Assembly (NCBI GenBank): GCA_036874045.1
Contig: CM072335.1
Coordinates: 18,111,501 to 18,175,500 of the forward strand
Direction: 5' to 3'
Length of the DNA stretch: 64,000 nucleotides
Origin: Cymodocea nodosa
Taxonomy: Eukaryota > Streptophyta > Magnoliopsida > Alismatales > Cymodoceaceae
Shown here: positions 1 through 64,000 of the stretch, in pieces
Position numbering within the stretch: the stretch's first letter is position 1
Layout: every line of letters begins with the position of its first letter
The notes under the pieces: model-generated
Databases searched by the model: none
What the model was told of the DNA's origin: nothing
Seen by the model: the letters and a program-made list of their open reading frames with translations, nothing else
Made by a program: the position numbers and the translations under genes

Positions 1-417
1 CAACAAAGCACATTCGTTGGGTTAACTTTTAATTCAACAAACTTGTTTGTTGACTTAAGTTCACTTAAGATTTTTTCTATTGTTTGTGTAAATTTTACCT
101 CTCAAAACTAAAACTCTCAGATGTCAATAATTATATAAGTATCAATTTCTTAATTATCATCTGTCAGATTACAATAACCATTTAAATAGCATCTCCTTTT
201 ATAATATATATATGCAATTAAGATCATAATCATCTTTTTATAATATTTCTCCCCCTTTTTGTCATTAATCAAAAAGATAATTACAGAGAATATATATATA
301 TATATATAAGAGATATAATTATAACAACTCTTTCTATAAACAAGAATAATAATTGAACACATTTACAGAAAAATGTATTGTTCAATCAATCAAACAAGTA
401 ATACAAACATTACATTT
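1..417. other. AT-rich 3' flank of element D
   Basis: No gene seen. On the - strand this follows the stop of the env-position ORF, so it should be the 3' untranslated region of element D. It contains a pyrimidine run at 249-261 that reads as a purine tract on the - strand, a possible PPT. A (TA)n microsatellite lies at about 290-310. Positions 15-66 contain the GTTGAGTTA/ACTTAAGT-type motifs that fill the LTRs further right. The element continues past the window edge, so its LTR cannot be defined. Confidence 0.4.
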
Positions 418-2703
418 TTATTCAAAAACAAACAAAAACAGGTATCGACCCCTCCTAAGTATATCACTTATAGCATTACATATTTTATCTCCTAGATGCC
501 TAATATAATTTCTGATGTCGTTAAGCACTGCATCTAAGTCAGGAGGTAGCTAGGTTTGTTGTTCTGCTTGAATTGAATAACTTTGTTGTTGTTGTTGTTG
601 TCATTGAGGTTTATGCATGACCTGTAATTTTTACAAATCTTTGACACTAAATGCTCTCATGCCTTTAGTTTCAGGGGGCCAGTCAGATAAAGTCAATTGG
701 CTTGCAAGGATTCTACATACAACATCACCATAAAATAACTTTGAACTCATATGCTGTAGTTGAGACATAAAAACATCAAACCAATTTATTTGAATTCTAT
801 TCAGCAGGCCATAAGTTGCATATAAACAGCTTATGCTGACTTCCAAATTGTGTCCAACTCTCTGAAATAAATTTGCATGCAATATATTTGCAATAAACCT
901 TGCCTCTGCATTTAGATTTTCCATTAATCTCATTTCAGAATATACATTTGGAATTTTTGATAAAGACTGAATGTTCCATTGTAGTTGTCTTATCATGTCA
1001 AATCTGTTTGTAACAACAACACCTTCATTCTTTAATCCTAAAACTTCAAAAATTAACTCAGGAGACAATATAAACTCCTGTTCATTTATTTGAGTTTTCA
1101 AAAAATTTCCATTCTTGTCCAGATTGCTATAAAAAGCTGGAATAAGCTCTATGTATTGCTTCCATTTCGTTCCTACTAGCAAGAATTTAATGAGGCCTTG
1201 AAACTCAAACAGATCTCTTATTTCCATCAAATTTCTGAATTTTATTAGACGAGCATGCAGAATCTGACATGCAATCAGATTATTGTATTTCTGCAATGCT
1301 TCTTTAGATCTAAAATGAATTGCATTACCTTGAATTTTTAATATTTTACACAAAGAAGGTAATACCTGAAGCTATGATTCAGAGTTTAATTCATCTTCAG
1401 GAACCTCTTCTTCAAAATGAATGTCATGTTGTTCCTCTTCCAAAATATTATCTTGAAGCTGCTTAGGTAAGCTTGATTCTTTAGCTTCAACAGTGTTAGG
1501 AACATTGTCAATATGCTCAACATTCATCTGTTCAATCTCTATAGAATGTTCAGAGTTCAATTTTTTCACAAATTCTATAGCCGATGTATCTGTATGTAAT
1601 TATTCATTTTGTTCAACAGATAATTCCATTGATTCATGCTGTGAATTCTCAAACTCTACTTCTATAGATTCCGTAGAAGGCTGGTTAACTTTTAGCTCTT
1701 CTGGAGTCTTAACAATTTCAATATCTGCTACTCCAGACAATTCAGCCTATGAACTAGTTATTATTTCAACATTGTCAATTATATTTGTAATAACTTGTTC
1801 AATGTCAGGTGCCTGATGCTCTGATTTGTCAATTTCTACATCATCAGGACTTGTACTAATAGAAAAACTTGAGCTCATATTTGACTTGGATTTCTTCTCA
1901 AGTTTTCTAGCAAGGGAAAATAAAGTCTCATTATCTTCATCAGTTTCAGTGTGTTCGGAACTAATGAGTTTATTAGATGCACAATAAGGTACAATGTCTA
2001 GACATACATTGTCCTTTGGAAATAAATTTTCATCTGATTTTCCTTTTTCAATAGACTTTGTTTCCTTAGACATAATTTTTTTGACTTTCCTTCATCTATA
2101 ACATTTCAGTTTCTCCTTTTCAAGTATTGCTGTTTTCTTTTCAAATTGCTCCATAAAAGTTTTCTGCTTTAATTCTTCTAAGGCACTTTCTATTACAACG
2201 GCCTTTCGAAGACTGTCAACTTTTGTTTTGTCTACAACAATATCTGATTCTACTTGTTTTGAATATAAAGGAGTAGGGATAGCTGATTCATGCTCTTCCT
2301 CAAATGCATCTAGTCTTGTACAATTTATAGGAGTTTAAGGAGTTCTATTTGATGAACCTACACCTTTTTCCAAATATTTTGTATACTGTTCCAAAAATGC
2401 AATCTCAGCACATTTCATTCTGTATTCTCTATCAAATTTACTACGAATACCCATGTATGTAATATTTGCATCAGTATGTTGAAGTTATTGTCTAACTTCA
2501 TCTAATATACCCTGAGGAAAGAAGTAATCTCTATAAAGTTCTTCTAACCTTTTGTCCACTCGAAATATTTTCTTGAACCAAGTACATGGAACTTCATCAT
2601 TCTTTATTTCTTTTCCTTTTGCATCTCTTCTGCTTTTGCCTTTTCCTCTGCCACGACCTTTGTAGAACTTGGAGACCATCATCGCAGGTTGTAACAGCAA
2701 CAA
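418..2703 (-). pseudogene. Env-position ORF of Athila-like element D (plant transposon-protein domain), broken
   Basis: One reading frame of about 760 codons runs from 2703 to the TAA at 418-420. It is interrupted by in-frame stops near 2485, 2338, 2092, 1747, 1603, 1372 and at several sites below 630. The N-terminal part is basic (RGRGKGKSRR). The middle (about 2280-1370) is long, acidic, Glu/Ser-rich and coiled-coil-like. The C-terminal third (1353-631) holds a conserved domain with FEFQGL, IQINW and KLFYGD, followed by a poly-Gln stretch near 585-600. The same three motifs occur in the same order in the ORF at 12453-14699. The domain resembles the 'putative plant transposon protein' (Transposase_32-type) proteins encoded 3' of pol in Athila relatives; no enzymatic role is established. 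All breaks are nonsense, with no frameshift seen, so decay is mainly by substitution. Confidence 0.65.
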
Positions 2704-3194
2704 GCGGGAAAGATTTTCTTGACAAAGTTTACAAATAACCTAAGTGCCTGTGTAATAAGTGTTTAAATAGGGTTTTTAGGCGTATAACTCAACATGAAGA
2801 GAAGTCTGGTTTAGAAATTTAAATAAATATTGAATAAAGTTTATTAGATCAAGGTACCCGAAAATATTCAAGTATAACTCGTTGAGTTAACTAACCTAAC
2901 AAGTAAAACGCTGTCTAGAGGCAGTTTTACACGTTACCTTATCTAACATAGCGTCTAGCTAGTACACTTAAAACAATTTTTGGATGCTTCCAACTGAAAC
3001 GTTCCGAAAACAACACACATGCTAAACTTAACATTTTCTTGAGAACATTGTAAACTATTTGAACATTTTGTCCTTTGAATCTAAAATAGTTTATTTGTCT
3101 TTTTAAATTATTTCATCAAGATTTTAAGAGGACATTAATTCAGATTAACTAAGATTTGTATTCTAAATTATATTAATCTGTTTTCGACATTGTT
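2704..3194. other. Non-coding leader upstream of the D ORF
   Basis: No coding potential was recognised. The segment carries a GTTGAGTTA module at 2872-2900 and a CTAACCTAAC motif. On the - strand these sit about 170 bases upstream of the D ORF, the same relative position as the module cluster upstream of the B env-position ORF. It may also contain the start of an LTR of a diverged subfamily, because a purine-tract-like sequence ends at 3195, but I could not align it with LTR A. Confidence 0.35.
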
Positions 3195-4282
3195 AATCCT
3201 CCCCCTACAAATATACTTCAAATATATTCAATCAAAATACAAAATATACTTGTAGTGACAATAGATGTTAAGTATAACTATACTTTTACATTTTCTTTTC
3301 AAAGACTTTCGTTATCCTGACATCATCAAAAATGATTTCTAGAATCAATTCCTACTGTATATGAATCAAAACACAACTTTGAACTCAATGTGATTAATTC
3401 AAGGAGAATAAAAGAATGTATCTCAAATAAACGTTTTCAAAAGTACTAATGTTGATTCAATAAATCAGTAGTCATATAGGTAGAAACTATATGCGATTCA
3501 AACATATCTGTAATTAATGAAACAACTTCTTCTTTTCAAGACAGTAAATATTGATAATTTTCTTTAAAAGTTAGTTTGAAAAGCTTGAATCATACAAGAG
3601 CTTTCTAATGTACCCGTGTAATGAGCTTTCAGTCAACAATCCCAGATCTGATCAAGACCTTAGGTTGCCAGATTTAAAGAATCCTTTTTCAGGACAACAA
3701 TCCTTACATACTTGTCTGCTCAAGTACAAAAGGCTCGTGATCAAACTAATCAATAAACTCTCAAAGATTTTCACTTTGTAAGCACTTTTCATTTTAAGCA
3801 GAGTATATATGTATTCCATTAATATAGATGCAATAAAACACAAATCTCATACAATTTTTACTTCTATGATTGTACTAAGAATATGAATCAGTTTCAATAA
3901 GCTTATACTTTTGATTAACAGTTTAAGATGAGTTACATATAACTTATTCTACAAGTTTAATCAATTAAGTCAAATTTATGTATGATCATATGCATTTTCC
4001 TTGATTCAAAGAAAACATTTAATCAAAATTTTAGAATGTTAGAAGTATTTAATGTTTTTCATTTACACTTCCACTTAAAATTGTAAAAACCATTAAAATT
4101 GATAAACTACTTAAAATCAATAAGATACTACTATGATTTTACAATAAATACATAGTATCTTAAGCAGCAGTTTAGATATTACTTTAGATATTTATAATAC
4201 GTATATAATATCTATGAGGTGAACAACATCATCAATAATATTTATCTTTTATGTGGAGTTAGAAGCATTTTACACATCACAT
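3195..4282 (-). other. 3' UTR of a truncated second Athila-like internal region
   Basis: This non-coding segment aligns, with divergence, to the 3' untranslated region of element B at 7124-8250. The stretch at 3555-3770, with its long run of TE-UTR phrases ending in a CTCAAGTACAAAAGGCTCG motif, is nearly the same as 7635-7815. The G-rich tract on the - strand at 3195-3206 is in PPT position. Homology to the pol leader starts abruptly at 4283, so this region is joined directly to the PBS-proximal fragment by an internal deletion that removed pol. Confidence 0.55.
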
Positions 4283-4884
4283 AGCAAATTATGCAGGTTT
4301 ATAACATTATAATTTTCATTGTCCTGTTGCATAACTTGTATTTTCATTGCATTTTTGTCTAATGCTTTTAATTTTGTTTCCAGATCATCTAATTTCATTG
4401 CATTCAATTTTTGATCAATTTTCTTTATGGCTTTTTCTGTTTCGTAAATTATATCCTGCTTAGGTTCTGAATATGATTCCTTATAGTTTAACTGGTTCAC
4501 TTCTTGTTGTTGACACATAAAGTTTTCCAATTTGTCCAGATTTTGCTCTATACTATGCTCCAATCTGTCATAGCTATCCCAAACTTTAGTGTCTCTCATC
4601 ATATTACACATTCTATACTGACCATCAGTTGGGTAAACTATAGGATTCTCATACTCGGCTCTATTATATTGAGGATAATTCATTTGTTGTTCATGGGATC
4701 TAACAAACTGTAGACGTCTCAATTTCAAACAATCAGAAATGTCGTGTCCTTCAGAATTGTAGAATTTACATATGCTAATTACAGGTTTTAGAAATCTTTG
4801 AGCATAAGCATATGCCATATTCTCAATTACTGAAGAAAACACACAACTCTGGCTATTAACGAAACAGCTCTAATAGTTGCTTAT
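4283..4884 (-). pseudogene. Pol leader / zinc-knuckle fragment beside LTR A
   Basis: This copy of the PBS-proximal coding segment is near-identical to 19390-20004 of element B and is cut off at 4283. It encodes a zinc-knuckle-like stretch, CKFYNSEGHDISDC, in which the expected second Cys is Tyr. That is followed by a Glu/Lys-rich coiled-coil region. Unlike the B copy it reads through in one frame: it keeps two bases near 4517 that are missing in B. PR, RT and IN are absent downstream. It is the 5' stump of a second internal region attached to LTR A. Confidence 0.6.
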
Positions 4885-4916
4885 ATCTATTCAATTCAAT
4901 ACAATTCAATTCAATT
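4885..4916. repeat. (TTGAA)n leader repeat
   Basis: A short pentanucleotide array (ATTCA/TTGAA) abuts the primer binding site. The same array occurs at the same place in the other two copies (about 20000-20031 and 26588-26640), so it is a fixed leader feature of the family. It is longest in element C. Confidence 0.8.
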
Positions 4917-4933
4917 CCCCAGCAACGGCGCCA
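4917..4933 (-). other. Primer binding site (tRNA-Asp type) after LTR A
   Basis: The + strand reads CCCCAGCAACGGCGCCA, one mismatch from the 3' end of plant tRNA-Asp (CCCCGGCAACGGCGCCA). This is the primer used by Athila-lineage elements. It lies 7 bases from the LTR A terminus at 4941. Its presence means internal sequence begins on this side of LTR A as well as on the other side. Confidence 0.85.
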
Positions 4934-4940
4934 CAAAACT

Positions 4941-7123
4941 TGTTTGTATTTTTCCCAGCACTACACTAGAAAAAACTTGGATTTGTTACTTCTATTTTTA
5001 CTTAGTTAATTTATCTTTATGTCTATTCTTTCTTTTAGAAGTAAACAAACAACCTTTAATACAATTTAGATATTAATTCCAATTAGTACTTTAACTGCAA
5101 GTGCACAGTGTCTATTGTATCAGTGTGCAAGTACAGGTTGATCCCACAGGGAATTGCTGACGAATTTAAGAACTGTTTGATTGTTAACAATTCAAAATTA
5201 TATTCAATAAGCACTCCGTTGAATTACAATTAACTCAACGAACAAAGTTCGTTGAGTTATGGCTAACTCAACGGACTAACCTCGTGGACTAAAGTTAACT
5301 CCACGAGCCTGTCTCTTCTTTATAATAATGCTATTTACAGAGGAATTCGGCCAACCATTAGGCGATTCCACAGATTGTAAATAACATCAATTAAGCTTTT
5401 TAATGCTAGTTAACATTGGGTTTATCATTAAGCAATACTAACATTTAGATGATTCAAACAGTAACCATTAAAATCTTTAAGTCTTTTGTATGAACCAATT
5501 TTAGTAAACTGTAAAATTAAAACTAACATAAAACAATTACAAAACTGATACAGATAGCATTAATCCCGATACAACACAAACAATACAACACTCAAATACA
5601 ACATACAAACAAAGATAAATTGTTTTTGATATTTTTGTTATGATGCTAACATGGAAATGGGCGAAAGGTGAAATGTAAAGTAATCTCACTTGACAGTAAA
5701 TACTTCCGACACTACTTGCAACGCGATTACACCACTGAAAATTAAACCACTAACAATTCTGTCTCCTCTCCCTATAGAATCGCGAGTCCAGAATTGCAAG
5801 ATGATCTCCTCTTCATCATATAGGCATCAACCCGAAGCCAAGGCTAAAAGCTTTACAATCTCCTGAAATTTGAGTCGGCGCTTGGTAAAAATGGCTTTCC
5901 TTCTTGCGACGCGATCACTCCTCACAGTGGTTGTCAGGCACTGTGTTTGGCTCGGAATCGACCCGACATCAGGCAAGTATCCTCATAGACCTCCGATGGT
6001 TGTTGATTATGGTGGTGATGATGGTGGTTGGTGTGATATTTTAGAGAATTGCGATGCTCATCCTCCTCTACACACACTGTCCGTCCATCGATCACACCTT
6101 CTTCTTTTTTCTTCTTTTCTTTTATATTTCTTCAGTAGTAACTGCTTCTGCTTGAATGATCAGTTGGATTTCCTTCATTCAGATCAATGGCGATGCTTCC
6201 TTCTCCTGCACGATACGTGCAAATGTGGTTTTTTCCCTTCCAACTGTCCTATTTCTACAACCGCTACAATGGCATATTAGAAAATATATAGTCCGTGGAG
6301 TTACAGATAACTCAACGGACTTTCTTCGTTGATTTAACTATAAAATACGTGCATACATTTAACTATCTGATGCTCAGGTGCATTTCGGATACTTATAAAC
6401 TTAACTATCCGATGCTCAGATGCATTTCGGATAGTTACAATTAACTCACCGATATATAACTTAAGTAAATCTACCAGATCTCGACACGTGCCAGCAGCAG
6501 TTTAATCATAAAATAACATTTCAGAGAGTTACAGGTCTAACTATCCGATGCTTAGATGCATTTTGGATATTTACAACTAACTCACTGAAAATCCACTTAA
6601 GTCACTTACCTAGAACATGACATGTGTCCTCAGCTATTTTATAAATAAAAAGAGATTTCGGAGAGTTACAGGGATAACTATCTGATGCCCAGCTGCAATT
6701 TTGGATAGTTATAGATAACTCACTGAAAGTTCACTTAAGTCATTCATTCTGGTTTCGAAACGCGTACTTCAGGAAATAATAAAATATTCTCTCAAAACAT
6801 AACTGTTCGGCAATTTAAACATAACTATCTGATACATATTCGGTCTGTTAAACATAACTGTCTGAATTTGTTCAATATATTAAACATAACTGTCCGAAAT
6901 ATCAGAAAATTCGGATACTTAAGAATTTCACAGCTTGCAACTTACTGACAGTTCATAAATGTACTAAATTAACATTAATTCCCCAAAGTTAAGCAAATTC
7001 TTCAATTAAAGCATATAATAGTGCAATTATAACATAATGGCTTAATTCTCATATGATAAGCTAAATATTATACAATTAACCATCATTTAACCGTTAACAA
7101 TATGCACTTTTTCATTCTAAACA
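4941..7123 (-). repeat. LTR A (3' LTR of element B, shared with a second internal region)
   Basis: This 2183-bp LTR starts TGTTTG and ends ...TAAACA on the + strand. It matches the interrupted LTR 20056-21498 + 28592-29338 in length and sequence. On the right it is bounded by the PPT (7124-7136); on the left by a PBS. The U5-side part (5200-5310) carries nested inverted repeats of the CCGTTGAGTTA / TAACTCAACGG type. The U3-side part (about 6340-6990) carries diverged tandem units described separately. A + strand ORF at 5870-6280, antisense to the element, recurs in the other LTR copies but has no recognisable domain. An AAATATAAAAG motif on the - strand near 6118-6128 could be the TATA box; this is unproven. 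Confidence 0.85.
6411..6811. promoter_or_regulatory. Three ~135-bp tandem U3 units with inverted repeats and ACGT/E-box cores
   Basis: Three diverged units begin near 6411, 6541 and 6677. Each contains, in order, AACTATCYGATGC...GGATA (an inverted repeat), AACTCAC[C/T]GA, ACTTAAGT, a CACGTG-like or related core, an A/T-rich stretch, and TTTCGGAGAGTTACAGG or a close variant. Tandem units of this size in U3 are typical of LTR enhancers. LTR C copies keep a single unit and have different sequence upstream. Binding factors are unknown. Confidence 0.6.
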
Positions 7124-7160
7124 CTTCCCCCATACCTAATTTTTGCTAGTCCCTTAGCAA
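7124..7160 (-). other. Polypurine tract and preceding hairpin of element B
   Basis: Read on the - strand, a hairpin (TTGCTA/TAGCAA, 7143-7160) is followed by GGTATGGGGGAAG (7124-7136), which directly abuts the LTR start at 7123. This is the expected plus-strand priming site. An equivalent sequence abuts the LTR of element C at 23446. Confidence 0.8.
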
Positions 7161-8436
7161 ACTAAGATCTAATTAATTGGTTTTTAAAAGTGCTAGAATT
7201 AATTCTTCCCCTTTCGTTTTTTCTTCTGTTTAGCATAAAAAATATATTTTATATGTTTCAGTAATCAACCTGCAAAGATATTTAGAATATATGTAAATTA
7301 CATACAAAGTATATCATCTTCATACAGGTGTTAATTATATTATCGTTTGTTCTTCTTTTCATCATCTGTCATCCTGAATTTTCCAATAAGATTTCTAGAA
7401 GAAATTTCAACAACATACGAATCATAGTACAATCAAATTCAATCTAATTAAGACAAGTAGAATAAAGAATTGAATTTCCATTAAACAACTTCAAAAGTCA
7501 ATTCCAGATTCATATTTCAGCAATTCTAGATAACAGAAAATATACTTGATTTATAAGATATCTGTATTTCACAAAACACTTGTATCTTTTCAAAACAGTA
7601 TATATATATATATATATTTTTTTTTTGATTCTTTAAAAGTTAATTTGACAAGCTTGAATCATACAAGAGCTTTCTAATGTACCCATGTAACGAGCTTTCA
7701 GTCAACAATCTCAGATCTGATTAGGATCTTAGGTTTCCAGATTTCAAGAGTCCTTTTTCAAGTCAACAATCCTTACATACCTATCTGCTCAAGTACAAAA
7801 GGCTCGTGATCAAACAAGTCAATAAACTCTCAAAATTTTCCTTTTTTTTTTTTTTTCTTTCACAAAACTAAAATGCACACACAAAACAAAACATTAATCA
7901 CATATTATATATGTATGTATTTCATTAATACAGATGAAGTAAAACACCAATCTCATATAGTCATGTTTCTATCATTTACTGAAAATATGAATCCATAACA
8001 ATAAGCTCATACTTTATCTGTAGTTTAATAAGATCTACACATAAATCATTCTACAAGTTCAATCAGTCAAATTAAATGTATCTTTCATCAAATGTGTTTT
8101 ATTTAATCTAGAATTCACATCTCAGCTCCTTCAGGACTTCAGATAATTTTCTGATTAAATATTATGTATTCTGATTTCATTTTAAAATCGTCAAACTGTT
8201 AAACTCATGAAATTCAGAAAAATCATAAGATACTATATCTAGATTTGCATAAATAATAAATTCTATAGCATCTTCTATAGCCTTCTAAATATAACATTCA
8301 AGCAGTTTATAAAAATTTTATAGTCTCAATTATCGGATAGTTACAGCAAGTTCATAAAAATTTTTAATTTCCTCAAAACTTTGCAGTACCATTTTAATTC
8401 CTTTAATTAAGAAACTTACATGGTTGTTACTTTAAT
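7161..8436 (-). other. 3' untranslated region of element B
   Basis: Non-coding and AT-rich, with poly-T runs at about 7610-7625 and 7839-7857. Its left part aligns to 23480-24400 in element C and to 3195-4250 beside LTR A. No ORF longer than noise is conserved among the three copies. Confidence 0.6.
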
Positions 8437-8480
8437 TACCTCCCCCCCTATGCCTACATTTTGCATTGTCCTCAATGTAA
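8437..8480 (-). other. Second hairpin + G-tract, PPT-like
   Basis: On the - strand a small hairpin (CATTG/CAATG, 8465-8478) is followed by a purine run with seven G (8439-8448). Layout and spacing copy the true PPT at 7124-7160. It follows the F-box ORF by about 420 bases. It could be an old PPT left inside the element or a processing signal repeated after a coding block. Confidence 0.45.
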
Positions 8481-8897
8481 AAGGTTTGACAATAAATACA
8501 GTAATTATAGCAGGCATGAATAAAGTTTTGTTTGATTTAAAATTCAGGATAAGTAATTGGTTACATATCTTGTTCCATTTGTATCTCTTGCATATTCCGA
8601 TTTTTGATTCTGAAAAACTTTTCATTCCCAAATAAACACAGAATATAAAACAAAATAACATTTAACAGATATTAATAAATCAATGTCTTGTGTAGAACCT
8701 AGGCTTCTATGCCTTTGGTGGCTCACAAGCAAGCTAGTTGGTTTCCTAGAATAGATACCAACAAACTGGATTGATATTTTGTTTTGTTTGTTTATTTTTT
8801 TTTTCTATAAAATGAACATGAAAACTTCAAAATTCCTTTTTTTTTCTTTCTAAAAATAAATGCAGAATACACAACATTAAACACACAAAATCACACC

Positions 8898-10031
8898 TTA
8901 AGAACATGATTGAAAAGTAGAAACAAATGGAATAAATGTATCAGTCCAAGCAAACTTTTTAGGCATAGTTCTTCTTGCTATTAATTCTGTTTTAATGCAG
9001 TTCTTGTTCCTTTTTAATTTGTAAACATGCAATATATTATAAATTCCAAATATAAGTGTATTACCATTAATGATATGTAATGTAGAAAGGGATCCTTTTT
9101 GGTTCCAAGGTAATGTAGCAGTTTCTATTTCTACATCTATTTCAATATACTCCTCTTCCCACTTCCATTCATTCATGTCTTCCATAATCCATATTTGAAA
9201 TTTCATCAGTTCATCCCACCATCTTATCAGACATAAAGTAGGATCATCTTCTTCATTATACCACATTCTTATTTGAATTTCATTAAATTCTGCAGATGGT
9301 GGTGTAGCTATTTCACTCGGTACAGGTAAAATTTCTATATAATCATCATAATTGTCTATGCTCACTATGTATAAATCAGATCCATATGCTAATGGTATCT
9401 CCGTGAATAAATAGATATATCCATCGAGTACGACATGTGTTTGGTTAATTAATGATTTCTGTCCTAGATATATTATAATGTTTTCATTCCAAAATCTATT
9501 TAGAAAATTATACACACTTAAGCGTAAATCTTCACCCCAATTTCCTGTAGGTCTCCAATAATATAATTTTTCAGGAATTGTAAAATTTTTATCAGAAAAT
9601 ATTAAAGCTGACCCACAATTTTCAGTTGGTGCTTCAAATATATTAGGTCTTCCTATATTCCATTCTTCTCTTGTTATAGGATTTTGTATCAAAATATCAG
9701 GTAATATTAAACTTGCATACCTTGGTCTCGTCTTGTATATGATTAATCCTTCATCTATTCCCATAATATTATTTATTCCTTCTAATGCATTGGGTGGAAT
9801 TCCAGTAGTTTCTTCCATAGCCAGATATTCATGGGTATTTGAACTACGATTAAATGACCTCCATATGAATCCATCTCTAATCTTAGTCATTTTTGCAGCT
9901 TGTAGTCCTTGAAAATATTTTTCTTCAATACAGTCTTTAATTTCCTTTGATACACAACACAACCTGCACAAATCTTTAGCTAACAAGTTACTTAATACTT
10001 CTCTTAGTGCATCCAACGGTAATTACATCAT
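8898..10031 (-). pseudogene. Intronless F-box protein gene carried inside element B (nonsense at codon 3)
   Basis: F-box proteins are the substrate-choosing subunits of SCF ubiquitin ligases and bind SKP1. From an ATG at 10031 the frame reads Met-Met-stop and then LPLDALREVLSNLLAKDLC, a good F-box start followed by the RLCCVSKEIKD helix. The frame is then open for 372 codons to 8898. After the F-box come segments typical of F-box-associated domains: GIDEGLIIYKTRP and LIQNPITREEW near residues 80-120, then Trp/Tyr-rich beta-type sequence (WYNEEDDPTLCLIRWWDE). The length fits plant F-box/FBA proteins. It lies on the element's coding strand between gag and the PPT, so it belongs to the retroelement. 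An inverted-repeat module lies 75-135 bases upstream. The single TAA is the only break I found. Translation could only restart downstream, losing the first F-box residues. Target unknown. Confidence 0.7.
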
Positions 10032-10225
10032 TTCCATTTGTCGATTCTGTAAAACACAAACAAAAATTTAGCAGAGAAAAAAATTAACATAACTACTGCA
10101 CACCCTCGTGGAGTTAAGGCATAACTCAACGGACAAAGTTCGTTGAGTTAAAAATTAACTCTATGATACTATTAACTAAAAATAAAACATATATACATAC
10201 AGATAGTTGCTTCAGATATTCTGCT
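10032..10225 (-). promoter_or_regulatory. Inverted-repeat module between gag and the F-box ORF
   Basis: Positions 10104-10166 contain CTCGTGGAGTTA, TAACTCAACGG, TTCGTTGAGTTA and AATTAACTC in tight succession. This is the same set found in the LTRs (for example 5205-5310). In coding orientation it sits just upstream of the F-box ORF. It may be an internal promoter, a hairpin in the RNA, or a relic of an older LTR. Confidence 0.5.
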
Positions 10226-11569
10226 TCATTTAGCTGCCCTCCTAGAAGAGGTAACAATTTCATTAACCATTCTATTGACAGGATTAGGTATAGCTTGTAT
10301 TGGCAATCCTCTAGTAGGTCTAACTTCCATTGGTTCCTTCTGTCTAAGTGATGTATTTCTATTCTGATTTTGAATTGCAGCATTTCCAAATATAAATTCT
10401 AGACGATTGTTTACTTGTTGGATTATCTTTTCTAATTTCTCTATTCTAGCTCCATGTTCAATTAATACTTCATAACTTATGTTCTTCTCATTTATATTTT
10501 CTCCTCCCTAGAAATTGTTGTTTCTCCAAGATAAATTCGGGTGATTTCTCCAATTAGGATTATAAGAATTTCCCAAGTTATCTCTCTCGTTTCTAGCATA
10601 AATAATATCTAAGTCATTTATGTTTGTATTCTTTTCTGCTAGCTTTTGATTTAATGATAACTCTTCTATTTTCTTTGTTAATTCATTTAATTTCACCTCA
10701 AGCATAGTATTGGAATCTATTTCATGCATTCCTCTTGGTAATATTATTTTATCTGCAATAACTTCAGCCGAATTTTCCCACTGTGCAGTTCTTTTTGCAA
10801 AATTTTCTAAATATGCCCATGCTTCTTCACTACATAATTTTAAAAATCCATTTTGACAAGTAGATTCTAATAAAGATTTCGTTGAAACATCTATGCCTTC
10901 ATAAATTATACCTATTAATTGTGCTTTACTCATTGCATGATATGGACATTGAGTTAGTAAATCTTTAAATCTTTCAAAATATTTCCAGAATGATTCACCC
11001 TATTTTTAGCTACACATTAATATTTCTTTCTTATTTTTAATAGTTCAATGTGTTGGATAATATTTTTCCAGAAAAACAGAGTAAAATTCAGTCCATGTAG
11101 AAATTGAATCAGGCGATAGAGTATATAACCATCTCTTAGCTATATCTTTTAAAGAAAAATGGATATATCTATGTTTAATAGCATCTATACTCATGTTCGG
11201 CATTTTCATCATTTGACAAACTTCGTTAAATTCTCTAAGGAAATAATAGGCATCCTCTCTTTCTAATCCATGAAAATGTGACAATTGACTAATGTAATTA
11301 GATTTCAGTTCAAACCTATCTCCCTCAAAGTTTGGCAATCGAATACATGAAGGTTCATCAATTAATTTAGGATACAGAATTTCCCCTAATGGTTTTTCTA
11401 CTAGAGCAACCATCTCTACGTTCTCTTTTAAAGAAAAGTTAGCTACACCCCAAAGAATTTCGTTAAATTTCAGTTCAGAAAATTTTTCAGTACTCTTCTG
11501 CAATGAAAATTCCTAGGTAGGTGTTCTTACTAATCGTTTAGTGCTTAGAGAACGAGTCCATGTGCTCAT
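10226..11569 (-). pseudogene. gag: Athila-type gag (capsid) ORF of element B, placed downstream of pol
   Basis: Gag forms the virus-like particle. The frame runs from ATG 11569 (MSTWTRSLS) to TGA 10226-10228, 447 codons. The capsid domain of the retrotransposon-gag family lies at about residues 75-210, with RLPNFEGDRFELKS, AYYFLREFNEVC and TEFYSVFLEKYYPTH. Near residue 340 is NPNWRNHPNLSWRNNN, a hallmark of Athila Gag. No CCHC zinc knuckle is present here; the only knuckle-like sequence is in the pol ORF. In-frame stops lie near 11513, 11045, 11000, 10994 and 10508. Element C (24386-25066) is intact at several of these sites and broken at a different one, so the parent family was open. Its place after pol and the env-position ORF is unusual, since gag normally comes first. 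Confidence 0.8.
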
Positions 11570-11620
11570 AAATAAATAGCAGAAGATTAATTACATACCA
11601 ATCTGAAGCTTTCCATTCTA

Positions 11621-11890
11621 TCAATATTTGTTGTCAAATGAAGTTGAATCAGCTACTTCTCCTTCTAGTTCCTCCAACGTATTCTCCTTTCTTTTAAAAG
11701 TGCTGGTAACTCGTAAATAACATTCTGTTTCATATATATACTGTGCATCCATAAAGTGAATAAATCTCGTTGCAAGAACGTGTCTTGCAACGTGCATCGT
11801 GGTTCTTGTTTTTATGGGTACGTCTACCACTACTAATTTCAAATTTGGGTAACCGCTAAACCGATGAAGTTTCGTTCGTGGTTAAAAAAA
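11621..11890 (-). CDS. Small ORF upstream of gag, conserved in B and C
   Basis: About 75-90 codons without a stop, ending about 50 bases before the gag ATG. It has no in-frame ATG at its start, so initiation is unclear; it could be a spliced exon. The central part, MHVARHVLATRFIHFMDAQ, is the same in element C (25115-25339). No known domain is seen. The B and C copies differ at many amino acids, so selection is not evident. Confidence 0.3.
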
Positions 11891-11906
11891 TAACCGTTCT
11901 GCTTAA

Positions 11907-12078
11907 TCCACGAACTAACCTCGTTGAGTTACAAAAAACTCAACAGAATACAGTCGGTTACTGTTGCTAACTCTACGGACTAACTTCGTTGAGTTACAGG
12001 TAACTCAACGGAGTGACCTTATATTACTAACCTCGTGGAGTTACGGTTAACTCGACGAACTTATTTCGTTGAGTTAAC
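11907..12078 (-). promoter_or_regulatory. Inverted-repeat module upstream of gag
   Basis: This dense cluster holds CTCGTTGAGTTAC, TAACTCAACGG, CTCGTGGAGTTACGG and TTCGTTGAGTTAAC motifs in both orientations. It matches the LTR U5-side cluster and recurs at 25408-25582 in element C, also just upstream of the small ORF and gag. Its conserved placement suggests a function tied to gag expression. Confidence 0.5.
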
Positions 12079-12452
12079 ACTTAGCAACTTCTAAGCTTCA
12101 CTCTCGTAAGTGTTTCTATTCTGTTTTTTTTTATTTTCTCTGTCATTTTGCTAACTGTAATAAAGTTAAATCTATGTCATTAATGCCTCATTTTGATTAA
12201 AATACATTTAAATCTGAATTACCTTATAACATGTAGAAATTTTTAAGCAGTTATCCTATCATTCAGCAAATTGTAAATGTGTTACATATTCATTCATAAA
12301 GTTCCACAAATTACATAATATTCAATAAATTCCATTCATTTCACATCCAAACATGTATGAAAATTGCATCTGAAAAATTATATTCATTAATATGAATCAA
12401 TTACATTACAAGTACATCATACAATTTTACACAAGTAGACGAACAATACAAT
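12079..12452. other. Spacer between env-position ORF and gag
   Basis: AT-rich, no ORF. It aligns with 25600-26015 of element C, where it is kept although the env-position ORF is deleted. Confidence 0.5.
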
Positions 12453-14699
12453 TTAATCTCTATGCCTAAGTTCATCTACTTCCTTCTGGAGTTTTTCTAA
12501 TTGTTGCTTTAATTGATTTATCCTTTCTACTGCTCCCGAAATTCCTTGAGAAGGTACAACTAATTCTACAGCTACAAAATTCCTATATTCTTTCACTGAA
12601 ATGGTTCTAGATCTGATCCTTTTTGATGTCCATTTAGTGAAATCGATGCAGTCCACCATCAGCAGTGGAATCAAATCTCCATAAAATAATTTCTTCTTCA
12701 CTATTTTCAGCTTGGAGATAAAAACTGCAGACCAATTTATTTGAATCTTATTTACAACTGCATATGTGGCCCATTTGACAAATTGACTTAATTCTATGTC
12801 ATGGCCTTGTCGTTGATAGACATTCTTAATCAGAATGTTAGCTACCATGTGTGCTTTACCATTTAAATGCTTAAATCTATTTAATAATGGCACATCAGGA
12901 TTGATAGCTAAACAATCCTTAATTTGCTGCTCAGTCCATTCAACTGCAGTTGTATCTTCCAAAATTTTTGTTCCTTTATTCTTTAAACCAAATATGTTGT
13001 GGAGAAGCTCTGGTGTTAACTGTACATCAGCTTCCTCCACGTTTGAAATTAATCCTCCTCTTTCTCTCAAATTTGCATAGAAACAGGGCACTAAATTTTC
13101 ATATACTGTATGCCCTCTTTCTTGAGATATAAATTGCAGTAGACCTTGGAATTCAAATAGATCTTTGATTTCTTGCATTCCATCCCAATTTACTGGTCTA
13201 CTGTAAATAATATTGTAACCCCTTATTTCTTGATATTTAGTATAAGCTTCCTGACTACTAAAGTGTACATTCAAATTTGTTGTTTCAGTCGGGTTAGGAA
13301 GGTGACTTTGTTGCTCTAGAGGGGTTTGTACTTGATCTTCCTCTAGCATAGGCTGCATTTGGACATTCTCTTCAGATTCCTTAATTTTTGCTTCTGCTTC
13401 TGTCTATGGCGGTGAGCCGGAGAACTCTCCACTCTTTCTTGAATTCTTTCCATGATTTGTTGAAGAGTTTCTTGTTCTTTAGTGGAATCTGTGAAATTAT
13501 TTTTGTCCAAATGGCTTCTTTTAGCCTCTTTATTTTCTGCTCTTTCTTGCTTCTCCTGACTACAAATCTGTTCTGTTACTGTTCTTTCTGATTCTGTAAC
13601 AAATTGGGATGAAGTCACAGGCAATTCAGTTTCTACCCTAATTTCTGTTTCTTCTTATACAGGCTGTAGACTAATTTCAGCTTGATTTTGTTCTTTTCTT
13701 TGCTCCTCCTGCTCCTCCTCAGAATCGGATAGCAGGTTAATAAAAATCTGCTCCACAGGCCCTGTAAAAATTGGTACTTCAGATTTAATTTCTTCATATT
13801 CAGGCACTTTTTCTTTTCCTTTCTTTTTTTTTGATTAGTTGTGCCTGTTCTTCCTCTTCATCTTCTAAAATTAAATCTACAAAAATAGGCTCTACAGGCC
13901 TTCGAGCCACAGGTACTGGCTCTTCCTGTTTAATTCTTCCAATAATTGCTGATCTCAAAGGACCAGCTTCATCTCCTTTTGCAGCAGGTTTGGTAACAGT
14001 TCTGGTAGTAACTTCTTAATGCTGTTCCACTTTAATTTTATATTGGACTTTCAACTTTTCTACAACTCTCTTTTTGTACAGTGCATCAAACACCAGGTAT
14101 GCTTTAGCCACTACCAAATCTTCTGATTCTCCTTGGTTCTTCCCAACTTGAACCAGTTCTACAAATTCTATTATTTCTTCTTCAATCGAAGGCCCCATCA
14201 TTTCTGCTCGTGCCAACGATTTAAATGGTGGAACTGAAGGTCCAGGCTGCTGCTCCTTAGGAACAGGTCTTTCAGTAGTTGGTTCCTCCCGTTCTTCAGT
14301 TGCCTCTTCTTCATTTTCTTTCCTTTCTTGCTCCCAGATCGCCCATTTAGCTCGTCTACAGATTCGTCTTTTGAACAAGAGCCGGGACTTACGTTGGATT
14401 AATTCTAGGGCAACCTCATTACTTGGCCTTATTTGTCTTTCCTTGCTTACAGCAATTTCAGTTGCTACTCTTATACGTGTTTCCATTATTTGATGTATTT
14501 GTATACCCATATCTACTAAATCTCTTCTAAATTTGAAAAGTTCTGATTCTACCTTCTGTAGCTCTTTCTCTCTTGTCGTATTTCTGATCTTCTACCGCGT
14601 GTGCCACTCTTCTGATTCCTTCAGAAATTCTGATGTATCAACAACCTCTTCCCAGAATTCAGGCGTCATCTTCCTCATCATGGAGTTACACAACAGCAT
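12453..14699 (-). pseudogene. Env-position ORF of element B (plant transposon-protein domain), broken
   Basis: It starts at ATG 14699 (MLLCNSMMRKMTPEFWEE) and ends at 12453. The first 500 codons are charged and low in complexity, with Glu/Lys/Gln-rich coiled-coil stretches and short Pro-rich parts. The C-terminal 300 residues (13358-12453) form a folded-looking domain with FEFQGL, IQINW and KLFYGD, matching the element D ORF, and end in a leucine-rich coiled coil (INQLKQQLEKLQKEVDELR). No signal peptide or transmembrane helix is visible, so 'env' refers to position only. Breaks: stop near 14594, stop at 14016-14018, stop near 13660, a probable slip in the A-run near 13830, and a compensating shift near 13400. 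Element C has deleted almost the whole ORF. Confidence 0.65.
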
Positions 14700-15281
14700 G
14701 GAATCGCTCTGATTTTTACTGTTCTAGATTTTAAATGATTTACCGGATAATGCCCCTAAAACCCTAGGTTTTAGTTTAAATAAGCCCTAAGTTTAGGCAG
14801 GTAATCGGGTCATTTCCCAAACCAACTATTACTATTTTATCCGAGGTCTTAGCTACAGTACTCCATTGAGTTATAGTTAACTCAACGGAATAAGCTTGTT
14901 GACTAACTCAAGACTTAATGGAGTAAGCTCGTTGAGTTAAGTGTAACTCAACGAACTTCCCGTACAAGCAAATATAATAATAAAAATATTACAGAGAATA
15001 GTTTTTTTTTTTTTTTATCGGTTTAATCGATAATATGTTTCTGTCAGACCTAAATATTTTTTATTTATAATTTCTTTTCTTTCAGTTGAACTGATACTTT
15101 GTTTCAGTAAAACCTATATTTTTTTCTGAAAATTAATATACATTTTTTTAATGTTCCGGTCATACCGATGGATCCAATCGGTTGAACCACAACTATTTTT
15201 ATGCTTTATATATATTTTTAATGTGTGTGTGTGTGTGTTTTTTTTTTTTAAATATATATAAACATAAAAACTGATTTCTTA
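14700..15281 (-). other. Pol-to-env spacer with inverted-repeat module, poly-T and (GT)n
   Basis: Positions 14861-14957 repeat the LTR-type module (CTCCATTGAGTTA, TAACTCAACGG, CTCGTTGAGTTAA, TAACTCAACGAAC) upstream of the env-position ORF. The rest is AT-rich, with poly-T at 15003-15016 and 15239-15249 and (GT)n at about 15222-15238. It also holds short CGGTTGAACC/CGGTTTAAT palindromic motifs, which are duplicated as a 132-bp unit in element C. Confidence 0.55.
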
Positions 15282-18200
15282 CTAAGTAAAGCTCGAGTAG
15301 TCCTTTACTTTGACTTCTTCTATAATTCCAAAGGAGCTTTTTGGTGTTTTCAGAATAGGTTTAAGTCTTTGTCCATTTACTTTAAATATATTTTGATTTT
15401 TAGGATTTTCAATTTCAATAGCTCTATAAGGATAAACATTTTGAACTATGTAACGTCCTGCCCATCTAGATCTTAATTTTCTTAGATGGTTATGGAGTCT
15501 AGCCATATAAAGATATACTTCTTGTCCTATTTCAAAGCTTTTAGGAATAATTTTTCTATTATGCTAGAATTTGATTTTCTCTTTTTCTCTTAGAGTCTTC
15601 GAATAAGCTTCATTTCTAAATTCTTCTAATTCAATTAGTTGCATTTTCCTATTTTCAGTAGCTTGATTTAAATTAGTGTTTAGAGTTTTTAATGCCCAAT
15701 AAGCTTTATGTCCTATTTCAGCAGGTAAATGACAACTTTTTCCATATACTAACCTAAAAGGTGACATACCTAAGCTCGTTTTATAAGTAGTTCTATAAGC
15801 CCAAAGTGCATCTATCAATCTATTAGCCCAATCTGTTCTAGTAGGATTTACCACTTTTTCTAAGATTAATTTAATTTGTTTGTTTGCACTTTCTACTTGT
15901 CCACTTGTTTGTGGATGATATGATGTTGCAATTTTGTGATTTACTCCATACTTCTTCATTAAGGCTTCAAAACTTCTATTACAGAAATGAGTTCCTCTAT
16001 CACTGATAATAGCTTTAGGTATTCCAAATCTGGCAAATATATTTATTTTTATAAATTGTATTACCACTTTGTTATCATTAGTTTTTGTAGGAATAGCTTC
16101 TATCCATTTAGATACATAATCCACCCCCAACAATATGTAATTAAATTGATTAGACATAGGAAATGGACCCATAAAATCTATTCCCCACACATCAAAGATT
16201 TCAACCTCAACAATAGGATTAAGAGGCATCATATTCCTCTTTGATATTCTTCCTATTTGTTGACATCTTAAACAACTTAAGCAATATTTATGAGCATCTT
16301 TGAATAGTGTTGGCCAATAAAACCCACATTGCAGAATTTTTGCAGCAGTTTTCCTTGAACCAAAATGTCCTCCACAAGCTTGGTCATGACAGAAAGACAA
16401 TATGCTCGAATATTCAGTTTCTGGAACACACCTCCTTAAAACCAGATCAGGACATTTCTTAAGTAAGTATGGGTCTTCCCAATAGTAATATTTTACTCTT
16501 GAGAAAATCAATTTCTTATCTTGTCTATTCCAATCCTTAGGTCTTAAACCAGTAACTAAATAATTAACTATGTCTGCATACCAAAGCATTGTTTTGATGG
16601 TCATTAATTGTTCATCAGGAAAGTTATCCTTAATTTCAATATTTGATTTTTCTATTTGTAATCTTGATAAATGATCTACTACTACATTTTCACAACCTTT
16701 TTTATCTTTAATTTCTAGATCAAATTCTTGCAATAATAATATCCATCGGATCAATCTAGGTTTAGTTTCTTTTTTCTTTATTAGATGTTTTAGAGCTGAA
16801 TGATCCATGTATATTATTATTTTAGCTCCAATCAGATATGATCTAAACTTTTCTAAAGCCAACACAACAGCTAATAATTCTTTTTCAGTAGTTGTGTAAT
16901 TAACTTGAGCATCATTTAAGGTTTTGCTTGCATAATAAATCACTCTAGGAGATTTTTCTATCTTCTGTCCTAACACTGCTCCTACAGCAAAATCAGAAGC
17001 ATCGCAAATTAATTCAAATGGATGGTTCCAATCAGGTGCTTGAATTATAGGAGTTGAAATTAAGCTAGTCTTAAGTCTGAAAAATGCTTCCTTGCAATTT
17101 TTATCAAAGTTAAATAGAACTTCTTTTAATAGATTAGTTAAAGGTCTAGCTATCTTGTTAAAGTCCTTAATAAATCTTCTATAAAAACCAGCATGTCCTA
17201 GAAATGATCTAATATCTTTTACTGATTTAGGTTCTAGTAGATTAGATATTACTTCTATTTTAGCTTTATCTACTTCCAACCCTTTTTTAGAAACAACATG
17301 CCCTAAGACTATTCCTTATTTAACCATGAAGTGACATTTTTCCCAATTTAAAACCAAATTTTTTTCCACATAGCGTTTTAATATTTGGTCTAAATTGCTT
17401 AAACACACTTCATATGAGTTGCCATATATAGTAAAATCATCCATAAATATTTCTAAAAAATCTTCAATCATTCCAGTAAATATGCCCTGCACACACCTTT
17501 GAAAGGTAGCTGGCGCATTGCATAATCCGAATGGCATTCTTTTAAAAGCATAAGTTCCATTAGGACAGGTGAAAGTTGTTTTCTCTTGATCCTCTAATGC
17601 TACTGGAATTTGATTATACCCTGAATACCCGTGTAGGAAACAAAAATATTCTTGCCTTGCTAATCTTTCCAACATTTGATCTATAAAAGGTAAGGGAAAA
17701 TGATTTTTCCTAGTCATAGCATTCAGCTTTCTATAGTCTGTACATACTCTCCAGCCTAATTGAATTCTAGTAGGTATCAAGTCTTGACTTTCATTCCTAA
17801 TAACTGTTAATCCTAATTTCTTGGGAACTACATGGATTGGACTAACCTACGAGCTATCAGAAATCGGATAAATTATATCATTATCTAACCATTTAACTAT
17901 TTCCTTCCTGACTACTTCTTTAAGGTTTGGATTTAATCTCCTCTCAGGAATTCTAACAGGTGTAGCATTCTCTTATAAATATATGTGGTGACAGCATAAA
18001 GTTGAACTTAACCCTTTTATATCAGTTATAGTCCATCCTATTGCTTCTTTATAACTTTTTACTACATCTTTTAATTTAGCAATTTGATTCTCTTTTAAAT
18101 CTGAAGCAATAATGATTGGACAGGTTCGTTTATCTTCCAGAAATATATAGGTTAATTCAAGAGGTAAATGTTTTAATTCTAAATGCTGCCCATTAGAAGC

Positions 18201-20004
18201 TAGAGCTCCTAATTGAACATCATCATTTTTTAAATTAATTTCTTCCCGATCTCCTTCTATATTTATGCTTTCACTTTCTTCTAAAGTTTCAGAATTGATT
18301 TGCCTATTTAATTCTTCTTGAATCACATCATCTAACATATCTCCTTCATCCTCTAAAAAGTCTATGGTATGTAAGGACATTTCTAACTCCTCAAACCTTT
18401 CTGGTTTGAAAATATTTAATTGAGTATCCTCATTACCATATGCTAACTTCATTACTCTAGTTTTACAATTTATAACAGCTCCTGATGTTGCTAAAAATGG
18501 CCTTCTCAAAATTAAAGAAGTATCACTATTTTTATGCTTAATTTGTTGGGAATCTAAAATTACAATATCAATAGGATATATAAAATTCTTGATTTTAATT
18601 AAGACATCCTCTATTTTTCCTCTAGGGTATCTTATACTTCTATCAGCTAATTGAATAACCGTACTAGTAGGAGTTAAGCCTTCTAATCCTAAGGATGCAA
18701 ATATATCACTTGACATAACATTTATACCTGCACTAAAGTCTATTAAGGTTCTTTCTAGAATGGTATTTCCTATGGTGCATGATATAACAGGGATTCTAGG
18801 ATCAGATAACTTTTTAGGAATTTGTGGTAGAAATAGGGAACTACTTTGCTCAACTAAAAAGACATTTCTAAGAACTTTTCGCTCTCTTTTCTTAGTACAC
18901 CTATCCTTCAGAAATTTAGCACAAGGTGGCATATTCTGCAATAAATCTAACAAAAGAATGTTAACTTGTACTTTTTCAAAAATTTCTCTGATTTTCTCTT
19001 GTTTTTCAGGAATTATTTGTTGTAATCTTTCAAGATAAGGTGCTAAAGATTTTGATTTCAAAGACTCTTTTTCTTTCAGTTGATTTGTTTGATCATTTTT
19101 AGCTTCAATTGTAGATTCAGATTGTTGTTCAGTGATTTTTAGATTTTCAACTATTACATTTTCATTATCATTTTGATTTTTACTCTTGTCCACTTTCATA
19201 TCATTTTCATTTTGAGTTCTTGGTGGTATATCAGTTCCAGATCTTAATGTTACACATACATCTTCCAGATTTTCATTACTTTCATGATGTTTTTGTATAT
19301 CATTTTCGTGATTATGATCTTCAATTGTTTTTAGTTTTAAAGTGCATTCTTTAAATTCTCTTACATTAGTGTTTTCTATTTGTTGTATATTTTGCAAATT
19401 ATGCAGGTTTATAACATTATAATTTTCATTGTCCTGTTGCATAACTTGTATTTTCATTGCATTTTTGTCTAACACTTTTAATTTTGTTTCCAGATCATCT
19501 AATTTCATTACATTCAATTTTTGATCAATTTTCTTTATGCCTTTTTCAATTTCGTAAATTATATCCTGCTTAGATTTTGAATATGATTCCTTATAGTTTA
19601 ACTGGTTGACTTCTTGTTGTTGACACAAAGTTTTCCAATTTGTCCAGATTTTGCTCTATACTATGCTCTAGTCTGTCATAACTATTCCAAACTTCAGTGT
19701 CTCTCATCATATTACACATTCTATACTGACCATCAGTTGGGTAAACTATAGGATTCTCATACTCGGCTCTATTATATTGAGGATAATTCATTTGTTGTTC
19801 ATGGGATCTAACAATTTGTAGACGTCTCAATTTCAAACAATCAGAAATGTCGTGTCCTTCAGAATTGTAGAATTTACATATGCTAATTATAGGTTTCAGA
19901 AATCTTTGAGCATAAGCATATGTCATATTCTCAATTACAGAAGAAAACACACAACTTTGGCTATTAAAACGAAACAGCTCTAACAGTTGCTTATATCTAT
20001 TCAA
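15282..20004 (-). pseudogene. pol: Pol polyprotein of Athila-like element B (PR-RT-RNase H-IN), broken
   Basis: Domains in coding order: zinc-knuckle-like CKFYNSEGHDISDC (about 19838-19880; second Cys is Tyr); aspartic protease with LIDFSAGINVM at 18726-18740, where DLGAS would be expected; reverse transcriptase with YRKLN, MPFGLCNAPATFQR and FMDDFTIYG (17425-17452); RNase H with [12 protein letters not shown]; integrase with an intact HHCC zinc finger (about 16250-16395), catalytic DFMG, SDRGTHF and QVESANKQ, and the lineage signature FKVNGQRLKPIL at the C-terminus. Breaks: a 2-bp deletion near 19622 relative to 4517, and stops near 17970, 17853, 17316 and 15564. At least two of these replace Trp. 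The PBS lies only about 30 bases upstream, leaving no room for a capsid gag at the usual place. Confidence 0.9.
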
Positions 20005-20031
20005 TTCAATTCAAAAAAATTCAATTCAATT

Positions 20032-20048
20032 CCCCAGCAATAGCGCCA
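20032..20048 (-). other. Primer binding site of element B
   Basis: The + strand reads CCCCAGCAATAGCGCCA, matching the tRNA-Asp 3' end with three mismatches, more decayed than the other two copies. A (TTGAA)n leader follows in coding orientation. Confidence 0.8.
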
Positions 20049-20055
20049 TAAAACT

Positions 20056-21498
20056 TGTTTGTGTTTTTCCCAACACTACACTAGAAAAAACTTGGATTTG
20101 TTACTTCTATTTTTACTTAGTTAATTTATCTTTATGTCTATTCTTTCTTTTAGAAGTAAACAAACAACCTTTAATACAATTTAGATATTAATTCCAATTT
20201 GTACTTTAACTACAAGTGCACAGTGTTTATTGTATCAGTGTGCAAGTACAGGTCGATCCCACAAGGAATTGCTGACGAATTTAAGAACTGTTTGATTGTT
20301 AACAATTCAAAATTATATTCAATAAGCACTCCGTTGAATTACAGTTAACTCAACGGACAAAGTTCGTTGAGTTATGGCTAACTCAACGAACTAACCTCGT
20401 GGACTAAAATTAACTCCACGTGCCTGTCTCTTCCTTATAATATTGCTATTTACAAAGGAATTCGGCCAACCATTGGGCGATTCCATAGATTGTAAATAAC
20501 ATCAATTAAGCTTTTTAATGCTAGTTAACATTGAGTTTATCATTAAGCAATACTAACATTCAAATGATTCAAACAGTAACCATTAAAATCTTTAAGTCTT
20601 TTGTACGAACCAATTTCAGTAAACTGTAAAATTAAAACTAACATAAAATAATCACAAAATTGATACAGATAGCATTAATCACGATACAACACAAACAATA
20701 CAACACTGAAATACAACATACAAACAAAGATAAATTGTTTTTGGTATTTTTGTTGTGATGCTAACATGGAAATGGGCGAAAGGTGAAATGTAAAGTAATA
20801 TCACTTGATAGTAAATACTTCTGACACTACTTGCAACGCGATTACACCACTGAAAATTAAACCACTTACAATTCCTTCTCCTCTCTCTATAGAATCGCGA
20901 GTCTAGAATTGCAAGATGATCTCCTCTTTAGCATACAGGCATCAACCCAAAGCCAAGGCTAAAAGCTTTACAATCTCTTGAAATATGAGTCGGCGCTCGG
21001 TGAAAATGGCTTTCCTTCCCGCGACGCGATCACTCCTCACAGTGGTTGTCAGACACTGTGTTTGGCTCGGAATTGACCCGACATCAGGCAAGTATCCTCA
21101 TAGACCTCCGATGGTTATTGATTATGGTAGTGACAATGGTGATGATGGTGGTTGCTGTGGTACTTCAGAGAATTACGACGCTCATCCTCCTCTGCACACA
21201 ATATCCGTCCATCGATCACACCTTCTTCTTTTTTCTTCTTTTCTTTTATATTTCTTCAGTAGTAACTGCTTCTGCTTGAATGATAGGTTGGATTTCCTTC
21301 ATTCAGATCAACGGTGATGCTTCCTTCTCCTACGTGATACATGTAGACATAGCTTTTTTCCCTTCCAACTATCTTGTTTCTACAACCGCTACAATGGCAT
21401 ATTAGAAAATATATAGTCCGTGAAGTTACAGATAACTCAACGGACTTTCTTCGTTGATTTAACTATAAAACACGTGCATACATTTAACTATCCGATGC
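20056..21498 (-). repeat. 5' LTR of element B, first part (interrupted by element C)
   Basis: It begins TGTTTGTG and aligns along its length with LTR A (4941-6390). It stops at CCGATGC, where element C begins. The missing remainder is found at 28592-29338. Together the two parts give 2190 bp, matching the 2183 bp of LTR A. Confidence 0.9.
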
Positions 21499-23445
21499 TG
21501 TTTGGGTTTTCCCAACACTACACTAGAAAAACTTGGATTTGTTACTTCTATTTTTACTTAGTTAATTTATCTTTATGCCTATTCTTTCTTTTAAAAGTAA
21601 ACAAACAACCTTTAATACAATTTAGATATTAATTCCAATTTGTACATTAACTGCAAGTGCACAGTGTCTATTGTATCAGTGTGCAAGTACAGGTCAATCC
21701 CACAAGGAATTGCTGACGAATTTAGGAAATGTTTGATTGTGAACAATTCAAATTTATATTCAATAAGCACTCCGTTGAGTTACAGTTAACTCAACGGACT
21801 AAGTTCGTTGAGTTATGGCTAACTCAACAGACTATCCTCGTGTACTTAAGTTAACTCCACGAGCCTGTCTCTTCTTTATAATACTACTATTTATAGAGTA
21901 ATTCGGCCAACCATTGGGCGATTCCACAGATTGTAAATAACATCAATTAAGCTTTTTAATGCTAGTTAACATTGGATTTATCATTAAGCAATACTAACAT
22001 TCAGATAATTCAAACAGTCACTATTAAAATCTTTAAGTTTTTTGTACGAACCAATTTCAGTAAACTGTAAAATTAAAACTAACATAAAACAATCATAAAA
22101 CTAATATAGATAACCTTAATCACGATACAACACAAACAATACAACACTTAAATACAACATACAAACAAAGATAAATTATTTTTGGTATTTTTGTTTTGAT
22201 GTGAACATGGAAATGGGCGAAAGGTGAAATGTAAAGTAATCTCACTTGACAGTAAATACTTCCGACACTACTTGCAATGCGATTACACCACTGAAAATTA
22301 AACCACTTACAATTCTATCTCCTCTCTCTATAGAATCGCGAGTCCAGAATTGCAAGATGATCTCCTCTTTAACATACAGGCATCAACCCAAAGCCAAGGC
22401 TAAAAGCTTTACGATCTCCTGAAATATGAGTCGATGCTTGGTGAAAATGTCTTCCCTTCCCGCAACGCGATCACTCCTCACAATGGTTGTCAGGCACTGT
22501 GTTTGGCTCGGAATCGACCCGACATCAGGCAAATATCCTCACAGACCTCCGATGATTGGTGATTATGGTGGTGATAATGATGGTTGGTGTGATACTTCGG
22601 AGAATCGCCGATACTGTCTGCAGAAAGCTCGGTGCTCCTCCTCTATATACACTGTCGTCCATCGATCACACTTTCTTCTTTTTTTCTTCTTTTCTTTTAT
22701 ATTTCTTCAGTAGTAACTGCTTCTGCTTGAATGATCGGTTGGATTTCCTTCCTTTAGATCAACGGCGATGATTTCTTCTCCGTGCGCGATTGAATTCCTG
22801 CGTGATACGTGCAAACGTGGTTTTTCCTTCCAACTGTCTGTTCCTGCAACCGCTATAGTGGCATTTTGGAAAATAACTATAAAATACATGCAATAAAGAA
22901 ATAAGCCGCTAACCTAATGCATTACCTTAGTGTATATTCATGTAACTCAACGCGTACAGTTATGCTAACTTAACGAGTTATAACTTAAGTAAATCTACCA
23001 GATCTCGACACGTGTCAGCAGCAGTTTAAACATAAAATAATATTTCGGAGAGTTACAGGTATAACTATCCGATGCTCAGATGCATTTTCGGATAGTTACA
23101 GCTAACTCCCCTAAAATTCACTTAAGACATTCATTCTGGTTTCGACACATGTACATTTGGAAATAATAAAATATTCTCTCTAAACATAACTGTTCGGCAA
23201 TTTAAACATAACTATCTGAAATATCAGAAAATTCGGATACTTAAGAATTTCATAGCCTGCAACTTACCGACAGTTCATAAATGTACTAAATTAACATTAA
23301 TTCCCCAAAATTAAGTAGATTCTTCAATTAAAGCATATAATAGTGCAATTATAACATAATGGCTTAATTCTCATATGATAAGCTAAATATTATGCAATTA
23401 ATCATTATTTAACCGTTAATAATATGCACTTTTTTATTCTAAACA
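21499..23445 (-). repeat. 3' LTR of element C
   Basis: 1947 bp, TG...CA. It shares U5-side sequence with LTR A but has a different central part, near 22880-22980, with CTAACCTAA and AACTCAACGCG motifs. Compared with the partner LTR it keeps a stretch near 23190-23215 that the partner has lost between direct repeats of AAACATAACT. Confidence 0.9.
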
Positions 23446-23458
23446 CTTCCCCCATACC
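23446..23458 (-). other. Polypurine tract of element C
   Basis: On the - strand GGTATGGGGGAAG directly abuts the LTR start at 23445, identical to the tract in B. Confidence 0.85.
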
Positions 23459-24400
23459 TAAATTTTGCTAGTCCATTAGCAACTTAAGATCTAATTAATT
23501 TGTCTTTCAAAAAGTGCTCGAATTAATTCTTCCCCTTTTGTTTTTTTTCTTCTGTTCAGCATAAACATATATTCTGTATGTTTCAGTAATCAACCTGCAA
23601 AGATATTTAGAATATATATAAATTACATACAAAGTATATCATCTTCATATCGGTGTTAATTATATTATCGTTTGTTCTTCTTTTCATCATCTATAATCCT
23701 GAATTTTCCAATAAGATTTTTAGAAGAAATTTCAACAACATACGAATCAAAATACAATTTAATTCAATATGATTAAGACAAGTAGAATAAAGAATTGTAT
23801 CTCCATTAAACAACTTCAAAAGTCAATTCCAGATTCATATTTCAGCAATTCTAGATAACAGAAAATATACTCGATTCATAAGATATCTGTATTTCACAAA
23901 ACACTTGTATCTTTTCAGAACAGTATATGTTTTTTTTTTTTTTTGTACTTTAAAAGTTAATTTGACATGCTTGAATCATACAAGAGCTTTCTAATGTACC
24001 CATGTAACGAGCTTTTAGTCAACAATCCCAGATCTGATCAGGATCTTAGGTTGCCAGATTTTCAGAGTCCTTCTTCAGGTCAACAATCCTTACATACAAG
24101 TCAATAAACTCTCAAAGTTTTTTTTTTTTTTTTCTAAAAATAAATGCACATACAAAACAAAGCATTAATCACATACTGTATATGCACATATTTCATTAAT
24201 ACAAATGTAGTAAAACACCAATCTCATATAATCCTGCTTCTATCATTTACTAAAAATTTGAATCCTTAACAATAAGCTCATACTTTATCTGTAGTTTAAT
24301 AAGATCTACACATAAATCATTCTACAAGTTCAATCAGTCAAAGTAAATATATCTTTCATCATATGTGTTTTATTTAATCTAGAATTCACATCTCAGCTCC
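23459..24400 (-). other. 3' UTR of element C
   Basis: Non-coding; aligns with 7137-8125 of element B. Near 24400 it is joined directly to the middle of gag, the scar of the third internal deletion. Confidence 0.7.
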
Positions 24401-25066
24401 TTCAGTACGTATTAATTGTGCTTTACTCATTACATGGTGTGGACATTGAGTCAGTAAATCTTTAAATCTTTCAAAATATTTCCAGAATGATTCACCCTGT
24501 TTTTGGCTACACATTAATATTTCTTTCTTCTTTTTAATCGTTTGATGTGTTGGATAGTATTTTTCTAGAAAAACAGAGCAAAATTCAGTCCATGTAGAAA
24601 TTGAATCAGGCGACAGAGTATATAACCATCTCTTAGCTGTATCTTTTAAAGCAAAAGGGATATATCTAAGTTTAATAGCATCTATACTCATGTTCGGCAT
24701 TCTCATCATTTAACAAACTTCGTTAAATTCTCTAAGGAAATAATAGGCATCATCTCTTTCTAATCCATGAAAATGTGGCAATTGACTAATATAATTAGAT
24801 TTCAGTTCAAACCTATCTCCCTCAAAGTTTGGCAATCGAATACATGAAGGTTCATCAATTAATTCAGGATACAGAATCTCTCCTAATGGTTTTTCTACTA
24901 GAGCAATCATCTCTACGTTCTTTTTTAAAGAAAGGTTAGCTACACCCCAATGAATTTCGTTAAAGTTCAGCTCAGAAAATTTTTCAGTACTCCTCTACAA
25001 TGAAAATTCCTAGGTAGGTGTTCTTACTAATTGATTAGTGCTTAGAGAATGAGTCCATGTGCTCAT
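24401..25066 (-). pseudogene. gag: Truncated gag of element C
   Basis: The frame starts at ATG 25066 and covers the N-terminal part and most of the capsid domain (LPNFEGDRFELKS, WLYTLSPDSISTWTEF). It runs into 3' UTR sequence at the deletion joint near 24400, so the NPNWRNHPNLSWRN region is missing. In-frame stops lie near 25014 and at 24710-24712 (after NEVC). Where B is broken just after YYPTH, C is open, which shows independent decay of one parent frame. Confidence 0.75.
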
Positions 25067-25114
25067 AGATAAATAACAGAAGATTAATTACATACCAATC
25101 TGAAGCTTTACATT

Positions 25115-25390
25115 CTATAAATATTTGTTGTCGGATGAAGTTGAATCAGCTGCTTCTCCTTCCAGTTCCTCCAACGCTTTCTCCTTTCTTTTAAAAGTGC
25201 TGGTAACTCGTAAATAACATTCTGTTTCATATATATACTGTGCATCCATAAAGTGAATAAATCTCGTTGCAAGAACGTGTCTTGCAACGTGCATCGTGTT
25301 TCCTATTTTTATGGGTATGTGTACCACTACTAATTTCAAATTTTGGTAACCGCTAAACCGACGAAGTTTCGTTTGTGGTTAAAAGAATAA
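25115..25390 (-). CDS. Small ORF upstream of gag in element C
   Basis: Counterpart of 11621-11890 with the same length and order relative to gag. It has several amino-acid changes and no stop. No domain is recognised. Confidence 0.3.
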
Positions 25391-25407
25391 CTGTTCTGCT
25401 TAATCCA

Positions 25408-25582
25408 CGAACTAACCTCGTTGAGTTATAGATTACTCAACAAAACACAGTCGGTTACTGTTGCTAACTCCACAGACTAACTTCGTTGAGTTACAGATAA
25501 CTCAACGGAGTGACCTTATATTATATTACTGACCTCGTGGAGTTACGGTTAACTCAACAAACTTACTTCATTGAGTTAACAC
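25408..25582 (-). promoter_or_regulatory. Inverted-repeat module upstream of gag in element C
   Basis: The same set of CTCGTTGAGTTA / TAACTCAACGG / CTCGTGGAGTTACGG motifs as 11907-12078, kept in this deletion derivative. Confidence 0.5.
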
Positions 25583-26057
25583 TTGGCAACTTCTAAGTTT
25601 CACTCTCGTAAGTTTTCTATTCTGTTTTTTTTTTTCTTTGTCATTCTGCTAACTGTAATAAAGTTAAATCTATGTAATTAATGCCTCATTTTGATTAAAA
25701 TATATTCAAATCTGAACATTATATAAAGATTTAATTTGTAGGTCAATTTACGTTATGCAGAATTTACATTTTACCTTATAACATGTAGAAATTTTTAAGC
25801 AGTTATCCTATCATTCAGCAAATTGTAAATCTGTTACATATTCATAAAGTTCCACAAATTACATAATATTCAATAAATTCCATTCATTTCACATCCAAAT
25901 ACATATGAAAATTGCATCTGAAAAATTATATTCATTAATATGAATCAATTACATTACAAGTACACCATACAATTTCATACAATTTTACACAAGTAGACGA
26001 ACAATACAATTTAATCTCTATGCCTAAATTCATTTACTTCCTTCTAGAGTTTTTCTA

Positions 26058-26587
26058 ATTTTAGATCTTAGCTACAGTACTCCGTTGAGTTACAGTTAAC
26101 TCAACGGAATAAGCTCGTTGACTAACTCAAGACTTAACGGTGTATACTCGTTGAGTTAAGTGTAACTCAACAAACTCCCCGTACAAGCAATTATAATAAT
26201 AAAAATATTATAAAGAATAGTTTTTCTATTTTTTTACCGGTTTAACCGATAGTATGCTTCGGTCAGACCTAAATATTTTTTATTTTTATTTTTTTCTTTC
26301 GGTTGGACCGATACTATGTTTTGGTAAAACCAATATTTTTTTTTGAAAATTAATATACAACCTTTTTTTCGGTTTAACCGACACTATGCTTCGGTCAGAC
26401 CTAAATATTTTTTATTTTTATATTTTTCTTTCGGTTGGACTGATACTATGTTTCGGTAAAACCAATTTTTTTTCTAAAAATTAATATACAATTTTTTTAT
26501 TTTTATTTTAATGTTCTAATCATGCCGATGGATACAGTCAGTTGAACCACAACTATTTTTATGTTTTATATATATTTTTAATGTTTA
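26058..26587 (-). other. Fused spacer of element C with 132-bp tandem duplication
   Basis: 26075-26180 carries the module found upstream of the env-position ORF in B, although that ORF is gone. 26238-26369 and 26370-26501 are two copies of a 132-bp unit that starts CGGTTTAACCGA. The unit contains the palindrome-like pieces CGGTCAGACC and CGGTTGGACCGATA, and is present once in B (about 15020-15150). Near 26583 the sequence jumps to the PBS leader, the pol deletion joint. Confidence 0.65.
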
Positions 26588-26640
26588 ACTCAATTCAATT
26601 CAATTCAATTCACTTCGACTCAATTCAATTCAATTCAATT

Positions 26641-26657
26641 CCCCGGCAACGGCACCA
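26641..26657 (-). other. Primer binding site of element C
   Basis: The + strand reads CCCCGGCAACGGCACCA, one mismatch from tRNA-Asp. An extended (TTGAA)n array of about 50 bases follows in coding orientation. Confidence 0.85.
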
Positions 26658-26664
26658 TAAAACT

Positions 26665-28586
26665 TGTTTGGGTTTTCCCAGCACTACACTAGAAAAACTT
26701 GGATTTGTTACTTTAATTTTACTTAGTTAATTTATCTTTATGCCTATTCTTTCTTTTAGAAGTAAACAAACAACCTTTAATACAATTTAGATATTAATTC
26801 CAATTTGTAATTTAACTACAAGTGCACAGTGTCTATTGTATCAGTCCGCAAGTACAGGTCGATCCCACAGGGAATTGCTAACGAATTTAAGAAATGTTTG
26901 ATTGTGAACAATTCAAATTTATATTCAATAAGCACTCTGTTGAGTTACAGTTAACTCAACGGACTAAGTTTGTTGAGTTATGGCTAACTCAATGGACTAT
27001 CCTCGTGGACTTAAGTTAACTCCACGAGCCTGTCTCTTCTTTATAATACTACTATTTATAGAGGAATTCGGCCAACCATTGGGCAATTCCACAGATTGTA
27101 AATAACATCAATTAAGTTTTTTAATGCTAGTTAACATTGGATTTATCATTAAGCAATACTAACATTCAGATGATTCAAATAGTCACCATTAAAATCTTTA
27201 AGTTTTTTGTACGAACCAATTTCAGTAAACTGTAAAATTAAAACTAACATAAAACAATCATAAAACTGATACAGATAACATTAATCACGATACAACACAA
27301 ATAATACAACACTCAAATACAACATACAAACAAAGATAAATTGTTTTTGATATTTTTGTTTTGATGTGAACATGGAAATGGGTGAAAGGTGAAATGTAAA
27401 GTAATCTCACTTGACAGTAAATACTTCTGACACTACTTGCAACGCGAATACACCACTGAAAATTAAACCACTTACAATTCTATCTCCTCTCCCTATAGAA
27501 TCGCGTCTAGAATTGCAAAATGATCTCCTCTTTAGCATACAGGCATCAACCTGAAGTCAAGGCTAAAAGCTTTATGATCTCCTAAACTATGAGTCGGCGC
27601 TTGGTGAAAATGTCTTCCCTTCCCGCGGCGCGATCACTCTTCACAGTGGTTGTCAGGCACTGTGTTTGGCTCAAAATCGACCCGACATCAGGCAAGTATC
27701 CTCACAGACCTCCGATGATTGGTGATTATGGTGGTGATAACGATGGTTGGTGTGATACTTCGGAGAATCACCGATATTGTCTGCAGAAAGCTTGGTGCTC
27801 CTCCTCTGTATACACTACCGTCCATCGATCACACTTTCTTCTTTTTTTCTTCTTTTCTTTTATATTTCTTCAGTAGTAATTGCTTCTACTTGAATGATCG
27901 GTTGGATTTCCTTCCTTCAGATCAACGGCGATGATTTCTTCTCCGTGTGCGATTGAATTCCTGTGTGATACGTGTAAACGTGGTTTTTCCTTCCAACTGT
28001 CTGTTCCTGCAATCGCTACAGTGGCATTTTGGAATATAACTATAAAATATATGCAATAAAGAAATAAGCTGCTAACCTAACACGTTACCTTAGTGTATAT
28101 TCATGTAACTCAACGCGTACAGTTATGCTAACTTAACGAGTTATAACTTAAGTAAATCTACCAGATCTCGACACATATCAACAGCAGTTTAAACATAAAA
28201 TAACATTTCGGAGAGTTACAGGTATAACTATCCGATGCTCAGATGCATTTTCGAATAGTTACAGCTAACTCACTGAAAATTCACTTAAGACATTCATTCT
28301 GGTTTCGACACGTGCACATCTGGAAATAATAAAATATTCTCTCTAAACATAACTATCCGAAATATTAGAAAATTCGGATACTTAAGAATTTCACAGCCTG
28401 CAACTTACCGACAGTTCATAAATGTACTAAATTAACATTAATTCCCCAAAATTAAGCAGATTCTTCAATTAAAGCATATAATAATGCAATTATAGCATAA
28501 TGGCTTAATTCTCATATGATAAGCTAAATATTATGCAATTAACCATTATTTAACCATTAATAATATGCACTTTTTCATTCTAAACA
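26665..28586 (-). repeat. 5' LTR of element C
   Basis: 1922 bp, TG...CA, near-identical to 21499-23445 except for scattered transitions and a roughly 22-bp deletion near 28345. Divergence between the pair would date the insertion. Confidence 0.9.
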
Positions 28587-28591
28587 GATGC

Positions 28592-29338
28592 TTAGGTGCA
28601 TTTCGGATACTTATAAACTTAACTATCCGATGCTTAGATGCATTTCGGATAGTTACAATTAACTCACCGATATATAACTTAAGTAAATCTACTAGATCTC
28701 ACGTGTCAGCAACATTTTAATCATAAAATAACATTTTGGAGAGTTACAGGTCTAACTATCCGATGCTCAGATGCATTTCGAATAGTTACAGCTAACTCAC
28801 CGAAAATTCACTTAAGTCACTTACCTAGAACATGACACGTGTCCTCAGCTATTTTATAAATAAAAAGAGATTTCAGAGAGTTACAAGGATAACTATCTGA
28901 TGCCCAGCTGCAATTTTGGATAGTTATAGATAACTCACCGAAAGTTCACTTAAGTCATTCATTCTGGTTTCGACATGCGTACTTCAGGAAATAATAAAAT
29001 ATTCTCTCAAAACATAACTGTTCTGCAATTTAAACATAATTATCCAATACATATTTGGTCTGTTAAACATAATTGTCCGAATTTTTTCGGTATGTTAAAC
29101 ATAACTATCCGAAATATCAGAAAATTCGAATACTTAAGAATTTCACAGCCTGCAACTTACCGACAGTTCATAAATGTACTAAATTAACATTAATTCCCCA
29201 AAGTTAAGTAGATTCTTCAATTAAAGCATATAATAGTGCAATTATAACATAATGGCTTAATTCTCATATGATAAGCTAAATATTGTGCAATTAACCATCA
29301 TTTAACTATTAATAATATGCACTTTTTCATTCTAAACA
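28592..29338 (-). repeat. 5' LTR of element B, second part
   Basis: Resumes the LTR after the GATGC duplication and ends TAAACA at 29338. It contains the U3 tandem units seen at 6390-7123. The next five bases, ACACT, lie in copia integrase sequence and are the predicted target duplication of B. Confidence 0.88.
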
Positions 29339-32300
29339 ACACTCTACTCATTTTGAACAAAATTGCAAAACATTTTAAATTTTTCAAAAACTTCTGTCTT
29401 AGATGCTAGAAAATATACCCAAGTGTATCTAGAGAAGTCATCTACTAAAACAAATACATACCGTTTACCACCGAGACTCAAGATTCTTGTTGGTTCAAAT
29501 AGATCCATATGTATAAGTTCTAAGACTCTCTTGCTTGAAATATCAGTTTTGGATTTAAAAGAGTTTTTATGAAGTTTACCTAACTCACATGCATCACACA
29601 TAAAGTCCTTTGAGTATTTAATCTTTGGTAAACCTCTCACTAAATGTCTTCTAGATAGTTTATGTAATAGTTTCATATTTATATGCGCAATCCTTCTATG
29701 CCATAGATATGCATCACTAGTTTCAACTAGCAAACATGAATTTAAATCAACTACACTCGAAGGTAAAGATAAAATACATACAGAACCTTTTCTTTTAGCA
29801 ATAAACTTAATTTCATCTATATTTTTATCAATTATTTTGCATACATTATCTTCAAACACTACATAATATCCATTTTCAATTAGTTTTATGACACTCAGCA
29901 AATTAAATCCTAGGTTTTCTATAAATAGTACATTCGAAATAACACAAGTAGGAGTTTTTTGAACATTGCCCATACCTATGATTTTATCTTTGCTTTTGTT
30001 TCCAAATGTTACACTTCCTTTCATGGTATTTGTAAAATTTTGTAATAGACTTTTTTGTCCGGTCATGTGACTTGATGCTCCACTGTCCAAGATCTATTTT
30101 GATGTTGTTTCCTCCTGCAACACAAATTAAGAAAAACTTTTTCTTAGTACCCAATGTTGTTGAGGACCAAGTTCATTAAATGCATATTTCTTCTTTTTGT
30201 TTAAAAATAGTTTAACATTATCATTTATATTCTTATTAGTTGTAAGTACTATTGATTTATCATTAGCTTCATACTCACATATAGCATTATTGCTTTTGCA
30301 GTCATTCTTTTTGTTTTCAGATGTAGTACAATCAAGACCAAACTGATTTCTATTAGATGTTAATTTATTTTGGTCATGCTCATACATTTCAATAAGCTCA
30401 TACCAAGATTTTGTACTTGTATTAACATTTTCTGTAAATACAAAATCTTTTTCTACACAAGAATTTTTAGTTTTATCACATGTAGAATGAGTGAATGGTC
30501 TAATACCAGTGTATTGAATTACATGCTTAGGTTTCTGAATTTTCAGTTTACTACAATTGTTTGAAATTTTAGAAACATTAGAAACTAAATTTCCAGAACA
30601 AGAAACAAGATTTTTAGAAACATTTATAGTCATGTTAGAAATACAATTTGACAAATTACATTGATTTATATTATTACTACATGATTCATCCATTGAAGTA
30701 CCTACTTCTACATATTTATTACATTGTTTCATAATAAAAGGAATTTTAGTCTTAGATTTACTTGAATTGCAACTAATAAATCCTTTATTGCCTTGAGATT
30801 CAGGATATTTAGGATAATCAAATCCTAAGCCAAATTTATAAGACATTGCAGGGGTACTAGTTAGTTTGTCTAACTTAGTTTGACTTAAATTCCATTTCTC
30901 GATGGTAGAATTTAAATCTTGCTCTCTCAGTTTTAATTTATCTATCTCTAATTCAAGTTCATTTATATTGTTTCTCAATATTTCATTTTCAGATTCTATC
31001 TTTAATTTTTCAGCATTTATATTCTGTATTTATTCATGCAAGATACATTCATTAAATCTAAATTTTTGCAAATCTCTAGCATGATTTTCATTATCACATT
31101 TAAACTTTTCTAAAGTAGTAGACAGGAAACAATTTTCTTCTTCCATAATGGATGAAGATTTTCTAATATTCTTATTTTCTAGTTTACATACTTTAAGTTT
31201 TTGTAATAATGCACGATAAGCACATAATAATTCATCAAAGTTGAAATCTGAATGACTTTCAGGATCAGATATTACCTCAGACTCATCTGTCATGAAGCAC
31301 ACATGAGCAACATCTTCTAACTCTTGTTCTCCTTCTGAATGTGAAGATTTTGATATTGATTCCACAGATTCAGACTCTTCAGACGTGTCATCCCAAGTGA
31401 CCTTCAAAGCTTTTTTCTTGTAAAACTTTTTTTGAGTTTTCTAAGCTGTCTTCTTCTGATTTGTCCTACTTTGCTTTTAATTTTTCCTCATAGGACAATC
31501 TGGAGAAAGATGTCCAGGTTTCTTACAATTGTAACATACATATTTTTTGGATGAAGAATTCTTGTCATTCAGTGATTTTGACGTTGAGGGTTTATCATTT
31601 TTGTTCATTTGCTATTTCCTAGCTTTCCATGCATTCTTGAATTTCTTAGTCAGCAAAATCAAATCCTCGTCAGAATTAGTAGATATATCAGAATCTGAAT
31701 TAATTTCGAAGGCTATTTCTTTCTTCATTTTTAGTTTGTTGTGACTCAATGATTCATTTAATTGAACTTCATAAGCTGTTAAATTTCCTATAAGTTCATT
31801 CATAGTATAAACATTTAAATCTTGTGATTCCTCAATTGATGTTACTTTCTAAGACCATTTAGAACTTAGGGATCTGAGAATTTTCCTCATCAAATCCTTC
31901 TGTTCAAAATTCTTTCCTAAACATTTTAAAGAGTTTATGATATCATGAAATCTAGAAAACATCTCAGAAATATTTTCGTCTTCATGCATCTTAAAGAGTT
32001 CATACTTATGAATCAACATGTTTATTTTTGTCTCTTTAACTTGAGAAGTACCTTCATGTGAAACTTCTAATGCATGCCACACTTCAGAAGTAGATTTATA
32101 TGCCGACACTTTACTGAACTGTTCATAACTCAATGAACAAAATAAAATATTTAAGCCCTTAGCATTCAGAGTTTCATTTTCTTTTTCAGTAATTGTCCAA
32201 GTATTATAAGGAGTAGTTAACAGAGTATATGGTTTAGAAATCATGAACCACAATTTATGATCTATACTTTGAAGAAAAATAGTCATCCTATATTTCCAAT

Positions 32301-32385
32301 ATTCAAAATGTTTTCCATCAAATAAATGAGGACGATTAAGATTTTAGCCTTCATATAAAGAAAAATTACCATTTCCAATAGCCAT
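29339..32385 (-). pseudogene. Gag-PR-IN (5' half) of Sirevirus-like copia element F, broken
   Basis: The frame starts at ATG 32385 (MAIGNGNFS) with a stop 14 codons in. A copia-type gag domain (31850-32290, WHALEVSHEGTSQVKE) is followed by a zinc knuckle CYNCKKPGHLSPDC (near 31500-31545) and a long acidic coiled-coil region (31407-30200). The protease site DSGASSHMTG lies at 30061-30090. The pre-integrase HHCC domain (HRRIAHINMK, CDACELGKLH) and the start of the integrase core (HMDLFEP, VDDFSRYTWVYFL) follow. Stops lie near 32344, 31849, 31610, 31028, 30126 and 30092; one replaces the Trp before the protease motif. The element is cut at 29338 by B. Its RT, RNase H and 3' LTR are not in the window and should lie beyond position 1. 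Confidence 0.85.
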
Positions 32386-32568
32386 TTTACCTTAGATTTT
32401 TCAACCTATTTGATTTTAAACAGTCTAAAAACTTTAAAACAACTTGAGCCTTAAATCAAGAAAGTTAAGCATATGCTTAGATATTAATTTCTGTTTGAAA
32501 ACAAGGAAGGTAGAATAAGCAATGATATTAAATAAGTTGGTATCAATTTTATATCAAAGATTATTAAC

Positions 32569-32584
32569 CTAGCTTTGATACCAC
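32569..32584 (-). other. Primer binding site of copia element F
   Basis: On the - strand TGGTATCAAAGC resembles the tRNA-iMet complement TGGTATCAGAGC used by plant copia elements. It abuts the LTR end at 32586. Confidence 0.8.
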
Positions 32585-32585
32585 T

Positions 32586-34335
32586 TGTAGGATCGTATAG
32601 CTACACAAGAGGGGGGTGAATTGTGTATTTTTAATATTTCCTGAAATATAATTGAAACTTTAAAACTCAAAAACAAGTCGAGACATTGTTTTCATAAAAT
32701 CATTTTTATTCAAGGTTTCAATTACAATATACAATTCAATTCTCCTTAGAAATTGTAGATGCAATTATAACTCGATATCATGTATCATCTAAACAATTTC
32801 ATAACTACAAATAGAGAAAACTAATTTGTGAAATTTAAAACTTTTCTCCCTATTTGAGATCTTTCTTCTTTTTCTTTCTTCTTCAGCAATTCTTCAATGA
32901 CGAATATCTTGTCTTTTTATGCTTCACCGAATTTGCTTTCTTCTGATACTTCAAATCTTCAGTGATGAAAATCTTACCTTTTTATGCTTCACTGAATTTT
33001 CTTCCACTTGAGAGATTTTGCCCAAAGAGGTGTTTTTTATCCCTGAAAAAGATTTTTCTTTTGGTGTGCAGGGATGGTTTGATCCTTGAAAAGATTTTTC
33101 ATTTTGTGTGCAAGGATGGTTTGATCAATGAGAATTCTATGTCTTTTATACTGTATCTTCATTTCATGCATATCCTTCACGTTTAACCACTACTAGTTTT
33201 CCACTTCTCCATGTCTTTTCCTTTTCCTTCATCGAAACACACACGTTCTAACCCACGTTTATATTTCAAATTTTCTTTAATCATCAGTCTTGGATCTCTG
33301 AAAAATTTCCTGCAAAATAAACTTTCTCGTCCAAAAATTTTTCATCAGTGTAATAAGAAGTCGTTACTTTAATGTTAACTAAACGAGTAACACAAGTATA
33401 TATATATAACTTAACGTTTCTAACTTAACGAGTTCACCATGTGCCATTTCACGTGACAAATATTGTAGCTAACTCAACGAACTAAGTTCGTGGTGTTATG
33501 CTAACTCAACAAACCAGCTTAACCTTTCTTTCGAAAGGTTAAACGATAACTCACCGAAAACAATTTAAGTTTCGGATAGTTACAGATGTAATTCACCGAA
33601 AAACTCTTTATATTATAAAACTAGTGAGACACATGTCAAGACCTGAAAACATGACTTAAGTTATCTTTCGGATAGTTACGACTATAAGTCTCTGAAAAAC
33701 TTTAACTCACCGATTCAGTAATAAACAAATGTTTTTATAATAAGAATTTTACCACGTGCAAAAATAACAACTTAAGTTTATAACGCTAACCTAACGCATT
33801 GCCTTAGTGTTCAATATAGCAACTCAACACATTTAGTTATGTTAACTTAATGAGTTAAACATGTGCACATCACGTGATACAATACAACATTCGTAACTTA
33901 TAATTTGACCACGTGTATAACACTAACTTAACGAGTTCGTCTCTTCTTTTACTCACTAACTTAACGAGTTATTACGTGACCTATTTTAACCTTTAAGCCT
34001 CTAACTTAACGAGTTCTCACGTGACCTTTATACAAACAAAACTCTAACTTAACGAGTTGTCTAAACGTGTACTATTTATGATATAGAAGATATAACTTTA
34101 AAACATATCATGCTTTTCAATAAAAGCACACGTTAACTTAACGTTTAGCTAAATGAGAAATTAATACAACGAAACGACTAGTTATTAACTTCATATCCAA
34201 TACAGACAAGTATTTATATTAGTTAGTTTTTTCTGTATTAATTGATGATTTTAATTTCTTTTCACAAGCAATAGTAATTGAGCAAATATGATTATTTTTA
34301 TTCAACACACATCATCAAAACAAAAATACTCAACA
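32586..34335 (-). repeat. 5' LTR of copia element F
   Basis: About 1750 bp on the - strand, from TGTTGAGTATTTT (34335) to ...GATCCTACA (32586). Close to its end it has the CACCCCCCTCT stretch typical of Sirevirus-type LTRs. Short internal duplications occur at 32888/32953 and near 33040/33090. The part at 33360-34150 is packed with TTAACGAGTTA, TTCGGATAGTTAC, AACTCACCGAA and CACGTG-like motifs, closely like the Athila-type LTRs. A segment at 33781-33850 matches 28068-28145 of LTR C at most positions. Confidence 0.75.
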
Positions 34336-34739
34336 AAAATATGCTTGAAATGTTCTAATCCTTATATAATAAACATCAAGTATAAGTATTATGTAAAGAT
34401 AAATTCCAATAAAAAGTTTCATTCATAATAATAACATTCATTCTAAAAAAAGCTTCACCTGTTCATAATAAAATAACATTCAACAAGTTCATTACACAAC
34501 ATTCAACAAAAAAATCAACCAATAACATCCATATTCAATAACATCCATATTCAAAACAAACAGTTCATTACACATCACTGTAATATATATTTTAACCATT
34601 CAACTTTCATCTCTTGTCGCATACACAAAAATTAATGTTTATTCTCATTATCCTTCAAAATCTTTAGGACTCTAAATCTTTCATCTATATTAATTTCTAG
34701 AATAAATAGAAGTTCATCCATCATGACCTCCATTTCTTG
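34336..34739. other. AT-rich spacer, nothing recognised
   Basis: Low-complexity AT with CATTCA-type repeats. No ORF or RNA gene seen. Confidence 0.4.
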
Positions 34740-35545
34740 CCTATTAGAATCCATTTTGTGTTTCAAGTGTCAATGTTTCTCTCATAATTGCATTTTGTTC
34801 TTCACCTCCTTGATTTATTTTCTCAACAAAAGTTTCAAGTGTATTTGTAGCTTTTTCTATAGCATTACACATAAGTGCATGTGACTCTACATATGATCTT
34901 GGACATTTTTTTCACTTGGAAAACTTACTACTTGTACAAGTACCTATTAGTGAAGGTTGATCAAGAGATTCCTATACGCCAATTTGAATGTCTTCATCCA
35001 TACAATTCCTAGAAGAAGCATCTATACAAGTCCTAGAAGAAGCATCATGCATAGTACATTTGAATGGATAACATCTATTCTTAATGCTATATTCATTCGA
35101 AAAGCATTTCAAATTGATAGTAAATGAGACATGCCTTCTCCTTACATAAATTATACTCTAGACGTACCTAACCAAAAAAAAATACAATTAAACTATTGAT
35201 ATATGTATTGAAAAATAAATACAAACGATGTCAATTTTACCTTAATAAATTCTTCCTATACTTCTTTTGAGATATTTGTATGACCATTGACATAATCCCA
35301 CTTCCATCCACTTTGATTTGATATTAAAGTATAGTTCTTATATATAACTTGCCAAGTCTTGATTTGACTATCAACATTTTTCTTCTCAATACTACATCAT
35401 ATTTCCTCATTGTATCTTTTAATTACTTTCTTTCATGTTAGTAGTTTAACTTTTTCGTCATGAGTCTTCTCATTCCCTTTATTTAAAAACTTGCATAATA
35501 TGTTGAAAAATATATCATTCTGACTATTCCAACTGACATGGCTTC
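34740..35545 (-). pseudogene. Myb/SANT-like domain protein, degenerate
   Basis: The frame 35545-35245 reads as a Myb/SANT-like DNA-binding domain of the plant L10-interacting MYB / PIF-Harbinger-associated type. It has an N-terminal helix (NILCKFLNKGNEKT), then IKRYNEE, the recognition part (QIKTWQVIYKNYTL) and the conserved SGWKWD. Three stops interrupt it, two where a Trp is expected. After a probable intron (about 35160-35235) a second segment (35110-34750) has a short Ser-rich linker, SSKFSK followed by a stop, and a helical tail (EKATNTLETFVEKI). No nuclease ORF is nearby, so it may be a dead gene or half of a decayed Harbinger element. Confidence 0.5.
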
Positions 35546-37268
35546 GTTTAAGTTTTTGTTGGTGTTAGGATTTTCCATAAGTACTTTACTAAAAAAATTC
35601 AAGTTAAAAAATTGAGTAATAATTCATAAAACATGTGACAAACTTCCAAGGAATAATACATTTCTACATAACCAAAATAGAAAATAAAGGGAATCAATTG
35701 TATGAGATCAACTATTGTGTGGGTTGCTTAAACAACTCCATCCGGTTGCTTGGTAAGGAACAAATAATTACACCATTTATACCAAAATAAGCAAGATATT
35801 TTTAGAAATTGGGCAAGTAAAAAAATATTGTTCAATTACATTTCTTGAAAATCTTCTAGTTCCTAGAAATTATGCAAGCTTTCTATTTTCAAGTTTCACA
35901 TAGATTCCTCTTATACTATGTATCTTTGAAACTTACCTTTCGAATTAACATGAATCTTTACTAATTCATTTCATCGTCATTTTCATTTGAAGTGGATTTA
36001 CATGAATCTTTGCAAGTCTATGTTATCTTCTATAGGTCTAGCATTACTCAAGATAAATTACTTGAATCCTTATGAATTCATAATTTTCAGTTATCTTGTT
36101 TTTCATGTTGTAAACTACATGCATCCTTGCCATTCTTTTGAGTTTTTCTTTTCTAGCTACTTTCAATTTATACCATGGCTTTTTTTGGATTTACATGAAT
36201 CCTTACAATTTCATTGTTATATCGATGTTATTCTACAGTTGATTCTATATACATTTTTGTAGATACCTTTTCTCTACCATCCTTACTTCATTTCTAAGTG
36301 TGCTGCATGCATCCTTGCAGTTTACCTTTTAAATTAACATGAATCCTTGCTAATTCCTTCCACCATCATCTTTATTTTGAGTGGATTTATGAATCTTTGA
36401 AGTCTATGTCAACCTATTATTTAGCCTTTTGTTGTCCTTTTGGCATGTTGCATGCATCTAAGCAAGTAGATTGCACTTTTGTTAAGCATATATTTGCCGT
36501 TGCTAGAAATATTGACTACCATAAATCTAAGATACTAGGAGTTTGACCCTTGTTCAAGCATGACTTGGTGCCTAACACCTTTTCAATTTATACCCAAACG
36601 CTTACCCTATTCTCTATTGCAGATCAATCATTATTCATTCTTTTTAAGGTTTTCTTAGTTTTTACTTTACCAAACTAAGTTGTGACTTCATATCCTATTC
36701 CTATAGGCATCTGATCAGTGGCGATCAAATTATGAACATCACAACGAGTTCTTTGGCTTGAGGAGGCAAGTCGTTGTGTTTTTGAAGGTGGCCGACTAAG
36801 CACACCACACCTAAGATTTGCACGCGTTATTTTACAACACATGAGAATATAGATTTTGGGTGAAGAATAGTAGATTTTTGAAGAGTTTATGCAGCCATCA
36901 CAAATTGGTAAGTTGTAGCAACTCTAAGATGAACTCTGGAGGTGTAGTTCATGGAATAAAGGTATTTGTTAGAGGGTGAACAATTAGGGTAACAAGAAAA
37001 AAATGTTACAGAGGGTTTTGGAAGGATGAGGTTACTGGTGCTTGTCCAACTTTCGATGCTATTTAGTATAATCAAATTCTATTTATGGTGACCCAATTAT
37101 ACAAAGAAGTCAAATGTGATTTAGATAGATACTTTGGATGAACACTAAGAATTCTAATTGATTAGAATAGTTATTTGAAAGTGAATTTGGATAGCCGAAG
37201 AATGACAATATAAACCATTCAAAATAGAAACAAGTATTTGAAGATAATTTTGGATGTCCAATCTAACA
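35546..37268. other. Degenerate repeat region, probably decayed LTR sequence
   Basis: No gene. Between 35935 and 36470 a phrase like TACATGAATCCTTGC recurs irregularly. The blocks starting near 35938 and 36326 are diverged copies about 388 bp apart. The stretch 36690-36850 (CATCTGATCAGTGGCGATC and following) looks like the U5 side of another Ty3 LTR, but I could not find its partner. A CA end at 37267-37268 is the likely right border of the 3' LTR of the copia remnant that follows. Confidence 0.35.
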
Positions 37269-39969
37269 AACTATGCATTTGTATTGTATCAATTCAAGCA
37301 ATATCCTTAAGACCACACACCCTTAAATCTCTCATATTCCTAGTAAACTTATGCTTATCAAGGGGTTTAGTAAAAATATCTAAAAGCTGCTCATTTATGG
37401 ATACAAACTTTAGCAAAATGTCACCATTTAATAAACAATTTCTTAGGAAGTAATGTCTTGCTTTAATGTACTTCGTCCTTGAATGTGGTACTAGATTCTT
37501 TGACATTATTATTATCACATAATAATGGTGTACTTTCAAATCTGATTCCTTAATCCAACATGGTCTACTTAATCCATAAGATTTGAATATAGTATAGACT
37601 TAAACCATATATTTAGCCTTAATTGTTGATAATGTAACATAATTCCATTTTTCCTAAACCATGTCACTAATAAGTGTCATAAGAACTAACAAGTTCTAAT
37701 TGAGTATTTTATTTCAATCTTGAAATCAACATAATCTATGTCACTATGTTTAAGCAATGTCAATGAACTATGTTTAAAGTAAAATAAACCATAACCTTTT
37801 GTTCCATATAGATATCTCATTATTCTTCTCATAGCTTTTAAGTATTTGATTCTTTAGGTGTTGACTAATATCTTGCATATACATAGATACTAAATATAAT
37901 ATCTAGTCTACTAATAGTTTAGAAGAGAGTCAATCATCCCTCAATATAGTTTTCTATCAACATTTTTTTTAACCTCAATAGCATCCAACCTTGCATTTGT
38001 GCTTACAGGAGTGTTAATTGCATCCGTCTTATGAAGTCAATCTCAAAGGAAATGTTGGTTGATGAGTAGCTAAGATCTTCTTACACCCATATGATCTTTG
38101 GGACAAAATTAATTTATTTAGATTTTCATGTTCACTTGTAAACCTTTTAATCATATCACTTAGGTCTATTATTCTACCCTTCAAATCTTCCTTTTCTTAC
38201 TTGAGATCCTTGACTTCCTAGGAGTAGTCTTGTAAATTATTATTTTTCTTAGATATTTCCGCATGTAGTTCTCTTGTTTCATCATATAATATTCTCATAT
38301 CATTAATGAGCATCTCATTATCTTTTTTAAGTTCTTCTATGTATTTTAAGCTCCTTTTATGTTCAACTTTTAATTCTTTATAGTTTTTCATAAGTTTATC
38401 AAATGCACAAGATAGTTCATCAAAATTAGTAGTCATTTTCATTTTAGAATTTACCCCTTCAACTATCATGAAACACACGTTGGCTATCCCCTCGTCACGT
38501 AGAAGTTGAAGTCTCTTCTTCATTAGATGAACTTGTATCATCTCAAGTAACTTTCATGGATTTTTTTTTGTGTCTTCTTCTTCTTTGTCTCTTTCTTTTC
38601 CACTCTCTTTTTCAATATTGGAGAGTTTTTTTTTATGTCTGATTTTAAGATGAACTTAATTTTTTTATATGATTATACAACATAGGTGGATCATCTTTGT
38701 TGTTAGTTCCACTCCCATTTCTCTTCCCTTTGTTCATAATTCGCATTATTACTTCATCAAAATCGAAGCTACCGGAATCTAAATGAACAATAGAGAATTT
38801 GCAACACACAACAGGTGGTCGCATTGCAGGATGTCATATAGACGGCGGTTTGTATCCGTCACCTCCGCAATTGTTATATTGACGGGATGAACAGAACGAT
38901 GTATACAAACCTAGTTTTAGGAAAAAGGAAGATAATAAACCATACCGATCAGAAAAATATCGTCTTCAGGGCTGGTAGAATTAGCATGACGGGGCACATG
39001 ATGATAAGTACTATGGCACACATGACCATTCCACCCTTCCTCTGTGTTTCTCTACCTTTTGCAATTGTTTAAAACCTTGTTCTATGGAAGCTGCAACATT
39101 CTAAATGTTGTAATCTATTATGCGATCAACAATAATTCCCTGATCTATCACAAGGACTAACTAATAATGTTGTAATAGTAGGCCTAACTAATAATGTACA
39201 AAAGGGGGTGTTTAACATTTTTGCATCTAGTTGGGCTAGCTTCTTGTCTAACTCACTTCATCCCTTATTTGGAGTTTGAGGTGAAGTCTAGCCTCTCACA
39301 ACTATTTCTCAAAGATTAAAATCATATGCATTTATGAAAATTTCCATTATATTTTTCCAATAAGAATAGTTAAAATCATTAAAGTAAGGTGGTCTATGGT
39401 AAGTTCCTCTGCATTCTTGTTAAATTGTGATATAATCATTTATCTAAAATGGTTAAATCTATAACAAGGTAAATCTACTTTAGTACCACTTGTTGGATTA
39501 GATAGGCATATTAGAGAGTAAAAAGTGTGAGCAATGAAAACTGGATCAGAAATAAATAAGTCTATGTAATGTTGTAATCAAATTTTCGTTTGAATGAGGT
39601 GATGAGTTTAAATATGTGAAGTCAAAATACAAGAATGTCTTAGAAATGCAAGAAGCAAGATTTTAGAAAAATAATCAAATAGGTCACAATCAAGGCACAA
39701 AAATTTATAGTGGATTCTTGAAATTGATATGTCTACTCCACAAGTTGGTTGGCTTTTACATTTCACTATCTTTCCAATGTTGGGTGTAGGCAACATTCAA
39801 CTTTTACAATAGTACTTTTGGAAGGCAAGCACTCAACCTTTACATAGATTTGCTCCATTAACCATTATTTTGATCTTAATCAATTTATTGTTTTTTAACA
39901 ATTTTCACACTCATTTTCTCCTCATATTGATCTCCTTTTTCTTTTTTTTAGGTTGAGAGGCTAAGAATA
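37269..39969 (-). pseudogene. Gutted Sirevirus-like copia element E (gag piece + RNase H)
   Basis: Three remnants lie in coding order. A PBS (39482-39489, TGGTACTAAAG on the - strand) and LTR start (TG at 39491) are followed by the gag coiled-coil region (38541-38218; NFDELSCAFDKLMKNYKEL, typical of Sirevirus-type gag). Then comes the end of RT/RNase H (about 37960-37294) with YLKAMRRIMRYLYGTKG, SRTKYIKARHYFLRN and DIFTKPLDKHKF. Protease, integrase and most of RT are missing, and several stops are present. Its 5' LTR (39491-39969) is cut by element G. Confidence 0.65.
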
Positions 39970-39974
39970 TCACC

Positions 39975-40205
39975 TATTAGGGACATTCTTGTGACTTGTC
40001 AATTGCAAGTTGTAATGGGGATGAAAAGAGGAATCTATATTGAATATAGATTGAAAATGTAGAAAAAATTAGGGTAGCAACCACTATTCAAGAGGTGGCA
40101 CTCTCCACCATTCACAACATCTAAAAAAACTACCCTCCCACATTCTCTAACAATATAAATAGCTCCATATAATAATCTATGATCCGAATATCTAATTACA
40201 CAACA
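39975..40205 (-). repeat. 3' LTR of element G
   Basis: 231 bp. The + strand border has decayed from TG to TA; it ends CA. It contains the same TATAAATAGCTCC (TATA-like on +) as the partner LTR. Confidence 0.8.
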
Positions 40206-43200
40206 ATTACTCCCCCTCCCTAGAGATCTTGTCCTCAAGGTTAGAATATTAAGCTAAAAAAGGATGATACTTCTCCCACATGGCTACAAATTCATTTTTA
40301 CCTCACTACTAGGTTGGGACTTTTGTAATGGCAATGTTGTCCTTTTTCTTCATATACTTGGCCAACAACTATAGTGGTTCCTTGTCACGTATAGGATGAT
40401 TAATTGGAATTGAAGGAGGAATAACAAGATGCATTGATTCAAGCTTCCTATAGATTTGAGAGATGTGGAAAATGGGCTGGATTTTAGAATCAAAAGGCAA
40501 CTTAAGCTAGTAAGCAACTAGACCCACACCTATGACTACTTCTAAGGGGTCGTGGTAGTGTGGTGCAATATTTCAATTGTTATGCTAGTGCATGAAGTGC
40601 TACTTCCTATGTTGCTACACATGTAAAAGAATGTTGCTACCATTGACTTCCTATGTTGCTACACATGATGGAGGTTAACTCAAAGCCTTTTGAGGATGTT
40701 ATCACTATATTGCAAGTCTTGTTCCATTGAGAACACTTGGCTTTGCTGGAGACATACAAGAGCAATGAAAGTGGAGGCATACCATACAAGGCTTTAAAAA
40801 GAGTAATGGCTGTCACTATGTGCCATGTGGTATTGTATCAATATTCCACCCAAGTAAGCTAGTATGACTAATTCTTAGGTTCTTGAAATGTAAAGTAGCA
40901 TAAATATATTTTGAGGGTGCAATTAAGGACCTTAGATTGACCATCTATCTATGGATGATAGGCAGGCAATGACCCTTGTAACCTTAATAACACCTACCAA
41001 AAGGTGTTGGTGAAAATGGGGTCTCTATCATAGACTATTGATTTTGGCACACTATGATGTTTGATTCTTGTCTCCAAAAAGATATGTGCAAGATCCTTTG
41101 AGATGTATGAGTGCTTCAATGGGGTAAAATGCACATATTTAATAAAATGGTCAACAACAACCTAGAAGTTTGTCTTACCTTTGGATGGTGGTAGCCCTTT
41201 AATGAAGTCCATACTAATATCCATCCAACCCTATTAGGGAATAGGGAGATGTTGGAATATGCCTACTAGTGTGAGAGCTTTGTATTTATTCCTTTAACAA
41301 ATGTAACATTCTTAAATGTATTGCTTCAAGTCATTGTGCCATCCTTTCCAATACATGCTAGACTTTATTCTCAAAGTTATTTTTTGGTAGCCAAAGTGTC
41401 CAATTAGTGGTGTGACATGGAATTCCTTTAACAATTTTTGTTTTAGGTTGAGTTCATTCATAATTAACAACTTTCCTTTTTAGAAGAATGTGCCATCCAC
41501 CAAGAAATATTTTTAAGGGTTTAATTTCCCATCTTGCAAGAAAGCTACACACTGATTGTAAGTGTCAAAGTTGTTATAGATGTGCTTTACCTATTGGAGC
41601 CATGTAAGTATCAAAATTGTCATGGCATTGTTGCTAAGGATTGAGCTATGGTTTCTTTTAGATAATGTGTTGACTATTGCATTAATAACTCTTGGTTTGT
41701 GCTTAATCTTGTAATTATAGCCAAGCAATTTCACTAACCACTTCTTTGGGTGGGTTTGCGAATCTATTGGCCCTTTAAATACTTGAGGTTGAGTTGATTA
41801 GTCTTGAATATAAATTGTTTCCCCATTAGTAATTGCTTCCACTTACTAACCACTATTAGTATTGCTAACATTTCTTTTTGTAGATTAGTAGGAAAAGTTG
41901 TTTGCCTTTGTAGGCCTTGCTCATGTAAGCAATGGGATGACCCTTCTACATCAAAACTATACCTATCCCTTTTCCCAAGGTATCACATTCCACCACAAAG
42001 GTTTTGGAAAAATTTGGTAGTACTAGTAGAGATGCTTGAGTGAGTACCTCCTTTAAGCATTGGAAGGCTTGTTGCATATCATCATTCCATTAGAAGTCCC
42101 CCTTCTACAATGGCATGTGGAGTGGTTGTGCAATCTTGCCATAATCCTTGATAAATTGATGATAATATCCTAAAAGACTTGAAAACCTATGTAAGTCTTT
42201 CACACTCATAGGAGTTAGTCAATTCATCACTACTTGCACCTTCTCTTTTTCCATAACAAGACCATTCAACTCTACAACATAGCCTAGACATTTATTTTGC
42301 TTGGTATAAAATCTATTTTGCACTAATATTTCCAAAAAATTTTCAAAGTCTTTCACATGAGTTCATAAGAAGTACTATAAATCAATATATTAGCAAAGAA
42401 CAACAATACAAACCTTCTTACATAAGGTTGAAAAACATCTTTCATGATTGCTTGGAATGTTGCTAGCATGTTGTACAAACCAAATGACATCATCACAAAC
42501 TCATAATGTTCACTATGAGTTCTAAAAGTTGTTTTGTGTATGTCTTCTTCTATCATTCTAATCTAATGATAACTTGTTCTTAAATCAATCTTGGAGAAGC
42601 ATTACACGTGCCCCAACACATCTAACAACTCATCAATGATTGGGATTAGATATTTATCCTTGAGTATATTTCTATTCAATTCTCTGTAGTCAATACACAT
42701 CTACTAATTACCATCTTTTTTCTTAACTAGCAAAATTGGAGAGGAAAAAGGACTAACACTATGGTAGATTTGCTAGTTTGCCAAATAATCTTGCACCTAC
42801 TTTTCAATATCCTCTTTTAGAAAGTGAGCATACCTATAAGGTTTGATTTCCATTATTTTTGAGGGGTCATTTAATATGATCCTATGATCCATTAATGTGA
42901 ACTTTTTGTAGTAAAGCCATGATTTTCATATTATTGTGTTCTTGTTGAATGTTTGGAGGCACATCATTCTCCACTTCTTGGACAAGTGCCATGTAAGAAA
43001 TCCTCTTAGGCTTATGTAATTCATTGACACTTGCCATCTATATGTCCTCTATTAGTCACCCCACCCAAGTCACTAGCTATCCTTCAAACACAAACTTGCA
43101 TGTTACTTCCTCAAAATTTAGTAGCACATCTCCTCATGGGTGTAACCATTAGACACTTATAATGACATCACATCCAACTTGGGGAACCACCTATACATCT

Positions 43201-44300
43201 AATTTAATAAATACTCCCTCTACTTCCCTTTTAGTCTAGTCATCTCTAGTTGTGACTCCCCGGTCAACACTTACAATGAAATCTTTGGTTGAAGGTTATA
43301 TTGTTGCTTTGGTTCTTCATTTGGTTCTATCTCTCCCTCCTCATTTTCCTCATTGTCCAATGCAGTTCCCTAGATCAAGCATAACTTTTTGTTCTTGCAA
43401 TTTGGCCATAGTGGAATTTCTCATTGCACTTAAAACACAACCTAGTTCTCATTTCCTTTACTCCTCCTTCAGCAAAAGCTTGCTAATCTATAATATCTTC
43501 ATATTTGTATGGTTGCTTGGCTCCTTCATTTTATGTTCTTCTGAATTGATGTTCTTCCAACTCTCAATACCTATCTTCTTTACTATCAAGTTCCCCTCCC
43601 AAGATGGTGTCACCATTGGTAAGGCGACTCTTGTCCAACTACCATTTGGCCCATTCATCTAGCCCTAATTACACCTTCTAGCTTCTTCCTGCAATTCCTA
43701 AATTTTTTCCATTGAAATGGTCATGGCCAATGTCATCGATCTTAGACATTCTACCTCCAATTGAATCTCATCTCACAATTTTGCTATAAAGCATGTGATT
43801 CTAGCGTGTTTTGTAATTCTCGTTACATGAGTTGATAAAGCATTGAACTCATTTAGATAGCCTACCATCATTCTATGTTGATGTAGCCAAAACATCTCCT
43901 CCTTATAATTCAATAGATGGTCCATTCCAAAATAGGCTACTAAGGCTTCTACAAACTACCCCCATGTCTGTATTCCTTGCTCTAAGTTAATGCCTTGGAA
44001 CCATTGTGCGGTAATTCCCCTTAAATTAATAGCAAACATAGTGACCCACTCTTCCTCATCTATGTGGTAGTATGCTAGGAGTTGCACAATTGTTTGGCAC
44101 CAATCTTCAAGGTTGCCTATGCCATCATATGTTAGGAATTCCAATCAGATATTCCCAAGTAGTCTTGCCCCTCTACTTTTGTGGCATTGATGAGATGAAT
44201 CTTCCTTATCATACTATGGTTGCTTCTTGCCAATTAAACCCTTTTGACGAGGAGAAGGGAATCAATTCACTAATTAAATGACTCAAGCTTCTTCTTCATG
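40206..44300 (-). pseudogene. Gag-Pol of element G with chromodomain remnant, broken
   Basis: Coding order: gag capsid fragment 44144-43956 (FLTYDGIGNLEDW, LRGITAQWFQGI); reverse transcriptase 42900-42350, with RTHSEHYEFVMMSFGL and the catalytic box changed from the expected FFDD to FFANILIYS; RNase H about 42200-41700; integrase 41500-40800 (VYDRDPIF, LPAYHP then a stop, DGQ); C-terminal SKIQPIFHISQIYRKLES near 40430-40480; and a decayed chromodomain-like tail (AMWEKY, NLEDKISREGE) before the PPT. Many stops and frameshifts. The loss of both catalytic Asp of RT shows it has been inactive for long. Confidence 0.75.
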
Positions 44301-44455
44301 ACACTAAATCAAGAGTTGACCCTACCCTCCAAGGAGTTGAGCAAGCTTGTTGTTGCATTAGATCACTTCTACTAGTTGAGAATTAACCTCCATCTATGCA
44401 TATCTCACATTTGCCATTGCACAAGTCATCAAATTTGCTCACTCTAATACAAGAT

Positions 44456-44686
44456 TGTTGGGTATGTTCATGTGACTTGTTGATTGCAGGTTGTAATAGG
44501 GTTGAAAAAGGAATCTATATTGAATATTAGATTGAAAACATAGTAGAAATTAGGGTACTAGCCACTATTTGAGAGGTGGCACTCTCCACAATTCATAACA
44601 TCCCAAAAAACTATCCTTACACAATCCTTAACAATATAAATAGCTCCATATAATAGTCCATGATCTAAATACCTGACTACACAATA
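44456..44686 (-). repeat. 5' LTR of element G
   Basis: 231 bp, begins TGTTGGGT and ends ACAATA (CA to TA decay). Its many differences from the partner LTR indicate an old insertion. Confidence 0.8.
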
Positions 44687-45119
44687 TCACTTAGCCAAGT
44701 AGGTTCTTGGCCACTAGAGGTTGGCATCTAACCAAAAAAATGAGGTTCCCTTATCTAATTTTCCACCCTCTTCAACTTCTCTTTCCTCACTCATTCCCTT
44801 CCAAACCTTGAAAACCATGATAAACATGTGTAGCTCGCCAACACATAAAACTCCAATGAACTTTGAGTTAGAGGTTGAGTAGCATGGCTAAGTACCATTC
44901 ATTTATTTTGTTTTATAAAGTTTTTTTGTTATGGAATGCAATGTTGGGCATTTTTTGTGCATTTCTGGTAGACTCCAATGAATAACAACTTGGGGCTTTG
45001 GATCTTCTTCTCTTCTTCTCATCTTGGCATTCATCTTAAAATAAGTTAATGCTTCATTTAATTACATGCATGCATATAGTTATAATCATTTCATATTTAC
45101 ATCCATTATAGCATAAATT
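44687..45119. other. Spacer between element G and solo LTR 1
   Basis: No ORF or repeat recognised. It may be the rest of the copia E LTR that G interrupted, since it directly continues the target-site flank. Confidence 0.3.
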
Positions 45120-46576
45120 TGTTAGGACCCGAGTATTTTGATAATGCAAAAACCTATGTGAGGAAACATATTGTATTTCACAGATAAGTCAATGTAAGAA
45201 AAGATTAGAAGGTAAAACAAGTTGCAGTTAATTTTAGAATGTGTTGCTATAATGCTATAGAAAATCAGACAGTTCCAGGCTTATGTATCCGAAAGAAAGT
45301 TAATCTTCGGTGAGTTACAGAATTAAGTATCTGAAGAGTTAATTTAAAGCAGCAGCAATACTATCGGATAGTTATTGATAGTTATAAGAATAACTATCCG
45401 AAATCATAAAGCCTTCGAAGAGTTGTGAAAGGAAGTAGGTTGAATGATTGGAAAGTTAAGGAGTTAACTATCCGAAAGCTCAAGGAAAATCAGAAAGTTA
45501 AAAAGGTTAACTATTTGAAACTTAAGTCATTCAATTAATCACGTGCAGAAATCTAGTACAGAAGTTTAAAAGACATTTTGGAGAGTTAGAAAGATAATTA
45601 TCCGAAATTTGAAGGATTTCGGTGAGTTACAGGTATAACTATCTGAAACTTAAGTTATCCTATTACGCACGTGCAGAATTAAAGAGACAGCAGTCAGAAG
45701 GTTAAAAGAAAAATCGAAGAGTTACTGTAGTTAACTATTCGGAAGTCAAGAGTTTTTCGGTAAGTTAGAACTATAAGTCTTCGATCACTTGACACCTCAC
45801 GTGAGCAACTTAAAATTCTCACATGACACATACAATAGGATGTAAGTGAAGGTTCGGTAAGTTATAGACACTCTTCGGTGAGTTATTCATATAATCATCT
45901 GAAAATCAAAGGAAATTGGAAGGTTACTTACTAAACATCATACAGAACGGTAACTTACCATATTTAGGTCTGATTATTTAGCAAGTATTGTAGAATACAT
46001 CCGTTGGAAGAAAAATATGATCGTTATACCTTTTGGTATAAATATTAGAAGCTTAAGAGAAGAATAGATAGAGATAACGATCATACATTATACAGTGAGC
46101 TGCACATAATTCAAGATACACTCTCATCTCTACAATCAGTCAAGTATACTCTTGAAGATTCACTGCAGAAAAGCTCTATGCCAAAACTCTGATAGAAAAA
46201 TTCAAAGCTGTTGGTTTGTGAGTTTCAACCTGAAAACTCATTGTTGGTTGAGAGTTTCAACCTGAAAGCTCGAGAAAGAAAAGTTGGTTATTGAGCTTAT
46301 ACCTAAAAGCTCTAAGTGTTGGTTCTTGCTTCAACCTGAAAGCAAGTGTTGTAAGTATTTGAATACTTAGTGAAACCCAAGTGTATCTTAGGGGTAGACT
46401 AGCCAAGTTGGTGAACCACCTAAAATTTGCTGCATGTTATCTTCTTATTGGTTTGTTTCCATTTAATTCATTTAATCTCATTGTTTTGTTGAATCATTCG
46501 ATTCTAAGTGAAAAGAATTAAAACTTACACACCTTCACCATTCACCTCCCCTCTAGTGAGCATATCGATCCTAACA
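45120..46576 (+). repeat. Solo LTR 1 (Sirevirus-like copia)
   Basis: 1457 bp, TGTTAGGACCC...GATCCTAACA, with perfect inverted ends (TGTTAGGA/TCCTAACA) and an exact AAATT duplication at 45115-45119 and 46577-46581. CACCTCCCCTCTAGTG near the end matches the terminal signature of the LTR of element F. No internal domain adjoins it, so it arose by LTR-LTR recombination. The middle (45280-45930) carries TAACTATCCGAA, TTCGGTGAGTTACAG, ACTTAAGT and CACGTGCAGAA modules. Confidence 0.9.
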
Positions 46577-47838
46577 AAATTCATATTTCATTATCCAAGT
46601 GATATATGATCATTTTATTCCATTCATCTTTATATTACTTAGATGCATTCATTTGCATCCACTAAATTGCATGCTCAAGTCTCATTCATTTAAATTCATG
46701 TGCATACAAAGAATCTGTGCTTATGTTTACTTCAACCCATTTCCATGCTTATGCATGTGTACAAACTAATCCTTACGCACCCGTATTATTCATATAGACA
46801 CTAAGTTCATTTCATAAGGATGTCCATATTGCTCTATTTTATTCATTCATGTTGAAATCTATCATACATTCACTTGCATATCTCTTGATGCCAATCACTT
46901 ATTCACATGTCATATATTTTATCATTTGCATTCATACAATCACTAATTGACATACCACATAGATCATCTATGTTCATATAATCACTTGTTTACATGCCAT
47001 GTAGTTCATCATTTATATTCATACAATCACTTATTCACATGCCATATAGATCATCTACATTCATATATTCACTTATTCACACGCCATGCAATTCATCATT
47101 TACATTCATACAATCACTTGTTCACATGCCATTCATTTCAATAAGTTATTCAAATGCTTATAGTTCATCATTCCCATGCCATATAATCACATAATCCATG
47201 CTCCATGTCATCATAATCATTTACACATTTATTCATGCATATTCCATGCTTCATTCACATACATTCCTACCTAAGTACACCTTTAATAATGCACTCACTT
47301 AGCTTACATTTGCACACATACCATGCTTATTCACATAGATTCCTACTTAAATACACCTTCAATCATTCATTCATACACATCTTATTCACATAGATTCTGG
47401 CCAAGTACACCTTCAATCATGCACTCATATTCATACACATTCATTCCATGTCTATATAGTCCTACTTCATGTATCACAAATATGGTTTCACTTTATACAC
47501 ATATCAAGCCATGTGTACACTCATGTTTATTCACACCACAAGCACACACTTTTCTCTTGCATTTGCATACATATAGATCACTCTTTCATCACCCAAGTAT
47601 GTTGAGATCAATGCTACATTTGCATCATGCACTCACTATTCATATTATAATTATTGCCATGTTCATACTCACACATCATCCTTGATTACATGCTTCCATG
47701 CCCCTCATTCATCCATCACTCATGTTTACGCTTGCATCCATTTATGTACTCACATATGCATCTATTTAGTCACTCATTCATGTCCCATGCATGTTGTAAT
47801 CATGCCATATTTGCACACATCTCACACTCAAAAGTTTT
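46577..47838. repeat. CAT-rich degenerate tandem array, left block
   Basis: Almost the whole stretch is built of CATTCA, TCACAT and CATGC words on the + strand. 46921-47140 is a clear array of five units of about 43-44 bp (ATCATYTRCATTCATAYAATC then ACTTRTTCACATGCC). The ORFs reading MxxHxxSYNH-type peptides are by-products of the repeat. No gene. Confidence 0.75.
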
Positions 47839-49224
47839 TGAAAGGACCTTTAGATTTTGATAATGCAAAAATCAATGTGAGTAAACAAATTGTATTTTAC
47901 AAATAAGATAGTTCAGTAAAAGATCAGAAGGCTGATTAGTTGATACAGTTTGTTTAGAAATTGCAGCAAGAGAAAAACAAGATTTTCAGATAGTTACCAG
48001 GCTTAAGTATCTAAAAGAAAGAAATCTTTGGTGAGTTACAAGCTTATGTATCTGAAGAGTCAGTTTAAAGCAATAGAAACACAGTTGGATAATTAGAAGA
48101 ATAATTATCCGAAAATACAAGGCCTTCGGAGAGTTTGAAAAATAGCTGGTTGAATGATCGAAGAGTTAAGGTGCTAACTATCTAGAAGTTCAAGAAAATC
48201 GAAAAGTTAGGAAAGTCAACTATCTGAAACTTAAGTCATTCAATTACCCATGTGTAGAAATCCAGATAGAAGCTTAAAAGGATTTTTTGAAGAGTTAGAA
48301 AGCTAACTATCCAAAAAATAAGAAGTTTCAGAAGGTTACAGATTTAACTATCCAAAACTTAAGTCATTCTATTATGCACGTGCAGAAATAAGAAAGTAAT
48401 CAAAAGCTTAGAAGAAAAAAATCAGAGAGTTATTGTAGCTAACTATTCGATAGTCAAAAACATTTTAGTAAGTTACAATTACAAGTATCTGAACTTATGA
48501 CACCTCATGTGTACAACTTAAAATCCTACATGGCAAAAGGACTTAAGTGAATTATCGGTAAGTTACGAGCATTCTTCGAAGTGTTACACAGCTAACCATT
48601 TGAAAGTCAAAGGAAATCAGAAGGTTATCTTAAAACACCTTCTTAAATAGTAACTTACCATATTTGGTTCTGCAAATTCAGTAAGTACAACAGAATACAT
48701 CTGTTAGAAGTGAATATGATCGTTATGCTTATGGTTATAAATATAATAAGCAGACAAGAAAGATAGAAAGCTTTTTGCATATACAAATCTATACACCAAG
48801 CTCCACACATACAATAGAAAATCTTCAAGATCAAATCTTCTACAAAAGGAATATTCAAGTCTAGAGCTCTTCACGCAAATAAACTCTGATTTCTTCAAGA
48901 CAGTGGTTTACTAAAGTGCACCAACTGAAAACTTCAAAGATAGATTGGTTGGAGCTATGATTAGAAAGCTTAGTTCGATTGGTTGGTTCTTGCTTTGACC
49001 TTAAAGCAAGTGTTTGTAAGTCTTGAAAGATTAGTGAAGCCTAAGTATCCCTAGGGGTGGACTAGCCGTTAGTGGTGAACCACCTATGTGCATTATATTC
49101 TTATGTTGTGTGCTTGTTGAATTAATTTGTTAATTAGTCTTTTATTGTTAAATCCCTAAAATTACATTTAAGAAACTAAATATTACCATTCACCCTCCCT
49201 TTGGTAAGTCATTAGGTCCTAACA
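47839..49224 (+). repeat. Solo LTR 2 (same copia family as solo LTR 1)
   Basis: 1386 bp, TGAAAGGACC...AGGTCCTAACA. It aligns throughout with 45120-46576 (TTTTGATAATGCAAAAA near the start). Flanks are GTTTT at 47834-47838 and GTTCT at 49225-49229, a target duplication with one change. The same TATCCGAA / GAGTTA / CACGTG modules lie at 47980-48620. It sits inside the CAT-rich array. Confidence 0.85.
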
Positions 49225-50394
49225 GTTCTTTCTATATGCCTCTCATTCATCTACGAATACATCTTATGATTCATGCCATTTTTCATTCATCTTTCACTCT
49301 CATGTTCATGTTTAACTATCAATCATTCATCACCTATACATGTTGAAATTAATGCTGCATTTGCACATACTTTACACTTTCATTCTCACTCATTTTTCTT
49401 TTCCATTAACCCTTCAAATATGTTGAAATCACAATGCATTCACATATTATGATTGCATACATTCCACACTCATTTTCACCCATTTACTTGCCACTTACAC
49501 TTCACTTATACATGCTGTAGTTTTTTCCCCCCATTTATCTACATTTCACACATTTAATCATGCATTCTTTTCATTTGTATGCTCACATGCATTCTCATTT
49601 CATGCATGACATATGCTTATTTCATGTTAAAACATGCACACATATGCATGTATAATTGCTACTCACATGCATTCTCATTTCATATATCACACATGCTTGT
49701 TACATGTCAAAACATGCACGCCTATGTGCTCATAATCGCTGCCCATGTGCACTCATATGTCATGCATCATATAAGTTTATTTCATGATTAAACATGCACA
49801 CATAAGCATGCATAATCCTTATCTATATGCATTCTCATTTCATACGTCATATAAACTTAACTCATACTCATATACACATATATACATCTCAAATGCATGT
49901 GCCCCTTGTGTATATGCTCTTCCATTCACACTTATTCACATACACACACACATACATACATGCTTGCACATGTCCTCACACACATACTTATGTACTGGCA
50001 TGTATGCATGCATGCATCTTTCTTACGCTTATGCTCATGCACACATACTTCAACCATTCATGCTTACTTATATGTTTTGGTTATGCACTCATATGTCTAA
50101 TGCACTCATAGGCATTCTTACTTGCATCCATTTGTGTGCTTGTTTATGTATACTTGTTCTTATGCTTTTGCACCTACCTTGTGTTACTTACTTTTGTTAG
50201 GCTAACTAGCCACTCACACACTATGGCTAGGTTATCTTTAGTTACACTTAGATGTTGGTTATCTTTAGTTACACCTAGATGTTATTCCCTTCGTAACTAC
50301 ATTTGAATGAGAATTTTGTATATGACTTATCTCTCCTCCTTACATGCTTCATCTCATGTAGATCTACTCTCTTTATCTTATCTTGTTTGCACAT
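49225..50394. repeat. CAT-rich array, right block, with an 80-bp tandem repeat
   Basis: Continuation of the array broken by solo LTR 2. At 49585, 49665, 49745 and 49825 the same unit of exactly 80 bp restarts (ACATGCATTCTCATTTCAT ... AAACATGCACACATA...), three full copies and part of a fourth. No coding content. Confidence 0.8.
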
Positions 50395-51069
50395 AAGCTG
50401 TATTATACACTTAAACCTTAGTTTTCACAAGTCACCCATTTTAGATGTCTATAGTAGTAAATTTTGTAAGGATAACTAAAGACTAAGTAATTTAAGTATG
50501 TAAGATGTCTGACACTTCTTTTATATGTACTTAAACTTTAACTTTATCCAATACTTGAAAGTCATTATACATTTGTATGTAGGTTTTTTCTAATTTACCC
50601 TTTACTTAGACTAAGTGGTGACTCTAATCATTCTCCTCTTTTTTCACACTTTGTAGTAGTAGTAAAAGCCATCTTCTGTAAAGAATAACGTTACACCTAT
50701 GACTTTAATTTTATGGTAAGTGAAACAAGATGTTACCATATTCTTGCTTCTATGCCATGATCTTTTTATTGTCATCATTCTATTCCTTGGATGTACTTGA
50801 TGTGCGAATGTTTCTTTTTACAAAAATTTGATTTCCTTACAATTATTTGTCTTGAATTATAGCACGTGACTTTATTTTACCTAACCATCTTGTTATTACG
50901 CCATTACCAATATAGGAACATAAACAATAGGTAAATAAATATATAATTATTAAATCATTATATATGTATATAATTATTTATATCATTATGTGGTCATATA
51001 TGTATTTACACAGAACTCATAAAGTTAATGAAAATAACATACAAATTTATAGTTATAACCTTTACTGAC
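50395..51069 (+). repeat. LTR-like segment, copy 1, and AT-rich tail
   Basis: The part at 50395-50700 (CACAAGTCACCCATTTTAGA ... GGTGACTCTAATC) is repeated, diverged, at 54405-54715 in the same orientation. Its wording resembles the U5 end of plant Ty3 LTRs. The rest is AT-rich with no feature. Confidence 0.45.
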
Positions 51070-52545
51070 TGTGAACTTATGTTCATCCATGTCTCATCAC
51101 ACACTCATGCTATTATGTCTACACAATCATGCCACTTTGCACTCACACACTAATCTACGTTATTCACTACATCCTTGCCATGTTTTCATTCATTTTCTTG
51201 TTGCATTGCGCTCCCACACTAGTTCATGTTATTCACTCCATCCGGGCTATTTTTGCATTATTTTCATATTGCATTGCATTCACATGTTAATGCTGCAATT
51301 ATTCACTCCATCCTTCTATTTTTGCATTATTTTCATTTTGCATTGCATTCACACATTAGTCTATGTTAACGCTGCAATCATTCATTCCATCCTTGCCATA
51401 TTTCCATTCACGTATTGCAATGTTGACACTTACTCCTCACCTCATTTCAAGCTAAAATCATTCATCTATAATGTCTCGTGCATCCACTCATGTTCACTCA
51501 CATATCTCGCCATGCTAACACTCACATTTCACTTCAACGTACACTATAATCGAACACTACATTACATATCACTTTCATGCATTGATGGCTTACATTACAT
51601 TTCAGTCCATCCCATATTCATGTTGTAATTATTCACACATTCACCGCATTTCATGCTGCATTCCCTTATCATATTTGCTGCCATGTTTTATTACATAATC
51701 CATGCTCCAATGCACTCATATTTATACACTTACTCTTGTCATATTTCACTACAAAATCATACTACAATGCACACACATTCACCTCATTTCATGTCATATT
51801 CATGCATCGTAGCTCCTACCATGTTCCACCACACAATCATGCTCATGCATCATTCTTGCCCTCACACGTCACACTTCATCCATTACAACATCTTGCTCAT
51901 GCATCATTCACTTTCACTTGGGAATCTTTTCCTTTTGCTCATGCATCATCCATTATACACTTGTGTTCATGTTTCATTCACACATGCTTCATGCTTGCAT
52001 ACATCTCACTCATTCATCCTTCCATGATCACTTATGCACTTAAATTTCATCTTTGCATGATCACATTCATTCATGCGTTATACCCTCTCATCTACATGGT
52101 TCACATCTCACAAGCTAATTCATGCTTAATCATGCATCATTAAACTAATTAATCATACATCATTAAATTAATTAACCATGGTCATTAAAGGTGATTAATC
52201 ATATATTATTAAGTTAATTAATCATACATCATTGAGATAATTACTCATGCATTATTAAGTTAATTAATCATGCATAATTAAGCTAATCAAGTTAATTAAT
52301 TATACATTGTTAAGTTAATAAATCATGCATCATCAAGTTGTTAATTAATAATGCAACATTGATTTAATCATCGCCTTAGTCATGCATTATTCACTCATAC
52401 ATACTTGTCATGCACACTTATACACATTCATTCATTTGCGTCTCACCCATACCCCACATCTATGCACACGCACACTGATACACCTATGCATTCACTTCCA
52501 TGTTCACATGCATACGTGGATATGCATCCCTATTGCTTTTATTTA
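51070..52545. repeat. Second CAT-rich tandem block
   Basis: Units of roughly 71-75 bp starting TTCACTCCATCC at about 51233 and 51304 (diverged relatives from 51160 to 51400). More irregular CAT words follow. At 52120-52380 a different array of about 25-29 bp units (TTAAGTTAATTAATCATRCATCA) occurs. No gene. Confidence 0.7.
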
Positions 52546-54404
52546 CTTGTTTTTTTAATTCTTCTCTAGAACTTCATGTAGTATTAATGATTACACATGG
52601 TATATAGAATCCATGCTTCTAAGGTTACCTTGCTATTCTTGGGCTGAGGATCATAACATATTAATAAAATACTTAGCCGATCATGTTTCACCTTATGTAG
52701 ATATGATTTAGTTGAATATAGACTTCCCTATCTTTCTCCTCTTATCATCTATATTAATCAAAACCTCTAATCTATTCTACTACGCATCTATACTCGCTTC
52801 TTCTATAAGGATTTGGTAAAGAATCTTCCTCTCATATTTTCCTCCAACTAAGATTGCATTCTATTATGACCTTAAAAAAGCATATGGGGTAGAATTAAGC
52901 ACTTCAACCACGACCTCTCACCTCTTAGGATGTATTTGTTTGCAAGGTTTTTGGGCTCCATCTATGGTATAGAGGTAAGAGTGTTTTGATTTTTGGCAAA
53001 TACATCTGCTCCAAGGTCAAAAGTTGGAGCGGATGTCATGCTCTTAGCTCCTAACGCCATTCAAAAATAGCCATCAACAACAAGCACAGAATGAAATTGT
53101 GCCCAACAGAAGAGTTGCGCCATCCACATCTTTTGTCATTTTGCCTTTGCGATTTGTTGACCTCATGCACGGTTCTTCTTCTTCCGCTCGCCCTTGTTGC
53201 ATCTTTCTTTCATTGATCCTTCTTCCACTCGTTCACATCATTCTTCTAGTTGTGCATCGTCAACTTTCGTTAATTAGAGGGTGTACCATTGTCTTCCGCT
53301 CAGTGTCATTCTTCTTCTGCCTAAACTTGTTGCGTTCTCTATTGGTCGATTGGTGGAATGCAACTGCTACTCGTGCGCCATCATCTTCTATTGATCAGAG
53401 GGTGCATCAAGTCGCATCATTCTTCTTCTACCCAAACTCGTCGCATCCTCTATTAGTCGATTGGTGGAATGCAGTTGCCGATCAGAACCTTCTGCTCACC
53501 ATATTTCAATCAACTAGCTGCTGATCCCAACTGTTGCTCCAAGCTAAAGTTTTGCATTTAACCACTTCGTTGAGGTTAGTTGTTCACATTATTTATGTCA
53601 TTATTTTTTATTCTAATTGGTTCTTATCATGTCATTACTTTCATCTGAAATTTTTTCCTAAACACTTGGACTCTATAAAAGATGCTATTAGAAATGCTGA
53701 ACTTATAGTTGGTAATAACTTATTATTATTTATTTAAAAATTGATTATAGGGAATATTTGGAAATTTACATACAATCTTACTTTAACAAACAAACACCAC
53801 TTCTGAAATTTCGCTCCTCTTCTACAGTTGTTCTTTGTATAGTGAATTTAAGCATATAGCAACTCTAAGCATTAGATCTATAATACATTTCTTGGAGTAG
53901 GTCCACACCCACTCAAGTTGCTCTAAAGGGCTAACATTAGATTTTATAATTAATATAATATAATATATAATTATTATATAATATAATAATTTGATATAAT
54001 TATATTAGATTTTATAATATGTATTATGTATAATATTAATTTGATATTATAATTTAACATATAGTTTAATTAATATAATATTTAATTTTATTTGTGTAAT
54101 ATTAAATAATTAATATAATATTTTATTTATGAAATGTATCATATCATATAATTTATAATATTATAATATCAATAAAAATAGTTTACTTCAAACTAAATTT
54201 TAACTACAGTACTTTTTTCATCAATAACTAAGTTAGAGGTAAAAGTGGAATTCTACAAGCTATTACAATCTATTAAACAAACATCACTACTGCTTTTTTA
54301 TCACACCTTACAAGCATACCTTCTCCCACTTTTAAACTATAGTGTTACTTTAGAATGTTACTATCACACTATAACTCTTAAACAAATAGAGTCTCAAGCT
54401 TACA
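52546..54404. other. Intergenic region with a 113-bp duplication and AT-rich stretch
   Basis: No gene recognised. A segment with TCGATTGGTGGAATGCA is present twice, ending near 53366 and 53480, about 113 bp apart. The + strand ORF 53099-53524 spans both copies and matches no family I know. 53945-54190 is nearly pure A/T. Confidence 0.35.
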
Positions 54405-54715
54405 CTACACACTCAAATCTTAATTTACACAAGCCACCCATCTTAGACATCTATCGCAACCAATCAACAAGGATAATTGAGAGATATCTAACACCTTCTC
54501 TATCTATATCAAAATTCACCTAAATCTTTTGGTCTGCAAATCTTAGCTTTATTCTAACACTTAGATTTACACTTACATTAGCATATAGATTTTTCTTAAT
54601 TTACTCTTAAATTAGATTAGATGACAATTTTATTCGTCTTTTCTCACCCCTATAAAAGCGAAAACAAGAATAGTAGAGACTCATTATGCCTTGTGATGAA
54701 CATAGTGTTACAATA
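54405..54715 (+). repeat. LTR-like segment, copy 2
   Basis: Diverged copy of 50395-50700 (CACAAGCCACCCATCTTAGA). The two may be the 3' ends of the two LTRs of one decayed Ty3 element whose LTRs include the CAT-rich blocks. Confidence 0.4.
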
Positions 54716-55019
54716 TCATTAGAATAATGTTACAATTTATATTTTTCTCTACATTGGCAATATTGTGATTATAGGTTTTGACACAAATGTTCTGCAACAA
54801 GTTGTTGATATCCCTAGTAGTTAATTTAATATTAAGAATTGGAGATTTATCTTACTTCCTTGAAATTTCAATTACTTATAATAACAATTATTTGGCTCTT
54901 AATTAGTCTCATTAGATCCACCAATTATTGAAAATAGTTAAACTTAAAGATTGTAAGTCGTAGGTTTTCCAACTCAAGACAACAAGCTAGCTAAGGTAGA
55001 TGAGATTCCCTACAAAATA

Positions 55020-55650
55020 CAAATAACTAGTTAGAGAGTTACAACGTGTAACTTTGTCAAAACCTGAAATTGCATTTAGTATTAATCAATTGTGTGCCAA
55101 TTTGTGTAAAATCTTACAAATATAGATATGATTGCTATCAAAAGAATTCTATCATACTTGAAAGGAACTATTAATAAGTCATTAACTTACACTCTTGGAT
55201 TATTAATAATTTTTTCTTTTAGTGATGTTGATTATTTAGGTTCACTCTTTGAGCATAAATCTTTTGAAGGATTTTGCATATTTTTAGGGTTAAATCCTAT
55301 ATTTTGGTGTGCCAAGTAACAAAAACCTGTCCCACTTATCTACCGAGGCAAAATATCATAGTTTGGCCATTACTACTGCTGAGATTTGTTGGATGTTATC
55401 TCTACTCAAGAAATTAAATATACTTATTCTCTTTGTACCTTTTCATTTCTTGTGATAATTCACTAGCTATTTCATTAACCTCTAATCTTGTATTTCATTT
55501 TAGGATTAAATACATAAAAGTCGATTTTCATTTTATTCAAGAGAAAGTAGTTCAATGCTAGCTTAATATTGATTACATCACAATCGAAGATCAAGTGACA
55601 AATATTTTTACTAAAAAAACCTACATTTGCGTTGACTATAATTTCTCAAA
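55020..55650 (+). pseudogene. Copia RT-end/RNase H remnant
   Basis: Across two frames: TLSKPEIAFSINQLC (55040-55090), AIKRILSYLKGTINKSLTYT (55128 on), FSDVDYLGSLFEHKSFEGFC, LNPIFWCAK, then after a frameshift STEAKYHS-type sequence, [22 protein letters not shown] and VTNIFTK. This is the 3' end of a Ty1/copia pol of a different lineage from E and F, with frameshifts and stops. No LTR was confidently found. Confidence 0.7.
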
Positions 55651-57594
55651 AAGAAGCTCAACATTCAGTGATGTAGAGATTGCAGAGGGTGGTAAAATTT
55701 CTAGCACGTGTCTTGCTCACGGTGTGTCAGCTGCGTATGTTGTTATCTTGTTTGTTAGCAGTTGGTTAATCCTATTATCGTTTATTAATGTCATTTGAGC
55801 TTTTTCAGCCAGTTCGAGGTTGTTATTATGCTGATATAATCTCAAGACATTGTATTTCGTAAATATACAATAAACTTTATTTAAGGCTTGAATAGTGGTG
55901 GGAGGCCGGTCCGCCCCTTTTCCAACTTTCCGAGTGAAGAAGATCTGTCTCCTTTCTTGTTTGTTTCGGTGGATTCATCATCACCGCTTCAATTCGTTTG
56001 ATTTCTATTTTATGCATAGATCGAGGGTTAAATTCATTTGCATTGGCTATGCAACGTCAATCTAGGCTAGGTCTGACTCATTCTCAACTTATCTTTTCCT
56101 TCCTCGAAACAACTACTACTATCTTTATACACAACGAAAGGTGTGATAGTAATTTTACAGATCTAATATGACAACCCTGACGTATTTTGATCCAATCTCC
56201 AACTTATCTCTCGTTCTTCTAAATTAATCTCCACGCATGATAAGAAATATAACGATAATGTCACACCTGCGTGCTCTCGTGGCAAGTGGTGGAGGTACGC
56301 TCAGGGATGGCAAGAGTAACGTCGTATTTCTACGGTGATCTTATGTTCTAGCAGTTGAATTGAGAGTGGCTCTGGATGGGCCTTGTGTATGCAGATCCAG
56401 GGACATTCGATTGAGCCTGGTGAATATTGAAATGGATTCCAAGGTTGCGGGCGGTTGACATGATCGACTTTGGCAAGGGTCACTGTGGGCAAGCAAACAC
56501 AACCTTTTCGGGAAGATTTGCTCTAGCTAGTGAAGAAAATCAATGGTATTAAAAGCACATATACAGAAGAAACCAACGATGCTGCAGATGCCTTTGGCCA
56601 AGGAGGCAGCCAGGCGACGCAACTCTTCGGTCTTTTACCTTGGTGGAAAGCCTCCCTCCGGCAGCTAAGGAGTGGTGGAAATGGCGTAGGTAGGATTGCT
56701 TATTCGAGAAGCCTTTCCAGCAGCCTTTTCTTTGTTTCTTATTTTGTTTTTCTTTTTAAGACTTTGGTCTAGTCCTCTCGTATCTATTTTTCTTATTCTC
56801 TTTTGGACAATTCGTTTTGTAAATAAATCAAAGATTTTCTTTAAAAACAAAAATTGCCTCGAATTACGACACATTTAAACTTTCTGATTTAAAGAACTTC
56901 GTAGTTGATTATTTTTACACACACATTAATTAACTCTAGTAAATAATTTTACTCTAATTACAACTCCTGCAGGAATGAAAACTGAAGATTTTTTTTAACA
57001 AATGCCTTTGGAAACATTTCATAAGCATTGCCTCAAATTACAATACATTTAAAATTTTTGATTTGAAAAGCTTATTAGTTGATTTAAGTCAAGTTTGTAC
57101 ACGACGAAAATTATTTCCTACTTAAAATTTTTTTTATCACTAAAATTATTTAGAAAAATCAAATAGCTAACAAAGGCATCTCTTCTCATGTTAAGATTTA
57201 AATTTACACCAAATAAAAAATAATGAATATCCTCTTCTCATAATTTTATTACAAGATATTTGTCAAAAATCGAAAAGTACTCTGCTTAAAATATATTTCT
57301 CAAAGAAATTAAAAAGTAATTGATGATCGGTTGAGTTATGCGTTGGAACTCTTACATCAATCATTTAAATACGTTATTTTGAAAATAAAAAAATTATAAA
57401 TCGTTTACTGCCATCGTAAATGACTCATTTCACCTTTTTTTTTCTTTTTTCTTTCAACTTCCCAGAAAATTTCCAAAACGTAGTGCGGTGGTTAGTCGAT
57501 CCATCGAATTCCCCGACACCACCGATTCCGTTCTCTCCGGCCCCCACAGCGAACGCTACGGCCATTTCCCAGATCTCCTCCCACCGTCGCCGCC
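55651..57594. other. Region upstream of TRS120, no confirmed gene
   Basis: 56160-56770 is richer in GC than its surroundings and has short ORFs on both strands (for example 56530-56772 +), none recognisable. It could be a decayed gene piece. 56870-57420 is AT-rich. The pyrimidine-rich stretch at 57430-57470 should lie in the TRS120 promoter or 5' UTR. An out-of-frame ATG at 57420 opens a reading frame overlapping the gene start and could act as an upstream ORF if transcribed. Confidence 0.35.
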
Positions 57595-60500
57595 ATGGAA
57601 CCCGACGCGAGTATGGAGACTTGCCGCGTCATACGCGTTGCCGTCCTACCGATTGGTGGTCAGATCCCGACACACGACCTCCGCTCCTACATCTCCATGC
57701 TCTCCCGCCACACTCGCGTCGAACTCTCCTCCATCAGCTCCTTTTACGTTGAGCATCAGAAGAGTCCCTTTGCTCACCAGCCATGGGACACTGGGAGCCT
57801 CCGGTTCAAGTTCGTTGTCGGGGGCTCCGTGGTTAGCGCGTGGGAGGACTTCCAGTCTAATCGTAAGATCCTGGCTGTGATCGGTCTCTGCCATTGCCCC
57901 GCCAGCCCTGATCTGGACGCTGTGGTGGAGGAATTCGGGAAGGCGTGTAAGGGGTACCCCTCCGCCCTTGTCGAGCGGTGCTTCGCGTTCTGCCCTAACG
58001 ACGAGCAGGTTTGTGGTTTGTGTGTGAATGAGAGCTCGCGAGTGTTTGCGTGTGTGCGTGTCTGTGGCTTATGGATTGACTGGACTCTGTGTGTGTTTGA
58101 AGTTTTCACGTTTCAACTAGAAGTGTGAGGCAAGAGGTTCGACTGCTAATAGATAAATCTATATGGATCATGTAATTGGATATTGCTCTTTTCTGAAAAC
58201 AATTACGCTGTTATGGTTAAAATCTACAATTGAACCCTTTCCTCAGCACAATTGTGCATTTTAAGTTAATTAATTGACATTTTCCAAAAGCACAGATGCT
58301 TGAAATTAGTGTGTGCATTTTCTGGAATAGAATTGGTTCATAATCTTGACGTACTTGGTTGGTTTTGCCATTTTATGTTTTATAATGCTTGATCTTGTAT
58401 CATCAATGAACCAAGCTTTCCAGAGATTTGACCAAAATTTTCTTTCTTCCAACTGATATCCTTCATAGGATTTGCAATTTTGATCCATCATCTTAGAAAC
58501 AAAAGATTGTGCTGTCTCCTGTTATTCACTTAACTATTTTTCTATTTATTCTTCACAGCTAGAGGGTGGTGCTGACAAAGGGAACAATTTAATATTGTTT
58601 CCTCCTTCTGATCGACAGAGTCAAGAACTCCATATGCAAACTATGCTGCAGGATCTTGCTGCTTCACTACTGATGGAGTTTGAGAAGTGGGTTCTTCGTG
58701 CAGAATCGGCTGGCACCATTTTGAAGACACCATTGGATTCCCAAGCCAGTCTTAGCTCTGAGGAGGTTACTGTTTAGGTGTTCTAAAGATTTTGAATCCA
58801 CATTTCTCATGGTCTTAAAAGTTTTTACCTGCCTTTAATGAGATAAGCATGTTCTATTAGTTAAAGAGTGAAGCAGGCAGTATTGATTTGTTGAAACTCA
58901 GGTGATTAAGGCAAAAAAGAAGAGGCTTGGACGTGCACAAAAAACAATTGCAGATTATTGCTTGTTGGCTGGATCACCTGTTGATGCTAATGCTCATTAT
59001 GCCACTGCAATTGAGCTTGCTAGGCTGACAGGAGATGTTTTCTGGCATGCAGGAGCTTTGGAAGGCAGTGCATGTGCTTTATTGGTACGTGATAATCTAA
59101 AGAATTGAAAAAAAACCATTAAATGCCTGTTTAAACATATTTCAATGCAATTCATTTTGTTGAAATTGCCACTAAATGTCCGTTAAACAGAAAAATAATC
59201 ATTTAATGATCATTTGACGTTTTTAGTTCTCCATTTTCCATTTTTTTTACTTGTAGGTTTCTGGCTTAAACATTGGTTAATGATAAAAATGTATAAATTA
59301 CATAGACATGTAATGATTCTTGTGGATTCATGATCTAAATCTGTCAATTGAGTTCTTCTGGTCCCTCAAAATGTAGTAATTGGACTTTTATCTCATTTTA
59401 ATTTTTTTCTTGTAATCAGGTAGATCGAGAGGATCACAGAGACCCTGCTGTAGAAGAAGAAGTTAGGTACCGTTATTACAGTGTCATCCAACTTTACAAA
59501 AGAACATATATGCAGGACAATGCTCAAAGGTAGCTAATACTTGTTTTATGCATCTGTGGATTTCTTTGTAGTTAGCAGCTCAATTCTCAAAGTACACTTC
59601 TTAAAAAAAAATCTTAAAAGTACACAATTTTCTCATTTGAGTGAGTCACATTTTATTTATCCATGTTCCCCTTGTGCTTTCTTGATTATAACTAATAACC
59701 TTTCAATTTATTTATGATAATAAATTTTCTATTTTGAAATATTTTATTAACTGTTGAAGTCCAAGACAGTCCTTTTTTGCAAAAAACTGTTATAAACCTC
59801 TTGTCACTGTTTTTTCTTTGTTTAAGAACTATATTATAAATAAAAGAAATAATAGAACTGCTATCATTTTTCCCTCACTATTTCATTGTGAGGTTCTCCT
59901 TATATTCTTGTGTTTGACAAACTCATTGGACATATTTTTATTTGCAACTCATATAAATATTTATAGTTAGAGAATAGTTTCCATTTCTCAGTTCTTTCCT
60001 GCAAAGCAATGGTATAAATCATAATTTTTTTGATTGTAGGGTGTCAACAGTATGTTTTGAACTAGAAGCAGCACTTAAGCTTGCTAGATATCTTTGCCGG
60101 TAAGTGCTTGATATTTCTTTGAATATTACTTATTTATCATAACAAGATAGTTGGAACCTGTGTGCTTTAGGTCTTGGTTTTCCATTGGTAATCTTTTATG
60201 TGGCAACTGTGATTTATATATTTTTGTTATAATAATTTTTTTTTCCAGTCATAAACTTCATTAGTTCCCCTTTAGTCTCTTTGTCACCCTCTTTCATTTG
60301 TTTAGTTTATTTGTGTGCTAACTATTTTTATTTTCTTCCCTGTTTTTGTTTGATGTAAGTATTGAAGTTATTGTTGTATTTTGTGGTTTTTTGCTACTTC
60401 TCAAAGGGTTGCATTATTTAGGTATTTATGGGTGTTTTCCTTCATAGCAGTTCTCTTGTGCTTTCAGATTGCAATTTTCAATTTGATATCCTTATATGCT

Positions 60501-60833
60501 ACTTCGTACCACATGCTAACTTGTTGGTTTAAACCTGATAGACGTGAACTTACCAAGGAGATAGTAGATTTGCTAATGGGAGCAGCTGATGGTGCAAAAT
60601 ATTTAGTTGATGCCAATGACCGGTTGATATTATATGTTGAAGTAGCTCGTTTATTTGGGTCTCTGGGCTATCATCATAAAGCTGCTTTCTTTGCAAGGCA
60701 AGTTGCACAGTTATACTTGCAACAGGATAATGCATGTGCTGCTATCAGTGCAATGAAGGTTTTGTCAATGACTTCAAAGGCTTACCGTGTTCAAAGCAAA
60801 GGAGCAATCTCAAACTTAATTGTTTCTTCCAAT
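57595..60833 (+). CDS. TRS120: TRS120, TRAPPII tethering-complex subunit (exons 1-6; continues past window)
   Basis: TRS120 is a TRAPPII-specific subunit acting at the trans-Golgi network in vesicle tethering and Rab activation; in plants it is needed for cell-plate assembly. ATG at 57595 lies in a good context (CGCCATGGA). Exons: 57595-58008, 58559-58765, 58902-59084, 59420-59529, 60040-60099, 60542-60833, all with GT/AG borders and matching phases, giving 422 open codons. Family sequence is plain: HQKSPF, QPWDTGSLRFKFVVGG, AWEDFQSNRKILAVIG and RCFAFCPND in exon 1; SLLMEFEKW and AESAGTILKTPLDSQASL in exon 2; KKRLGRAQKTIADY and SPVDANAHYATAIELARLTGD in exon 3; RLILYVEVARLFGSLGYH and RQVAQLYLQQ in exon 6. 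Plant TRS120 is about 1190 residues, so roughly the first third is here. No break is seen. The downstream exons were not found up to 64000. Confidence 0.93.
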
Positions 60834-61996
60834 GTAAGCTTTTTTTGAAAATATCAATGTAATTTTTTATCTTCCGTATATGTCACATTGTTTCAAAAAA
60901 AATGCGGTGGTAGCTGTTTTTAAACAAAATTTTACATTTATCATTTGATGGTGGTGTTTTAACATGATATCCTCATCCAACTTTCTACTTATGATCATCA
61001 CAAAGTAAATTATAATCAAATTTCTTGGGTCAATTACCAATATCAGTAATTGGAGATTATACAAGCAATTAAGAATTCAACTCCAATATGCTAATAGACA
61101 AAGAAAAATCTCTTGATTCAAAAGTCATTACCAACCAGTAATTTTGTTACAAGGAATTTGGGCTTATTTCATTTTCATTTTGATTAAATTAATTAATAAC
61201 TCCATATGATAACTATTGATTTTTGAGAATCAATTTTCTATTGAAATTTAGAAAGTATCAGTCAAAATTTGTCAGCATAATCTATTTTTTATTTAATCAT
61301 TATTTATTCTATTTAGTCATACCCAAATAATTTTAATTATAGTTAGTGCGTCTTGTCTTTTGCCTTTCTAATCTTATATTAGTTATTATATGAAGAAGAA
61401 GGTCTTGGAAAGGTTTAAAAAAGTTCAAGCCTAATAAAGTCTATTGTCTTTCCTCTCTTAGTGGTAGGGGATGTGTTTCCTCCCTTAAACTTGTTATTCA
61501 TAATCGTAATCATATTTGAGGGTATGCTTCTCCTTTAAGTCTTCTAATTGATCAATGAGCTATCAACCTATCACACCACCATATCTACTTTTTTCACTTG
61601 TTTGTTTATTCAAGAATTTCAAGTTTCAACAGTGCATGCACTTTTTTCTGATGCATTTTCATGTATATGCACTCATGATAGAGATAGTCCGCCTCATACA
61701 TGGAAATGCAGCCTCTTAATCTTTGAAGCTTTAACTTTGAAGAAGTCAAGACTATGATCATTTCAAGAAGATGAAAAAGTCAACTTTGGTTGATCATATT
61801 TCACCTCATACTCTTGAAGCCAAAAGTAATTGACCTTGTATCAGACCTTAGAACCTATATACTCTTTGTTTAGTATATGTAGGATATTCTGAAGCTATTT
61901 TTTGGAGTACCAAGAAATTATATAATTTCTATGCTTTAGCATAATGGCTTTTGTTCCCTATTGATGGTTTATTTGTGTTTTTCTCTAAATGGTAAG

Positions 61997-62475
61997 CATA
62001 GTTATTAAGGTGGGTGCTTAGACACCCAATCATTTTCTAGACAATGGCCCGGTATGGCCATTGCTTTATAGGATTTAACCAAATCTTTATTGAACCCGAT
62101 TAGGGATCTAAGAAAGATCTAATACTATGTAAGGCTTTTTCTAATGCTTTCTAGTGAATTTTTATTATTTTAGTATTGTTTAGACTTTGTATATCTTATT
62201 TTGTTATTGTGTATTGACTTTTATCACAAGTTAATCTATAAGTTGTGACTTGAAAAATCATATGTTGTGCTTGTTGTTTACTTATTTTTATAGGCTAGTT
62301 TACCCTATTTATTTATTTTTAGTTATTAATATACATAAAAATATATAAATAACTATATATATACATATTTTAAAATAAAAAATATATATTCATATGCCTG
62401 GCACTCACCTTGGTGCCTGGGCACTCAAGGTGTCCAAGGCTACTGCTTGAGTGCCTTGGCACCTTAATGACCTTG
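61997..62475. mobile_element. hAT-type MITE in TRS120 intron 6
   Basis: 479 bp with imperfect terminal inverted repeats, CATAGTTATTAAGGTG and CAAGGTCATTAAGGTG (13 of 16 the same), flanked by an exact 8-bp duplication ATGGTAAG (61989-61996 and 62476-62483). An 8-bp duplication with CA...TG ends is the hAT signature. There is no coding capacity. Sub-terminal GTGCCTTGGCACC/GGTGCCTGGGC palindromes could be transposase sites. Confidence 0.8.
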
Positions 62476-63309
62476 ATGGTAAGAACTATAATGATCTAGA
62501 ATGTGAAATATATTGTGAATTTGGTATAAGCAATAAAGTTGGATATTGGGTCAATTTAATTGTTGTCAATTAGCAAGTTTTTTTATTTTGTTACATACTG
62601 TAAACCTTTATTTGCCAAGAAAGTTTAATATTTGACAAAGTCTGTCTATGTCAAGTAAGATCACATTGCTGGTAAACTATATTAAGATTACATTGCTGGT
62701 CAACTATATTAACATGATCACATGCATATCATACAACAATGAATATTTATGATCATGCAAGACATCCTTGCCTGACCAACAATGGAACCATTAACCATTG
62801 TTTTTTGTATTGATCCAGATCATTTTTCCATGGGTTCAATATGAAACCCACTTGCATTATTGATAATATTTTGGATGGATCAATTTAAATCATCGAATTG
62901 GAGTTGGATCAGTGGATTGATTGATTTGGAAGATTTTTCAATATAATAGGTCCTGATTGATGATCCTTTAAAAGGATTGGTTGATCTAGATGTGCTATCG
63001 ACAGAAAATCACATAATTTATATGCAGCACATGATGGGGGCCCTATTTAGCGTTATTTTGAGACTTTCCAATTTAGAAACAAACTTCACATGATGAGTGT
63101 TGTCGACAGAAAATCACAGAATTCATATACTGTACCAACACATGATGGGGCCTTGAAGGAGAATTGGAGATACTTAGTCTCCAACCGTGGCCTTTAAAGT
63201 CGTTCTCTCATTCTATGCTTTCTTTATTAAGAGAATCAAGACTAACTGAACCCCAAGCTTTCAACTTTTCAAACATCTTTCTTCCAAGTTCCAACTTCCC
63301 ACAATTTGC

Positions 63310-63585
63310 AACATCATCCAATATATATTAGGTTATCTTTCCAGAAAATCTAGATTTTTTTCAATACATATCAGGTTACATTTCAAAAAATCCTGGTTAT
63401 TTTTTTCAATATATATCAGGTTACATTTGAAAAATATCCAGTTATTTTTTTCGATATATATTAGGTTACATTTCAAAAAATCCAGGTTATTTTTTCAATA
63501 TATATCAGGTTATATTTCAAAAAAAAATCCAGATTAATCTTTTCAATATATATCATGTTACTTTTTCAAAAAATCTAGGTTATAC
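63310..63585. repeat. Tandem array, ~45-55 bp unit
   Basis: About five to six copies of a unit made of CAATATATATYAGGTTA, then CATTTCAAAAAATCCAGG and a T-run. The length varies mainly in the A and T runs. Confidence 0.8.
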
Positions 63586-63689
63586 ACAATAAGTAACAAA
63601 TTACATTCAATCACAAAAGACAAAATTTTTAGGTGGTTCACCAAATCACTACACCCTCAAGCTTATGCTTGAGCCTACATTAAATCACT

Positions 63690-64000
63690 AAAATTGGTGT
63701 TGTTTCTAGGTCTAAACACTTTAAATCAACCTTACAATCAGGTTTCTAAGGTTGGACACCTCAACCAGCACACAACCAGGTGTTTAAGGTCAAACACTAT
63801 AACCAACCACAAAATTAGATATTTAAGGTCGAACATCACAACCAACCACATTAGTGTTTTAAGTCAAAACACTCTAAACCAATCCACAAATAGGTGTTTA
63901 AGGTGAAACACCAAAACCATCAACTCAAATAGGTGTCTAAGGTAGGACACCACATTCAATGACTCAATTAGATGTTTAAGATAGAACACCACAACCAATC
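63690..64000. repeat. Tandem array, ~43-46 bp unit, running off the window
   Basis: At least six diverged copies of a unit with AGGTGTTTAAGGTC, GAACACCA and CAACCAACCAC. The short + strand ORF across it simply reads the repeat. The array continues past position 64000. Confidence 0.8.

Follow-up and report, generated by a model that had tools for sequence, protein, structure and literature searches.

LTR retroelements normally place gag first, with pol reached through it, an arrangement that couples the amounts of capsid and enzyme. In the window analyzed here, a stretch of 64,000 nucleotides from Cymodocea nodosa (contig CM072335.1), an Athila-like element, B, carries its capsid-type gag after pol and after the env-position ORF. 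Is this order an accident of one copy or a property of a lineage, and where did the gag come from? A separate gag after the enzymes and the env-position gene, set against the gag-first order of described relatives, is relevant to the possible architectures of such elements.

Gene Order of Element B

Element B lies on the minus strand and reads LTR, tRNA-Asp-type primer binding site (PBS), capsid-less pol (RT-RNase H-IN), env-position ORF, capsid gag, F-box ORF, polypurine tract (PPT), and LTR, with an LTR length of 2.2 kb (Table 1). An initial annotation had proposed this coding order, with gag after pol and the env-position ORF, and it was borne out when the ORFs, Pfam domains, PBS, and PPT were located. 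RVT_1 falls in 17846-17316, and RNase H and integrase fall in 17315-15564 and, after a change of frame, extend to 15282. Interruptions in pol and env as well as in gag make B a dead copy. The same annotation had described gag as self-contained, with its own ATG and stop; the ATG (11413) and the stop (10226) are both there, but the gag of this copy also has four internal stops.

Table 1. Features of element B, nested element C, neighboring copy A, and diverged relative E (window coordinates)
Feature	Coordinates	Strand	Remarks
B 5′ LTR part 1 (U3 side), severed by C insertion	28592-29338	minus	matches 6375-7123, K2P 0.061
B 5′ LTR part 2 (PBS side)	20056-21498	minus	ends in one GATGC copy; matches 4941-6374, K2P 0.057
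B PBS, tRNA-Asp type, TGGCGCTATTGCTGGGGA	20031-20048	minus	pattern scan
B pol ORF without capsid (degenerate knuckle, protease, RT, RNase H, integrase)	15282-19926	minus	interrupted by frameshifts and stops
Palindromic array 1, pol/env gap	14865-14956	minus	two strict units; RNA fold z -7.3
B env-position ORF, interrupted	12453-14681	minus	weak PF20167
Palindromic array 2, env/gag gap	11923-12079	minus	three strict units; RNA fold of 11932-12078 z -5.5
Candidate 101-nt leader intron before gag	11498-11598	minus	GTATGT...TTGCAG in B, GTATGT...TTGTAG in C; by eye, weak
B capsid-type gag, without zinc knuckle	10226-11413	minus	PF03732; four internal stops
Palindromic array 3, gag/F-box gap	10108-10160	minus	one strict and one looser unit; RNA fold of 10095-10165 z -3.3
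B F-box ORF, 379 codons	8898-10037	minus	PF00646; one internal stop
B PPT	7124-7136	minus	PPT/3′ LTR boundary 7124/7123
B 3′ LTR, also copy A 5′ LTR	4941-7123	minus	palindromic array ~5218-5304
Element C, nested inside B 5′ LTR	21499-28586	minus	LTR pair K2P 0.051; GATGC flanks
C LTRs	26665-28586 and 21499-23445	minus	K2P 0.051 between them
TATA box CTATAAATAG in C 5′ LTR	27052-27061	minus	32 nt ahead of palindromic array (from 27028 downward); by eye
Copy A: PBS and capsid-less pol head	4284-4940	minus	96% to B
Diverged relative E	1-2889	minus	repeat half-sites 2785-2889; env-position ORF ~2681-631; one loose unit ~25-57

Two pieces of the B gag match the Pfam capsid family (E values of 7e-6 and 2e-4), and the match to a Tasmannia gag has an E value of 3.5e-64; with the simulations of repeat units given below, these values rule out chance resemblance of the gag and the repeats. 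The gag has no zinc knuckle, as had been annotated, and reaches beyond the knuckle region to NPNWRNHPN and a coiled-coil end. A WRNHPN-like stretch is missing from 9 of 29 knuckle-bearing proteins, so its absence marks nothing special. The pol ORF of B starts at ATG 19926, and the knuckle-like sequence expected at its head is present at 19878-19837; however, it is degenerate in A and B alike (C-X2-Y-X4-H-X4-C), and Pfam called no knuckle there at E values up to 5. The proposed split of Gag functions over two ORFs is supported, with the capsid in the 3′ gag and the knuckle region at the head of pol.

Age of the Order

Because C is nested in the 5′ LTR of B, with the 5-bp target duplication GATGC on either side (21494-21498 and 28587-28591), it is a separate insertion. 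Only pieces matching B remain in it (corresponding to 20055-19996, 15224-14844, 12502-10909, and 8137-7124 within B); pol, most of env, the gag C terminus, and the F-box ORF are gone. What is left keeps the order of B: env tail, truncated gag, and 3′ UTR. Both points agree with the initial annotation, which had C as a separate insertion with deletions that retains the relative order of B. Across ∼1340 bases at the PBS side of the LTRs, K2P between B and C is 0.081-0.089, against 0.051-0.061 within B or within C, so C is not a daughter of B and the gene order is older than both. A point on the other side is that the B-C difference drops to 0.057 across 243 bases of U3 and across the stretch from env to gag. 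The claim that the order is not damage unique to B is therefore upheld. Across the 168 gag codons common to the two elements, B has three stops and C has one, with no codon shared, so the source gag was open in the overlap.

A one-off rearrangement, a circular permutation of one copy, or an assembly error could also place gag on the 3′ side, and the data do come from a single window in which every copy is damaged. Such an accident is very improbable, since two elements with divergent LTRs, cleanly set apart by the GATGC duplication, agree in their order. Permutation of one copy is further disfavored: the env-gag interval contains neither the primer site nor the LTR match (self-BLAST, 1e-10) expected from such an event, and its sole LTR-like sequence is the palindromic repeats.

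The PBS and pol head of copy A directly adjoin the LTR at 4941-7123, so this LTR is common to B and A. In the diverged relative E, the env-position ORF is interrupted and matches PF20167 weakly, and a strict scan of the window for palindromic units found none in E. Each of the copies A, B, and C is either broken or truncated.

Origin of the 3′ gag

We compared the histories of the capsid and the protease. In a capsid tree of B and 18 rows hand-picked out of 51 capsid-matching proteins, B grouped with the Tasmannia-type Athila gag proteins P0001 and P0002 (100/98). In a protease tree of B and 17 rows hand-picked out of 239 protease-matching proteins, B grouped with P0123 (97/92) and then with P0139 (91/80), and a grouping of B with P0001, chosen after the capsid tree had been viewed, was rejected (p-AU 0.003). 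A quick-method protease tree of 232 rows supported B, P0123, and P0139 at 98, with these same three forming its longest end branches. Among the 44 proteins that match both the capsid and the protease of B, P0001 stands alone in resembling B more in its capsid (52%) than in its protease (42%, over a protease match spanning 140 of 214 residues); in the other 43, the protease is the closer part.

The protease partners P0123 and P0139 are capsid-less metagenome proteins from short contigs (2210 and 2871 bp, respectively); in P0123, a canonical knuckle lies at residue 20, and Pfam gave no capsid match. They are also the only 2 of 246 fetched proteins to share the AG[VI]NVM motif with B. The RT tree supported no clade of B and P0139. 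The RT of B is 73% identical to P0018 and to P0020, and no fetched row is named Athila. All four IMG/VR scans, with P0123, the window protease ORF, P0002, and the RNase H-integrase ORF, returned no relative.

The capsid and protease trees conflict, and the gag was therefore probably captured from another Athila lineage, not moved, a reading limited by the long branches and the few tree rows. The initial annotation, as worded, had gag relocated within its own lineage. For such a shift of the element's own gag from the 5′ end to the 3′ side, one may cite the knuckle without capsid at the head of pol and the capsid without knuckle in the 3′ gag, which look like one gag halved, as well as a protease set of 12 rows from which P0123 and P0139 were left out and in which B with P0001 was not rejected (p-AU 0.183). 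Yet the 3′ gag, in extending past the knuckle region to its coiled-coil end, is more than the front part that pol lacks, and with the two trees in disagreement we regard relocation as improbable.

Repeats Ahead of the Downstream ORFs

Palindromic repeats of the LTR type precede each ORF downstream of pol. The window holds 22 strict units, whereas 100 simulations gave 0.42 on average and never more than 3. All six strict units internal to B lie in its three intergenic gaps, which make up ∼1823 of 12932 bases, and array 2 is retained in C at ∼25420-25580. A module shared with the copia LTR was considered and rejected. In that comparison, the LTR and env/gag arrays beat all 60 shuffles. The pol/env (32) and F-box (38) arrays also scored above their own shuffles, but the highest score among 30 control pieces taken from B (40) was above both.

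The acceptor of the candidate gag leader intron is outside the best 25 of 153 listed acceptor-like sites, and a 3′ splice-site-like sequence before the F-box ORF, ending at 10047, comes ninth among the 153 on a simple score. A splice site just upstream of the pol-head ATG of A was discarded, B having no AG there. Rfam (gathering threshold) and ARAGORN gave no matches in the window.

The placement of LTR-type repeats ahead of each downstream ORF fits separate expression, for which the initial annotation had proposed a separate promoter or a spliced RNA. In the explanation that we favor, at about even confidence, a capsid-less Athila lineage would have captured a gag, which it would express through a dedicated subgenomic RNA. 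The pol ORF of this Athila-type Ty3 lineage would have lost the capsid part of Gag, retaining the nucleocapsid end alone, and the capsid would be supplied by the separate gag between the env-position ORF and the 3′ LTR. This gag may have been acquired through recombination with an ordinary Athila element and later stripped of its knuckle; it is the trees that point to capture. Because copies of the LTR palindromic repeat precede each of them, gag, env, and the F-box ORF may each be expressed from a subgenomic RNA of their own, and particles would be assembled from two separately made Gag parts. A fuller version, a multi-promoter Athila-type retroelement in which each of pol, env, gag, and F-box forms a transcription unit behind repeats and the captured capsid works with the nucleocapsid at the Pol head, is tentative and on balance doubtful.

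The 3′ gag could instead be an unused passenger, picked up once by a nonautonomous lineage to which intact Athila elements give Gag in trans. Differing histories of capsid and protease suit this alternative, as does the broken or truncated state of A, B, and C. Substitutions between the B and C gags (10/7/11 by codon position) have no codon-position bias and so give no sign of selection on gag after the B-C split, which also counts against the favored explanation. There is also a precedent in the Retand clusters described as lacking a GAG domain (PMC11963269). Against a passenger, the source gag was open across the B-C overlap, the gag lacks precisely the knuckle region found at the head of pol, and preserved repeats precede it; we consider it rather unlikely.

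Comparison with Known Systems

If capture and separate expression are correct, a Ty3 lineage with a 3′ capsid gene, a nucleocapsid in Pol, and repeats before its genes would mean that the gag-first order is not required. It would also raise the question of how capsid, enzymes, and RNA find each other, and it would be a concrete case of a capsid replaced from a related element.

We file B as Athila-like rather than as a standard Athila, because its gag does not directly follow the PBS; the name rests on the PBS and the layout. A PBS matching tRNA-Asp, an Athila trait, is present at 26657 (C), 20048 (B), and 4933 (A), each at most 4 mismatches from an Asp pattern. At the place of a second trait, an env-like ORF after pol, B has an ORF with a PF20167 score of 23.5, below the Pfam cut-off of 45. 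A gag with capsid and knuckle between PBS and protease is absent from that place, the capsid lying at 11413-10226. TR-GAG elements have gag as their sole coding domain; B has RT, RNase H, and integrase, and C has a partial gag alone through deletion. Gag-less nonautonomous elements have no capsid anywhere; B has a capsid ORF, truncated in C. The literature matches listed, by their titles and the starts of their abstracts, named no plant element with gag after pol.

Calypso and Diaspora use a tRNA-Asp primer, and the LTRs of Athila, Calypso, and Diaspora measure 1.5-2.5 kb (PMC1142308). B resembles this group, as that source presents it, in its tRNA-Asp primer site, long LTR, and gag, RT, and integrase domains, and it has an env-position ORF as do Athila and Calypso. 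In Diaspora, however, gag, knuckle, and pol form one ORF with gag leading (PMC1142308), whereas in B the capsid ORF comes after the env position and pol starts from the knuckle.

The repeats recall the Sireviruses HOPIE and Inga, in which palindromic motifs found close to the TATA box of the LTR reappear 5′ of env, a pattern taken in that source to favor an internal promoter for env (PMC2829016). Those elements are Ty1/copia, and their motif is a different one that lies upstream of the TATA box, whereas the LTR array of B and C lies downstream of it; unlike in the Sireviruses as that source describes them, the repeats of B also precede gag and the F-box ORF. Maize Grande gene23 is likewise an extra gene between pol and the 3′ LTR, with its own promoter (PMC7264820), but the additional ORFs in the excerpted text of that source are antisense or env-like and none is gag, which is what B has there. 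Finally, separately made Gag and Pol that must meet at assembly, as proposed for B, have a counterpart in foamy viruses, although there the spliced RNA yields Pol, not Gag (PMC7828637).

Element B Carries gag Downstream of pol and env

Coding in elements of the A, B, and C type runs on the minus strand throughout. In B, an Athila-like Ty3 element with an internal part of 12,932 bases, the domain and ORF coordinates agree with the order proposed in the initial annotation: pol, env-position ORF, gag, F-box ORF, polypurine tract (PPT), and LTR. That annotation had also described the gag as self-contained; its own start and end hold up, but it has four internal stops, and B's pol and env are likewise interrupted. 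The F-box ORF, with 379 codons and a single internal stop, is far less damaged than these three and is possibly a captured host gene. Directly next to B's 5′ LTR, a Ty1/copia element breaks off within its integrase domain (29344); B, therefore, appears to have inserted into that element, the second half of which falls outside the window.

Coordinates (window positions) of elements B and C and of an LTR module common to copia and Athila
Feature	Position	Strand	Remark
B 5′ LTR, split by element C	29338-28592 + 21498-20056	-
B 3′ LTR	7123-4941	-
B primer site, tRNA-Asp type	from 20048	-
B pol ORF	ATG 19926 down to 15282	-	RT, RNase H, integrase domains
B env-position ORF	14681-12453	-	weak PF20167 match
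B gag	11413-10226	-	Retrotrans_gag domain
B F-box ORF	10037-8898	-
B PPT	7136-7124	-
Element C LTRs	28586-26665 and 23445-21499	-
Module common to copia and Athila LTR	33376-34134 (presumed copia LTR region) and about 22900-23000		local score 78

At 4284-7123, B and a neighbouring copy, A, have one LTR in common, with a second PBS and pol head directly after it; this tandem could be the product of unequal recombination. A 3′ UTR relative (3204-3998; 71% to B 8100-7269) separates A's pol head from the env-position ORF of a diverged relative, E, which sits at the left edge of the window. The sole ordinary host gene noticed in the window is represented by exon-like plus-strand ORFs at 57400-60850, which may encode a TRS120-like TRAPP subunit.

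The Gene Order Predates Both Insertions

With GATGC on either side, element C is a clean insertion within the 5′ LTR of B. It retains the equivalents of B 20055-19996, 15224-14844, 12502-10909, and 8137-7124 in the same order. On the PBS side of the LTRs (1337-1340 bases), K2P between B and C is 0.081-0.089, compared with 0.057-0.061 for the LTR pair of B and 0.051 for that of C. Since the B-C distance exceeds both, C did not arise recently from B, and the gene order is older than either insertion; as the initial annotation had held, it is not damage confined to one copy. Counting against the older split, B-C K2P is only 0.057 on a 243-base U3 piece and in the env-gag stretch, which may reflect recombination. 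B and C may still both descend from one rearranged ancestor. Across the 168 gag codons common to both, B has three stops and C has one, none at a shared codon, and the source gag was, therefore, open across them. Substitutions at the three codon positions (10, 7, and 11) give no sign of selection on gag after the split.

Division of gag and the Origin of Its Capsid

We aligned B's 3′ gag against six Athila-type gags. It comprises a capsid, no knuckle, and then an NPNWRNHPN stretch with a coiled-coil end, stopping where longer Athila-type proteins continue into TLRSG and protease. In the pol head, a knuckle region, which is degenerate in both A and B, is followed by a spacer of its own and then TLRSG. 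The proposed division of Gag functions is thus borne out in the alignment, the two ORFs being complementary on the knuckle as judged from sequence; because the 3′ gag carries stretches from both sides of the knuckle, a simple cut of one gag is disfavored.

Small trees were built from hand-picked rows (18 of 51 capsid-matching and 17 of 239 protease-matching proteins). The capsid tree groups B with the Tasmannia-type gags P0001 (Tasmannia lanceolata) and P0002 (support 100/98); the nearest named gag to B's is that of Tasmannia (52% in the capsid). The protease tree joins B to P0123 (97/92) and then P0139 (91/80) and rejects B+P0001 (p-AU 0.003), a group named after the capsid tree was seen; in a 12-row set lacking P0123 and P0139, it was not rejected (p-AU 0.183). 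A 232-row quick protease tree places B, P0123, and P0139 in one clade (98), where they are also the three longest end branches. Among 44 proteins matching B in both domains, 43 are closer in protease; the exception is P0001 (52% in capsid, 42% in protease). The RT comparison did not join B and P0139. P0123 (JGI source; 523 aa, 2210-bp contig) lacks a capsid and has 19 residues ahead of a canonical knuckle; P0139 (759 aa, 2871-bp contig) has neither capsid nor Pfam knuckle. Of 246 fetched proteins, only these two have B's AG[VI]NVM protease site. In our reading, a branch lacking capsid would have gained its gag from outside, a tree result from few rows and short of proof.

Palindromic Arrays and Proposed Expression

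The palindrome unit, GTTGAGTTA-N4-TAACTCAAC, is arranged in arrays, often with 33-base spacing. A strict scan of the window counted 22 units, whereas 100 first-order simulations averaged 0.42 and never yielded more than 3. All six of B's internal units lie in its three intergenic gaps (pol-env two, env-gag three, gag-F-box one), which make up ∼1823 of the 12,932 internal bases. Further strict units occur in the LTRs, C's two retained gaps, and (one) the neighbouring copia LTR region; around E's env-position ORF, half-sites and one loose unit before and behind were missed by the strict scan. In C's 5′ LTR, the array starts 32 nt downstream of CTATAAATAG, at about the expected transcript start; B's 3′ LTR has CTGTAAATAG at the matching position. 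RNA folding of five arrays gave z of -9.7, -7.3, -5.5, -3.3, and -5.3, with 0, 0, 0, 1, and 0 equally stable shuffles (200 each).

The arrays could work at the DNA level, as factor sites or a promoter, or as leader hairpins in the RNA. An 85-base module (score 78; best of 60 shuffles, 40) and several short motifs are common to the Athila LTR and the presumed copia LTR region, and the latter also matches the env-gag array (score 50; shuffle maximum 31). Against the remaining two arrays it scores 32 and 38, no better than the highest-scoring of 30 control pieces (40). Promoter parts thus seem common to elements of different superfamilies, and this sharing with an unrelated copia element favors the DNA role.

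We infer the following steps of expression and assembly. The LTR would give rise to genomic RNA and pol message; env, gag, and F-box would come from subgenomic RNAs, spliced or starting near the arrays; and the capsid of the 3′ gag would assemble with nucleocapsid carried on Pol. Candidate splice sites include a 101-nt leader intron ahead of gag (11598-11498) and an acceptor-like sequence ahead of the F-box ATG (rank 9 of 153). Because the internal part of B has 14 donor-like strings and the acceptor for gag falls outside the best 25 acceptor-like sites listed, the case for spliced gag and F-box RNAs is weak. Sireviruses offer a precedent for the arrays: their palindrome lies near the LTR TATA box and again before env (PMC2829016).
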